64,000 nt of DNA from Bryum argenteum. Taxonomy: Eukaryota > Streptophyta > Bryopsida > Bryales > Bryaceae. The DNA is taken from the NCBI GenBank assembly GCA_037043015.1, contig CM073321.1:26425510-26489509 (forward strand). The letters run 5' to 3'. The translations under genes were made by a program, and so were the position numbers. Below are positions 1 to 64,000 of this stretch, piece by piece. The notes beneath the pieces are model-generated. The model searched no databases. It saw only the letters and a program-made list of their open reading frames with translations, and was not told where the DNA came from. Positions within the stretch are counted from its first letter, which is position 1. Each line of letters starts with the position of its first letter.

Positions 1-300
1 CCGATCTCGGTCGGCGGTCAATTTCCGCCATCGGTCGGGCCTGGATCGGTCGGCCAATCGATACTGCGATGGCGGCCGATCCAGCCGCCTAATCGGCCGA
101 CAAATCCATCGCGTTGTCGGGTCCGGTGGTCCATCGCGTCGACCGATTTATCTGCGGTCGATTTAATCCGACAACGGCCGTCTGACGGGGTCGCGAGGGC
201 GGTCACTGGCCGTCCGATGCGGTCGCCGGCCTCCAAGGCAGTCGGCCGTCCCCCCGCCCGGTTGGCAGGTCTTGTTTCTGGTTTTTCAAACATGGGGCAT
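1..300. repeat. GC-rich GGTCGGCC-type array, left window edge
   Basis: Very GC-rich, low-complexity DNA built from variants of CGGTCGGCC and GGCCGATC. It resembles the arrays at 10.0, 17.1 and 18.8 kb but shows no strict period here. Those three each sit beside a TATA box and a gene start; no TATA box is visible on the right side of this one, so any gene it serves would lie leftward, outside the window. The long open frame across it on the minus strand is a by-product of base composition. Confidence 0.75.
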
Positions 301-693
301 GCTTTCCCATCGCCCACCAAGAAAGGAATTTTTTTTAATAGTTTAGGTCTTGGATTATTTTGCAATGATGTTCTATCTTGGAAAAATTAAAATAATACAT
401 GGTTTTTCAGCAGAAGTTTCTCATTCATCCATCGTTGGATTTCAATTTTGTTAGTTCGGTTGTATTTGAATTTAGGTACGTTCGCACTTGGCCTTAGAGG
501 TGGTGTTATAAGGTGGTCTTATCTCCTTAGAAGAGTGTGTGTCCACAGCTTCGTTCTTTAGTAATTACCAATCCTACATGGATTCCCACATGGCACACTC
601 TAAAACTTGGAGGACAAAAAATTATTAGCTAATATTTGGGAGGACAAAACATAGTTGAGCATTAGTAGGCAATTCTTGAGGAAGCACCTCATT
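301..693. other. Non-coding spacer
   Basis: AT-rich DNA between the GC-rich array and the SINE fragment. I see no coding frame, RNA gene or repeat that I can support. Confidence 0.6.
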
Positions 694-700
694 TAGAAAG

Positions 701-807
701 ATTCTCTCCAATTTCCCCTTGTCCGGTGGCCATCGGGATATTAGCATTACGAACGGACACTTCATTCACGCCGACCTCTTAGAAAGGGACCGGAGTTTCT
801 ATCTATC
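701..807 (+). mobile_element. 3' part of a tRNA-derived SINE
   Basis: This segment matches, in inverted orientation and nearly base for base, the 3' half of the full SINE at 39.6-40.0 kb, including the shared block TTCCCCTTGTCCGGTGGCC and a CTATCTATCTA tail. The tRNA-like head is absent. A short candidate target duplication, TAGAAAG, lies at 694-700 and again at 808-814. If that is real, the copy was 5'-truncated when it inserted. Confidence 0.7.
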
Positions 808-814
808 TAGAAAG

Positions 815-2455
815 CTTTTCTAGTTTTCACCACTTAGAAGTGGTCTTAGTTAATGAGGCCTTTGAGGGGCCATTATCTAATTGAGCCCATAATTCATGCC
901 CCTTTACCAAGCCTCATTGATGACACCTTTCCTAGGAAAAGGGGATTTCCCTAGTTTTGTGGAGGTCTTAAGTTTTAGTGTACGTTCTTAACAAAGGCCA
1001 AGTGTGAAGGGACCTTTTGGAACTTGTTTTTCTACCGGAAACCTTACTTCTATCCAAGATGCGACGAAGATATGCCATTCACTTTTGAGCAAAGGACCTA
1101 CTTTTCGATCCACGCCAATACCTATGATAATTGCATTCTCACTTCAAGGTGAATATGATGAAATTTTATGATCTTTGTTGAGTACTAATATGTTATGATC
1201 TCGCAATCTATGGGGCTTCATAAGTCCAAATTTCCTCCATATGACCTAAACCAAGTCTTCTACAATGCTGTACGGTTGAGATCTAGATAGCTAACCTTCA
1301 TTTTCATCTCTCGCACTTTGCAAAACGTGTGTTTCTAGGCTCTAGAGTCTACACCCCCCTTGGGCATTTGAGGTTAAGGGTTACAAACTTACAATGAACA
1401 TGTATTAGCAAAAAAATAAATTTTATCATGAACTATAATAGAAGGCTATTGGCATTCATGAAAATATGTGTAGGTATAAAACATATAACATATAAATTCC
1501 ATTATACATACACGCATCCCAACTTTAGAACCAAGGATGATAGAATCTAGTGTATCCTAATTTGTGTCTTCCATGTTAACAGTAGGTTTAAAATATTATA
1601 TTTCTATAAGACTCTTATGGATATAAATTAACTTATGTAGAGGTAATGTTTAAGCATAGAGAATGCATATAAATAATATAAAATGCGTTTGATCATTACT
1701 CCTAACTCCTACATTATAATGAATCTTTCTCACATTCATGCTTTGTATTTTTTTGGCTTCCTGTATGAATTATGTGTACTTATTGGATTTCATTCTAGCA
1801 TTTCGTATTCTTACAATAGTATTGAGTTCAAACGTTCATTATATGTATACTGAGAATATTAAACTCTACAACCTATATACTATATTTAGAAAAAAATTTA
1901 ATTCTGAAAGCAAAATTTCATCATTTACTTTCATCATATACTCTTTAATTTTATTATCATATATGTTTCTTTCAAATTCGTTCAGTCTAACCCACTTGAA
2001 TTTTATGTAAATGGACGTGGTTTTACTTATACCGTATATAATAATTACTCATATTTTCTAATATCATTCTTATTCACATTATAATTAGAATACTTCAAAA
2101 TGACTTATAGGAACAAAATAAGTTTTTTTTTTTTGCAATAGGATCTAAGATTATATACTCCCCAAACGTAGTGCCTATTTTTAACCAAATGACGCATTTC
2201 CAAAATAAGGGTCCTATATTAAAATGAAGATGCACAATTTACATTCTCAACCATGTAATATTGTAATAGAGTTATAGAGCATGTGTGACCATTTAGTTTC
2301 ATAACTTTGGTATTACCGTGTTAGGCCTTAAGTTGACCACATTTAGACATAAGAATACTCTTAACTTAAAAAACATTGCGCTTAAACAACTCATTCTATT
2401 ATTGGCTATTTTTGTTTGACACCCTTGAAGTAAGCTAGGAGTATATTTATATTGT
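815..2455. other. AT-rich intergenic DNA
   Basis: Increasingly AT-rich DNA with no recognisable gene. A 90-residue open frame at 1738-2010 is hydrophobic and AT-driven and matches nothing I know. The one structured stretch, at 1140-1231, is listed separately. Confidence 0.6.
1140..1231. repeat. Inverted partner of 9612-9704
   Basis: Read on the plus strand, this block is similar to the reverse complement of 9612-9704. Shared anchors are CACTTCAA, ATGATGAAATT and ATCTCGCAATCTATG. The two copies lie outside the Copia region and face each other, each between a GC-rich array and AT-rich DNA. They may be ends of the same repeat family. Confidence 0.5.
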
Positions 2456-2815
2456 AGTACATATAATTGTACTTAATTTGCACATATTCTTTTTAAATAA
2501 TTATTAGTAGCATTTTTATTATTGTATTTATTTGAATAATTATTTATTTACCTCTTACAAAGGTAATAGAAACACGATTCTATTGTTTTCTATTTCGCGA
2601 TCACAAATAAAGCGAAGTAAAAAGGGAGAAAAGAGTATATCCTAGTACATATAATTGTACTTAATTTGCACATATTCTCTTTAAATAATTATTTGTAGCA
2701 TTTTTCTTAGTGTATTTATTTGAGTAATTATTTATTTACCTCTTACAAAGGTAATAGAAATACAGTTCTATTGTTTTCTATTTTGTGATCATAAATTAAG
2801 AGAAGTAAAAAGCGT
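2456..2815. repeat. 188-bp tandem duplication
   Basis: Two copies of an AT-rich unit start at 2456 and 2644, both opening with AGTACATATAATTGTACTTA. They differ at scattered positions and small indels. This looks like a local duplication with no coding content. Confidence 0.85.
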
Positions 2816-3254
2816 TACAAATAAATTTATGAAAATATCGCACCCTATAAGTTTTTAACATATGGCAATAATGGCATCAACTTATAAAGTTATAATCATA
2901 TTTGATCTTGTACACGTATAGTACTTCTATTTTATGTTAAAAGAAGTTGATTATTCTTATATTAGAAACTTCGATTGATTGATTAGGGAATAGAATGTTT
3001 TGAATAGCCATCGCTTTTTCATTTAGAGTATATTGTGGATAAAATCACTTGTGGATAGGATTTAAGGTTTATGGTCTAGAATTTATTAATTTTTCCTGGC
3101 TAATTTTTTTATTTTTCCATATCCAATAGATTATTTTACAAACCTTTGTAGGCTAATTCCTTTATTATATATTGGACATGTTATAGTCTCATCCCGGATG
3201 CTGGTTCTGAACTCGGGTCCCCTCTGAAATGAAAAGAATTAAATAAATAATATA

Positions 3255-3440
3255 TATACACTATACGGTAAAGATAGAGCGGTTTTTGCTAAAAACATAT
3301 TTAGAGGTAAAGTCACTCTACATAAATAGCGATTTAAGGCTAAAAATTTATTTACACGTAAACTAGTTCTATAAAAATAGTGGTTCTCTTTAAATACATA
3401 TTTAGAGGTAAGCAAATCAATTCTACTTTGTGTGCTAGAA
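3255..3440. repeat. Degenerate 51-bp tandem repeat
   Basis: Blocks with the pattern CTAAAAAYWTATTTANANGTAA recur at 3288, 3339 and 3390, a constant step of 51 bp. ACATATTTAGAGGTAA is exact in the first and third. The copies are too diverged to be recent. Confidence 0.6.
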
Positions 3441-3504
3441 CTATAAATCAAAAAGTACATACATAAATATACATACTATACATGTATTGATGTATATAGT
3501 AAAT

Positions 3505-4043
3505 ATTATATTTATTATAAATTCAACAATAATACAATACAATTATAATATATATTATATATAATATATACCTTCATATACATATTATACTTCAAAAAAA
3601 AAAAAAAAAACAGAAAGTACATACATAAATATACATATTCTAATTTATTAATACATAGTATATACATAAATATACACATCCTACTTTAAATATAAATAGT
3701 TTAAATACATAAAGAGTTAGATTTCTCTAATTGATCTATTAATAAGATTTTTTTTTAGAAATAGGAAAGTAAAAGACTATAGAAAGACTTTTAGGTGGAT
3801 ATATAAACTCGTGGCTAAGAAGGTAGAGACTATTTTTTGTTGTGAGTTCTTTGGTTATATTTATATACAATTGTTATATTCGATATGAAAATTGGAGTTC
3901 TTATCTATCTATCTTGTTGAAGAACAATAATTACCGGTTTATAATTATCCTATTAGTATAAGAAATTCGTTCCAAGGGAGACGGTTAAGTAGGAACTTTT
4001 AAGCAACTAGGTCTAATTTTTAAAAAAAACCTAAAACAAATCT
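3505..4043. repeat. Left copy of ~0.5 kb direct repeat flanking Copia
   Basis: This AT-rich block matches 8858-9370 in the same orientation over about 510 bp with only a few percent differences. It includes the shared stretch TTCCAAGGGAGACGGTTAAG near its right end. It directly abuts the left terminal repeat of the Copia element, and its partner directly abuts the right one. It is far too long to be a normal Copia target duplication, which is about 5 bp. Confidence 0.85.
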
Positions 4044-4177
4044 AAACCTTCACAGACACTCAGTGTATGTCTTTCTTGTTTTTCTCTTCAATAACAGGCG
4101 CATTGTTGCCATTTGTTTAGCTGTGCGTTTTGTGTGTATGCGTTGAGTGTGTTAAGCTAAGTCTGGTATTACAATAG
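4044..4177 (+). repeat. Left LTR segment of the Copia element
   Basis: About 130 bp shared with the right terminal repeat, from AAACCTTCACAGACACTCAG to GGTATTACAATA. The primer-binding-like motif follows directly. Confidence 0.8.
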
Positions 4178-7100
4178 GTTATGGGCCTGTACCGACGCAA
4201 CTCGTGCGTTGTGCTTCGTTCTTGGTTTTAGTCCTGTTTTCTGAGTAATTCTTTCAGTCCTACAGAGTTAGGTACAAGATTCTTGAAACTCTATTTTCTA
4301 ACAGTCCAGTATAGTGAGTCACGATGGCTACTTACGTTGAGACAAAAGAAACGACCGCAGTAGATAAATACGATGGTTCTGATTTTCCAATGTAGAAAAT
4401 GCATATGAGCTTTATTTTTCAGTCTAAAGACTTGTTCTCCATCGTCGATGGCAGTGTACCAAAACATGAGTCCACTAATCCTGATGTTTGGGAACGCAAA
4501 GATAAGACTGCTGCAGTTGCAATTCTCAGTGCGCTTAGTACCAAATACAAGGCTGAGGTTGCTCATTGCAGGACTTCTGCAGAAATGTGGAGTCAGTTGC
4601 TTACATTTCACGATTTGAACTCCGCAGAGATTATCGTTGGGTTACAAGAAAAGTTTTATAAATGTCGTCTTGAAGAGTCTGACTCTGTCATCTTGTACAT
4701 AAGCACACTGCAAAATCTCGCTCGCCAGCTTACCGAGCTTGGAGAGGTTATTTCTGAGCGTCAAGTTATCTCCAAAATACGAAGCGGTTTACCGCCTAGT
4801 TACGATTCTTTTCTTCTTGCTTGGGATAGTGTTCCTTTAGTCGAACAGACTCTTCGCGGTTTCCAATCGGGTCTCGTAAAGAGGGAAGATACTCTTAAGG
4901 ATCGTGATGGTAGAAGCGAAGTTCAACTTGAACAGGCATTCTACTCTAAGACCACGACTCGCTCATCCTCTCGTCGAGATCTTACAGCTGAACAGAAGAA
5001 GGCTAAAGCTCTTCGTCTTGAGAAACTTAAGAAGAACTCTCGTTGTCATGGTTGTGGACATATCGGTCATTTCTCTCGAGACAAAGAATGTCCCGCTAAT
5101 TCTGATTCTGAGAACTCACACAGTGAACCGGAAATTCGTTCTCGTTCTTCCGAAGGCAAAGAACCTTCCCGATCACAGTCCTCTCATCGTCATCACCGTA
5201 GTGACCGTACTTCTCAAAGTCATGCTCATGTAACTTCAAGCCGTGTTTCGATTGCTTCACAGTCTTGTGACAGTGAGGTTTCTAGCGAAGCATACTGTAT
5301 TGCCACTTCGCATTCCCTACTGTACTCTAATCGGGAAGTTTGGTTTGCTGATTCCGGTGCCACGGAAAGTATGACAGATCATCGCAACTGGTTTAAAACG
5401 TTTCAACCAATTGCTGATCGTGTTTAGGGAGTTACTATAGCCGATGATCACAGGCTATGGGTACGCGGTGTGGGAGACATCTCTGTACATAGTATCATTG
5501 ATGGTTCTACTACCGAGGAAAATCTTACCAATGTTCTTTACGTTCCAGACCTTCGTAAAAATCTTGTTTCGATCAATCAGCTGATGGATCTTAACATCGC
5601 TGTCATGTTCGTTAATAACACATGTAAGATGATTTCAAATGGAGGCTAAGGACGTCTCATCTTTACTGGATGCCGAGAGCATTTACTTTGGCGACTGAAC
5701 ATTGTTAGTCAGCCTCACATTAGCTACGCTAATATGGCATCCTCTGTCGAGCCTCATAGTCCTCATGTTGTTAGTCCTGCCGATCAACTCTTTCGTCGCT
5801 GGCATCACCGTTTAGGCCATGTGAGTCTTTCAACCATCAAAAAGATGCTACAGACAGATGCAGTTGATGGTCTTATTATACCTCCATCTGCTATGTTACC
5901 GTTTTGTTCGATTTGTGTGAAAGGGAAACAACATCGTGTTCCATTTCCCATCAACATAGAACGAAAGCGAGTAAAATATCCTGGTGAATTTTTTCACTCT
6001 GATATTTCTTCGATTGCTGTTCCTAGTCTTGGAGGTCATCGCTATTTTGTCACTTTCAAGGACGATCATTCTGCATATCGATTTGTCTTCCTTATGAGAA
6101 AGAAAAGTGAAGTCTATGATCACATCTGCAAACTCTATCAGATTGTTCAAAGAGATCATGGTGGAGGCTTCACTAAATTCAGAAGCGATAATGGAAGAGA
6201 GTACACCAATCAACGTGTTGCTGATTTTTTCGCTTCGAAAGCCGTTCGTCAGGAATTTACAGTTCCATATACACCGGAGCAGAACTCAGTGGCGGAACGT
6301 GACAATCGTACAATCATTGAGATGGTACGCTGCATGCTTATACATCGGAAGCTGGATCATTGCTTTTGGGGAGAGGCTGTTAATACCGCCATTTACACTC
6401 TTAACCGAGTTTCATCTCGAGTCATTTATGATCTCACGCCATATCAAAAATATTACGGCACTCGACCTACGGTTAAACATCTTCGTACTTTCGGTAGCAT
6501 TGCGTATGCTCACATACCCAAGGAACTCCGGAAGAAACTTGATGCAAAATCCAGGGAGTGTTTATTCCTAGAATACTCTGAGACATCTAAGGGATATCGA
6601 TTGTGGTGCCCTGAGAAGAACGGCGTCATCATTAGCCGAGACGTTATCTTCGATGAGGATTCTGAGCATGATATTTCCTGTCAGCCTCGTTCATCGACAT
6701 ATTCTGTCGACCTTTTATTCCCGAGCTACCCGATCGTAGCAGATGTTTCTGTCAGCTCTCCATTACCCTCGTTATCAAGTAGCTCTTTACCAACCAGTGG
6801 GAGTCCAGTAACTAGTGGGAGTTCAGTGGGAGCTTCGGTGACGAGTGTCACCACTCCTCTTCAAGATTGTAATATTTCCCTATTAGCCTCTGATTCTCCT
6901 GATAGTTTGAATCTTGTCCTACATACACGCAAACTCAATGATATCTACATTGACCTTGATCGTCGAGATGCTCCTGTTACTTCTTCTGCAGCCTTTGTCA
7001 ATACCGCTTATCTCACCGAGGAACCGAACACCTACAAAGAGGCCTTGCAGAGTTCTAACAGCTCTCATTGGCAACAAGCGATGGCTGAAGAATATTGATC

Positions 7101-8499
7101 TCTCATTCAAAATGAGACATGGAGTCTTGAATCTCTTCCTCCAGGAAGAAAGACAGTGAAGAATAAATGGGTATTTAAAGTCAAGCCTAAAGCAGACGGT
7201 TCCATTGACCGCTTCAAAGCCCCGCTTAGTGGCTAAAGGTTACAGTCAGAGCTATGGACTTGATTATGAAGAAACATATGCTCCCGTGGCTAAGAGTGAT
7301 AGTATCCGTACTCTTCTTTCAATTGCTGCTACTGAGGATGCTGAAATCATCCAATTCGACGTCAAAACAGCGTTTCTTCACGGAACACTTTCTGAAGAGA
7401 TCTACATGGATCAGCCTCTAGGATTCGAACAACCAGGTGGGAAAGTATGCCGCCTACACAAGAGTTTGTACGGCTTGAAGCAAGCTAGTCGATGCTGGAA
7501 CCAAAAGTTTCATGAGTTCCTGACTCGCTATCAACTCCAACCGACAACAGCCGATCCATGCGTATACATTTCAAGCAGCGAGCCTCGCATCTTAACGACA
7601 ATTGTTGTTGATGATGGCTTAGCCATCAGCAAGAGCGGTACTTGTTTACAGGACATGATTTCATATCTGCAACGCCACTTTGAAGTAACCAGTGGACCTA
7701 TCGAAGTTTACGTAGGCATTCGAATAACTCGGAATCGTCGGACACGTCAAATCTGGTTAGATCAGTCTCGTTATACTCTAAATATTCTTCAAAAGTATGG
7801 CATGACCGATGCTCATCCCGTTTCTACTCCTTCGGATTTGAACGTTCATCTCCAGCATACTCTCAAGGATGATGATAGCTCCATCCCAGATTTTCCTTAC
7901 CAAGGTGCGGTGGGCAGTCTACTCTATCTGGCGTGCATTACTCGACCATATATTGCTCATGCGGTCAATACTATATCACAGTATTCGAGCAATCCGAGAG
8001 GTATTCACGCCACCGCATTTAAACGTATCTTCAAGTATTTACGTGGAACTTTTGACTTCTCCCTTTGCTATTCCGGCTCGTCTATGCCTAATCTTTTGAT
8101 AGCATACTCCGATGCTGATTACGCGGGAGACCTTGACGATCGCAAATCTCAAACGGTATGTTATTTGATGCTCAATGGTGGTCCTATCACTTGGTTCAGC
8201 CGCAAGCAACAGTGTGTTGCCATGTCCACTACAGAGAGTGAGTACATTGCCGCATCTGCTACTGGCCGTGAAGTACAATGGGTTCGACGCCTTTTGATCG
8301 ATCTTGAATACGAACAGCCTCCTACTCAGCTATTTTCAGACAACCAGACTGCTATTCGACTTGTTCTCAACCCAGAAGATGAGTGCTGACATAAGTCACA
8401 CTGATTTTGCGGATATTCTTACTAAGGCTTTACCTCCTGAGAAGTTTATCAAGCTACGCTCTGCTCTGAACATCACCAAGCACTCTCAAGTCTAAGTGG

Positions 8500-8856
8500 G
8501 AGTTTAGTTTCTCATTCTGACCTGTGTAATCATTAGTTTTTTGTTTGTCTTCTTTTGTTGTAGACTTGCTGTACTCTGTGATTCCGTACTCATGAGTGAG
8601 AGTATTGGACTTGCGTTTTACGATCACTACGTACTTCATCACTCTAGATGATTACTAGGTAGATGATGTGAATGGATGAATGAAATTCATCATCTCTCTC
8701 ACTCGAACTCATTGCTACGTACTTAAACCTTCACAGACACTCAGTGTATGTCTTTCTTGTTTTTCTCTTCAATAACAGGCGCATTGTCGCCATCCGTCTA
8801 GCTGTGCGTATCGTGTGTATGCATTGAGTGTGTTAAGCTAAGCCTGGTATTACAAT
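8500..8856 (+). repeat. Right LTR of the Copia element
   Basis: It starts just after the polypurine tract AAGTGGGAG and ends at GGTATTACAATA. The inner start is estimated; the last ~130 bp match the left terminal repeat. Confidence 0.65.
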
Positions 8857-8857
8857 A

Positions 8858-9370
8858 TTATATATTCAACCATAATACAATACAATTATAATATATATTA
8901 TATATAATAAATACCTTCATATACATATTCCACTTCGAAAATAGAAAGTACATAGATAAATATACATATTCTAATTTATTAATACATAGTATATACATAA
9001 ATATACACATCCTACTTTAAATATAAATAGTTTAAATACATAAAGAGTTAGATTTCTCTAATTGATCTATTGATAAGATTTATTTTTAGAAATAGGTAAG
9101 TAAAAGACTAGAGAAAGACTTTTAGGTGGATATATAAACTCGTGGCTAAGAAGGTAGAGACTATTTTTTGTTGTGAGTTCTTTGGTTATATTTATATACA
9201 ATTGTTATATTCGATATGAAAATTGGAGTTCTTATCTATCTATCTTGTTGAAGAACAATAATTACCAGTTTATAATTATCCTATTAGTATAATAAATTCG
9301 TTCCAAGGGAGACGGTTAAGTAGGAACTTTTAAGCAACTAGGTCTAATTTTTTAAAAAAACCTAAAAAAA
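8858..9370. repeat. Right copy of ~0.5 kb direct repeat flanking Copia
   Basis: Partner of 3505-4043, same orientation, beginning within a few bases of the right terminal repeat. The two copies drift apart in the A-rich stretch near 9350. Confidence 0.85.
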
Positions 9371-9979
9371 ACCTAAAAAAAACAACTTCAAATTGGTGGA
9401 GAAAGTTTACACAATTTGGGAAGAAAGTTTTATCCACATATCTTTTTTCTTGAGATCTATCTCTCGTTTATTTACATGCGCTTCTAACGATGGTAATTGT
9501 ATTTTCAAATTCAAAATCACTCAAAAGATAGAATTTGGTACAGAGGGCGTTTATTTAGTGTCCATTGAGGATGCCCTAAAACACATACTGTTGTAAGTCA
9601 TGTGGATAAAAGTTTGATTCATAAAGCCTCATAGATTGCGAGATGATAATGTAGTAGTACACAAGAGAATTTACGAAATTTCATCATTTTCAGATTGAAG
9701 TGAAATTCATAACAAGGTGGTTTTGAGGGGTTTTGGCACTTTTTACGACCACTTTATATTAGAGGCCATTTGAAGTTGGGCCCATTTGGAGTTGAGCCCA
9801 CTTGGACTTGAAGTGGGCCTTAACTTTAGCTCTACTTTACAAAGTGGGTCATAGAGTGGATCTTGCAATATAAAGTCCTAATGCCCACTTCGAGGCCCCA
9901 AATTTAAAATTTTAGAGAGAGATAGATTCTCATTGGTTGATGCCTAGGGTTTGTAAACGGGCCCAAGAAATTTTTGGGT
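9371..9979. other. Spacer before the GC-rich array, with telo-box
   Basis: Non-coding DNA with a self-complementary stretch near 9790 (GGGCCCATTTGG against ACTTGAAGTGGGCC) and the inverted partner of 1140-1231 at 9612-9704. Near 9975 the motif GGGTTAGGGTTTAG appears. Its reverse complement contains AAACCCTAA, the plant telo-box known from promoters. It lies about 250 bp upstream of the TATA box at 10.23 kb. Confidence 0.5.
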
Positions 9980-10222
9980 TAGGGTTTAGAGCGGCGGCCG
10001 GCGGCCGGTCCGCCAGGCCCGGCGTGCGAAGGTTCGGCGGTCATGGTCGGTCGGCCAGGCCCGGGCGGTCCGGGCGATCGGTCGGCCGGTCCCGAATGGC
10101 CGGTCCGGGGGATCGGTCGGCCGGTCCCGAATTGCCCGATGGCCGGTCCAGCGATCGGTCGGCCGGTCCGGGGCTTCCGACGGCCTGGCCCGGTCGGTGG
10201 TTCGGTCGGCCGGTCCGGCATG
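9980..10222. repeat. GC-rich GGTCGGCCGGTCC array upstream of the RING gene
   Basis: Repeated GATCGGTCGGCCGGTCC cores occur at about 10077, 10112, 10154 and 10202. Spacing is irregular (35-48 bp), unlike the strict 32 bp of the two arrays to the right. It ends about 10 bp before a TATA box. Open frames rich in Gly, Pro, Arg and Ser across it on both strands are artefacts of the repeat. Confidence 0.85.
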
Positions 10223-10228
10223 AGGGCA

Positions 10229-10236
10229 CTATAAAG
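10229..10236 (+). promoter_or_regulatory. TATA box for the RING-H2 gene
   Basis: CTATAAAG lies directly after the GC-rich array, about 180 bp before the likely ATG at 10410. This matches the layout seen for the hAT and kinase genes. Confidence 0.6.
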
Positions 10237-10409
10237 GGCCGTCCGGCTTCATTTTGCACCACTTTCTCTCCTCATGGTAACCCAATTCGAATGTTCTCCA
10301 GTTGCTAAGGCGCCTGCTGCATTCTAGTTGGAGAGGAGAAGGGGGTCGGTTTTTTTTCACATTTGTTGCGGCTACTTCGTCCCGTCGATCTTTCGGTGAT
10401 ACTTGCACG

Positions 10410-13400
10410 ATGACGTCGACTGAGAACGTGAACACGAATATGGAGGTGGAGAATTTGATGATATCAGCAGAGGCGCCTAAGAAAAGGAATAAACAAAAAG
10501 GTGCAACTCATGGGCTGAATTGGGAGATTTTAGAGAATGAAGACATTAAAGCGGAACATGATTTGGGAATCGGAGGTGACGGAGTATTGGACCGCTCAAA
10601 TTTGCAAGAAATATGTGAAGATGTTTCACATTGGCAAACTTTGGCCTAAAGAATGTCATACAGTTCATACCAGGAACTTTTCTTGCAACCCGGCAACATG
10701 CAAGGATGATCACTTTATCCACCGTGCAGAGGAAGTATGGCGGGCCTTGTTCGGGGATCGTGCCAAAACAAAAGGGTACTTTTGTTACCAATTGTTGGCA
10801 ATGGTGTATGCTGAGTTGATACTGCAGCGGAAGATAAATTGGAGCACGTACCAAACTAATACTCAACATCCGTCAATTGAGAGGAAGCGAAGCATATCCG
10901 CATTGCTTTGATCCGCAATCAGCCTTGACAAAGCATATTTTGGAGCTTTTGAGGAAAAAAAAAAAACAAAGATTGTGGAGGATACAGCAGATGATGAGAA
11001 TGTCGTTACAAAGGATAAAGACATTCCTCTTGCCACAGATGGTCTATCAAACGAACAATCTTCATTGATAGGCTTCGGGATGTGTAAAAGCGAGTTGGAG
11101 AACGATCCACTGGAAGAGGCGAATGCAGTGCAAGATCAGGTGGGGGACTTAGAGAATGTAGTGGAAGAGGTACTCTCCCCTCTCATTCTAGATAACCCTA
11201 TTATTCCCAATGGCCTAAATTTGACCTTCTCGAATCCAAAATCGAATGAGGCAGGGCCAAGTAAACCAATGGAAACAACATCCATGCGATTCCATTACTC
11301 ATGAGATGGAGAAGGATTGGATGTCAAATTTCGAAGAGATATATGAAGGAGTACCAAGCAACAAGAAACTGAGAGAGTTTCTCACTTATTGTGAAGAAAT
11401 GGCGAAGATCATATGGGAGGAGGAGGCTCCGGATGGTGTGACGAAGGTGAAGTGGGAAGAGACCAAAAAAACCTCAATATTGCAAGTTGGGGCCGATATG
11501 AAATCGGGGACTGAAGTTCTTGCTTCTATGGCTCCACAGTTTTTAGAAATGTCTCAAACTTTTGCCCTAATGATGCCTCGAATGCTAGACGCAGCTATAG
11601 ACTACGAGAAGTTATCAGAGAAATTTCTCCCGCTTCTTCAAGCAAGGATAAAGGATGAGATGTATATTTGTAGTCTTGAGGCGAAGTATTCCGTAGCAAT
11701 TGCCGTGATTGAAAAGGTGGTTCAAGATTTCAAACTTAATGGATATGACCGCAGAAAATCCCCGTACTACTGCAAACTCATGGAGGAAGCGATGAACATT
11801 TTGAATGCTCCCGAAGAAGGTGATGTGGAAGATCTTCCCCTAAACCCAAAAGATATTTCTCCAATTTCAAAAATTGAAGAAAGGATCGAAAGGGAAGGTG
11901 ATCTTTTCCTGTCTAATTATGATGGGAATAATAAGAGTGATGGCCCGGAGATGAAAGGTACTCCATCACGCGAGCCTGGGCCTACTGAGACAGCAGAGGA
12001 CATTCATGAGAAGGAAGTACGGTTCAACACGCAGGATAAAGGAAAACAAATCATCAATTTGGAAGATGATACGGAATTGGAGGACAATGGAAGGAGAGGC
12101 GTGCGTGTAGGGGATGATACACAGTCAAAGGGAAAAGCATGCCTACATAATCAATGTCCTAAAGAAACATTGGAAATGCAATTGGAGGCAATGATGAAGC
12201 AGAGAGATGAGGCACGAGCTGAACTAGAATCCATACGAATGGCATTAAGAAATGTGGATTATACACCACGCGAAGAGAACATATTGCCTTGGTTGGCTTG
12301 GGTTCACCGACTTCAAGATAGGGAGGCCATGGTTTCAAAGGCACAACATGATCTGAAGAAGATCGCCGCCAAATCATATGGTTCGAGTGAACATGTGAAT
12401 ACATCATTGGAGGAATTTAAAAAATACGAAAGATTACGAGAACACGAACCTACTAAGGTCACTATTTGGGGTGATGTGGAGGAGATGATGGAGCGAACAA
12501 ATTTCAATCGGATGGGAAAAGATGATGATATTGATTGGAGTTTGGAAGTGGCAGAAGGATGGGTGCCATACAACTCATTCTCATCGCATTTTGTGGAATC
12601 AAATCGAAATGTAGTTTACACATGCGACCCCCCCCGACAATACTGAAGGAAAAATGTGGCATGTGCCGATATCATTTCGGTCCAGAAGGAGCGCACACTG
12701 GGCCAATGTGGCCATAACTTTCATATTACTTGCATAGCAAGCGCTGCCCGGGGAAAATCATCATGTCCTATATGTCGTTCTCCAATTAGCACGAGATTCT
12801 ACGAAGTGATGGGGATGCGCGATGTCATGCCACCTGGGCACGAGTTCAACCGATGGAATCTCCCTTTGGATCAACTTCCAAAGAAACTTCACAACTTTCG
12901 TGAGTGGGGGAAAGCACTTGAATGGGATAGTTCAACATCAAAACACCAGCTCCTCAAGCAGTATGTAGGCAAGACAGATCCATTGCTTTGGATGGCACGT
13001 GACTACGAGGTGGAGATTAGGGCGCGAGATATTGAAGACAGCGAGCAACGAGAGATGTTTTGCCGCAACTTTGGAGGACATTGAGATCGAACACAATCGT
13101 TTCTTCCGATTCCCTCCAAAGAGAGTGGAGAAGGGAGAAGATGGTTTGTGGCATGAGGTAACAAGTGACGTTGAGTTTGAAGAGGAGTACAAGAAGTACG
13201 ATTATAGCCTGATTGGACGGGTTTTAGTCCTAGCGAAATTGGAAGAGGCCGCACACTTACGGATTTCAACGAAGGAGGAATCTTTCAAAGACGCAGACTG
13301 TACTTTCTGGGAGGCGGTAGAGAAATTTGAGTGGCGCATTAAGAACATCATTACTCATTGGACGACAATGATCAAGGACCCCAAGCCGGAGTTATTGGTG

Positions 13401-13679
13401 TCTATCACGGTAGAGGACTCCTTTGTGAAGGATGTGGTGGGACGAATCGAGGAGGCCATGAAAATCTTCCGTTCCAAAAATGTTAACCCACCCAAGAAAC
13501 AAAAAAGGGATGATGGCAATGAGAGCGACGAGAGTTGGATGTCGGGCAACAACAGAGAAATTGCTGCAGTGGATCAAGAATACGATGAGGGCGGTAGGAT
13601 TGCTAGACCAAGCCAAAGACCGCGGACTCGTAGTGTAGCACATACAATTGATACAGAAGAGCATTCAGTTGCGATGTAA
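10410..13679 (+). pseudogene. Degenerate RING-H2 finger gene, passenger of the hAT cassette
   Basis: A ~1,000-residue coding region starting at ATG 10410 (MTSTENVNTNMEV). It is carried across several frames by about five or six shifts, one inside an A-run near 10955, others near 10575, 11270, 12700 and 13070. The longest clean stretch is 11246-12646, rich in charged helices and probably coiled coil near its end. At about 12650-12780 comes a RING-H2 finger: CGMC, then QCGHNFHITC, then CPIC, with C3H2C3 spacing; the frame changes inside it. RING-H2 domains usually act as E3 ubiquitin ligases; that role is inferred. The tail is acidic and basic, without recognised domains. It converges on the hAT transposase with only ~275 bp between stops. 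No family name is recognised. Confidence 0.65.
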
Positions 13680-13840
13680 TAGAAATCCAATAGAAGCGTA
13701 GACGGTTTAGAACGGTTATAGTTCCCGGAATAGAGTCGCATACCATTTTGGATTTGTAATGCATGGTTTTTGTAATGAAGTTTTTTATTTCTTATGATGT
13801 AATAGTCTTTTGTTGACTATTCACCAACGTTTTCAGACAA

Positions 13841-13846
13841 AATAAA
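13841..13846 (+). terminator. Poly(A) signal candidate for the RING gene
   Basis: AATAAA lies about 160 bp after the TAA stop of the RING gene, in the short gap between two converging genes. Confidence 0.45.
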
Positions 13847-13954
13847 GTACGAACACATCAATTGTTTGGTAATAAAGTTTCACGAGCTATACTACCCGAA
13901 ACATACACGAAGTATGCTAGACCTCTACTACGTGTCTGAGCATGTAATTAATTT

Positions 13955-16855
13955 CTATTCATCCACATTGGTGGGAATTGCGTAATCGCTGTCTCTTTTG
14001 ACTTCAGCTCCGCTAGATCCTGTAGGGTCATCTTCGAAATCGGTACTAACTTCTTGTTTGATTCTTCGTTTGTGACTTTCCGGATGAATGATCTTGAATT
14101 TTCCCGCATTCTCAATGGCATCGAGGGGATTCTTCGGTTTATCGTGAAAAAACGGAATCATTGGAGCTTTACGTTTCGTCATAACTTTTGGAGGCTCCTT
14201 CTTCCGTAGCCCTGAACCTCCTAGAAGGTTCTTGTATCCCAATTGAAGAAGCGGTACATCCGAGTCACTAGAGATTCCGCCGGAATTGGTACGTAGTGTT
14301 GGGGGTCGCACTTGATTTGAAAGGGACACCAAACGTTTGGAAGATGTCTCCATCACTATAGGGACCTCTACAGCACATTTTTGAAATAGAGACCGAGAGG
14401 CAACAACAGGCAACGCAGGTTCGTCCCTAGTGGCGGACGTCATATTTCCCGTGATTGCATCAAACGTTACTGTACCGCCATGAGTATCATCCCCCACGAT
14501 TTTCTCATTCAGAACCACATTCTCGTCCGTATTTGGAGTTAGTCCGGTACGAGGGGTATTATCACAAGTGACTTTGTCGGTATCCTTTTGAAACCATGGT
14601 AAAAGAGCTAGGGGCAACAATTCATCTGGATCATCCGCCTCAACATCATCGTCAACAAAGTCATACGTGGTGGTCGGGACGTTCAAAGCATCTTGCAAGC
14701 TCATAGCGGGGATGCTATTGAGGTCATCTTCTAGGTCCTCTAAAACGTGATCCGCAAGGCCTTCACCAATTGAGTTATGGGGGGTTTCTTCATCCTCGGA
14801 GTCACGTACGTCACGATCCTCTACATCCAAGTTCTCCGAGTACCACCTCTTCTCATCCGTTAACTTTGCGTTTGCAAGTAACTTTGAGTTGGTGTATACA
14901 AAGACCAAGGCATCAGCCCTTTCCGGTAGCAACCGATTCCGCTTCCTATCGTGAACGAAAGAGTAACTGCTCCAATTGCGTTCGCACGCCAACGATGACA
15001 CTGTTTGTGCTAGGATTTGCTTTGCAATCGGAGCAAGGAGTTTTCCAACAAACCCTTCAATTTCCCACCAAACAAAGGGAGAACATTTCGACTCATTAGG
15101 ATCCAGCATCTCATGAAATGGTGCACTCCTCATTCGAAATGCCATATATTCATTCGCCACATCATGATAAGTGCCCGGAGCACATAGGGCTTTTAGAACA
15201 CGCCTGCACCCATGCCAGACCTCAGTATCATCTGCTAACTCTTTGTCATGTAGTAAATAAGAATTCAAAAGTGCACCAGCACAATGCAGATCTGTTGTCA
15301 TCATCTTTTTCCTTGCGTAAAAGTTCTCCTTCGCAATGTCCGCTAAATCCGTCGGGAGAGAAAATGGTTCTGTAGATAGCGTCAGTACATGCTTCTCGAG
15401 CTGACGAACGATATGCAAAGCCTTGCCCGTACAAGGCTCCTTGCCGTCGAATTCCCGAAGAGCATACACTACTGGGGCCACCATATCTCGGAAGTTTGTA
15501 CAACGCTTCCAGAAACCGTCATCCAAAACCACTTTTCTTACGTTGCGGGACTCCAATAATTTATCTCTAGCTGATAGAGACTTCTTCGTGGCATATGACA
15601 ACCACTGGGGATCTACAACACTTTGCTCCAATGATTCCCGAACTTGCAATAAGCGATCTATCATTATAAAATTGCACGCAAATCTTGTTTTCCCAGGCAT
15701 CAATAGGCTAAACCTTGTCTCGTGTTTACAAAACACGGCTAAAGGCATTTGACGATTTTTAATGAACTTGACCAAGCCCTTGGCCTTTTCCAAAGTTTCT
15801 TTCACCCATGACGCCTTTCCCCAATCTTCCAACAACAATTCCATCGCATGCGTGGCGCATCCTTGAATGAATATATGGGGATAATCCTCAACGACTAATC
15901 GAGAGGCATTAATCATTACAGAAGCGTTGTCCGTGCAGACTTGGACAACGTTCTCGGGGCCAACTTGTTTGATGAACTTGACCATGATAGAGGCCATATA
16001 CATTGTTGTTTTTTCTTTGCCAGTAGTATCGACGGCGCCAAGAAAAAGCTCTCCAGCAGGAGTCACTAGCATTGCATTCACAAGAGGGCGACTACTCACA
16101 GATGACCATCCATCCATGGCTAAAGTTCCCCCGAACTTCCGAAGGCTCTCCTTGAGTCTACTATCTAGTTTTCCTTCTAGATCACTTTTTACTTGTCCCA
16201 ACAACCTTGTCCAAATGTCATGGTAAGAAGGAGGGACATATGGTTTTCGGAAAGACGCAGTTTTCATTACAGCTTCCTTGAAGGCGGGATTCCGTGCTAC
16301 AGCAAACGGTACGTTTGCTTCATAGAAAAACTTTGCCCAAAGTATGTTTAGTTCCCGCTTATCCGCTTCAGCAAAACCATCTCCAATCACACATTGTTTC
16401 ATCGCCCTACTGATATGCCCACCAACCCTCACTTGTCCCGCGAAGTTAGGAACGGTGGAGATTGATCCAACTAAAGGTGTTGATGGAATCGAAGGGGTAG
16501 CTTGAGAGGATCCCACGCAAGAGTCTCCACCAGCGGACCTTGGCGTGCCATTATTCGGAACTTCTGATGACGATGGGATTGAATGTGCACCGCTCATTTC
16601 TCCATTATGTGGAGGGAACCGCCCGTCACATCTTCGAAATAAATCCATCACTCGGGTGTTCAATTTTGGACAAAGCGTTACTGTATTAAGGCGGACCCCA
16701 CGCTTGCCTTCATAGCCAAGGTGACTGAGCTGCCGTTCTAGCCTCTTGCTCATAACCTTATGACAGAGATTGCATTGGACCGTTGGGGTCGTGGTAGGTT
16801 GGCCTTGTACTTCATGAACATCAGTGAACCAAGGTGAGGATGATTTGTTGGCCAT
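13955..16855 (-). CDS. hAT-family transposase (BED finger, DUF659, hAT dimerisation), intact
   Basis: A single uninterrupted 966-residue frame. Near the N-terminus C28-x2-C31 with H45 and C62 resembles a BED-type zinc finger. The DUF659/RNase H-like core follows, with the hAT acidic triad readable as D248 in AMDGWSS, D309 in CTDNAS and E625 in LACERNWS. CATHAMELLLED at about 333-344 and the region around WWEIEGFVGKLL at 596-607 match the hAT core and C-terminal dimerisation block. Residues 670-966 form an acidic, Ser/Pro-rich tail not typical of the family. hAT proteins cut and paste DNA with 8-bp target duplications; I could not find convincing terminal inverted repeats. The frame is open and all three acidic residues are present, so the enzyme may still work. 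Confidence 0.92.
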   Translation of the reverse strand: MANKSSSPWFTDVHEVQGQPTTTPTVQCNLCHKVMSKRLERQLSHLGYEGKRGVRLNTVTLCPKLNTRVMDLFRRCDGRFPPHNGEMSGAHSIPSSSEVPNNGTPRSAGGDSCVGSSQATPSIPSTPLVGSISTVPNFAGQVRVGGHISRAMKQCVIGDGFAEADKRELNILWAKFFYEANVPFAVARNPAFKEAVMKTASFRKPYVPPSYHDIWTRLLGQVKSDLEGKLDSRLKESLRKFGGTLAMDGWSSVSSRPLVNAMLVTPAGELFLGAVDTTGKEKTTMYMASIMVKFIKQVGPENVVQVCTDNASVMINASRLVVEDYPHIFIQGCATHAMELLLEDWGKASWVKETLEKAKGLVKFIKNRQMPLAVFCKHETRFSLLMPGKTRFACNFIMIDRLLQVRESLEQSVVDPQWLSYATKKSLSARDKLLESRNVRKVVLDDGFWKRCTNFRDMVAPVVYALREFDGKEPCTGKALHIVRQLEKHVLTLSTEPFSLPTDLADIAKENFYARKKMMTTDLHCAGALLNSYLLHDKELADDTEVWHGCRRVLKALCAPGTYHDVANEYMAFRMRSAPFHEMLDPNESKCSPFVWWEIEGFVGKLLAPIAKQILAQTVSSLACERNWSSYSFVHDRKRNRLLPERADALVFVYTNSKLLANAKLTDEKRWYSENLDVEDRDVRDSEDEETPHNSIGEGLADHVLEDLEDDLNSIPAMSLQDALNVPTTTYDFVDDDVEADDPDELLPLALLPWFQKDTDKVTCDNTPRTGLTPNTDENVVLNEKIVGDDTHGGTVTFDAITGNMTSATRDEPALPVVASRSLFQKCAVEVPIVMETSSKRLVSLSNQVRPPTLRTNSGGISSDSDVPLLQLGYKNLLGGSGLRKKEPPKVMTKRKAPMIPFFHDKPKNPLDAIENAGKFKIIHPESHKRRIKQEVSTDFEDDPTGSSGAEVKRDSDYAIPTNVDE

Positions 16856-17054
16856 TTTGATAGGTAAGACACCTCAAAATGAACAAACGTGGTAGTAGAT
16901 ATGTAGAAAAAAATGTCAAGAGTTCGTAAACGAACTTTGCACTTCCGAACTCAATACGTACCAAGCAACGAACACATAACATAAAGTTATGCAGCTCAGA
17001 GACCTTGGGTCGCATTCACAATTCGGAAGTGAAATGAGGCCTTGTGTCCCTTCT

Positions 17055-17062
17055 CTTATATA
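17055..17062 (-). promoter_or_regulatory. TATA box for the hAT transposase
   Basis: On the minus strand this reads TATATAAG, about 200 bp upstream of the transposase ATG and about 40 bp from the edge of the GC-rich array. Confidence 0.65.
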
Positions 17063-17101
17063 CCTTCTACCCTGAATTTGACTCTTGAAATTTGAAATCT
17101 T

Positions 17102-17464
17102 GATCGGTCGGCCGATCTGGTGGCCGGTCGGCCATGCCATCAGCCGGTCGGGCCTTCGTAGGCGGCCGACCTCGCCGGTCGTCACCCCGGTCGGCGGCCG
17201 ACCTCGCCGGTCGTCACCCCGGTCGGCGGCTGACCTTGCCGGTCCGCTAACCGGTCGGCGGCCGACCTCGCCGGTCCGCTAACCGGTCGGCGGCCGACCT
17301 CGCCGGTCCGCACACCGGTCAGCCTAGGGAACGCCGGTCCCGCCACCGGTCGGCCGGTCCAAGCGTCGGACGGGGGTGCGGTCGGCCGGTCAAAGGGTCG
17401 GACAGGGGTGCGGTCGGCTGGTCAAAGGATCGGACGGGGGTGCGGTCGGCCACCGATCGGACGG
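17102..17464. repeat. 32-bp GC-rich array upstream of hAT transposase
   Basis: The GGCGGCC core recurs at 17161, 17193, 17225, 17257 and 17289. A sister unit with the GGTCGG core recurs at 17348, 17380, 17412 and 17444. Every step is exactly 32 bp. The first copies (17106, 17126, 17146) step by 20 bp instead. Two related unit types in one array imply expansion in stages. Confidence 0.92.
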
Positions 17465-17485
17465 TAATTTACCCCAGGTAAATTA
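17465..17485. other. Perfect short hairpin at array edge
   Basis: TAATTTACC, a 3-base loop CCA, then GGTAAATTA: a perfect 9-bp stem exactly where the 32-bp array stops and the kinase remnant begins. Confidence 0.6.
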
Positions 17486-18634
17486 TAAAAAACCCGTTAT
17501 GTCAACGACAGGTCCTAGGGGCTGTGGACTACCGGACCATGGTCGACAGTTCGCCCCCTGGTCCGGTCGTCCTGACAACTGTGGTGATTCATCTTGAGGA
17601 AAGTGAAGAAGTATGTTGTCTGGAGACACATCGTTGTGGAGGTAGTTCAACCGGTGGACTTCACACATGATATGCACTAAAGCCCAAGCAAGCTCTGTTC
17701 GTTTTTTGCGAAACCGGACCAACTGCCAAGCTCGAATAAGCTCATCATCAGAATGAGGTGAGAGTCCGATCTCTCCATGAACATCATCTCCATACCTCGC
17801 ATCAAGGGCCAACATCGATCGAATCGTGCCGCCATTCCACCAATACGTATAGCCTTGGAACTTATTTGCATGAATGGCTATAAAACGAATAACACCTGGA
17901 TGTTGTATCCTCACAGCAAACGCCTCATTCTGATGCTCCACCTAAGCCAAGTCTGGTCGTGTCACAGCATGGTTGGGAGTCTTTGCAGCAAATTCCCAAA
18001 ACTCTTCAATGGCCACAACCCCTCTTATGTGAACTTTAGAAATTGTGCCGTATCCTCCCCTTAGAGTCCTCTTCTCAAGTTCGATGATACGGGCCCTGAC
18101 AGGAATTACTATCAAATTATTCATGCGACCCTGCTCAATTAACCTTCCTTGATCCGTGTGCCACCATCCTATGGAGCCGCACCGGTTTTTATTATTGGAA
18201 TACGGCCTCATCGCCTGTTGACAAGCCTCCGCCCTCAATACCACATCCCTAAACTCCTCATCACCCGCTCGACTCGTTCTCTCGTACCTCTTCAATATGT
18301 CGACAGCGTTCCAGAGAGCATCAATTAATCTATCCTCCATCCAATCCGTAAAGCCACGCTTATCGGTCTCCGGTCTCCACACCGGATCTTGGAGCGCTTC
18401 CATCATGAGGTCCATCATGTCGTCCTTGAATTTGGCCTGAGCTTCCTCTTTGTATCTCACGTATTTGCTGAACAAACGTGAAAGACTGTTAGCCTCATAA
18501 AATCGCACGATTACATTCTCCCGAAGAAAGTTCTTGCACTTATTGGAAGGGTGCTCCCACTTCTCAAGTTGTCTAACGGGCCTTGGTCTCCGGCCACGAT
18601 TCCCCCCACTGCCCCCAACCCCATGTTTGGGCAT
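17483..18634 (-). pseudogene. Protein kinase-like gene, truncated, one in-frame TAG
   Basis: The frame starts MPKHGVGGSGG. A ~180-residue N-terminal region of unknown type leads to a kinase N-lobe. The glycine loop is GGYGTISKV at residues 193-201 and a candidate ATP lysine is FAAK near 219. After a single in-frame TAG (17942-17944) the same frame goes on with EHQNEAF, a likely C-helix Glu, and reaches the catalytic loop YLHNDVSPDN (the HxD...N pattern). Beyond LLHFPQDES the kinase match ends and sequence unlike a kinase follows, up to the 32-bp array. No DFG-type motif or C-lobe is present. Either a downstream exon is missing or the C-lobe was lost. The ATG lies ~170 bp after a TATA box. As it stands it should not make an active kinase. 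Confidence 0.75.
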
Positions 18635-18801
18635 CTTTTCGAAAAAAAAAGCAAAATCTCCCCCCTTACAAACGGAAAGACTTCTTTCCTCCCCAGGATA
18701 AGGAGCCGGTGGATGAAAATTAAAAAAATTTCCAACCTACAGCCACAACCTACACCCTGAAAAGGAAGGAAAGAAGTGAGGAGAGTGGAGGACCGGTTGG
18801 C

Positions 18802-18809
18802 CTTATATA
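18802..18809 (-). promoter_or_regulatory. TATA box for the kinase gene
   Basis: Minus-strand TATATAAG, immediately beside the GC-rich array and about 170 bp upstream of the kinase ATG. Confidence 0.65.
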
Positions 18810-18810
18810 G

Positions 18811-19185
18811 GCCGCGGTCGCATGGCCGACCGGCGACGTAGATCGGACGGCCGATGGCCGACCGGCGACCTAGATCGGACGGCCGATGGCCGACCGGCCC
18901 AACCGATCGAACGGCCGGCGCCGACCGGCCCGATCCACCCAACCGATTAGCGGCGGCCGACTCGACGGATCGGCCGACCGATCGCACGGCCGGCGCCGAC
19001 CGGCCGGTCGTAATCGATCGGACGGCCAACGGAGACCGCGACCGATCGGATGGTCGACGCCGACCGTGCCCCACCCAACGGCCGACCGAAACCGCGACCA
19101 ATCGGACGGCCCGCGGCACATCAAGCGACCGATCCGTCGGCTGCGACCGATCCGACGCCGACGACCGGTAGGTCAGCTAGGGCCA
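18811..19185. repeat. 32-bp GC-rich array upstream of kinase gene
   Basis: ATGGCCGACCGGC recurs at 18822, 18854 and 18886, again exactly 32 bp apart, then decays into related GCCGACCGGCC variants up to about 19185. The unit differs from those at 17.1-17.5 kb but has the same length and CGGACGG / GGCCGACC cores. Confidence 0.9.
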
Positions 19186-19332
19186 ATCGGACAGTCCTGG
19201 GCCGCCCTTTACAATCCAAATGAACCATAAGAGAACTGTAGAGTAAGTGAGGGTTTAGAGAACTGTTACCACCACGTTCACTCAGAGTTCAAAAAGTGGC
19301 GACCAGGAAAGAGGTTTCGTCTCGATTTGCAT

Positions 19333-19611
19333 GTCTCGGTACCGAGACAGTAGTCAGTACTAGTGAGCATGTGACAAAAAAGACCGACACCATTATTAGC
19401 TATGGCAGTCCTGAATATTTGCAGAGTTTTCATGTCCGGATTTGCATGTCTCGGTACCGAGATAGTTGTGAGCATGTGAGATTGGATCAAATGTGTGCCG
19501 ATAACCGCTGCAATGATAAACCGATAACAACTACCCCACTTAACGACGGAGAGTATGTCGAAGCTTTGACGAGTCTCGGTACCGAGACATGCATCTTGTA
19601 TGTCGAAGCTT
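19333..19611. promoter_or_regulatory. Cluster of GTCTCGGTACCGAGAC palindromes
   Basis: The perfect 16-bp palindrome occurs at 19333-19348 and 19573-19588, and with one change at 19448-19463. The first two sit in a larger repeated block (GATTTGCATG before, GAGCATGTGA after). The third has ATGC on its other side, so the block is inverted. TATGTCGAAGCTT also occurs twice, starting at about 19554 and 19599. No coding frame explains this. Confidence 0.7.
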
Positions 19612-20382
19612 CTCGAGGGCTCAGCGAAACCTGAAATCTCGAAAGTGAAGGCAGCCTGAAATGAAGCCACCGCTTTTGATGAGCTTTGTCTTTCATCCCG
19701 ATTTTGTCTTTGTAGTACAACTACGCGCAGACTTTAGTGCCTGTGCCCAACGAGTCTGCAGCCATTTAGCGCGATTACGAGGTTGTGTCGGGGTAATAGT
19801 ATGTATCAACCACCATGGAGAAACTGTCCGGCGAGTTGAATATGACGGCGAGTTGAATATGACGTAACTGAAGTTGGTAGTCTGAGCAGAATGCCTCTGA
19901 ACCAAGTACACCATCAAAACTAGCACACCTATGAAGACCTGATCACACAACCCCATTCTTGAAGTCTACAAACGAATCGTGTACAAAATGGCTAAATAAT
20001 CAGAGTGAAAGATCATAATAAATAATCACAGTATGTTGTTCACAACCTCTGTATTCATTATTGCTTGTAACATAGTCATGCTGTGTCAACGGTCTTCCAG
20101 GTCTTCTGATATAGACTTGCAGGAACTTTTCTCCTCTCGCCGGGAAATTGTATTACAGAATCAATGGTTTCAAGTCTAGTATTTACGAGGACTTTTGTTG
20201 CCTCATTAGCACAATGAACATGCATTTGAAAGATGCTTTCTATGAAAATGATTTAAATATGGATGAAGTTCATAGTAGCTCATAAAGTTCTGTTACTTCT
20301 GTACACACAACCTTCAATGCTTGAGGTGAATTGTGTATAGTCTTGAATCGAGAACAAGGACAAGTACGCCTCGTGTGTAATT
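19612..20382. other. Non-coding spacer
   Basis: I see no supported gene. Short open frames on both strands lack family features. Confidence 0.5.
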
Positions 20383-20480
20383 TTGTTGACCAGTCAATTG
20401 GTGGCAAATTGTTGACCAGTCAATAGGTGGCAAATTGTTGACCAGTCAATAGGTGGCAAATTGTTGACCAGTCAACCGGA
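20383..20480. promoter_or_regulatory. Four 26-bp repeats with paired W-box cores
   Basis: TTGTTGACCAGTCAA starts at 20383, 20409, 20435 and 20461, a step of exactly 26 bp. Each copy holds TTGAC and, two bases on, GTCAA: two WRKY-type W-box cores facing each other, eight in all. The array lies about 350 bp upstream of the likely start of the methyltransferase-like gene. WRKY proteins bind TTGAC(C/T); binding here is inference. Confidence 0.75.
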
Positions 20481-20832
20481 ACATGAAGGAACAGTTTATG
20501 ACGGATTCTGAGTCGTTGAGGCTTTGTGTGGCACTGATGGATATGGTCAAATGTTCATTATGTTCATCATGTCTAAGCTCTTTATTAATTTATTATCTGA
20601 ATCAGGTATTACAGTATCTTGTTTGAGCCTCACTTCTCAAGGACTTTTTAAGCTCGATAGTTACTCGACAAAGAATTCAAAAAAATGGGTTCTCGGCATG
20701 CGAGATAGTACTCGGCGGACGATAAGGCAGTCTTAGCGAGGATGCTATATCTCGTTTTTGATTGTTTGAGAGAGCTCCGAACTGGACTAATAAATGGTTT
20801 TGGAAATGTTTGATTTTGCTCAGGTGCTTCAC

Positions 20833-23800
20833 ATGGACAGTGAGAAAGACTACTATGGTGGAGACGCGGCCTCGTTGAACGAGAACCATGTGAGTGTGTG
20901 AAGTCCAATATCTTGATGGCAGATTGTAATGATGGCGGTGGATTTTTGTTTTGGCTGATGATTTTCATTTTTGTTTGTAGATGTCATGTAAATTCTAGTG
21001 AGATTAATTTCGTAGATAGTTTGATTTAGCTAATTATTGTGCAACTTACTTATACCTAATAGTTTGGTCCTTCATCATTTAAATATTGAAGTCTGTTTTG
21101 TAGTTAGAGAGCCCCGCCGCCCAAGATGTACCCGGTAATTCTTCACCAACAGCGATTCAAGCTTCAAGAGAGAATGCAATCGATTTAGATTCTGATGAAG
21201 GTCAAGATGAGGTTGAAGAGGGACTTGACGAAAAAGATGCGTTTGACGGAGATGAAGATGACATCAGATCCCGTCAGAAATTGAATTCCGTGACCACAAT
21301 CTGTCAACTGAGAGTCCAACCTTTTAGTTCATCGAGGTTCAATATTCCCCTATGTAGGATGTTGGCCATGCCTATGGTGAGGCCAACACTCTCAACTGAT
21401 CTTGCTAAATTAGAGCAAGAATTTGTTCATGGCTATAGAGAAGGCTCCTCTGTTTTCTATGTGACAATAACAAATGAAGAAGGCAAAACACGCGAGGTTA
21501 CTCAAGCCGATGAAGCATCTTGGGGTCCAATTTGGAGTGCCAAAAATGAAGAATTCAATTCCTTTCTTGAGTCCGTTCCGGAGTTGGCTAGTTTCAAGAA
21601 CTTGATGTTCTTTGTATGTGATGGTTAAATCATATTCAAAGGCTTCACAAAAAAGAAGAAGCTTGGCATTACTTAGTGGACAGCATCCTCCTTGACACGA
21701 AAGGAAAAATTGGTGTTGTTATGCAAGTGATGCATGACATCAGCAAGTAAGTTTTATTTCTTGATTTGGATTCTTATCTATGAGAAATACTTGGACTGCA
21801 CCAGTATTTTGATATGCTAATGCTTTCTCTTTGATTGATAATTGTAGACATACTGAAGACTCTCACGTTAAGACCAACCTTGTTCACACCCTCTTTAGAG
21901 TTCAGAAGTACGGTCTCATGCCACTTGAACAGTATCAAGATATATTGACTCCATCGGAGATGAAGAGGTGCAAGAAATCTCAGAACGCAAAGAAGACGTG
22001 GTATACATTGAATCTGCATGTATTCACGAACTTCATCTTCCAGGTATGATCTATATGTGAATTGGCTCACTTGTTTATATTAGGCATGAAGATGTCTCCT
22101 TGGCTCATTTGGGTATTTATATGTTTTCACTAAAAGTACAAGTGACGTTTGATATATTTCGTATATTGTTGTATGCAATTTGTTTAGCATAAGATACATT
22201 GAATTTACTTAATTAAAATGACATACAAAGGTAAAGAATGGCCTTTTCAGTGACAATGTCTATTATTTTGCAGCACGAACTTGGACTTGCAGCAGATGAG
22301 GGTGTTCGACAACTCATGGAGCAATCAGACGGAAATGTGTCCGCTGCTGAAAAAGCAGCCGAAATGAAAGTTGCTACTAAAAAGAGAGCCGAGGCACTTC
22401 ATAAGAAAATGTCAAAATTAGTTGTTGTGGCAAACCCGGAGTTGACAGAGGGATGGCTTCGAGAGGTATGAACTCTACTTCTTAAATTTATTTTTCATTC
22501 TTCAAGTAATACTATGACTCCCTTTATTCTAATAAATCGCTCTTTTCTTTTCAGATCGAGCGTCACTATAGCCTTAACTCGATTACACCAGAGCTAAACA
22601 TAGAGAAGCTGCAGTTAATTGTTACTGCAAAAGCATCTGCTGCTTCCAAAATCAAATGGTTGGAATATTTCAATTCCTCCGCATCAACACGCGAGGCCCG
22701 CAAACTGCCCCTCAAGGCCACCAACGAGGAGAAATTGAGTGTCTTTCTTGCCAAAGCGTGCTTTTGGGCAGGAGTGAGTTCGTTATATCTAATTGTGTCG
22801 ATTTCATCAAATGTGTGTTGATATATACTATATTAATTTTAATGTATTCTTTTTATGCTCTAACCTGACTTCAGTTCCTTTAAGTTCTGAGTCAATGTAA
22901 AGGAATGTGATACGATTTGTACAACGATAATATGTTGTGATTACAAATAAATATTGATTACGTTTGATGACTTCCATGCTTTTGATTTAAGTAACAATAT
23001 TCCCTCTTTTTCCACAGATATCCGAGCAAGCTTCGATTATTTTTGAAGAAATCGTGCGTCAAGATAGGTTGGTAATCAATCTTGAACTACCCGGCGAGCC
23101 CTTGAGCTTGGTTGCATATATCGAGGACTGTAGGATGAAGTTATGGGACAATGCGTTCCATACTTTCTTCCGAGGGCAGGATGCTTTTAACAAAACTTAC
23201 GAATTTGTGAGTTTTAATGGAACTGACTTGATTGTGCGAAGGGTGCTCTTTCGGTGAGTTTTTATGTCAAAGTATTATAGTTCTTATGTTTTGCGTGATG
23301 ATTTCAACTGGTTTCCATGTGCAAAATATTTTGATTGCAAGGTATATATTCATGGCCTTATTTTTACTCGCAGGTATTTTAAGTACGAACTCTTTTCAAA
23401 AGGAGCAATAAGCAAAGAAGATCTTCCCATATTTCTCTCTGCATGGCTTGATAGGTCAAACTCAACATGCATGTTCTCAGCAAATCAACAGCGTACGTGG
23501 TCAACCTCGCACCTTACGGGAGGTGGATGGTACCTTGACTGCGCTCCCAGTTTCACTCCTTCCTTTGAAACTGAACTTAGGAAGTCAAGGGAGGCAGTTG
23601 GAGAATCTGGTGTTGAGATGGTTGATTTACAGGGCATAGAAGACGAGCACGAGAGGGCAAGGGCACTCTTACGACGTCTAGAAGAAGATAGGAAGAAAGC
23701 GATGAAGGTGAAGGAAGCAGAGGAGAAAGCGGCCCAGAAAGAAAACGAGAAAATCCAGAAGTCTTTGGAGAAGACTAAGAAGACGAGGAAAAAGAAGATG

Positions 23801-25682
23801 AACCCTCCTCGAGAGCCAGAAGATAAAAGCCCATCTGGGCCTAGTCCCACATACGACTCTGGTTCTCATGCTCCAACTCAATCAAGGGGAACCAAACGTA
23901 ATTTCTCCTATGAGCAGTTAAGCCAAGGAATCCCTGTTTTCACATCAATTGAGGAGCATGATGGCCAAGTTGGAGAGTGGATAAAAAACAGCTCACTAGA
24001 GCAAGTCCTTGGTGGCGACACGGGCAACTTCAGTCCTTTATTTGACGATTTGAAAAGCTTCATTTCCAAGGTACTATTGTGTTTAATTATCTTTTGTATA
24101 TAATTGTTGAACATGTCGACCTCTGCTTGAATGAATTTTTGGCTAATTCCTTAAGTTATTCACTAGTTCATTACTAGAATGATGTGATATGTTTCATTTC
24201 AATTCATGTCTTTCTCTTTCTGTATTTTATAGCTCCAAGTTAATTAAGTTGTGCATACTCTATAGCTTTCACATAATGAGCATTGTTTATTCATGTGCAG
24301 CATTCAAGTGTCAAAGCCCGGCACTATAAGGGATCTGCTGCGAATGTACCCTGCGTAGACTTGATTCTTGCAGATCTTCCAGAGGGTCTTCCTGTTCCAG
24401 GAATTTCGAATCCACCTTAGTCCATCCCTTCCTGGAACAGAGAATCTGAGGATTGGTTACAAACACTCTTTGATTTTGCAGACCATCACCTGCAAGACGA
24501 TGGAGCAATCATTTTATTTCATCCATTTCGAACGACTACGAAGTCAAAAATTCTTGGATATTGTTCCACATACGGATTTGTTGTTCGCAAGGAGTGGTGG
24601 GGTATGAACCGCCTTCACTTGACGTCACCAATTAATCAAGCCTTAACAGTAAGATCAAGTTTGTAAAACTAACTTTCAATTTCACTTCTTGGATTGTGCA
24701 TACAAATTTTTTTACTCTGTTGTAAGTAAACTAAAAACCGTTTTTGAAATGTGCAGACCATGAGATTTGGGATAACCTTAATTGTAAGAAGCATTCCAGG
24801 GGTCTCTGCCTCTAAATTCTCCTTTCAACACATCCCTGCACTAGACCGTCTCGGCGTTGATGTGGCACGTGATGACATCCTCCAGAACTTGGTGTCAAGA
24901 GAAGATCAGCTGACGGATGGATCCATGCCATGGCGTGGTCCTCGTGAAAAATCCGTTGTTCTTATGCAAATGCTCATTGTAGCAACTTCTTTACCTGGAG
25001 ATATTGTTCTAGACTGCTCTGCAGCTACGGGTATGTATACAATCTCTTCTTGTTTATATAAGTAATTGTCAACTACTTCATATTAATATATTTAAGTGGT
25101 GTTTGAAAACTGAAGTTCATTATGTTTTTTTTTTTTTTTATTGCAGGGGCTTCTATTCATGCGTGCCGCAATGTGAACCGTCACATTGCGGCATTAGAGG
25201 CTGATGCGGCAATTTTTGAAGCCTTGATTGCTCCTCTAATTCGACTTTCTCCTGCTACTGAAGGGATATCTGAAGATGTTGTTATGTCAGAGGATCCCGA
25301 TAGCGAAGTGGTTGTTGTTGAGAAGATCGTGAAGAAGTCAAGGTTTAGTAAGTGAGTATAGTTATATTTCCTAGCGTTATATTTTATGATTTGCTTATGT
25401 ATGTAACGGTTTTATGAACATGTTGCCATTTTCATTTGCAGAAGCGGTAATCTGAGATACCCTATTCACCGCCCTTTTTTTTGTGACCCTAATTTCTATC
25501 CAAGCCCTCCAAAGTCTTGGCAACTCCCTTCGTACGCAAATGATGCTGCCAATGAATTAGCAGAAGGTGCATATCGTACATTTACTCCTAAGAAGTTGGT
25601 GCTTAGCGGTATTGAGTATGTTGATATAGAAGCTGTTGAGTCTGAGAATGAAGAGTCTTCAGGGGCAGAGAGTTCAGCCTGA
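20833..25682 (+). pseudogene. ParB-like / beta-class amino-methyltransferase fusion, 11 exons
   Basis: Exons read from GT-AG signals with matching phases: 20833-20889, 21104-21746, 21848-22043, 22274-22465, 22555-22773, 23018-23253, 23374-24070, 24301-24648, 24757-25030, 25147-25351, 25442-25682; about 1,100 codons. After an acidic start, exon 2 resembles a ParB/sulfiredoxin-type domain ending in FFVCDG-NH, like the ParB box DGxHR. A Lys/Glu coiled coil fills much of exon 7. Exon 8 holds LILADLPEG where a DPPY-like motif IV is expected. Exons 9-10 hold RGPREKSVVL...PGDIVLDCSAATG, resembling the motif X-I block of N4/N6 methyltransferases. Motif IV before motif I is the beta-class order. Both signatures are degenerate, so catalysis is doubtful. 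Lesions: a small deletion with frame shift in the ParB box (near 21629) and one in-frame TAG at 24418-24420. Confidence 0.7.
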
Positions 25683-28600
25683 AGTCTCTTTTGCATTATC
25701 TGATAAAATTATGTGATTTCCATTATATGATTTACATGCACTTTTATGTCTTATTGCCTATATGATATTATCTCTTTTTATTTGATTGTTCTGTGTTCTT
25801 TTCATGTGATGATCTTCATCATAGTTTATTTTATTTTAAATTTTGTTCCTAAATGTAGAATTTATTTTTTATTCTTTAGTAATAGACATGTATATTTCAG
25901 AATATTAACTCAATTATTACGTAACATTGATTGTCTCTATTTTGATTATTACTCAGTTTTCCCATTATTTATTAACAACAAATGTTACCGGATAAATGTT
26001 TAAGGTATAAATGGTATTCTTAAAAGGGATTTTAATTACATTATTATTCAACATCAAACCTAAGAATACACAACATGTTTTACAGCAATCAATGTTACAT
26101 ATTCTGTAATAGAAATCTAGTCTCAAAGAAGTCACGGTCATTTGTATACGCTTGAAAACTCGTTATGTGTACCTACTTCTCTAACTTTTATTATAACAAT
26201 GACTCCCTTCAATTCTCAAAATTCCCCCTAAGTGCATGTTCCACGGACATAGGCATGATTTTTTCTCTAAACTGTTTATTTATATTCAAATATACTACCT
26301 AAACCATGGTCATAGAGAATGCTTCACTCAACAATAAATTCCAAAATTTCAGAAAAATTACCGCTCATCGCTCACTGCTCACTGCTCACTGCTCACTAAA
26401 TAGCTTTTCCCGCAGTGCACGGAGCTACACTGGTGTTATCAGAGAGGGCTGCACCGGTGTTACAAGGATCATGGTCACACCAACACACCAATAGTGGACA
26501 GTGCTACAGCGGTGTTACAGGAGGGGTCACACCGTCAACACGCCAAGGTGATGACCAAATCATGCAAATCCAGGACTTATGCAGGGCCCCAAGTCAGAAT
26601 ACTAAGGTCGCGATTCTAAGGACCCACCTTTACGTAAATTATATTATACATTAATGACGTTAGCCCTGAATTTCTTAATTACTACATATATATAACGTCA
26701 GCCCTAATTTCCAGAAAACATAGTAAGAGATGTTCCAACTTAAAACCGTAATATTTCACGGTTATAGGCACCCTAAAGGCTAAAGCACGGTTATACACAC
26801 TCCTTCTCCAAAACTCTTTGTCATCAAATCGTTATATAATCCACCCAAATTGGAACAACGTCTAATTTATTCTAATTATATTGAAGGACCCTCATAAGTG
26901 GTTCAAATAATTTGGCCCAAACTGAGTCAAAACTTCCCTCTAAAAATGGAATACCGCTCAGGAAAATCTGCCCACCGCTCATAAAAGTCTGCTCACCGCT
27001 CATGGAAATCTGCTCACTGCAGGCACCGTAACAATCGTGTACGTGACTGGAAGTTGTCATAATACTTAGAGAATCTATAACCAGGATTGAAACCATACAC
27101 CACACGATCTAATCTAGAAATAGATTAATAATATAGCACCCAATCCCAACACCGAGCACCGCAAGAAAAAGAAAAAATTAATGCTCGAACTAGTTTTTCT
27201 TTTCCCCAAATTACACACTTTCTGAATCTGTTAAGATAAGCTTAGCTTTATAGAAGGTGAACTTGTTGCCAACTTGTTTTGAACCTACTACCAAGAAGAT
27301 TTAAACCTGCAACCAACAAACTCTGAACCTTCAATCATCTCGTTAGAGTTGGCACCTTTGCCATCACTTTGTAGTTTAGGATCATATTTGACCATGTACT
27401 TAGCTTTTTTGAACTATATTGTTAATCCTCTACTTTACTAGATATACTTGTACAATAATATGACTAATGCTTCTTATTTTTCTATATAAGGCACCCTTGT
27501 TACTTCTACAAATTGACACTTTTTCAATGTGACATTTGCTTTCACAAAGTATAACCTCGCATGTTGCGCTTCTACAGTAGGTTGCCATCAAAGAGTAAAA
27601 GTACAGAGTGGAAAGTAGTTTTGAGAACAAAATGCAATTTTTAACCTTTATTTTCACATGGAAACAAGAGAATTGGGATAATATACATGAGATGATTAAT
27701 ACATCAGGCTCAGCAAGTTGTAAGTTACTACAACACACAAAGTACCGGTACATGGGTGATAACTCGAGTCTGTAACCATATCAATGTGAAATGACAGGAG
27801 CCTGTAACAAATGCATGCGAATGACTGAAGGCAGTAACATACATAACTGGAGCCTGTAATCTACGTGGTAGTCGGCAGATACCGGTCAACTCTAGTTGAC
27901 CACGACGACGTCGTACACACAAAAACCCTAGCTCACAATAACGACTATTCTCGAGTGGAATCATGGGTTTCTCACAGGCAAAGACTATGACCAAGCATGA
28001 TGGCGTCTGATCTATTTGATTACAAGAATCTAAGAAACAACAAGATCGACTGTGACATGGTTTTTTCGTCTGACCTCCTCGCTGTTTCCGCCCTTCCGAC
28101 AATATCGCCGCAGTCACGTATGTGGGATTTGGAGGTCATATAACACCCTCATGTCATTTGCATCACTAACGCTTGTAATAAATATGGTTGTTTTCTCTTA
28201 TATGACTTTCTTCTAATGATATTTTTGTTGCACAAAGGTATGCGATTTCAGTATCTCAAGTGTCATGCAATTTGGTGCAGAATTGTATTGTCATAGCCTC
28301 AAAGAGCTCCTTGTCCCCCTAAACGTGTGTTTTGGTTCCTTGCAAACAATGGAAGAAGAGGAGCTTCAACATTTAAAGCATCTACAATTATAGCAAGAGG
28401 AAGGAATTCAAGCGTATACCTTGTGATTAACGAAATACCCATGTCCATGCATTGAATGTGCGGGAGGGAAAGTTCTTGATTGAGCCACAATTCGGAAGCA
28501 TCTTCGCAGTCAAAAAAGGGACCCCGTTTTTACAGCGTCGATCTTGGTAAGTGATTGCAACCAACGAGTCATTCTAAATTAAACCAATGTGGTTCTATGT

Positions 28601-28855
28601 ACAGTTGTAGACTCTATAAGTTTGTGTACCCGAATTATGTAGGCTCGGTGGCAACCCATTGTCAGATCTGCATGTTTAAAATCACTGACAACATTCTTAA
28701 GTCAAAAAGAGTCCCCCAATCATACCATATCCACGCCTACATCCGCAAGAGTCAGCCGTTTGCAAAATTGGCGTTCAGATGTATACGACGGACAATGGTG
28801 CGACAAACCCATTCCAAAGCTAAGACAATTCTCATATTAGAAAAGAGATTGGAAA
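25683..28855. other. Intergenic DNA with CCGCTCA repeats
   Basis: AT-rich DNA without a supported gene. It holds a CTCACTG run at about 26368-26398 and a 21-bp tandem repeat at 26954-27020. Three partial repeats around GGTGTTAC occur between 26420 and 26520. Minus-strand open frames at 27430-28117 show no family features. From about 28450 weak coding-like stretches appear, possibly decayed upstream exons of the SET gene. Confidence 0.5.
26954..27020. repeat. 21-bp tandem repeat with CCGCTCA core
   Basis: Units start at 26954, 26975 and 26996 (CCGCTCA then NNAAARTCTGCYCA). The same heptamer is repeated at about 26366 and, reverse-complemented, at 62607-62660. Confidence 0.75.
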
Positions 28856-29232
28856 GTGAAGGTGTCCAAATTTGGCTTCATGGGTTGGGGTCAGTTTGCA
28901 ATGCAACGTGCCAAAGAGGGTGAGGAACTGTTTCCTTTCGTAGGACCACAATACACCTCCGCAGAATACGGAACATTGAGGAAGGCACACCCTTGGATGA
29001 AGTCGTACGTGATGCGTGCGGAGTCAGACTTGTACATTGACGGAGATGTACTGAAAGGGAATGTAGCTGGATTCATTAATAGTTCTATAGGCGCAGTGGG
29101 ATAGAAAATGTTGTGTGGGAATTTCGCATGTTTCCTAAACCATGGAACACTTTAGAATGGGGATATGTGATTACCATAGCAACAAGAGACATCCAGGCAG
29201 GAGAAGAACTCTACGCACATTTCTCCGTGTAG
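28856..29232 (+). pseudogene. SET-domain protein remnant
   Basis: The frame reads GFMGWGQFA, then GEELFPFVGPQY, GNVAGFINSSIG, and, after a one-base frame change near 29100, GYVITIATRDIQAGEELYAHF before a TAG stop. These match the order of SET-domain motifs: the GxG start, the (Y/F)xG segment, the RFINHS-like segment and the final GEEL...Y. NHS is here NSS, which would weaken cofactor binding in a lysine methyltransferase. Upstream exons are not clear. It lies ~250 bp before a decayed CACTA element. Confidence 0.65.
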
Positions 29233-29487
29233 CAAGGCAGCATTGGCAAACGAGTAAATGTAATAAAAGACTAGTTGAGGCTTGAACGGCAGAATTACAA
29301 TCGTTGCATGTCCATGACTAGTATATTACTCATAGTATGACTAGTATATTAGTCAAATTCTATTCAAGATGGCTACAAAGAGTCACTATTCCCTATTGTA
29401 ATGCGATTACTAGCAGTTATATTTTGCACAGTACGCATTTAATGGGTACCTTCCTTGCGTCAACAACTCTTAACAACATGAATACAC

Positions 29488-32040
29488 TTGTCATGCACGT
29501 GGATGGGTTTGCAGGATGAGTATAACCCCTTGAATTTGGTCCAAAATACAGAGCTGAATACTAAAGACAACGACTCTGTGTCTAATCATACATTGGATCG
29601 CAACGAAGTTGGAGAAGTAGATGTTTTGCGCATGGTGGCCGATTGCTTCAACAAGTATGACAATGTCAACTTAATGGGGAGCGACAGCAACCCTTCTCAT
29701 CATGACGAAGTTGATGTTGCGTTTGTTGAAGCTTTGCATTGCCCGGATGATGGCTTCCCAGTGAGTGACAACGAAGGTAGCGATGACGATGCACAAGAAA
29801 ACAACGACCCTATTGAATTAAGAGGGAAAACCAAGAACATCAACGTCGCTAGCGATATTGCCGTGGACGCCCTATTACGCGAAGCAAAGACTCCACTTTA
29901 AGTAGAGAGCTCTTCTAACCTTCTGACCTCCACGCTCATGCCACTTGTTTGTTGCAGCACATTTGGTGTACCAAAACAACTTTGTAGACGAGTTGTTGAA
30001 GTTATTGCAGGAGACAATATTGCCTAAAGGCAAGACTCTCCCAAATACATTCTACACGGCAAAGTGTTTGTTGATGAAGTTGAGATTGTGCTACGACTCT
30101 ATACACGCATGTAGAGATGGGTGTTGTTTATTTCAGAAAGATTTGGAGGATGCAACAGAGTGCCCAGTTTGCCACAAATCTCATTATGCTGACAACTCCA
30201 AAATAATACATGTCAAAGTATTAAGATACTTTCCATTGATACCTCGTTTGCGAAGAATGTGCAGTTGTCCGCGGTTGACGGAGCTCATGAAGTGGCACAC
30301 ATGCGGAAAAAGCAAGGACAAGGTGATGACATCCGTGGTTGACTTAAAGGCATGGAACCACGTGAATAATAGATGGTTGGAGTTTGCAAACAAAGAACGA
30401 AATGTTAAGCTAGGCTTGGCACTAGACGGAGTGAACCCGTTTTGAAACCAAAGCCTTAGCCACTCAACATGGCCTGTCGACATGCTAAACTACAATCTTT
30501 CCCCTTGGCTAGTGACCAAAAACTTCACCCGGAAAAGAAAGTGTGACAGTTAAAAATGTGGATGTATACCTAGCACCATTAATTGAGGAGCTATAGGGGC
30601 CATGGTAGGGACCGAGTGCGTAGATGGAATACAACAAAAAATCGATGACAATACATTCAAGCTTCGAGGTATGTTATTGTGGACGGTGAACGACTTTCCG
30701 GCATATGGACTGGTTTCTGGCCAAGTCACAAAAGGACGTAAGGCATGTCCAGTGTGTGGACCAAACATAGTAACGCGGCGCTCAAAAGTGCTCAAGAAGA
30801 ATGTCTACCTTGGCGACAGACGATATTTGCCAATGGAGCACCAATGGAGGCGACAAAGGGTCAATTTTGATGGCCAACCGAGCATGAGACCTTTTCTACA
30901 AAGAATGAGCGGTCGAGAGCACTTGCAGTTTGTAAATGAGCGACAACAATGGATGGTAAACAACTCTACAAATGAAAGAGGACAGACGCCAAATCCTATA
31001 CATGAACACGGAGTGAAGAGAAGGACATGTCTCTTTCACCTTGCGTACCAGAAAGTACGTGTTTCTAACGAAGTGTTGTAGTGTGACATGACTGTACGTA
31101 GTGATTTTATAGGTAGCATGTCGATATGCAGTGATATGATGAGGAATGTGACTATACACAGCGATAATGAACTATATGGAATCTAATTTGTGATTGGCCG
31201 GAGTCACTGTACAGGATCTTCTGATGTGACTCACATTGGATGTCATGCACTGCAAAAAAAACATTGCCGAGTATATCATGAAGACCATATTTGGAGCAAA
31301 AGATACCCTTGCAGCCTGCCTCGATATGAAAGAAGCAGTGATACGCAAACATCTTTGGCCCGTGCGCGGTAAAAAACACTGCAGCATTATGTTACCTCGT
31401 TCATCATACGTCCTTAAAAAAGAAGAGCAACAAGTCTTTGTAGACCAAGTTTGTTCCTTGCGAACCCCTACTTAATACGTAGGGCAGCTAAAGAAGCAAG
31501 TCAGTATGGACGAGCAAATCTAAGGCCGTAAATCACATGACTACCATGTTCTTCTTCAGCAAGTGTTGCCACTATGTATGCGCACTACAATGACCAAGTA
31601 AGTCCGTACGACAATAATAATGTTGAGCCGGATATTTCGGCAGATATAAGCTAAGTCCATTGATCCCAAGGCAATAGAGAAGATGGCGCTACAATGAAGC
31701 GCGATGATTACGGCTTCACCACCGTAAACTTTGAGAGACTGATCCCATATTCTGCACAATCATTTGCCTTCCCACTCCACATCAAACAGGTTTTTTTTGC
31801 ATTTGACGTGGCCAAGCGTGGATGGGAAGTTGTGTTGCATAGCGAATCGAGAGGAGCTTGGTCCTTCTTCAAACATCACATCTCCGATGAAGTCCAATGC
31901 ATATCATTGGGTAGAGCATGTGATTTTCTTGGACTCGAATCTACGAGCTTAGATTTGGATGTCTTACCACAGAGGCACAGACACCTATTCTCGTTGGTGC
32001 ACTGGAAGTATCCCCAGAGGTGGTTGCCAAAGCATTAGAT
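29488..32040 (+). mobile_element. CACTA (En/Spm) TNP2-type transposase with DUF4216, decayed
   Basis: An acidic lead region (29.5-29.9 kb) is followed by typical TNP2 blocks. These are LPKGKTLPNTFYTAK, ECPVCHKSHY, VLRYFPLIPRLRR and LGLALDGVNPF (29945-30445); then LLWTVNDFPAYGLVSG, KACPVCG and YLGDRRYLP (30602-30960); then DVMHCKKNIAEYI (31236 on); then SHDYHVLLQQVLPL near 31530. A DUF4216 block, DDYGFTTVNFERL and KQVFFAFDV, lies at 31694-31860. Several stops and shifts (at least six) separate these. CACTA elements end in CACTA...TAGTG with 3-bp target duplications; I did not find ends I trust. It is a dead plain DNA transposon. Confidence 0.85.
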
Positions 32041-32684
32041 CGGCTTAGCCAAGATGACCATCCGTAGATGATTTAGAATATTGCGACTCGGAGCACGATT
32101 GAGACTCTATTCAATTATTGAGAGTTTTATACATTCCAATCGTTCACCATATATATATATATATATATCAACATATATTGACATGTGCAAACAAGATGAC
32201 CAAACACCTATTGGATCTATATGTATCACAACTATCCATTCATGCATGTTTGGCCATGTCTAGTACAAATGAAAATGCAATTTAATGTAAACAAAAAACG
32301 CATATAATTGTGCAAACTATATGATCAATCTTTCAAAGTTTACAATAGTTTAGAGTCACGTCGTAGATTAAAGTACTATACAACCCTTATATAAACTAGA
32401 GGTCTCTCATACCACTAAACCTAGTCACACCAGTATGCTCTAGAAGTATTACAAAAAAGTCAATTGAGTCTTTGAGCAATTTATGTCTTCATCAAGTGAA
32501 TTATAAAATCTAAACCACAATCAACCTTTAATTCCATTGTGCCAAATTAAAAATTACTAAGTATTCGACACAAATCATCCTTATTAAATGAATAAACTAA
32601 ATTCCCATACTATGCAGTGAATGGAAGGGCCAAAATATATGTTCCTTTTCCAGGGCAGTCTATATAATCTTGTGCAGCCTGGTG

Positions 32685-32718
<34 letters not shown>

Positions 32719-33365
32719 GTAGATAAAATATGACTAGTGCCAAAATATGACTGCTGCAGGAAGTTGACGTTGAATGTAACTGGTACTAAAATATGGCTTC
32801 TGCCAAGTATGACTGCAAAACATAACTGCTCCCGATATATAACTGCCAAATATGCCTGGACGTTCCCTGCAATCGTTCCCGTTTGTTCCCTACAAAGGTG
32901 TACGACCCTCCCATGCACTTTATACGGTACAGCTGGCAAATATGACTGTGGAATATGACTACTTCGAGATCCACCGACGATTTTGCGCCAAAAAAATATG
33001 ACTGCTTCTAGTTGCCTGTCATCCTTAGTCATATCTTTCCAGTTATAAAGTGTAGCATTCTGCCGTAGTGCTCATTAGGCTTTGTCTCTAATAACCCTCA
33101 ATCCTTGAATACTTAAAAAATATACTAAGAAAATAAAAATTGAAGAAAATTTACAAAAGATATGAATTTATGAAATTAGCTATTTAATATAGTTTAGGTG
33201 ACAATTCTAGAATAGAAATAGTATTAAGAAAGTTAGTTGGAAAGATAGTTAGGGTAGAAATAAAAGGTAGTTAAGAGTTTGAAAGAGAGCCTATTGCCAT
33301 GAGAGACCATAAATAGTCTCATAATTGTAATTCCACACTTTATCAATGAAAATTATTTGATTTGT
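32041..33365. other. Non-coding DNA with simple repeats
   Basis: It contains an (AT)n run near 32149-32169, a poly(A) run near 32684-32716, and between 32740 and 33005 about eight loose copies of AAATATGACTGC. No gene is supported. Confidence 0.6.
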
Positions 33366-34270
33366 TGTGGAAGAAACTCTATAACTTACAATACCTACTT
33401 TGCTATGGAAAGAAGTTTGAAGCGTTTGGTATTTGATTTGTTGTGGAGGAAAACAAAAAACCTTCTATAGTTGATGTGTTGCGGATGAAACCCTGAAGAT
33501 GTCATCAGATGTCTATGATGATGTCTGTAGGAATATCTAAGTTAACGTCCATGAAGATGTTTAACATTATCTCTATGAAAATGTTGAAGATGATATCTAC
33601 GACAACATCCATAACCATCTATAGGGATGATTTTCATTGACTTCAGTGGATGAATAGAGGCGGCTAGGATTTGCTGCTGCCGCCATAGTTGAGTCATGAG
33701 ATCTTTAAGTAGAAGTAGAGGCCGCACTAAGTTCATTTTTGGCTTCATTTTTTGAAGGAGATAGTGTTTAGAGTGTAGAGGCTAGGGTTTGCTTCTTCAT
33801 GTGGCTAGGATTTGCCGTCGCAGCCATAGTTTGGTCATGAGACCCTTAAGTGGAAGTAGAGGTTGCGTAAAGCTCATTTTTACCTTAGTTTTTCTACAGA
33901 GTTAGTGTTTGAGTGTAGAGGATTTCAAAATTGTTTTTGTTCAGTTTTAAATGATTGTTAAGTACAATAAGAGAAAAATAATTGTAGAGAAAGCCATGAA
34001 ACATGCACTATTTGAGAGCTATTGGGGTTCAAAAGCATCATGTACAAGAAACCCGAGGACTTGTTGTATTTAATTAATTGTGGAAGAAACCCCTGAAACT
34101 TGTTATAGAAGAAACTTTCTAACTTACAATACCTACTTTGTTGTGAAAAGAACTTTGAAGCTTGATTTGTTGTGGAGAAAAACGAAAAACCTTCTATAGT
34201 AGATGTGTTGTAGTTGAAACCTCGAAGATATCATCAGATGTCCAGGATGATGTTTGTAGGAATGTCTTAG
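33366..34270. repeat. Nested direct duplications, ~170 and ~120 bp
   Basis: 33366-33540 and 34102-34270 are direct copies about 730 bp apart (shared ACTTACAATACCTACTTTG and AAACCTTCTATAG). Between them, 33660-33770 and 33800-33910 are a second duplicated pair (GCTAGGATTTGC, GTCATGAGA, AAGTAGAGG). No coding frame crosses them. Confidence 0.75.
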
Positions 34271-35570
34271 AGCATGTCTATGAAGATCTCTAAAAGGATG
34301 TCTAATTGTATTGATTGAATTCTGTTTCGTGGGGTGGAACATATGGGGTCAGGGTCTCGTACGGTGGTAAGGAAAGGTTAGAAAACACGTGAAGATAGAA
34401 GAAGTATGTCAGAGTAAGTGAGTTGTTGTTTTATCACGATTGCAGGAGGCAGCAAAACACGATTTGAGACCGCGAACAGATGTCTGCATGGATGTCTATA
34501 ACGTTGTCTTCAATGATGTCTTCAAGGATGTCTGCTTGAATGCCTAAGTAGATGTCCGCAAGAATATCTAACTGTGTTGATATCTTGAGGTTAGGATGAA
34601 AACCATCTCAACCTATATAGTGCAATTAAATGGAACTAAATGACAATTTCTTACCTTTATTAATCCATGTTTGAATGCAATCGATATTGGCTTATTGAAC
34701 ATGTGCAGAAGCAGGACATGCAGAGTATTGTAGAGGTACACAAGCGATGGTAGTAGAGGGACATTGTCTTTGAAGTCATTTTATATAATATTTTGTGGAA
34801 CATCACAAAAAACACCTCAAAAATATCCTCACAAACATCTTCAAAACATCTTATAAAACATCTTATAAAACAACATGTAAGACCACAGAAAACATCCTAT
34901 ATACATCTTGCAAAGCGTCATCAAAGATATCGTGCAATATGAAAAGTAATCACTACGATTTTATCCGATCTACGATTTCTAAGTAGATCCAACGACACCC
35001 TTAAACTACTAAACACATCACCGTAGGCATTAGCAAATACATTGTAAGATGCCTCATAAGACATTGTAAAAAGTCTCATTAGACATCCTTAGATGTCTCG
35101 TAAGACATACTCAAATGTCTTAGAACACATCTTAAAATGTCTCGGAAGACATCATCAAATGTCTTCCAATGTCTTTTATGACTCTTATTTCAATATAAAA
35201 GCAGTCAAAACTATGCTGATGTGGCATGCCACGTTGGATTTTTTCGGGTGCCACGTGTATTTCCCGGGTCCACGTTGGATTTTGGCACCGCCACGACACG
35301 CTTTGATTGACCATGGAAAACTCCACATCATGATGAAATTCATCGCTACGTCGCACTTTCCGTCCACATGGCGCTGATGTGTCCTCGACGTGACCCACTT
35401 CTTACCCTCCCACGTTTACCTTAACACGTTATATCTTCTAAGAAATCTTCCCCTATTTCAGATGTCTTCTTAGACACTTGCCCAACTTTTAGTCTAAAAT
35501 TCATTTTTAAAATGTCTAATACGACTTTAGATGTCTCATTTAAGACATCTAATATTCAATGGTTTTCTTG
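34271..35570. repeat. Region dense in GATGTCT / AGACATC motifs
   Basis: GATGTCT and near variants recur at about 34480-34560. The complementary sense, ACATCTT / AGACATC, prevails at 34800-34900 and 35040-35180, ending with AGATGTCTCATTTAAGACATC near 35530. The motif is also common just to the left (33490-33600). No gene is seen. Confidence 0.5.
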
Positions 35571-35574
35571 TAGT

Positions 35575-36271
35575 GCTCCTCTTTTCATTAAAATAAAATT
35601 TCGGAGCATGAGGAGAGAATGCACATGCCTACCTCCTCTTTTCATTGAAATAAAATTTCGGTGTTTGAGGAGAGAACGCACATGCCTACCACCTACTTAT
35701 CAAGACTTTGATTCCGCTTACGAGGAGGGTAAAGGGTGGGCACATGCTACCTCATCTTTTCATTGTAATTGATTTTTGGTACATAAGGAGGGTGGACACA
35801 TGCCTACGACTTTTTATCATTGAAATTGATTATTGGTGCAGGAACGAAGTAGGCTCATGCCTACCACCCACTTATCAAAAATTTGTTTCCGAGTGTAAGA
35901 AGGGTGAAGGGTATGAACATGCGTACTTCTTCTTTACATTAAAATTGAGTTTTGGTGCATGAGGAGTGCGGGCTCATGCATACCTTCCTATGTCATCGAA
36001 CTTGATTTTTGTTGCATAAGGAGAGTGGTCTTATGCCTACCTCCTCGATTGATTCAAAATGATTTTTGGTGCATGAAGAGTGCGGGCACATATTTATTGC
36101 ATCTTTTCATTGGAATTCGTATTTGGTGCATCAAGGGGGTGGGCACATGCATACTATAAGCTTATCAAGAGTTAATTTATCTGTGTAAAGAGAGTAAAGA
36201 GTATAACTATCCTCTTTTTATTGAAATTGATTTTTGGTGCATGAGGAGGGCGGGCACATGCCTACCTACAT
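35575..36271. repeat. 57-60 bp degenerate minisatellite, ~12 copies
   Basis: The recurring unit is roughly CTCTTTTCATTGAAATTGAT, then TTTTTGGTGCATGAGGAG, then GTGGGCACATGCCTAC. The ACATGCCTAC segment returns every 55-60 bp from about 35620 to 36260. Copies are diverged and some are cut short. Short open frames rich in IEIDF and GTCLPP are by-products. Confidence 0.85.
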
Positions 36272-38150
36272 GGCAACAGTCAATGATGACTACAAGATGG
36301 CATTAAAGACAATGTGCACTACATATGATTACGGATTGACATATATTTCTAAAAAAGACAAGCTTCAAGAGTTACAAGGAATCAAAACAAAGCATTTGAA
36401 ATTCAAGATTTTTGAACGTAAGCATGTGGTCATTACATAGTTGAAACCATTGCAAAGGACCACTTCAAACAATTTAATTGTGTCGTGCCAAAGAGCTACT
36501 GTAATTCGAGCATGTGAAGATCAAAAAGTTTATTTTGGTCTGTAATTTGTTGATATTCCGCACACATTATATGTTTGGGCCGGAAAGTCAAAATTTCGAG
36601 TAAGGGTTCACAATGCAATGGAATGGCTTGACACTGAAGCAACAAGTAGAATACAAGATAAGAAGAATTTGTTGAATCGTGAGAGAATGAAGCATTGAGA
36701 CAAGAAAATACTAGATTTTTTGGGCGAGATGTTACGAATAATTCCAAAAAGAACTAGATGCATATCAAATATTTGACTTCATTCGAGACTATGGCTAAAA
36801 ACAATAGTATAATATCTTTCAAGATTAAAAATCAAATGTAATCTTAGAAGGAAAAGTAACTCGCTTAATCTGCCAATAGAAAAGAGATTTTTCTTGATGA
36901 TAATGGAGTTTGATTTTGGAGAAGGAGAATAGAGTCAACGCGGTGCAAGTATCAACACAAAGATGAAAGTCGATGGCTCTGTATTCAATAAGGGAAATGG
37001 AACATTTTGTTGCCCTACATTATGGACTTTTGATTGTCGAAAGGGTCTTCATGGACATTTCTGGACCGAAATTGAGTACAAGTTTATCATCTAGAAAATT
37101 TAGACCTGAATGAGTAATGTCGAGCGTTAGAACGCAATCTCTATGCTTCCAGCTAGTAAAAATGCAGAATTGGTGATTTCCTCATTGGATGTATTAAATT
37201 CACCAGGATGACATATTATTACATATATTTATATTTTTGCTTCGGAAACATAAGCCTATGGACAAACCATCAAAGATTGTGGTGTAGTAATCGCAAAATA
37301 CACTCTAGTGGGTCCAATTGTTTCTGTTATGCATCATCCACCATTAAGGTCAATTGTAGATAATCTCGGCAAGGTGTAAAGTCATTCATTCTACATTTTT
37401 GAGCCTTTGCATGGTTCAGATATATATTCGAAGTATCGCGATGCGCAGTGTCCAGCATTTGTGAATGAAATCATTTCATTGTATATTTTATTAGATTTTT
37501 GGATGATTATTGAAACTTATATGATTCATGCTTTAGTTGGAAAAACAACCCACCTTGTTTCGTTTGAATGTGATGAGAATATGAGCCTTTGGCTTTGAAA
37601 ATGGAAATCAGAAACGGTAGATAGAATTCCACTAGAAGAGGGAGATGAAACTGAAATGGACTCTTCATCTAATGAAATTGATGAGAAATTTGAAAGGAGT
37701 GATGAATATTGCAATCATTTACCAAAGAAGATGCATAGTCTTACAAGAAATTCAACTAATCTTTAAGACACAAGCATGGCGGTGAACATTGCGAATATAG
37801 GAGGAGTTGGAGGACTTTCTTCTCAAGACTGCTTTCACATTTTTCTCGCACATGTTTCTAAGGATCAAAATATGAATGAAGATAGTGATTGTTATTTTGT
37901 TGTTTTTAAACTCTCGTTTGATAGAAATCATTGGTATACGCACAAAGAATCACCAAGTGGTAGTGCCTCGAGTAAATGCTTTTTCATTTAAACTGGCACT
38001 AAATTATTGTCGTATAATAATACATCCGAGTTGACTTCAAAGAAACTTGATGAAGTTGATGTTGGTGTAATCGTAGGAATAGAATTTGCTCAGAATGCTT
38101 TGGTACATCCATCTGTAAGAGGCCCATTTAGTTTGAATTGACCATGTTCT
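36272..38150 (+). pseudogene. Unrecognised decayed coding region
   Basis: Protein-like stretches on the plus strand follow the minisatellite directly. Examples are YMATVNDDYKMALKTM and KTKHLKFKIFERK, then WAGKSKFRVRVHNAMEWLD near 36580, then FEPLHGSDIYSKYRDAQCP at 37400, then MAVNIANIGGVGGLSSQDC near 37776. Many stops and shifts separate them. Composition looks coding rather than random, but I recognise no family. It may be a dead host gene or a transposon passenger. Confidence 0.4.
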
Positions 38151-39604
38151 ATAGAGTAGATTCTACATAAATGATAGATTTAGTATTATGTAGAATTATT
38201 TCAATTTATGTTGATTATAATAAATATGTACGTATGTTGCAATTTCCTTCAATAAAATGATTTCTTATTATTGTGTTTTTTAAGTGTTTGAATGTTATCA
38301 TTATATATAATTTTTGTGTTTATAATTGAGCAACTCAATATTATAATACCAATGACTTTACTTCTAAAATTTCTAAACTCCTAAAGTACAAGAGAAGGGT
38401 AGAGGTATGGAGTAGGCATGTGCCTATTCCAAATAAGAGTTTCAAAATAGAAAAACCTAGACAATCAATGAAAGTAGATTGCGCCTACTTTAAATCAAAA
38501 GTAAGCAGTCCAAATGGACAATCAAAAATTCATTTTGAAGTTTTTGATTTCAATTGTAATGCTTTTATTTACTCAAATTTGAAAAAAAAAAAATGTCATT
38601 TTTTTAGAGACACCATAAGAATCTTGTCTTAGAAATCTCTTATTGTAGTAATATTGACAGAAAGTAGGGCCAAGAATACATACTTGATGGTCACAATACT
38701 TCCAATTGTTTAGTATCACGCTCCACGCTCTCTTAGACGCATTACTATATCATACCACTAAAATAGAAATATGTCGTTTCCAGTTTCCAGTAGAAAAAGA
38801 GCAAGAAAGCATCAAACGATCACATTAATGCCATGTTCATTCTGCCATAGATTTTATCAGAAAGGAAGTGGAAATTTTTTGATATAAACTAAGTTACAGT
38901 AATGAATACATCATCAAAGAAAGACAAAGGATATAATTTATCACATGATGCACATTCAATGATTCTTACAAATTCCGAAATTTCTACTTCTAAATTCTCA
39001 GTTTCAAGAAATGAAATTATCTTATAATATCTTTTAAGACATTTTTGTGCATGATTAAGTTCTTTTTGCAATGATTGTAGAGCATTTTTAAAATTTGATT
39101 TTTTAAAGTGAAAAGCTAAATCATTAATGAATGTGTCAATTTCAGTGTAGAATTCTTTACAGAATGGATCTTCGAAGCTTCTAAAAGAGCTAAATTGGTT
39201 CTATTGGCTATGCAATGAGTAGAAGTCATAAAGAGACTTACCTTCTTCAATACGGTTGCCACACCATTATTTCTTCAATCTTAGTAGAAGCCCCATAGAA
39301 CCAAAACCAACACATTTTGATATGCGCAACCCCTATCTCTTTGCCGTCGTCATGAGGATCTCAAAAATCCTCAAAAAATCCTTTTGACCTCCTCTAATCC
39401 ATAATAACCTAAAAAACAAGTAATAGGCAAAAAACCGTCCAAAAAGTGGCAAATATTACCAAATGCCCTATTACTGATTAGTTGATTCAAACAAAAGATT
39501 GGAGAATCTCTCACACTATCTATTTCTTTTCAGGACACATGAAATTGCAAAAATCATCTCAAAACATGCCTTTTCATCATGATAAAGTTTTTTGGGCAAC
39601 AAGG
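38151..39604. other. AT-rich intergenic DNA
   Basis: No supported gene, RNA or repeat. Open frames are short and AT-driven. Confidence 0.55.
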
Positions 39605-39617
39605 CTTTGCATGACAA

Positions 39618-39984
39618 GATAGATAGATAGATAGATAGAAACTCCGGTCCCTTTCCAAGGGGCCGGCGTGAATGAAGTGTCCGTTCGTAATGCTGATATC
39701 CCGATGGCCACCGGACAAGGGGAAATTGAAACAATACTACTTCCCCCTCTCGAGGGTGGACACTATAACTACGCTAGTTTCTAGCCTAGTTACTAATGCC
39801 TTGAAGATACTTGACATAGTGTCCCCCCAAAGGGCTTTGAGGTACCCATACAACAAGGTCCAAGGACCCCCCACAATAGTTGGGTGGACTATAGTGGTGA
39901 GCACCATGCCGGCATGGGGAATAGAACCCACGACCTCCTCATTGGGGGCCTAAGCCCTAACCACCAGGCCAAGGCTTGTGGTGC
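39618..39984 (-). mobile_element. Full-length tRNA-derived SINE with 13-bp target duplication
   Basis: Read on the minus strand, the 367-bp element begins GCACCACAAGCCTTGGCC. It has a pol III A-box-like TGGCCTGGTGGTTAGGG (39955-39971) and B-box GGTTCTATTCC (39918-39928), a ~250 bp body, and ends in a CTAT-repeat tail. CTTTGCATGACAA flanks it exactly on both sides (39605-39617 and 39985-39997). SINEs are pol III transcribed and moved by LINE enzymes. Its 3' half matches 701-807. The perfect duplication suggests a fairly recent insertion. Confidence 0.93.
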
Positions 39985-39997
39985 CTTTGCATGACAA

Positions 39998-42614
39998 CAA
40001 CAAAGAGCACAATGATCAAAATTTATGAAAAGACAAATCTTTCTTGTTTACAAAATATGCTGCCTCAAGCAATCTAATTATTGCTTTACCTCAAAGCCAA
40101 TTACCACTTGTAACTTGCTTCTTAAAAGGTTGCTTTCCTCCAAAGTTTTCCCGTGTTAATTTTTTATATTCTATTGATTTTACATGATCTTTCAATCCCA
40201 AAATTTCAGTATTTGAAGAGCCATATGTTGCATGAACAATCACCTTTTTTTACAAATCTTAAAAAAAAAAAACTCATCCTAGTTCTCTATCAAAGTGTAC
40301 CTAATCACATTGTTCAAACCAAACATCTTTCTATTTCAAGTTAGCTTTTTGAACATGATTTAAGTAATTATTGGTATGAGTGGTAGACTGGAACACTTCT
40401 ATAGTTTTACTGTTGGTATATGCCTTTGCATACATACCAAACATGTTCCTTTGTGTTTTAAGCATTATGGTATTTTAGTATGAAATAAAAATAAATCTCT
40501 CACGACACCTCAAACCTCAAAGATAAGAACTTAAGCAAGATGATAAAACCAGATAATAATGTAGACGTGGCTTGTACGCAATTATACAATCCACCAAAAT
40601 TGTAATTGATTGGAGTATGTCACTCTGCAATTATGAAAAAGACAATGAAAGGGTTAATTGTAGAAACATGTTAATGGATTTTTAGCATGGTGGGTGAATA
40701 TAACTAATGTTAATGAGAAGTGACTAAATACTCAAATATTTGCAAGCGAGTTACTTTTCAATGGAAAAAAGTAAGCTACTTTGTTACTAATGCAATTGAA
40801 ATGTTATAAAACTCGCAACAAGATGAATTCATAGCTTTTTTTTTCTTTTCTGATTCTTGCACACTCGAAAAAAAACTTCACTTCTACGAACAATTCGAAC
40901 TTCACTACTAACTTGCAGAACATAATACTGCCCCTTTGTCTAACTCTACGAGGTTCCATGCGGAGCTCAAACTGGGGCACGACTGTAAGAAATAAACTCC
41001 ATACACTCTTCTATACTTCTCGGATCATTGACCGTCTAACTTAGAGAGCAATATATATTCAATCGGTATCAATAGTTGAATACTGTTGCAAAACTAAAAT
41101 AAATAAATAAAGACAATGTTGAGAAAGAAGGAAGAAATTAAAACACCACTAAAAAAGAAGTAGCTTATGGTAAGAGTGAGCAACTAAAAGATACATATTA
41201 CTTTGAAAAAAAAAAAAAAAAAAAAAAAGCAGTTATTTATAAGAGGGAAGTAATATTAACACAGTGAAGAGCAAAATAACAAATAAAAAGTTGACACATG
41301 ATAGTGCCAGTGATCAAAAGCACTCCCCAACAGAATGAAAAACATTTGAGACATAATATTGAAAAACAAAAGTACTTTACTATTGAGCATGAAGAGCATT
41401 AAGGGCATCAAAATGCTTACAATTTAACCCTTTACCTCAAGGTAATGCTTAGTCGTTGGACATTTCACAACATGTCACAAGCCTTAACTATGGCAAAAGG
41501 ATTAACACATGATACTACAATGTAAAAACGACCAATTCAACAATCCATTGAGATTATTTCCAATCGCCTGTGACACTTTGAACTGGTAAACAAACAAATT
41601 GAAGCTTGGTTCAAGACTACTACAAACGCCATCAAAAGTTCAAGAAACTCACACACAATGCTCCTCTGAGCTGAAACAACATATATAAAGACATTCGATC
41701 ATCTCATTTTTTAGAAAAACATACATTAGAGTACTCACAATTGCAGGCTTAATTACTAGTGCAACATCATGGAAGTAAACATATTAAGCTTGTATCAATC
41801 ACTAAAAAGAGAATAAGTCAGTGAGTGCACCTACCAACGAGTATTCAATCAAATCATTGGAGGAATGAATGTAGAGAGACTGAGGAGCGAGTTGAGTTTT
41901 GGAAGGCGCATGGTGCATATATTTGAATATTTTTGAAAACTTACTTAAAAATAAAGCTAATCGAGGGGCGGAGAGATTGAGGCATCAGCTAATCGTTGGT
42001 GCAAGCACAAGTCCCAAAGGATGTTATGTGGGTCGTAAGCTTTCGGGAAGAATCTTGCTGAAATAAAAAACGGCGATCAGGTATGGGTGGCAATCAGAGA
42101 GCAGAAGTAGCGAGGCGGTATCACAAGTAGCAAGTGAAGCGCAGAGAATGCTTATTTACTGCACAGTGCCGTAACTACCCTTTAGGACTTTACTACATTT
42201 GCTTCTGTGACGTCGTAAGTCATGACGATATTCTATTTCAATACCTTAGTTGAGAAGCTCTAAGAATCGAAGGGTATCTAATGCATGTCCCAAGTATAAG
42301 CCGGACTTTCAAACCCTAGACCGGCCATCTTTTAAATTTTACAAGCTATACCTCCGGTATTTTCTTTCTGACATCGGTTGATTTCGGACGAATCCAAAAT
42401 TTCATTGGATTGGCATTCGATGGTTTGAAGTTTGGACCGGCCGTGAGGCGAAATCATCGGCTGATAATGAACTAGCCGTCGGTTTCCCCGACCATTGCCC
42501 AACACTCCTCTACCACAGTATTTGCGTTTTAGCCCGACTTCAGCTCACCTTTAGAAAGAGCACGCGTGTATTTTGAATTTCATTCTTTCGAAAGTGATCA
42601 GCAAGCTTATTGCC
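39998..42614. other. AT-rich intergenic DNA and PDAP1 upstream region
   Basis: No supported gene. A poly(A) run lies near 41201-41228. From about 42160 base composition rises and the stretch probably holds the PDAP1 promoter; it has a TGACGTCG motif near 42210 but no clear TATA box and no GC-rich array. Confidence 0.5.
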
Positions 42615-44382
42615 ATGGGTGGAGGTGCGGGACGAGGGAAGTTCAAGGGCAAGCCTACAGGGCGGCGCCACTTCTCCACGCCAGAGGAGATGGGTTTGTT
42701 TTGAGGACCTCTGTGCTGCTACAACGAGCTCTCTGTCCTTTCCTTTTTAGGTCAAACTTTGTTGTGTCTTGTGTTGGCATCGTCGAGTTGTGCACTGACG
42801 TAAGTTTTTGCTGCCTTTGCACAGCGGCTGGCACCTCTACCAAGCCTCGGAGTTTCAAGAGGGTATGATAGGCAGCCTAGCAAACTTCCACTTTTTTGGA
42901 CGACAGTGAAAGTTACCTCTGTCCGGGTTGCGTATGAGTCGAAGTGATTCACTTTGTTTGTCGGATGTGCTGAGACAGAACCCCGAGGAAGAGGAAGAGG
43001 AGGAGGAAGAGTCAGAAGTGGAGAGTGAGGAAGAGTCTGTGGACGAGGTGGTTAGTGTGCCGAGTTCCCTTATCGAAATTTTCATGAATAGATTGTGGAA
43101 TCTTTTCGATTTGGCAGCATGCAACCGTCCCTTGACACAGATAAGCACGTATGAGCTTGCTTCATGATTGTTCCATGTACCTCTTACCATATATTTCCAT
43201 CTGTTTCGTGCAGAAGAAGAAGGGTATACAAGGAGTGATCCAAATTGATAATCCTAATGTTATCAAAGCCAGGACTGTAAAAACTAAAGATATCGATGTA
43301 CGTGCTCACCTCTGTATCTGTTCGGATGTGACTGGATCAACATTTCTGTACGCCTTGTGTGATACGATTGTATTTCATTTTCGGCTGGTTTTCACAAGAC
43401 GTAAGTTGTCCTCTGAAGAATTTTAGGTGTTCACGTGACTGGGAATGGTGCATGACTAATACAGATGGACAGGCCAGCTGAGCTTTCACGGCGAGAGAGG
43501 TAGTTTATTGATGCATCCTTTCTCATGGTTTTATGGTTTAGAGTCCAGGCTCTAATGGGTCCTTGTGTTTGGCTTCTCTTTTGGTCCTTCATTTTGCTAA
43601 TGAATTTATCGTCAAGTATTCTCATGTAAGTGATTTATTTTTCATTATCTGTACGAGGTTTGTATATTTCTGATCGCGCTCTCAGTGCTCATTAGTTATC
43701 GTAACGCATTGATTCGGGGGTGCGGTGTACTTCATTACTACGAAGACAAACCGATTATTTGTTATTTCTTAATCCCAATTAAAATATCGAGTAGGTTTCA
43801 TGAAGGAAATTCATTCTTTTGTATTCTTCAGGGAGGAGCTTGAGAAACTAAAATCCCACGAACGCTACTTGAAGTTGCAGGAGCAAGGCAAGACTGAGCA
43901 ATCTAAGAAAGATTTAGGTGAGCAGTCTCTAATGCCTAGTACATTCATGGCTAAGATACTTGATGGGCATCAACTAGCTTTTTCTCGTTCCCATTGACCT
44001 ACTTGCAGAATGCAAAGATCTGTGACTAAGGTCGTGTTTGGCAGAGCGTCTAGCAATGATTAGACAGCAACGGTTGGAGGCTGCCAAGAAGCGAGAGGAG
44101 GAGAAAGCTGGTAAGATTCTCTTCTTTCTAGTTTTCTGTCTGTAGCTTCATTTTCTCATTTTAATGCTGTAGGTTTGCTGCTGCTTTGCGAACTTCTGTC
44201 AGTATTAGTCTTGATTTTCAGTGCGTTCACATGCACAACCGATTAACGTAATAGCGGTACGCACACCTCAGTGGCCTTTGAAGGTATTAAGGTCATATTT
44301 TTCTGTGTGATTATTTCAACATTCCCTCGGGTGTGATTGGTTATCAGCGAAGGACGCTAAAAAGGTGGAGGCCCGCAAATAA
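42615..44382 (+). CDS. PDAP1: 28 kDa heat- and acid-stable phosphoprotein (PDAP1/HASPP28 family)
   Basis: Eight exons with phase-consistent GT-AG junctions: 42615-42693, 42825-42862, 42979-43050, 43214-43297, 43465-43499, 43832-43917, 44045-44110, 44348-44382; 164 codons and a TAA. The protein starts MGGGAGRGKFKGKPTGRRHF, the conserved PDAP1 start. Then come GTSTKPRSFKR and an acidic Glu/Ser run. KKKGIQGVIQIDNPNVIKAR is followed by LSRREREELEKLKSHERY and LQEQGKTEQSKKDL. It ends RLAMIRQQRLEAAKKREEEK and KKVEARK. Length is close to the ~180 residues of animal members. The family consists of small, highly charged, conserved phosphoproteins without enzymatic domains; animal PDAP1 binds PDGF, and the plant role is unclear. 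No lesion is seen. This is the best-supported host gene in the window. Confidence 0.93.
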
Positions 44383-45126
44383 TCATAGGAAATATATCTG
44401 GACAGGGCCATTTGTGCATCTTGTTGTCGACGAACAATTAGGATGGAATAACAAGAGAAGTTCCAGATGCGACTTGCAGTTTTGGATCATGGCACTGGCG
44501 CACTATGAGTCCGTACCTCATGTAGTTTCTTGGCATGGTTAGAGTCTATTTTGTTTTGAGAGAAAACTGTTTTTCATGGATTAAGCATATGTGCATATAA
44601 GGCACCATGTTATTATTTGGAATTTCGGACTTTTTATCATTCGTGGTTCAGAGGTATGGTGGCGCATGGGAAGTTAACTTCGAACTGGACTGGTGCCCCA
44701 GTCCGAAGTGATGAATTCTCTAAACAAAATCGCATCGGAACTACGATGAATGCGGTTGTAATTCTCTACATAATCTCGATGTATATCATTCAATGGATTT
44801 ACTCTTTACTGTGAACACGAATCCGAAGTTCGTACAAGCAATTTCTTTAGTACAATATATTTGCATTTCTGTAAGTGACAATACGATGAAACGGCGTACC
44901 GTTGAGAATTGATTCATCTGATATAATGGGGAGGAACAGTGTCTTGATACAACAAGTGGTCTTTAAGGAGGGCGTTGAAACGGAGCAGAGTGGTTCGATA
45001 TGAAATGGCGCAACATTCAGCGTGGTAAATGGACGACGATGTTACCACTGCAAGAAACTCTTGTGCGTAGGGAAATTTGCTGAAAAACTAGAGCTAAGTG
45101 CAATCATCAATGTTAAACTATCAATA
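44383..45126. other. Intergenic DNA after PDAP1
   Basis: No supported gene. It probably includes the PDAP1 3' untranslated region. Confidence 0.5.
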
Positions 45127-45420
45127 AGGTAGACAGACCTATAACCGACAACTTAAGGATTTTAGCACATGACATTAATCTATATATTTTTTTTAGAATT
45201 TTTCATGTGTGCAAACAGAAGGTTCTTGTTTAATGCAAAAAGTTTCGTGATTTTATTTGCATTATTCGGATAGTTAGAATTGTTTGAAGTGAAAAGTTGC
45301 TTGGAACCTAAAACCGGCACCATGCTCAAATATACAAAAGAGGTACATCTGTCCTTTCAAAATCTAGGAATTGGGCTTGATCGGTTATAGGTCATCTGTC
45401 GGTTTTGGGTCTGTCTACCT
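45127..45420. mobile_element. 294-bp MITE with TA target duplication
   Basis: AGGTAGACAGACC(T/C)A(T/A)AACCGACA forms 24-bp terminal inverted repeats with two mismatches, at 45127-45150 and 45397-45420. TA stands directly outside each end (45125-45126 and 45421-45422), as in Tc1/mariner-type elements. The interior is AT-rich and non-coding. The pogo-like transposase 1.1 kb away also belongs to a TA-targeting superfamily, but a shared end was not found. Confidence 0.85.
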
Positions 45421-45439
45421 TACTTGACCTGTACGATGA

Positions 45440-45760
45440 GAGTGGAGATACCCTGACCGAACGACTACCACAAGAATGCATTCACCACACCTAGGGGAAT
45501 ATTAATCTTCATATGTGTAGTCATGCCTTTTGGATTGGGCAATATCTCATTGGCTTTCCAAAGAGCCATGAGTGTCATCTTCTCTGATTTGCTACACAGA
45601 AATACCTTGGTATCCATTGACAATTGTAGCACCATAATGAAGACCACCAAAATCAAGACAATCGAAGAAGAGGAACCCTTACCTACGTAGAGGTTGGTGT
45701 AAATAGAGTGTTTGTTTGGAGATGCCCACAACCAACTAGCAATAAATCTAGCAAAAGTAT
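45440..45760 (+). mobile_element. Ty3-like LTR element fragment (RT scrap), broken
   Basis: A short fossil. The plus-strand translation contains a VMPFGL-like motif followed by a FQRAM-like segment, characteristic of Ty3-type reverse transcriptase. It is much shorter than a full domain and broken; no terminal repeats are seen. Old, judging by its decay. Confidence 0.5.
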
Positions 45761-46509
45761 ATATTGGGGTACAAAAAGGAGTGATACTTAGCTATTGAAA
45801 GTGGTTTCTCCTTTCGGGCGTCACGATCTGTGTGTTTGGTGTGATCACAAATTTAGACGTGCCCAATCATGCTTTCATGTTCCAATCCGAACAAGGTCCA
45901 GAGTCTTCCATGACGGAATTTCACACATTCCATGACACCTTCAACTAGCAATGGTCACAATATAAGGCATCGGTGAAGTGCGTATTTCATTTACAAGAGA
46001 GGGTCGCAATGTATTAGCAACTGCAAGACAGAACTCAGCTATAATTTTTGTAGTCAAAGCTCCGCACCATGTTTCTTGTAGATTTGGTCATTGATGCAGG
46101 TTTCTGCTACATTGAGGAAGATGATAACGATGGTCACGAGGATGAGTGTGAGGACCTAGGCAGTAGTAGTAGTACACAGCCGGTAGACTACAGCTCCCTG
46201 CAGCTAGAGCAGGAGCGTAGAATTCGACGGCAGAGAGAGTTTTGCGGTGCAGAGGGTTCGTCTCGGAGAGGCTGCGTCGATCAGTCAGCACCGAGGCGCG
46301 GCAATCAACGCCCGTTATCGAGGAGAGAAAGAGTATTAGCACGGGGAGGAAAAGCCGGCTGGCGCTAGGGGTTTCGAGGGACTGCCGCCGGTATTACGCT
46401 TTTCACCAATCCTGCATCCCATGGTGGAAGACTTCATATCGCACCAGATCTTGTACACCAGTCTTAGCCAACTTCTGAGGGAGTCAATACGATTGTGGAG
46501 GGAGTTCTA

Positions 46510-48972
46510 GCACGGAGAGGTGGACGTCCCCCTAGACGAGTTAGACAACGGAAGAATTGAAGTAACGAACAACTGAGATGTGCTTTGGCAGCAGTAGACA
46601 ATGGGTAAACCGTGAAGAAAGCAGCTGAAGAAAATGACATACCTTACTCGTCATTTCGTGATCACTGCTATGGGAAGACAAGGAGTAGAAAGCGTGGAGT
46701 TGACGGTGTTCTGACACGTGAAGAAGAGAAGGAGATTGTTGATTACCTTGTGAAAATGTGCGAATTGGGTTTCAGATTGTCACCTAGTGCCCTGAAAATG
46801 AAAGTTCATGAGATCACAAAGAACATATGGACGCCTTTTTCGAGATAGTATTGCTGGAGGAGGTTGGATGAGATGCTTTAGACACCGTCATCCAGAACTC
46901 ACTGTTAGAGCTGCCCAAAGATTGGAGAGTGCAAGGGCCCGTGCACTATGCCCAGAGAATGTGCAAACGTTGTATGGAAATTAAGAACGGCTCTACAATA
47001 TGTACATTTACCCACCTGAGCACATCTACAACCGCGACATGTCTAGAGCCCGTGCGGGTAATGCATGAACTTTTATTATCCTATGTATTCCACAAAAATG
47101 CATGATCAAAGTAATCCAAGTGATGCGTATACATACCAAATGTGTCTCATCTGTTACCCATCAATTCTCCAAAATTACTGCCTGAAGTGTTTATCTTTCT
47201 AAAATCATCTGGGTCACTTCAAACCTCCAATCTGATTGACAATCTCATTCTCAGAGTTCGATTTCAAAGATATCACATTGAAGAATACAATGCATTGCAA
47301 AGTTGGTTACTTTCGATTATGCAGTTTCCAATTCTGGTTCTATCTGTTATAAGCAAAAGATGGTGGTGAGAGTGAAAAAAATCACTAACCATTTATTGTC
47401 CTCGTTGCAGTCGATGTGATGGTCACGGAAGCTACTATTTAGCATCCTAACCTGCAAGCCAAAGTTATTTAGGTTGTGACTTGAGAACTCATTCAGAGCT
47501 ACGGTATATGTGACTGACTGAGAGCTGTACTAAGGTTGAGCTATTTACTAGGCTTATTTACTGGGCTGTTCTGACGTAGGAAAAAGCGGTGGCGGAATGG
47601 TCACAGCTCGAACTGGTGCAAAGAGAGTGTATTTGATTGTTCCAAATAACAATAGTGGTTGTTGGTACTAGTATGTGTAAATGCAGCCAGGCAGTCATTT
47701 CCATCTTTCTACATCTTCAGAGGACGTCGATTTAGGCAAAATTACATCATACATTCTGAACAGGGGGCAACAATGGCAATGCAACCACAAGCGTGGATGA
47801 CGTCTTATCTTTTTTAGTGCATGGATATATCACTTCATAGCATCAATTAGATGTCGTGGTGTTATTTCTCCACAGCAACTTCATTTGTTAATCCTGGATG
47901 GGCACAACTCACACGTTACATTAGAGGTGGCACGACTAGCTAAGAATGTTGGACTTGATCTCATCAGCCTCCCATCTCACACTTTGCATGCGCTACAACT
48001 ACTAGATGTTGGTGTCTTTAAACCATTCAAGCAGTACTTCAGAGAATACAGGGACTACTGGACTTCACGCAACATAGACCAATCAGCAACAAAAGAAGTT
48101 TTGGCACAGTGGCTCTCACTTGGCCCCGAGACGTTCAAGAACGACTAGGACAGAAAAGGCAGGCAGAGTTACCTGCATAGCACCAACGGGCACCTTCCAG
48201 CGCGTGCGACTTCGCAGCAGACTTCAGTCGTGAACCCGAAGCCGCGACAAAACATTTTTTTGTCGGTCTTGACTCGTTGGAGGAGGCCACCGACAACGAT
48301 GTTGCTACATTCGACACAGAAGCTCTCGTGCCGGAGTCCATCACCCAGTTCTTGCAGTCGCAAAGATTCACTCCAAGAGCAACTTCAGGCCGTGGAGATC
48401 TTGTTGTGGATTTTGCCAAATAAGTGATACTCACGAGATCTAAATATGAGGAGGCTGCAGCGGGAGTCATTGCCGCACGAGAAGATGTTGCGAAAGAAAA
48501 AGAGAGGCAGAAACAACAGTGTGACGAAACAAAGAAGCAAAAGTTGGAGGAGAGGAAGGAGGCAATGGCTCAAAGAGATGCGACTCGGAAAGACGCGCAA
48601 CGTTTGAGGGACTTGAAGGCGGCGGAGAGGGCTGAATCCCAAGCGAGGAGAGCGGCTGAGAGGGAAGAAGCTGCAAGGATAAAAGCAGCCCGTGCTTACG
48701 AGCTGGCGATGGCGATAGCAAAGAAGGCCGCTCGCAGATTGAGCAGAGCAGAGGACGTCAAAATTTCTCGTGCGACCAGGGCGTCGGAGAATGTGGAGTT
48801 ACGTCAGGCCACAGATGAAGGGCTTCTGGCTCGGGGCAGCTCGCGAGGAGAGTCGGTATTCCTTCACCAAAACTTGCAGACTCCATCGTCGCAATTCTTT
48901 GCGTTTGTATCGCTTCCTCATGCTCCTGTTGACTACCCTCCTCTCACTCCACACCCTCTCAGTTTGACGTAA
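46510..48972 (+). mobile_element. Pogo-like (Tc1/mariner superfamily) transposase, decayed
   Basis: Blocks in order: a psq-type HTH (NEQLRCALAAVDNG, then AAEENDIPYSSFRDHCYGK, 46560-46680); a CENP-B-type HTH (VLTREEEKEIVDYLVKM); GGGWMRCFRHRHPELT near 46860; YPPEHIYNRD, whose D is the first catalytic position; then a likely 522-bp intron (47058-47579) after which GKSGGGMVTARTGAKRVY resumes in phase. SFPSFYIFRGRRFR and ATMAMQPQAWMTSYLF follow, then LLILDGHNSHV (second D) and LLDVGVFKPFK (third D). The coiled-coil tail MILTRSKYEEAAAGVIAARE runs 48424-48972. Breaks include a stop near 46980 and an extra T near 47815. CDESG is altered to RDMSR, so it is dead. Confidence 0.85.
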
Positions 48973-50742
48973 GTCCACATTCTACGAGACCCGGTATACA
49001 CATCCTCAACCAATTCGAAGTGCCTGCAGTTACGCGAAGCAATCTCCGCAACACTTCCATGCACCGAGAGGGAGATCCAATGGAGGAAGGCCCTCTAAAG
49101 AGCCGTTTCAACGATCTTGCAGCGCGCATCAATTGCGCGGGAGAGCCAGGCGATGAAGAGCGCGGGGTACGAGGACTGAGCGAGCGGATCAGAGAGGAGG
49201 CGCACACGACTCTCTGCGGGAGACTTGCGCGAGACAGGGCGACACAGAGAGCGCGACTGGAACCCTAAAAGAGTGGCAACCTAGGTAGTAGGTGACATGA
49301 TGATCACCGCCTATGTGGGGTTGAGCGTTGGCCTAGTTGCACTTTACACCCTGGCCTTATACGGTCTGTATGCACCTTCATCTCATAATACACCCCGTCA
49401 CAAATATGAATTGCAGTGGTAGAGTTGTAGTTCTTCTAACATGGCAACACAGTTTTAGGTGACTTGAGGCACAAGATGTATTGCAACACAGTTTTGGATT
49501 TAGAAAAATCTGCAGGACAAATTTGGATCACCAAGTACTTTAGCCTTTGAAAATTTGTATTTATTTATGTAATGGGAATTAAATTTTCAAAATTTTTGCA
49601 TCCTATGAGAAAGCTTCTTTCCTACAAGGGAAAATACACCCCTAAAATAACCAGCCCAAAAAAAGCTCGAAAAGCTTAAGTTGGTGGATTTAGGGCATTT
49701 GACCTTAAGTTTTCATGCTCTCAAGCCATATTGACATCCTTTCCTTGTCTTGTTGCAACTCACTAGAAGAAGCCCTTTCATGTGTATTGTTATGCATTAA
49801 CCGTGGATGTTGGAGCTACGCTACATCGTATCAAGCTCATGGTCTAAAGAATAAAGGCCATCCTATTGCTTCTATCTAGATTTTAAGCTCGATGTATATT
49901 ATTATTGAACAATCATGTCCCAGAGGGGGATTTGTACTACTCAATCAATTTAGTGCTGCTCTAAATTCAAACATTTCTGAAAGAGCACGCCAACAGAAGA
50001 TGTATAGGATCGGACGAGATTTGCGGTGCATTTTTGCAATTGTTTGGACCAAGCTGCTCACTAGAAGATTTTGTTGCTTTAGCCCTTGGTGCTACAGTCT
50101 GATTGGGCGGGCTAATGTGCCATATTTTAGACCCTAGGGGCTAAAGTGCACCATTTTAGCCCTATACCCACTTATAGTTTGGATTTACTAAAATATTTTA
50201 TTTTTTTGGTTCATTTAAGAGGCTCTTTATGTGAGGAGTCAAAGCCAATAAATCTTTAAGCCAATTCACTCACATTTTGAGCCCAATTGGGTCCATGGGC
50301 CACTTGGAGAACACACTAAACAACTAATAAAGTGTGGGCCAATCCTCCATGTGTAAAGCCCTTGGAGCGGACTTGTAAAAGGATGAACAAGGCCCAATTT
50401 GAATTATTAACTACATTCCATGCTTTTGATTGTTCACATTAAATTTATTTTAGTAAAATAATGATTTCGTATTGAAATCAAGCAACGGCCTTTAGGCCAT
50501 GAATTAGCCTTCCGTTCTTGGAACATGGGCCGTGTCAGAACTTGTCTACCACTCATTATTATATAATTTCAAAAATTTGGCCTTTATCTCCAACCATATA
50601 AAGCCCCTTAGGTCAATTTCAAGAATTGGACCAATCACAAGAGATGATTTGGCAATAATTTGGCCTCATCAATCACTTGGTCCGTTGTGTAAAGCGGTCC
50701 TAAGTGCTATTGGAGTGCATCCACATTCTGACAAATACAACA
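48973..50742. other. Intergenic DNA
   Basis: GC-richer up to ~49270, then AT-rich. No supported gene; the open frame at 49020-49268 shows no family features. Confidence 0.5.
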
Positions 50743-50880
50743 GTTTTAGTGGAAAACAATAACATGATGCTTACAGATCTTGTAGAAAACATGATGTTTA
50801 CAAATCTCGTAGAAAATAATAGCATGATGTTTACAAATCTTGTAGAAAACTATAACATGATGTTTTATAATAAGAGTTGT
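50743..50880. repeat. 33-bp tandem repeat, in-frame length variation
   Basis: AACATGATGYTTACARATCT units start at 50761, 50788, 50821 and 50854; steps are 27, 33 and 33 bp, all multiples of three. The plus-strand frame reads LVENNNMMLTD-like units. No larger gene contains it. Confidence 0.75.
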
Positions 50881-50951
50881 TTACAAATTAATGCCTATTC
50901 AACAAAAGAATATCACTCATGAACCTATCAATTATTATAAAATATAGCACT

Positions 50952-52736
50952 CTACTCCAAGGTCAACTCACTTTGCATTCTATTGTCCCCCGTTTCAGAT
51001 GCTAAATACTTATTATTCCCTTGACGTAGATTTTCAATACGCATGAACTTGTATTTAATGCATCGTATAGGCGGAATGCAAGTATCATCAAAGAGAACAA
51101 AAGTATTTATTTTCAACAAATGCATATGCATATGCGTAGGATCAAGCATGTCGGTCTGCACGCCATTTTCATAAAAAGGATAAAGTTCGTAATAGTCTGC
51201 TGAGAAATAGGTTTCTATATAATTGTTTTGGTCGTAACTGAATATTTCTCGGATTTTTGCTTTGTAAGGGGTATCCAGTACATTGTCGTTTTCCACAACA
51301 ATTTCATGACCAACACTATAATAATATCACTTAAAGAAACATCCCTTATGCATGATGTGAGGTGCACCTGCTACATGCTCCAAAGGTCTTCCATTTGGAC
51401 CATCCAATGATTCCGAAAGATTTTGCCATTTTTGCAATAATTTCTTTACAACTTGAACATCATTGGCATTCCAACCTTTTTCTCTAGTCCATTTAAAATT
51501 AAAATGAGCAATATCAATAAGTAAACGCCCTATCATAAACCGTGTCTTTGAAAATTTATATCTATTAGAATCCAATTTGTTTGATAAAATAGGCAACACC
51601 TACATCATGATATGTTGGCATTCCTCTGTAGTATAATTGTGATGATCATTGATAGGGTGATATGGCCATTGCCCTTGTTTAAATTCATATGTACAAACTT
51701 TAGTGACATTGGTGCAAGTTTTATCAATGAGCTCTGGTAGAGCACCTGCTTTCGGATGTTGACGAATATCTTCAAAAAAATTGATAATAAAGTTTTTCAA
51801 TAAGTTGAGATTTAATGCATGCATAACATCGTGAACTAAATCTCTTGATAAGTCAAATCCATTCATATAATACAATCTCCATAATTTTGAATCTCAAAAC
51901 ACGCTTGATTGCATACTATGTTCATCTTTGGCTTTTTTTTGTCGTTCTTCAATCTTATATCTGTATCTATACTATGGTGTAAATTCTTAGGCGATCTTCT
52001 TTCTAGAGGGTGCACACGTTGCTTGTTATTTTGACCATATACATATTGGCCATCAATCATTTGGTATCCTTGACAAGCTGCTCTTAGAAGATTTTAAATT
52101 TGAAATCTTACATTGGGCTGGATGATCTTCAGTCATAAACATAAAGATTGCCCTTAAATTAACCGTTTCAGATTGAGATAAAAGGTTGCTGATAGTACAA
52201 GTCGGATAGTTGTATCTACATTGCATTCCTGAAACAAACGAAAGTTCTAGTTCTTCCACAAAAGGGGTTATAAAGCCAAAAAGATTATCCTTTATGCGTT
52301 TCACAATGTACGGTGGATTGCCACCCAAAAGAATGATAATACAGACAATAATGATAAACTTGAGGATGTGCTTGCACTGAGTACATTAATTTCCATAACC
52401 CAAGATCCACATTGTTTCTTCGGGAAGACTTGGAACCCATCCTAGTGGCCAGCTGAATTGGTTTGAAATAGATAATTGCACTTCAAAGTTGGTTAGCAAT
52501 GCTAAGATAATCAAATGATATTGTTGAAGTTCATCAGGTTTGCAAATTTGTTGAGCAATTTCAACATCACTTTCTATATTTAACATATATTCGGAAATCA
52601 CCTGTCGTTCAACGTTTTGTTTGTGATGTCGTCGTTGAGTTTTAGAAGTAAAAGGTTTAAATCTGTCTTCTTCATTGCTCAATTTACGACATTTATACTT
52701 CACTTGTTTATTGCAACGTGTTAGAATTCGAGCCAT
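50952..52736 (-). mobile_element. Divergent CACTA/TNP2-like transposase, decayed
   Basis: Minus-strand frames in order: KPFTSKTQRRHHKQNVERQ near the start; then GGNPPYIVKRIKDNLFGF and MFMTEDHPAQCKISNLKSS; then DGQYVYGQNNKQRVHPLERR; then GFDLSRDLVHDVMHALNLNL. A helical tail includes TREKGWNANDVQVVKKLL. The DHPAQ...K, VYG...HPLERR and DVMH segments match a CACTA-like transposase clade with a TNP2-type fold, unlike the DUF4216 type at 29.5-32 kb. At least four stops interrupt it. Ends not identified. Confidence 0.55.
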
Positions 52737-54540
52737 CTTATATGAAAATGATTCTTGTACAAAAAGTGTGGGTCTGCAAATAACTAGTGGAAAGAAATAA
52801 TGAAAATGTTAAAATTTATAGAAAAACAAGAGAATTTAAACAAACAATAACATCATATGAAATTGATATATATTAAATGTATTTACATTACAAAGTTTGT
52901 ATTTATAGATTCAAAAAAAGTAATATTAGAGTAAAATTAAAAATATTTCTATAAGTTATAGCTTAGTCTATAAATGACAATCTACTTCAAAGTTTGCGGA
53001 ATTCAAACTTAGAGAGAGTGGAAACTCATTCACTTTAGAAAGAACATGTAAAATAAGAGAATGTCAAACATTAAAAATCAAATTCATGTTATTTTAACAT
53101 GGTTCATACAAAAAATTATATAAACCTTTTATTAAAAATGAAAGCAGTTAGAAGAGTTTCTTTTTTCAAAATAAATATTTAAGTTTTCCCTTCAACGTCC
53201 TAATCTGACACTTGTTTCAAAAATTTTTAAAAACATTAATGAAAATATGAATGAAGTTGATGTATAAGAAAAAGTTGCAAATGTAAATGTTAAGATAACA
53301 TTGTATGGTTGTATTCATTATATTTATTATTAATAATTTTAATTTTAATTCTACAAGGTTTTCTCTTTAAATTCAACTAAAAATTGGCAATCAATACAAA
53401 AACACTAAAAAATAAGGAAAGTTAATTGGAACATCAAGCATTACAAAATGGTATTGCTTCCATATTTTCAGCGTACTTTTTAAAGAAAATCACGTCTAAC
53501 CCTTAACCCCTAAATGGTTTGACTCATTTGTATTAATGATAGAAAATTCTCATAGAACATGTTATAAATGAAAACGAATGGAAGTTTTCAGATCTCAACT
53601 ATACAATCTTGTAGTAGACATATTGCACATTATGTGGGTCAATGTTTTAATCATCAACTTTGAGGTTTGTGAGATCATAATGATTTAATAATTTAAAAAC
53701 ATCACCAAAATCTCAACAGTTTCACTTTGAAGTCAAAATGACACTAATAGACTTATTGCGATAAAACAATCATCTACTACAAAGATATTTACCTTAATTT
53801 GAATAACACCTTTGTCCGAAAAAGTTTTTCAAAAAAATTATCTTGGCTCAAATAATAGCCTTGTAAAGTTGTAATGGTGGAAATTAACTCGAAATTTACA
53901 AATGAAAAAGTCTATAAATAGAGTCCGAGCAATGAAATACATGCCATGTCATCCCCACTCTTCGAAGGAGTTTAAGGTTTCTACCACTATAACTAGAGTC
54001 ATATTTAAGTTCAACCCAACAAACAAAGTTTGAATCCAACAATGGATGATGGAGACTAGCTTCTCAAAAAACCTATGTATTTTTTCAAAAAGGTTCAATA
54101 TAGAAATATTATTGCAAATCCAATACCTAAACTATTCAATTAGAAATCTTCCAACTAAAAAGTTGTTAGATATCATCTTTAGTTTATACTTCTGCATGAA
54201 AAACTAAATTGGATTACACATAAAACACATAATTAAGAAATTTTCCACTTGGGGGTAGAATCATGCACTTGCAAATAGATGGTTTAAATACTCCCATTTA
54301 GAGAAATTAGGTGGACCATATCATCCTTGAATGTGGTATCCTATTTTAACACCAAAAAATTTAGAAGATGAATGTTTCAAGTGGTTGTTGCACAACAATG
54401 TGGTCGGCACAGCCAACGGTGGCGGTAGTCGATTGTTTCGCTAAATGTCCGAGAACGTCATCAATGGTGGCATCGACCGATACTCCTTGTGGTAGGCCAA
54501 TGTTTGACTGATGAAGGCTGACAGGAAAGGGTCAATAGGG
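52737..54540. other. AT-rich intergenic DNA
   Basis: About 1.8 kb of very AT-rich sequence without long frames. A TATAAATAGAG motif near 53913 looks like a TATA box but has no gene after it. Confidence 0.55.
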
Positions 54541-54577
54541 CTTACATACCCCTGCTTGCGCTGGTAGTTTTTCAACT

Positions 54578-55167
54578 CTAGCCACAAGTTTTGGTCCACC
54601 AGCATTCCCAGTTGATTTTAGCGCCGGCCTCTCTCAACAATAGGAGCTCCATTGTCTGCGCCGACACATTGTTGCAATTGATGCGGAAGAAAATCTGACT
54701 AAGTATTCCACGGAGCCTTACGTACCAAGGCTCCGGAAGTATGGCGCCTAGCTGCCGCACATCGTATCTCTTGTTTGGCTTGAAGTGAACGTTTGCGAGC
54801 CTTGTTTGCAGATCAGGTTTTGGATACCCACAGTCCTCCGTCCATCTTGTAAGTCCTGTTCCATCAAACATTCACACCCATACTGCTGGAACAGGTAATA
54901 GGGCGAGAACTGCACCTCCACGCCGTCTACGATGCATGTTGGGAATGCGTTGGCGTCGGCGTGCATCCCCATGTTGTCTATAGACTGACGGCAACGACCG
55001 ATGTCTAGCTGCCAGTGATGCATGTCGTCTCGGTAGCAGTTAATGCCTGTCTCTGCTGCCCATACGTTGTCAATTTGCAAAATTCAATCCGTCAAGTTTT
55101 TGGATATGTGAAACGGAGCCAATTGTGGAGGTCGCTGTGTGTCTCTCTGTCGCTGAGCCATTGTCAT
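54578..55167 (-). pseudogene. Unrecognised small gene, frame-disrupted
   Basis: From ATG 55167 the frame reads MTMAQRQRDTQRPPQLAPF, meets a TGA, then goes on in the same frame with DDMHHWQLDIGRCRQSIDN and VEVQFSPYYLFQQYGC. A second frame takes over with TRWTEDCGYPKPDLQTRL and LGAILPEPWYVRLRGIL. The codon pattern looks coding. I recognise no domain. It lies downstream of, and on the same strand as, the Ptta-like gene, with the ACGT-rich spacer between them, so it may be a second gene of one element. Confidence 0.4.
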
Positions 55168-55379
55168 CGTAGGTAAACAAGAAACACGGAGTGGCAACGG
55201 TGTGAGGAGTGAGAGCAGCACTGACTGAGCACGAAGGCGAAGTGAGAGCGTAAGTGAGGGGCGAGAGCAGCGAGAGCGAGCAAAAGTTGGCTTGGCGCAA
55301 AAAGTGAGGCATTGACTGCCAGTGCTCCCTCTTAAGTAGCCTTTGGTGCTTGAAACGATGGATGTCATTGGCAACAGGT

Positions 55380-56420
55380 AGTTTTCACTAGAGGAAAACA
55401 GAGTCCGGAGGGACGCAGTTTAACATGCGTTTTAACGCATTTTAACGCGGTTTAACAAGGGAAATTTTGTTGACGCAAAAATGCGCCCTACGTCACGAAC
55501 GTCTTTTGGGCTTGACGTTGCACGTCGAAACGTGTTAAACCGTTTAACATAAGATGACGTACTACGTCAAAACGCGTCATCTTAGAGTCAGGGTCAGTAA
55601 CTTCCGAAGTAACTTAGTTTCCAGGGTGGCTATGACATGGACATTTCTCATGTTTAATTTCCACGTAGGATATGACGTGCCAACGTCTCCGTCGTTTTGG
55701 ATGGATGAAGAATTTGCTGATGTGGCAGATTCTTAATGGCTGAGATTTAGACACGTGGCGTGAACCTAGATTTTGCGTATGATTTTGCACTAGAAATTGG
55801 GTATACACTTATATTGTGTTAACGTTGACGCAGAGTGACGTGCTTCTGGAATGCGTCACTGACGTTAAATTTGATGTTGTTGAATATTGTTAAACACAAA
55901 TGTCGTTTGTTTTAACGTGTTTCGGATGTTTCTTTAGACGTAGGGTGACATTCGCGTTATCAAGTTATGTGTCAAAAGAAACAGGGCCTCATGTCAAAGT
56001 TGACTCACGTAAACACGAATGTCACGTGTTTTGGCGTGTTTCGAGTAAAGAGACCAGACGTAGAATGACGTTTGCCACGTCATCCATTCGATGCAATTCG
56101 ACGGCAGACGTGTGTGAAGAGAAACAGAACATGTTGTTCATGTTGACGCGTAGCAAGCGTCCATTATGACGCAGAGAGACACTTGTAAAAATGAGTGTCA
56201 ACGTTAATAGGGACGTTACATGACACAAAATGACGGTAATGAAAACGTCAAAAGTGACGTTACATGACACATTTGATAACGCAAATGTAACGTAAAAAAT
56301 GACACACGTTGATTGAAACATACAAGCGATGGAGCGGAACATGAACGCCAATTCACATGGAAAATTAACCTGTTGCATTGCGTATACTGGTGATACAAAG
56401 TCGGTAGTAATCAGTAGCAT
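55380..56420. repeat. ACGT-core-dense spacer
   Basis: I count about 29 ACGT tetramers in ~1 kb, several-fold more than expected, mostly as TGACGT, AACGT or CACGT, plus many TTTAACG. Diverged blocks of ~75 bp repeat at 55889 and 56012. The same motifs fill the introns at 57497-57785 and 58532-58869. Open frames here are by-products. Confidence 0.75.
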
Positions 56421-56702
56421 AAAACATACAGGCTACGTGTATGTGCTCTGAAATAAGGTACTCTTATGTACTAAAATGCCAGATATGTACTACTTGTACC
56501 TGGGCTTCAAGATCTCAACAAGGCTGTTGGCAAATTCAGCGTGGAGTGACTTACTCATTTCCTCATGTTGGATTCTTTTTTAACTGCACAATACACATTA
56601 GACGTGTACCCGGTGCTTATAAAAATGCATGTCATGCAATGAAACGATGATGGAGATTTAGTCTGATGGTGGAGATATAGCTTACGTACCTTTTTAAAAC
56701 AC

Positions 56703-59700
56703 TTAACAGGAACTGTCGCTTTCGATGCTGACCCCTTCTCCAAACCCCCAGCTTCGTCCTGTATACACAATTGACTTATCATCGTGAGGGTAGACAAAAG
56801 CATGAGCCTGCTTCACAGCCTCCAAATGGGATCTACTTTTCGCCTCATTAAAGGTTGCAGTCTTGCGAGACCGTGCACGATAAGGCCGGACCTGTGTTTA
56901 GGAATACATGGAAAATTTGGAAATGTAAATTAATAGTAAAGTTACGTGTGTAACTTACCGCTAATTCTTCATGCAAATTGATGGACCTGCAAACTAACCT
57001 CTAAGGGCTCGCTAAAGGCGCAACGTTTTTTGGTGATGGCCGCATCCTCCTTCGACTTCGCACGCTTGGATTGAGCCTTCAATGGAGATTTAGCTTTGTA
57101 GACCTTCACAGGGGACTTCGCCTTCTTCGACCCCACTCGGGTTGTTGTGCGCCCTTCAGTCTCCATAGGCAATTTCTCTTCCGTCGAGGTTAGCGCTCCT
57201 GCCGGGTCGACTTCAACACGCCTCAGGTCGCTCGCGGGCCACCGAAGGATGTAACCGACAGCCTGCTTCATTGTGAGAACGTCGTCATCTTCGAATGGGC
57301 ATTGGAGGTCATGATCTTCTTTTAGGCATGTCTTCACCTGCACAGAGAACTCGTCCTCTTCAATGGTCTTGCAGTGGATAGTCTCTCCAGGCATTCCGTG
57401 CAGCACTCCATCACCAACAACTTCAGAAGTCAGGTCGTCGTGAGGGCCGCTGAGTAAGTGGACTGTCACTCCCTTAGCAAATCCACCCTAGGATGCCTAC
57501 AATATCTAAAAAAAAACACATTCACGTCAACAGTTACGTTTAATTACGTCACTTCAACCGTCAACTGAAACGTGTAAAATGTCATTCTAAACGGGGTTTA
57601 ATCCTCCCAGTATTACGTCACGTTTTACGTCATTTTGTGTCACCTTAGACGCAGTAGGACGTCAATAAAAACGCAATTTTATGTCACTTTAGATGCAATC
57701 TTATGTCACGCTAAACGCAATTATATGTCTGAAAAAACATACATTGAAACATTGTATGGCACAGAAACAACAACCACCAACTTACCTGATTAATCGAGTC
57801 ATTCGGAATGGACAGCGTTGCAATCGTTTTGACTGCCTCCTGCTCGTCGCTAGGAGGTGACCCTGTGTCCCTCTCGGTGTTGGCATCCTTCGTGTGGGCA
57901 TCCGCATGCGCTTCAGTATCTTGATGGACACCTTTCGGGGCACCATCATCTGGTGTCTGGATGGCAGCATCCGCATGAGGCGTCACAAGATTGATGGGCG
58001 AGGCTGCAGCAGCCTCCTCATCTGGGTCTATTTCGGTATCAGGGGCCTCTTGCAGCGGCGTGGGAGCGTCCGGATCCTCTAGAGCAGGCAGAGATGCCTC
58101 CCTCTTGTCTTTCGCGTCGGTGACATCATACGGGGACTCCTCCGGCTTGGTTTCATCATTGTCAACGTCTGGGGTGAGCACAACTTCGTGTGCTGCCCTA
58201 GTGCTGCCTCGCTTGGGCTAGAATTGCCGTTTGGATTTCTTAGATGACTTAAGCAAGGGCGCAGAGGGCACGACAACAGGTTTGGGTGCCAATGCTGCGA
58301 TGGTGGCATGTAAATCACCTAGCATTTCCTCCACCTTCTTCAACCGCGACTCTTGGGCTACTAACATGGCCTCAAGCTTCTCCATCCGGCCATCATGGCT
58401 ACTTTGTGACCGCTGCTCCTTGGCTAGGGCGCGCTCTTCAAAATCCCTTCGCCTCATTGCCTTCACCTCGATATCCAATTCCGCTTGTGTTGGCTTTCGT
58501 TCCAATTTTATACTCTGCATAGGAGTCCCACCTAGTCAGATCGTTGCCAAGAAAAACCCGAACATGTTCATCTATCCCAGTGCGTCACTTGTAACATGGA
58601 GTCGTTCACCTATGTTTATTGTGACAGAAGCATGTTAACTTAATTGTTTAGAAAAGTTGTTTTATGTCACTTTTGACGCAGTCACGATACACAAAAGAAA
58701 AGGGAAAGTCAAGAGAAACGCCATTTTACGTCAAAAGAAATGCACAGATACGTCCTTGACATGCACGAATCACGAATATCACTATGTAGCGTCAAAAGTA
58801 AACACAATGCCGTCATTAGAAACATGACATAACGTAAATGTTGAAAACACAAAGTGACCGAATACTTACCAGCGTTGACATTGCAGCTAGAGATAGGTTC
58901 CATGTGGTACCGGTCTTCGAAGGCCTCCCAAGCGAAATGCTGGACATGATCTGCGGTTTTTCTTGTACTTCTGGGTCGTCCCTCATTTCCACCAACTTGT
59001 CCCAATGGCATTTGCTTATGTCGGCTGGCTTTGAAGCTCCTTCCTTAATGAGCTTGTTGATTCTGTGTTTCACCCGAGTCACTGCCCTAGACATCTTTGA
59101 GTCGAACCACTTCTGACTCAGTTCATTGGTTTCGCCATAGAACTCGAACTTTGCTTGCACTCGTTCAATAAGAGCCCTCTTTGCCGCGCGTTTTTGACCA
59201 ATCCAACCGGGCTTCACTGTCGGATCCAGCGCGCGGGCAAACTTCTGTAGGTCACGCGTCACCATTGCCTCATAGGATCCAACAGCCACACCGTGCGCAT
59301 TCAACCTGATTCGCAGCCGGTCCTTTGGTTCTTCATCATCCTCCTCGTCTTGGGATTGGATGTCGTCGTCCTCCTCCATTTCTTCGTCCTCGGGCTCCTC
59401 ATCTTCCATTTCTTCTTCATCGTCAGGCTCCTCTGATGACATCCGCATGCGGCTCTAGGAACCAGATTCGGTGCTGCGCATGGCGGTCCTTCTTGTCCCA
59501 AGTGGCCCATGAGATCCGGATGACTGCCAAAGTGAGGAGGAGTTCCGTCATGGTGGGGTTAAATCCTCGCTGAAGTCTTGCTGCGGCCTCGAGGGGGGTG
59601 GAATCAGCTTCAACACCCCTGCTAGCCTCCTTTGCAACGTCTGTGCAGGTGCCCAAGCACTGGACGAGGTGGTGGGCAGCGATTTTTGAGGGCTTCCTCT

Positions 59701-59937
59701 CGTCGCCCTCTCTTTCCAGCCCGTCGTGATGCGGCACTGCTGGGCGCCCTCTGTACCGCGAGGCACCTTCCGTGCTTTTCTCCCAGAGCCGCGGCCCTCC
59801 TCCATCGATGCTGTCCGCCCCTCTCGAGCAGGCAGAGATCCGAGAACCGTCTTTAGTGACAGCAAATTCCCTTGAAGCTTAACCGGCGAAACTCGATGCC
59901 TCCACTCCCTGAACAGCTCCTTAGTTTCTCTTCGTTT
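56703..59937 (-). pseudogene. Ptta/En-Spm-type (Transposase_24-like) gene, multi-exon, lesioned
   Basis: Likely exons from GT-AG signals: 59937 to about 59450 (frame unclear in its 3' half), 59448-58870, 58531-57786, 57496-56959, 56891-56703. The second has an acidic start (MRMSSEEPDDEEEME) and a domain like Transposase_24 of plant Ptta/En-Spm proteins (FYGETNELSQKWFDSKMSRA...WDKLVEMRDDPEVQEK). The third has the KLERKPTQAELDIE segment often found after it, then a coiled coil and an acidic Pro/Thr-rich stretch. The fourth is rich in Lys/Ser/Pro. The last ends GRSWGFGEGVSIESDSSC and TAA. Lesions: in-frame TAG at 58218-58220 and 57488-57490 and a frame change near 57000. Function in the element is uncertain. 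Confidence 0.6.
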
Positions 59938-62298
59938 CTGTCAACACAAATAAATCACATGTCTCATGTTTACTTCCGTTACTAACAGCCCCCTTTTCCG
60001 GATAAGAATTTTGCTGTGATAAGAAACCAATTGAACAGTTCTGCGAAAAACTCAGTTTCATTGCCGAATCTGAAAACAGCTTGAGGAATTGGTAACCGAG
60101 CCCTCCCTCAATCCACTTAGAACCCAAACCAAAACAATCCAAAGCAATCAACAACTAGAATTTGAATCACTCCGTCACGAGGCACAACTTTCATGATGTG
60201 TCTATTGGTAAGACAAGAGAACAATTGTCTCTTGACCCCAAACATCAGATCATAATCGGGTTCAATATTATTGCAATATGAATCGTCTTGCATTGAGCTC
60301 TAAAAAGCCGAGACTAGTGCATACTCATTTTACCTTCACAAGATCAATTTTGAGTTCATGGAACCAAAAACTCCGAGGACAAGGAAAAGATCACCAGATC
60401 AATTGAGTTCGCTCTACAGTACACTCCGAGGACCTTTAAACAAATCATGGTAGCTCTCCGTTGTGCATCATGCTTGAATGCAGTCTTGATCACATGACCT
60501 ATACAAAGACCCACTTCAATCTTATTTCCTTTTGGTCCACACTCCCTTGACCGCATATCTCAAACCACTACACACACCAATGATGAAACCATTTCAACCG
60601 TGTATCATGACACATCAAAGCTACTTTTGATCCAGATTGGAATGTAATTTTAGTTTAGAAACATATAACCGTGATCATTGGAGAGTCCGGAGAATGGCAA
60701 TAGTTTCATTGATGGCCCATGAGCACATGTGCAAGTGGGGTACCTTCTCAAATACAGTAATTGTGTAACAGGTCATCTAGTGATTAAACTTAGTACATTC
60801 TGTCACAAGCAGTCCGCCTCGTCCGAAGAACAAACATGCATTCGCCGTCACCCACTACCGGAAAATCACTCTGAACATGTCTAAAGACTCAAAATTTGAT
60901 TGCCGAATCTGAGTGGAATTGCTCGTGATTGACCCCTCCCTCTATCCATCACCAGCTAGAACCCCAAACCAAAACTGAAAACAACAATCAACGAAGAGAA
61001 ATCCAGTCACTCCAAAAATGCGCGACAATCACGTCATCACTCGAACAAGAATCGATAGAGGAGAATAATCCGTAACTAGCGAGGTTGAAAATCAACATCT
61101 AAGTTTCATGTATTTGCACCCTAAACTGTGTGGCCATTTCAAGTGGCACCTTGATCTCAGTAAGCAAGGATAGTAGATCAGTATGAAAATAAACAACTCG
61201 CAGAAATATCAAGTAGCAGAGACGAATCTGATGAGCTGGGCCCAAAGTAGAGCGACGGTACTCAAGCCAGTAGAGCTATACTCGATCAGACACTACACCT
61301 AAGTCGGAAGGGTGGAATTTCACTTGTGTGAAAGATGTCCAAATTCCAGAGTAGGTACATGAGCTCGAAATCACTAGTTTGTAATCCACATCGTTATTAC
61401 TCTGTACTCGCTGTCATTGTCGCCTGGGTAATCTTTCAGGTTATTATCTTATGTTGAGTCAGGATCGCATTTTAGGGTTAACAGGCTATACAGCCGCACC
61501 ACCCACTTTAAACACTCGTCAGTCCATAGCCGTTCATTGCTCTCTTATAAAGACTAACTACATATCGGCCAGTGGATTCTCCGTCCTTCGAATTCGGTTC
61601 GTGTTCAATCCAGAACAGAACTACAAAGCTTTTGTCGATTATTTTCAGGAGACAAACCCTTCCTAACGTATCTTCAGTATAGTAAACTGTGAAAAGGCAA
61701 ATTAGAGCATAAGATGATACAGGGTACAAGAGATGCATTGGGAGGAAGAAAAAAAATTGCAAAACCTGCGGTCGGAGCTTTCCCTGAATGGGAACGTGTT
61801 TCCCACGCACCCGGCGGATCGGTACTGCAACAGCAAGCTGCTGATCGACTTCGAAGCGTTCGGCGTGCGACCACGCCGTATCTATCCAATGCTGCATGAT
61901 ACTAGCCCCGACTTCAGTACACTTCGGCAATTTCTAAACCGATCAACCCTCGCTTCTCTTGCTCAGTCAGCAACATTCCGACTACAATGGGAGGCCGTAC
62001 TTGAATGAGAATTAAAAACCGACGGAGAAGCCGTCCACCTACCTGTCAGGGACAACGGCTTGCAACGCCGTAACTTTGCGTGCCCTAATTAAACTAGCAA
62101 TTTTCTAGCGATTGCCTCGCATTAGTTCCAAAAACAAGCAACCTTCTACCTACCGCGCTCCTTAAGAGTACCGCGATTCTAGACGAAAGGCTGCTGCGCT
62201 AATCCTTCGGCACACTCCAATTAGGTCAATCCCCGTGCAACATGAAAAGGTGGAATTGCATCTTGTGAGAACGATAGCTTACCTCTGCAAAGCTTGTG
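59938..62298. other. Intergenic DNA with a diverged duplication
   Basis: Non-coding for most of its length. 60055-60180 and 60890-61020 are diverged direct copies (TTGCCGAATCTGA, CCCTCCCTC, AACCCAAACCAAAA). At 61733-62008 (+) an open frame with coding-like composition (FPTHPADRYCNSKLLIDFEA) may be a dead gene scrap; family unknown. Confidence 0.5.
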
Positions 62299-62601
62299 TC
62301 AAGTGCCGTGAGGATTTCTCTCCGCACTCTCCAAGTATGTGACGGCAGGACGCGTGCGCGAGCTCCGCCTTGGTTGGAACCCGGACTCTCCCTCCTCCGA
62401 TCGCCTCCCTCCTCTTGTTGCAGGTTTCACTAATTGCGCAACGGCGGTGGACTTTACCGAGGACGACGTACGCGAAGGGAAGAGTGTGATAGCAAAGTTT
62501 GGATCGAAGCCAGCCTCCTTCAAACGTGCTGCTACCTCCCTCTCATTTGCTGCAACAATTGCATCACGCACTTGCTCGTAGGTGACAGCAGGGGAAACCA
62601 C
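62299..62601 (-). pseudogene. Possible coding fragment, unknown family
   Basis: A 100-residue open frame of balanced composition. It reads AVTYEQVRDAIVAANERE, then LKEAGFDPNFAITLF, then a basic patch FQPRRSSRTRPAVTYLE. It ends abruptly without an ATG that I trust. The basic Ser/Arg patch could be a linker. No domain recognised. Confidence 0.3.
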
Positions 62602-63575
62602 CGATGTGAGCGTTGAGCGGTGAGTGGTGAGCGGTGAGCGGTAAAGTTTGAGCGGTAAGAAAAAAATAAATTAAAAGATAATGGCCCTATTACCATGGAA
62701 TAGGTGGTTAAGAAATTTTGAAATATTTATTTTTAGGCATAAAAGTACCCTTAACCGTGGATATAGGTCCTTTATCCATTTATTTTCATGGTATTGAGGT
62801 CATACAATATATCATGAATAATCCACAATTGCAAGTTTTAATAATTGTGTAACCAATACAATTCAAATCATATACAAAATCTAAACCATAATTTGGGATG
62901 GCCCTGTAGGTGATCAATAAGTTTTATTTTGCCGATTTTGGTATTTGGAGATTAATTAGGGCTGACGTCATCAATTTCCTATTACACTTGTCAGAATTAT
63001 TGGTAAATGCTGCAGATTATATAATCTGAAATTTATAACTAGAGGTCGTCTTCTTGTCTCTCCTTGTAAGGTGTACAGAAAGACATTCACGTGGCATTGT
63101 AGTGGTCCGAGTTCGATTCTCATCGGCCTCGTTTGAGCGTTGCACTGCGTCTTAAAGTCGCTATCCTGAGCTATACAAATACTGGACTATAGCCCCTACC
63201 AACAATGGCAAGATTCAATCACTCCAATGGAAAATTAAAAAACCTTCTGAAACTTTTAGTCTGCATTGAGTTTTAAACTTAAACATTTAAATACACCGAT
63301 GCATTGAAATTGGAGTTGAAGAAGTTACATCAAAATTAGGGTTGACGTCACCATTAAAGGCAATCATGGCTCAGATTACATTGTATTGAGATATTTAGAG
63401 TAATACTTGAAGCACTTGGCGTAGGTTAAGCTATCAACAATAATCACAATAAATAAAAATATAAAACCGTATATATTGAAAAACACATATAGATAGTATA
63501 TAAGTAATAGATCATGGTAAACTACAAATGTATGGCGCTACCATGTCCAGTACCTATGAGAAAGCAAATCACACA
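62602..63575. other. Intergenic DNA with GAGCGGT repeats and SINE-like B-box
   Basis: GAGCGGT recurs at 62607-62660. The following 150 bp resemble, in inverted orientation, 26.2-26.4 kb (both with CCATGGT and the TTACCGCTCA run). ATTAGGGYTGACGTCA occurs at 62956 and 63338. GAGTTCGATTCTC near 63109 resembles a pol III B-box. Confidence 0.45.
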
Positions 63576-64000
63576 CTAGGCTGAAGGTGTAGTACCATTA
63601 AAGTGCTGATCACACTCATCAGCCTCAAAGTCTATAAACTTAAGCACACTATTGCTATAACGTGGACGTGGAGTGTCAGACAAAATGGGAGATGGAGCTT
63701 GAACAAACTCTTGAGCAAGACGCTCAGCGTACGATGGTAGGGTGAATTTTGATGGAGGGCTCTTGTAGAGATGAGCGTTGCGAGTCAATCGCTCTTTCAG
63801 ACCTGCAATCCTAAAAGTACAAAGAAAGTCAATATTACCGATTTGTAAGAATGAATTTTAAAATCTAGAAATAATATACAAGATGGTATTATGCACCAAT
63901 GAACTTTCGTGGCTTCTTCACGACCGGTTCGTCAGAGTCATAATCAGCAGGAGGGATTGATTCTCCACTTTCTTCATCACCGGGAGGACCATTCTTGTAA
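63576..64000 (-). CDS. 3' end of a spliced gene, partial at window edge
   Basis: Two exons on the minus strand. The first runs from the window edge to 63897 (NGPPGDEESGESIPPADYDS, ending VKKPRKFI). After an 94-bp intron the last exon runs 63802-63576 (GLKERLTRNAHLYKSPPS, then PSYAERLAQEFVQAPSP) and ends with a stop. The acceptor at 63804-63803 keeps phase; another AG eight bases earlier would break it. The acidic, Pro-rich and basic patches suggest a nuclear or linker region. Family not recognised; the rest lies to the right. Confidence 0.6.

Follow-up and report, generated by a model that had tools for sequence, protein, structure and literature searches.

A disrupted, spliced gene with a bacterial/phage-type amino-methyltransferase fold in transposon-rich surroundings

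Gene structure, lesions and surroundings

The window analyzed here, a stretch of DNA 64 kb in length, contains a gene of 11 exons, the end of a second, diverged member of the same family, and several transposable elements (Table 1). The exon-intron model of the gene was rebuilt from the sequence. All 10 introns, which range from 89 to 244 bases, are of the GT-AG type, the phases are consistent outside the frameshift in exon 2, and the exons contain 44.7% G+C, compared to 22 to 32% in the introns. The chosen frames include 1 internal stop in 1,098 codons, whereas 200 dinucleotide-preserving shuffles averaged 51.6 stops, with 36 as the lowest count, so that the exon structure is far from what would be expected by chance; in addition, both alternative forward frames are interrupted by a stop in each of the 11 exons. 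The original prediction of a heavily intronized gene, with matching phases and a frame of ~1,100 codons, was thus borne out.

Two lesions had also been predicted in this copy, and both were confirmed, namely, a frameshift accompanied by a stop in exon 2 and an in-frame TAG in exon 8. The full-length protein is not made by this broken copy. Two alternative introns were considered and judged unlikely by eye: one of 75 bases would skip the TAG and take out methyltransferase motif IV too, and one of 59 bases, shorter than all ten others, could bypass the frameshift but would delete the short CDG-NH stretch on which the proposed ParB likeness is based (see below). A charged, lysine-rich stretch in exon 7 was judged by eye to be a possible nuclear localization signal.

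Table 1. Positions, strands and contents of the features identified in the 64-kb window
Feature	Positions	Strand	Content
Exon 1	20833..20889	+	Start codon, phase 0
Exon 2	21104..21746	+	Acidic N-terminus and proposed ParB-like stretch; frameshift/stop at about 21622-21628
Exon 3	21848..22043	+	No domain recognized
Exon 4	22274..22465	+	No domain recognized
Exon 5	22555..22773	+	No domain recognized
Exon 6	23018..23253	+	No domain recognized
Exon 7	23374..24070	+	Charged, lysine-rich stretch
Exon 8	24301..24648	+	Methyltransferase motif IV half (VDLILADLPEG); in-frame TAG at 24418-24420
Exon 9	24757..25030	+	Motif VIII-like stretch, motif X (PREKS), start of motif I (DCSAATG)
Exon 10	25147..25351	+	Remainder of motif I; motif II-like stretch (IAALEAD)
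Exon 11	25442..25682	+	C-terminal tail common to the second copy; stop codon TGA
Second family member	63606..64000	-	Last exon and end of the preceding one, from tblastn and alignment; exon limits by eye
Copia-type element	3513..9377	+	RVT_2 within 7160-8386; gag/integrase-like ORFs at 4396-7095
Frames of unassigned type	11225..13676		On both sides of the RING finger frame
RING finger open frame	12647..13081	+	zf-rbx1
hAT-type transposase	13958..16873	-	972-codon open frame
GC-rich arrays	17161..19167		Mostly 32-base units
Open frames flanked by the arrays	17486..18736	-	One with HNDVSPDNILL
CACTA-like element	29927..31078	+	Transposase_21 (tnp2) at 29927-30442, another open frame behind
Diverged array	35576..36267		57-base unit
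DDE_1 (pogo-like) endonuclease fragment	47801..48145	+	
Inverted pair	709..809 and 39628..39728		101 bases, 39 kb apart

The second family member lies 38 kb away at the right edge of the window and continues past it. It was detected by tblastn with exon 11 (63606-63773, E = 0.009), and a local alignment of the tail together with the end of the neighboring exon scored 78, against a mean of 28.9 and a maximum of 56 for shuffles, none of 1,000 reaching as high; by eye, an intron is located at about the same place. The gene is therefore one of at least two diverged family members in this region. Intact paralogues elsewhere had originally been named as the real subject; the one relative seen is diverged, only its end falls within the window, and no intact copy was seen.

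Transposons are abundant around the gene and include copia, hAT, tnp2, and DDE_1 types. Together with the features of the introns, these transposon types suggest a plant-like genome. The Copia-type element combines an RVT_2 match (E 1.3e-52) with gag/integrase-like ORFs recognized by eye. Its flanks are ~94% alike in permuted order (3513-4046 with 8856-9377 and 4043-4176 with 8724-8857), an arrangement that is odd for plain LTRs. The hAT-type frame, which is perhaps intact, matches DUF659 (E 2.6e-35) and the hAT dimerization domain (E 1.3e-9; 707 residues scanned). The DDE_1 fragment was matched at E 7.7e-14, the RING finger frame at E 1.5e-8, and Transposase_21 at E 4.5e-8. The two members of the 101-base inverted pair are 96% identical and may represent a MITE or another small transposon. 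The HNDVSPDNILL peptide encoded between the GC-rich arrays is kinase-like and falls below every Pfam cut-off. No Rfam match was found within the 64-kb window at gathering scores.

The C-terminal domain and the region ahead of it

The C-terminal third of the encoded protein is, as originally predicted, an amino-methyltransferase fold of the permuted (beta) class and of the N6_N4_Mtase type known from bacteria and phages. It matches Pfam PF01555 (N6_N4_Mtase) with 29.0 and 29.2 bits against a curated cut-off of 26.7 (E 1.1e-6), a match that spans only profile positions 163-217 of 221. Matches were also obtained with PHROG 3008 (DNA methyltransferase; 7.2e-7), with NCBIfam CcrM (1.7e-5; 24 bits, far under the model cut-off of 830), and with the solved structures of DpnA (5hfj; 1.9e-5) and CcrM (6pbd; 6.6e-4). 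A tblastn search of phages returned 295 records with E values of 10 or less, headed by a 635-kb uncultured phage record (2e-5) and followed by a Cellulophaga phage DNA methylase (4e-3). The corresponding plasmid search yielded 22 records with E values no higher than 1, the best with an E value of only 0.2, and the motif X-I stretch was the matching part in 19 of the 20 matches listed.

Profile-profile comparison gave the same picture. With hhalign, the domain aligned to a profile of eight phage methyltransferases with a probability of 97.9% over 191 columns, a value that none of 200 shuffles reached, and the score of the motif IV half by itself was 35.5, compared to a shuffle maximum of 22.1. 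Two of the eight members of this profile had been picked by the query itself, over most of its length. When these two were left out, the motif X-I half still reached a probability of 96.7%, and the motif IV half dropped to 8%, with a score of 24.1 versus a shuffle maximum of 19.8 (0 of 200 as high). The motif IV-like stretch, which aligns only weakly once the two phages picked by the query are left out, precedes motifs X-I, and this order assigns the domain to the beta class.

Both signature motifs are eroded, as had been claimed. In place of the catalytic (D/N/S)PP(Y/F/W) motif, or of the ADLPYG or CDLPYG found in the Cellulophaga phage and others, the gene encodes ADLPEG, with DLPE replacing DPPY/DLPY; the AdoMet motif I, (F)xGxG, reads DCSAATG, with alanine in place of the first glycine. 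Given these two substitutions, the broken copy is probably non-catalytic. The fraction of substitutions in the exons that create a stop is 4.1% (transitions weighted 2), and the number of substitutions since inactivation was estimated at ~24, with an upper bound of ~135, corresponding to a divergence of 0.7% (at most 4.1%), a dating that derives from a single nonsense mutation, on the assumptions that drift was neutral and that the ancestral residue was tyrosine. Conversion of a tyrosine codon to GAG takes two changes within one codon; with so little drift since the breakage, the Tyr-to-Glu change in motif IV probably predates the lesions.

No domain was recognized in the ~750 residues ahead of the methyltransferase domain. 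For the middle of the protein, encoded by exons 3-6 and the first part of exon 7, PDB matches reached E 0.19 at best, and no Pfam family passed the cut-off, with four listings below it. Three scans of viral contigs with parts of the gene, conducted with short exact peptide patterns that reach close relatives only, found no relative; neither did one scan of prokaryotic genome contigs with such patterns, which distant relatives may escape.

Nature and origin of the family

The explanation that we favor, with a confidence slightly above even, is that the gene was inactivated recently and belongs to a multicopy family of spliced nuclear genes that encode a phage/bacterial-type, probably non-catalytic methyltransferase domain behind the ~750 residues. 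The source of the family would be a methyltransferase of bacteria or phages, acquired at a time remote enough for ten introns to have accumulated since. Before the death of this copy, replacement of the motif IV tyrosine by glutamate and of the first motif I glycine by alanine would have abolished or changed catalysis. If so, the living proteins would most likely be nucleic-acid-binding or partner subunits rather than methylating enzymes, a role suggested by the missing residues only. METTL14, the non-catalytic partner of METTL3, offers an example of such a subunit. A more specific scenario, to which we give a low probability, is that of a lineage-specific, multicopy plant/algal nuclear family, in which a phage-type beta-class methyltransferase was domesticated as a non-catalytic DNA-reading module and joined to a large undescribed N-terminus, possibly including a far-diverged ParB-like domain.

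Bacterial-type amino-methyltransferases have been reported from few eukaryotes, and the bdelloid rotifer enzyme is stated, in a passage of PMC8885841, to be without eukaryotic homologues; according to a passage of PMC12344493, a search for PF01555 in the proteomes of Acanthamoeba castellanii, Cyanophora paradoxa, and Naegleria gruberi did not find it. If real, a multicopy family of spliced genes whose catalytic residues are altered would add another eukaryotic example, in which the fold may have been retained for a role other than methylation.

Several other explanations were weighed. The presence of two family members within 64 kb, amid copia, hAT, tnp2, and DDE_1 elements, raises the possibility that a transposable element carries the family and is served by the methyltransferase-like protein, which would bind or protect its ends. 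However, no transposase domain was found within the gene, and a search for terminal repeats around it, inverted or direct, gave nothing convincing in the one window analyzed. We regard this explanation as rather improbable.

The original prediction had gone further and proposed an old transfer of a phage fusion between a ParB domain, encoded by exons 2-3, and a methyltransferase. Such fusions exist: in phages, the ParB fold often occurs joined to a predicted DNA methyltransferase, according to a passage of PMC12704722, and locus L003 of Wolbachia phage WO is one of them. Once the frameshift is bridged, CDG-NH ... AW in the gene resembles a ParB box. No profile test, however, supports a ParB-like N-terminal domain, and the sole evidence for it is the five-residue CDG-NH match, which straddles the frameshift. 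With an X placed at the frameshift, the proposed stretch had no ParB match in Pfam, PHROGs, or NCBIfam, the single NCBIfam listing being an ArsR-type HTH (E 0.019; 14.7 bits versus a cut-off of 55). Compared by hhalign to 36 ParB domains, which were stretches from bacterial genomes mostly chosen as divergent members, it reached a probability of 0.58%, with 25 of 200 shuffles doing as well. As a positive control, ten of the 36 domains were withheld one at a time, and these reached 96.6 to 98.9%. HMMER (--max) with a model of 99 ParB sequences gave -0.8 bits for the stretch (136 of the 732 scoring shuffles as high, out of 1,000 made) and 0.4 bits for its last part alone (35 of 866 scored shuffles as high, again out of 1,000). 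The best phage tblastn matches were hypothetical proteins (E 0.05), and the best PDB match had an E value of 0.38. AlphaFold2, run without an alignment on the 114 residues that end before the frameshift, returned a mean pLDDT of 37.1, too low to speak for or against a ParB fold. All of these searches used a single damaged sequence, which makes a poor query, and a far-diverged ParB could still reside in the N-terminal region. With the ParB half unsupported, the proposed transfer of a complete fusion is unsupported as well; moreover, ~500 residues separate the two proposed parts here, whereas they are near neighbors in the Wolbachia fusion. A eukaryotic ParB-methyltransferase fusion appeared in no title among the literature matches listed, which does not prove its absence. 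Transfer of a ready-made fusion is accordingly considered unlikely.

Alternatively, the family might consist of active N4- or N6-amino-methyltransferases similar to the bdelloid N4CMT, with the motif losses private to the dead copy. The fold and the order of the motifs match those of active enzymes, and the ADLPYG of the Cellulophaga phage enzyme differs from motif IV of the gene by one residue. Yet the copy is estimated to have drifted little since its inactivation, and the Tyr-to-Glu replacement requires two changes in one codon and is accompanied by an altered motif I, which makes this possibility improbable. Finally, the gene might have been endogenized from a giant virus that infects algae or moss. 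Giant-virus insertions reported in Physcomitrium (a passage of PMC12344493) and the many methyltransferases carried by chloroviruses (PMC7248222) could be invoked for this origin, which is very improbable in view of the ten introns and of the viral-contig scans described above, scans that reach close relatives only.

Comparison with known systems

The favored reading, a dead member of a spliced nuclear family with a probably non-catalytic domain, finds partial parallels in eukaryotes. The bdelloid rotifer N4CMT (PF01555) is likewise a bacterial/phage-type permuted amino-methyltransferase encoded by a spliced eukaryotic nuclear gene; as described in passages of PMC8885841, and compared here by that description only, it is active, contains SPPY, has a mass of about 45 kDa, and ends in a C-terminal chromodomain. 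In contrast, the gene identified here encodes ADLPEG and about 1,100 residues, with a long N-terminus that lacks a recognized domain. The same source recounts that the 4mC methyltransferase of Marchantia is of bacterial origin, was acquired by the plant, and was duplicated. The Marchantia enzyme, also compared by description only, differs in that it is described as acting genome-wide and as having no extra domains at either terminus (PMC8885841).

Among phage proteins, the ParB-N6_N4 fusions, exemplified by Wolbachia phage WO L003, share the C-terminal beta-class methyltransferase domain. L003, however, is a single intronless open frame in which DPPY is present, and its ParB_N match (E 2.4e-7; 25.3 bits) is just below the Pfam cut-off of 26.3, with a relative scoring above it, whereas the gene described here has no such match. 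The DLPYG-type DNA methylase of Cellulophaga phage phi17:2_18 resembles the gene in motif IV (ADLPYG versus ADLPEG) and in the motif X-I region; conversely, it is a free-standing protein of 253 residues that possesses the motif IV tyrosine and both glycines of motif I.
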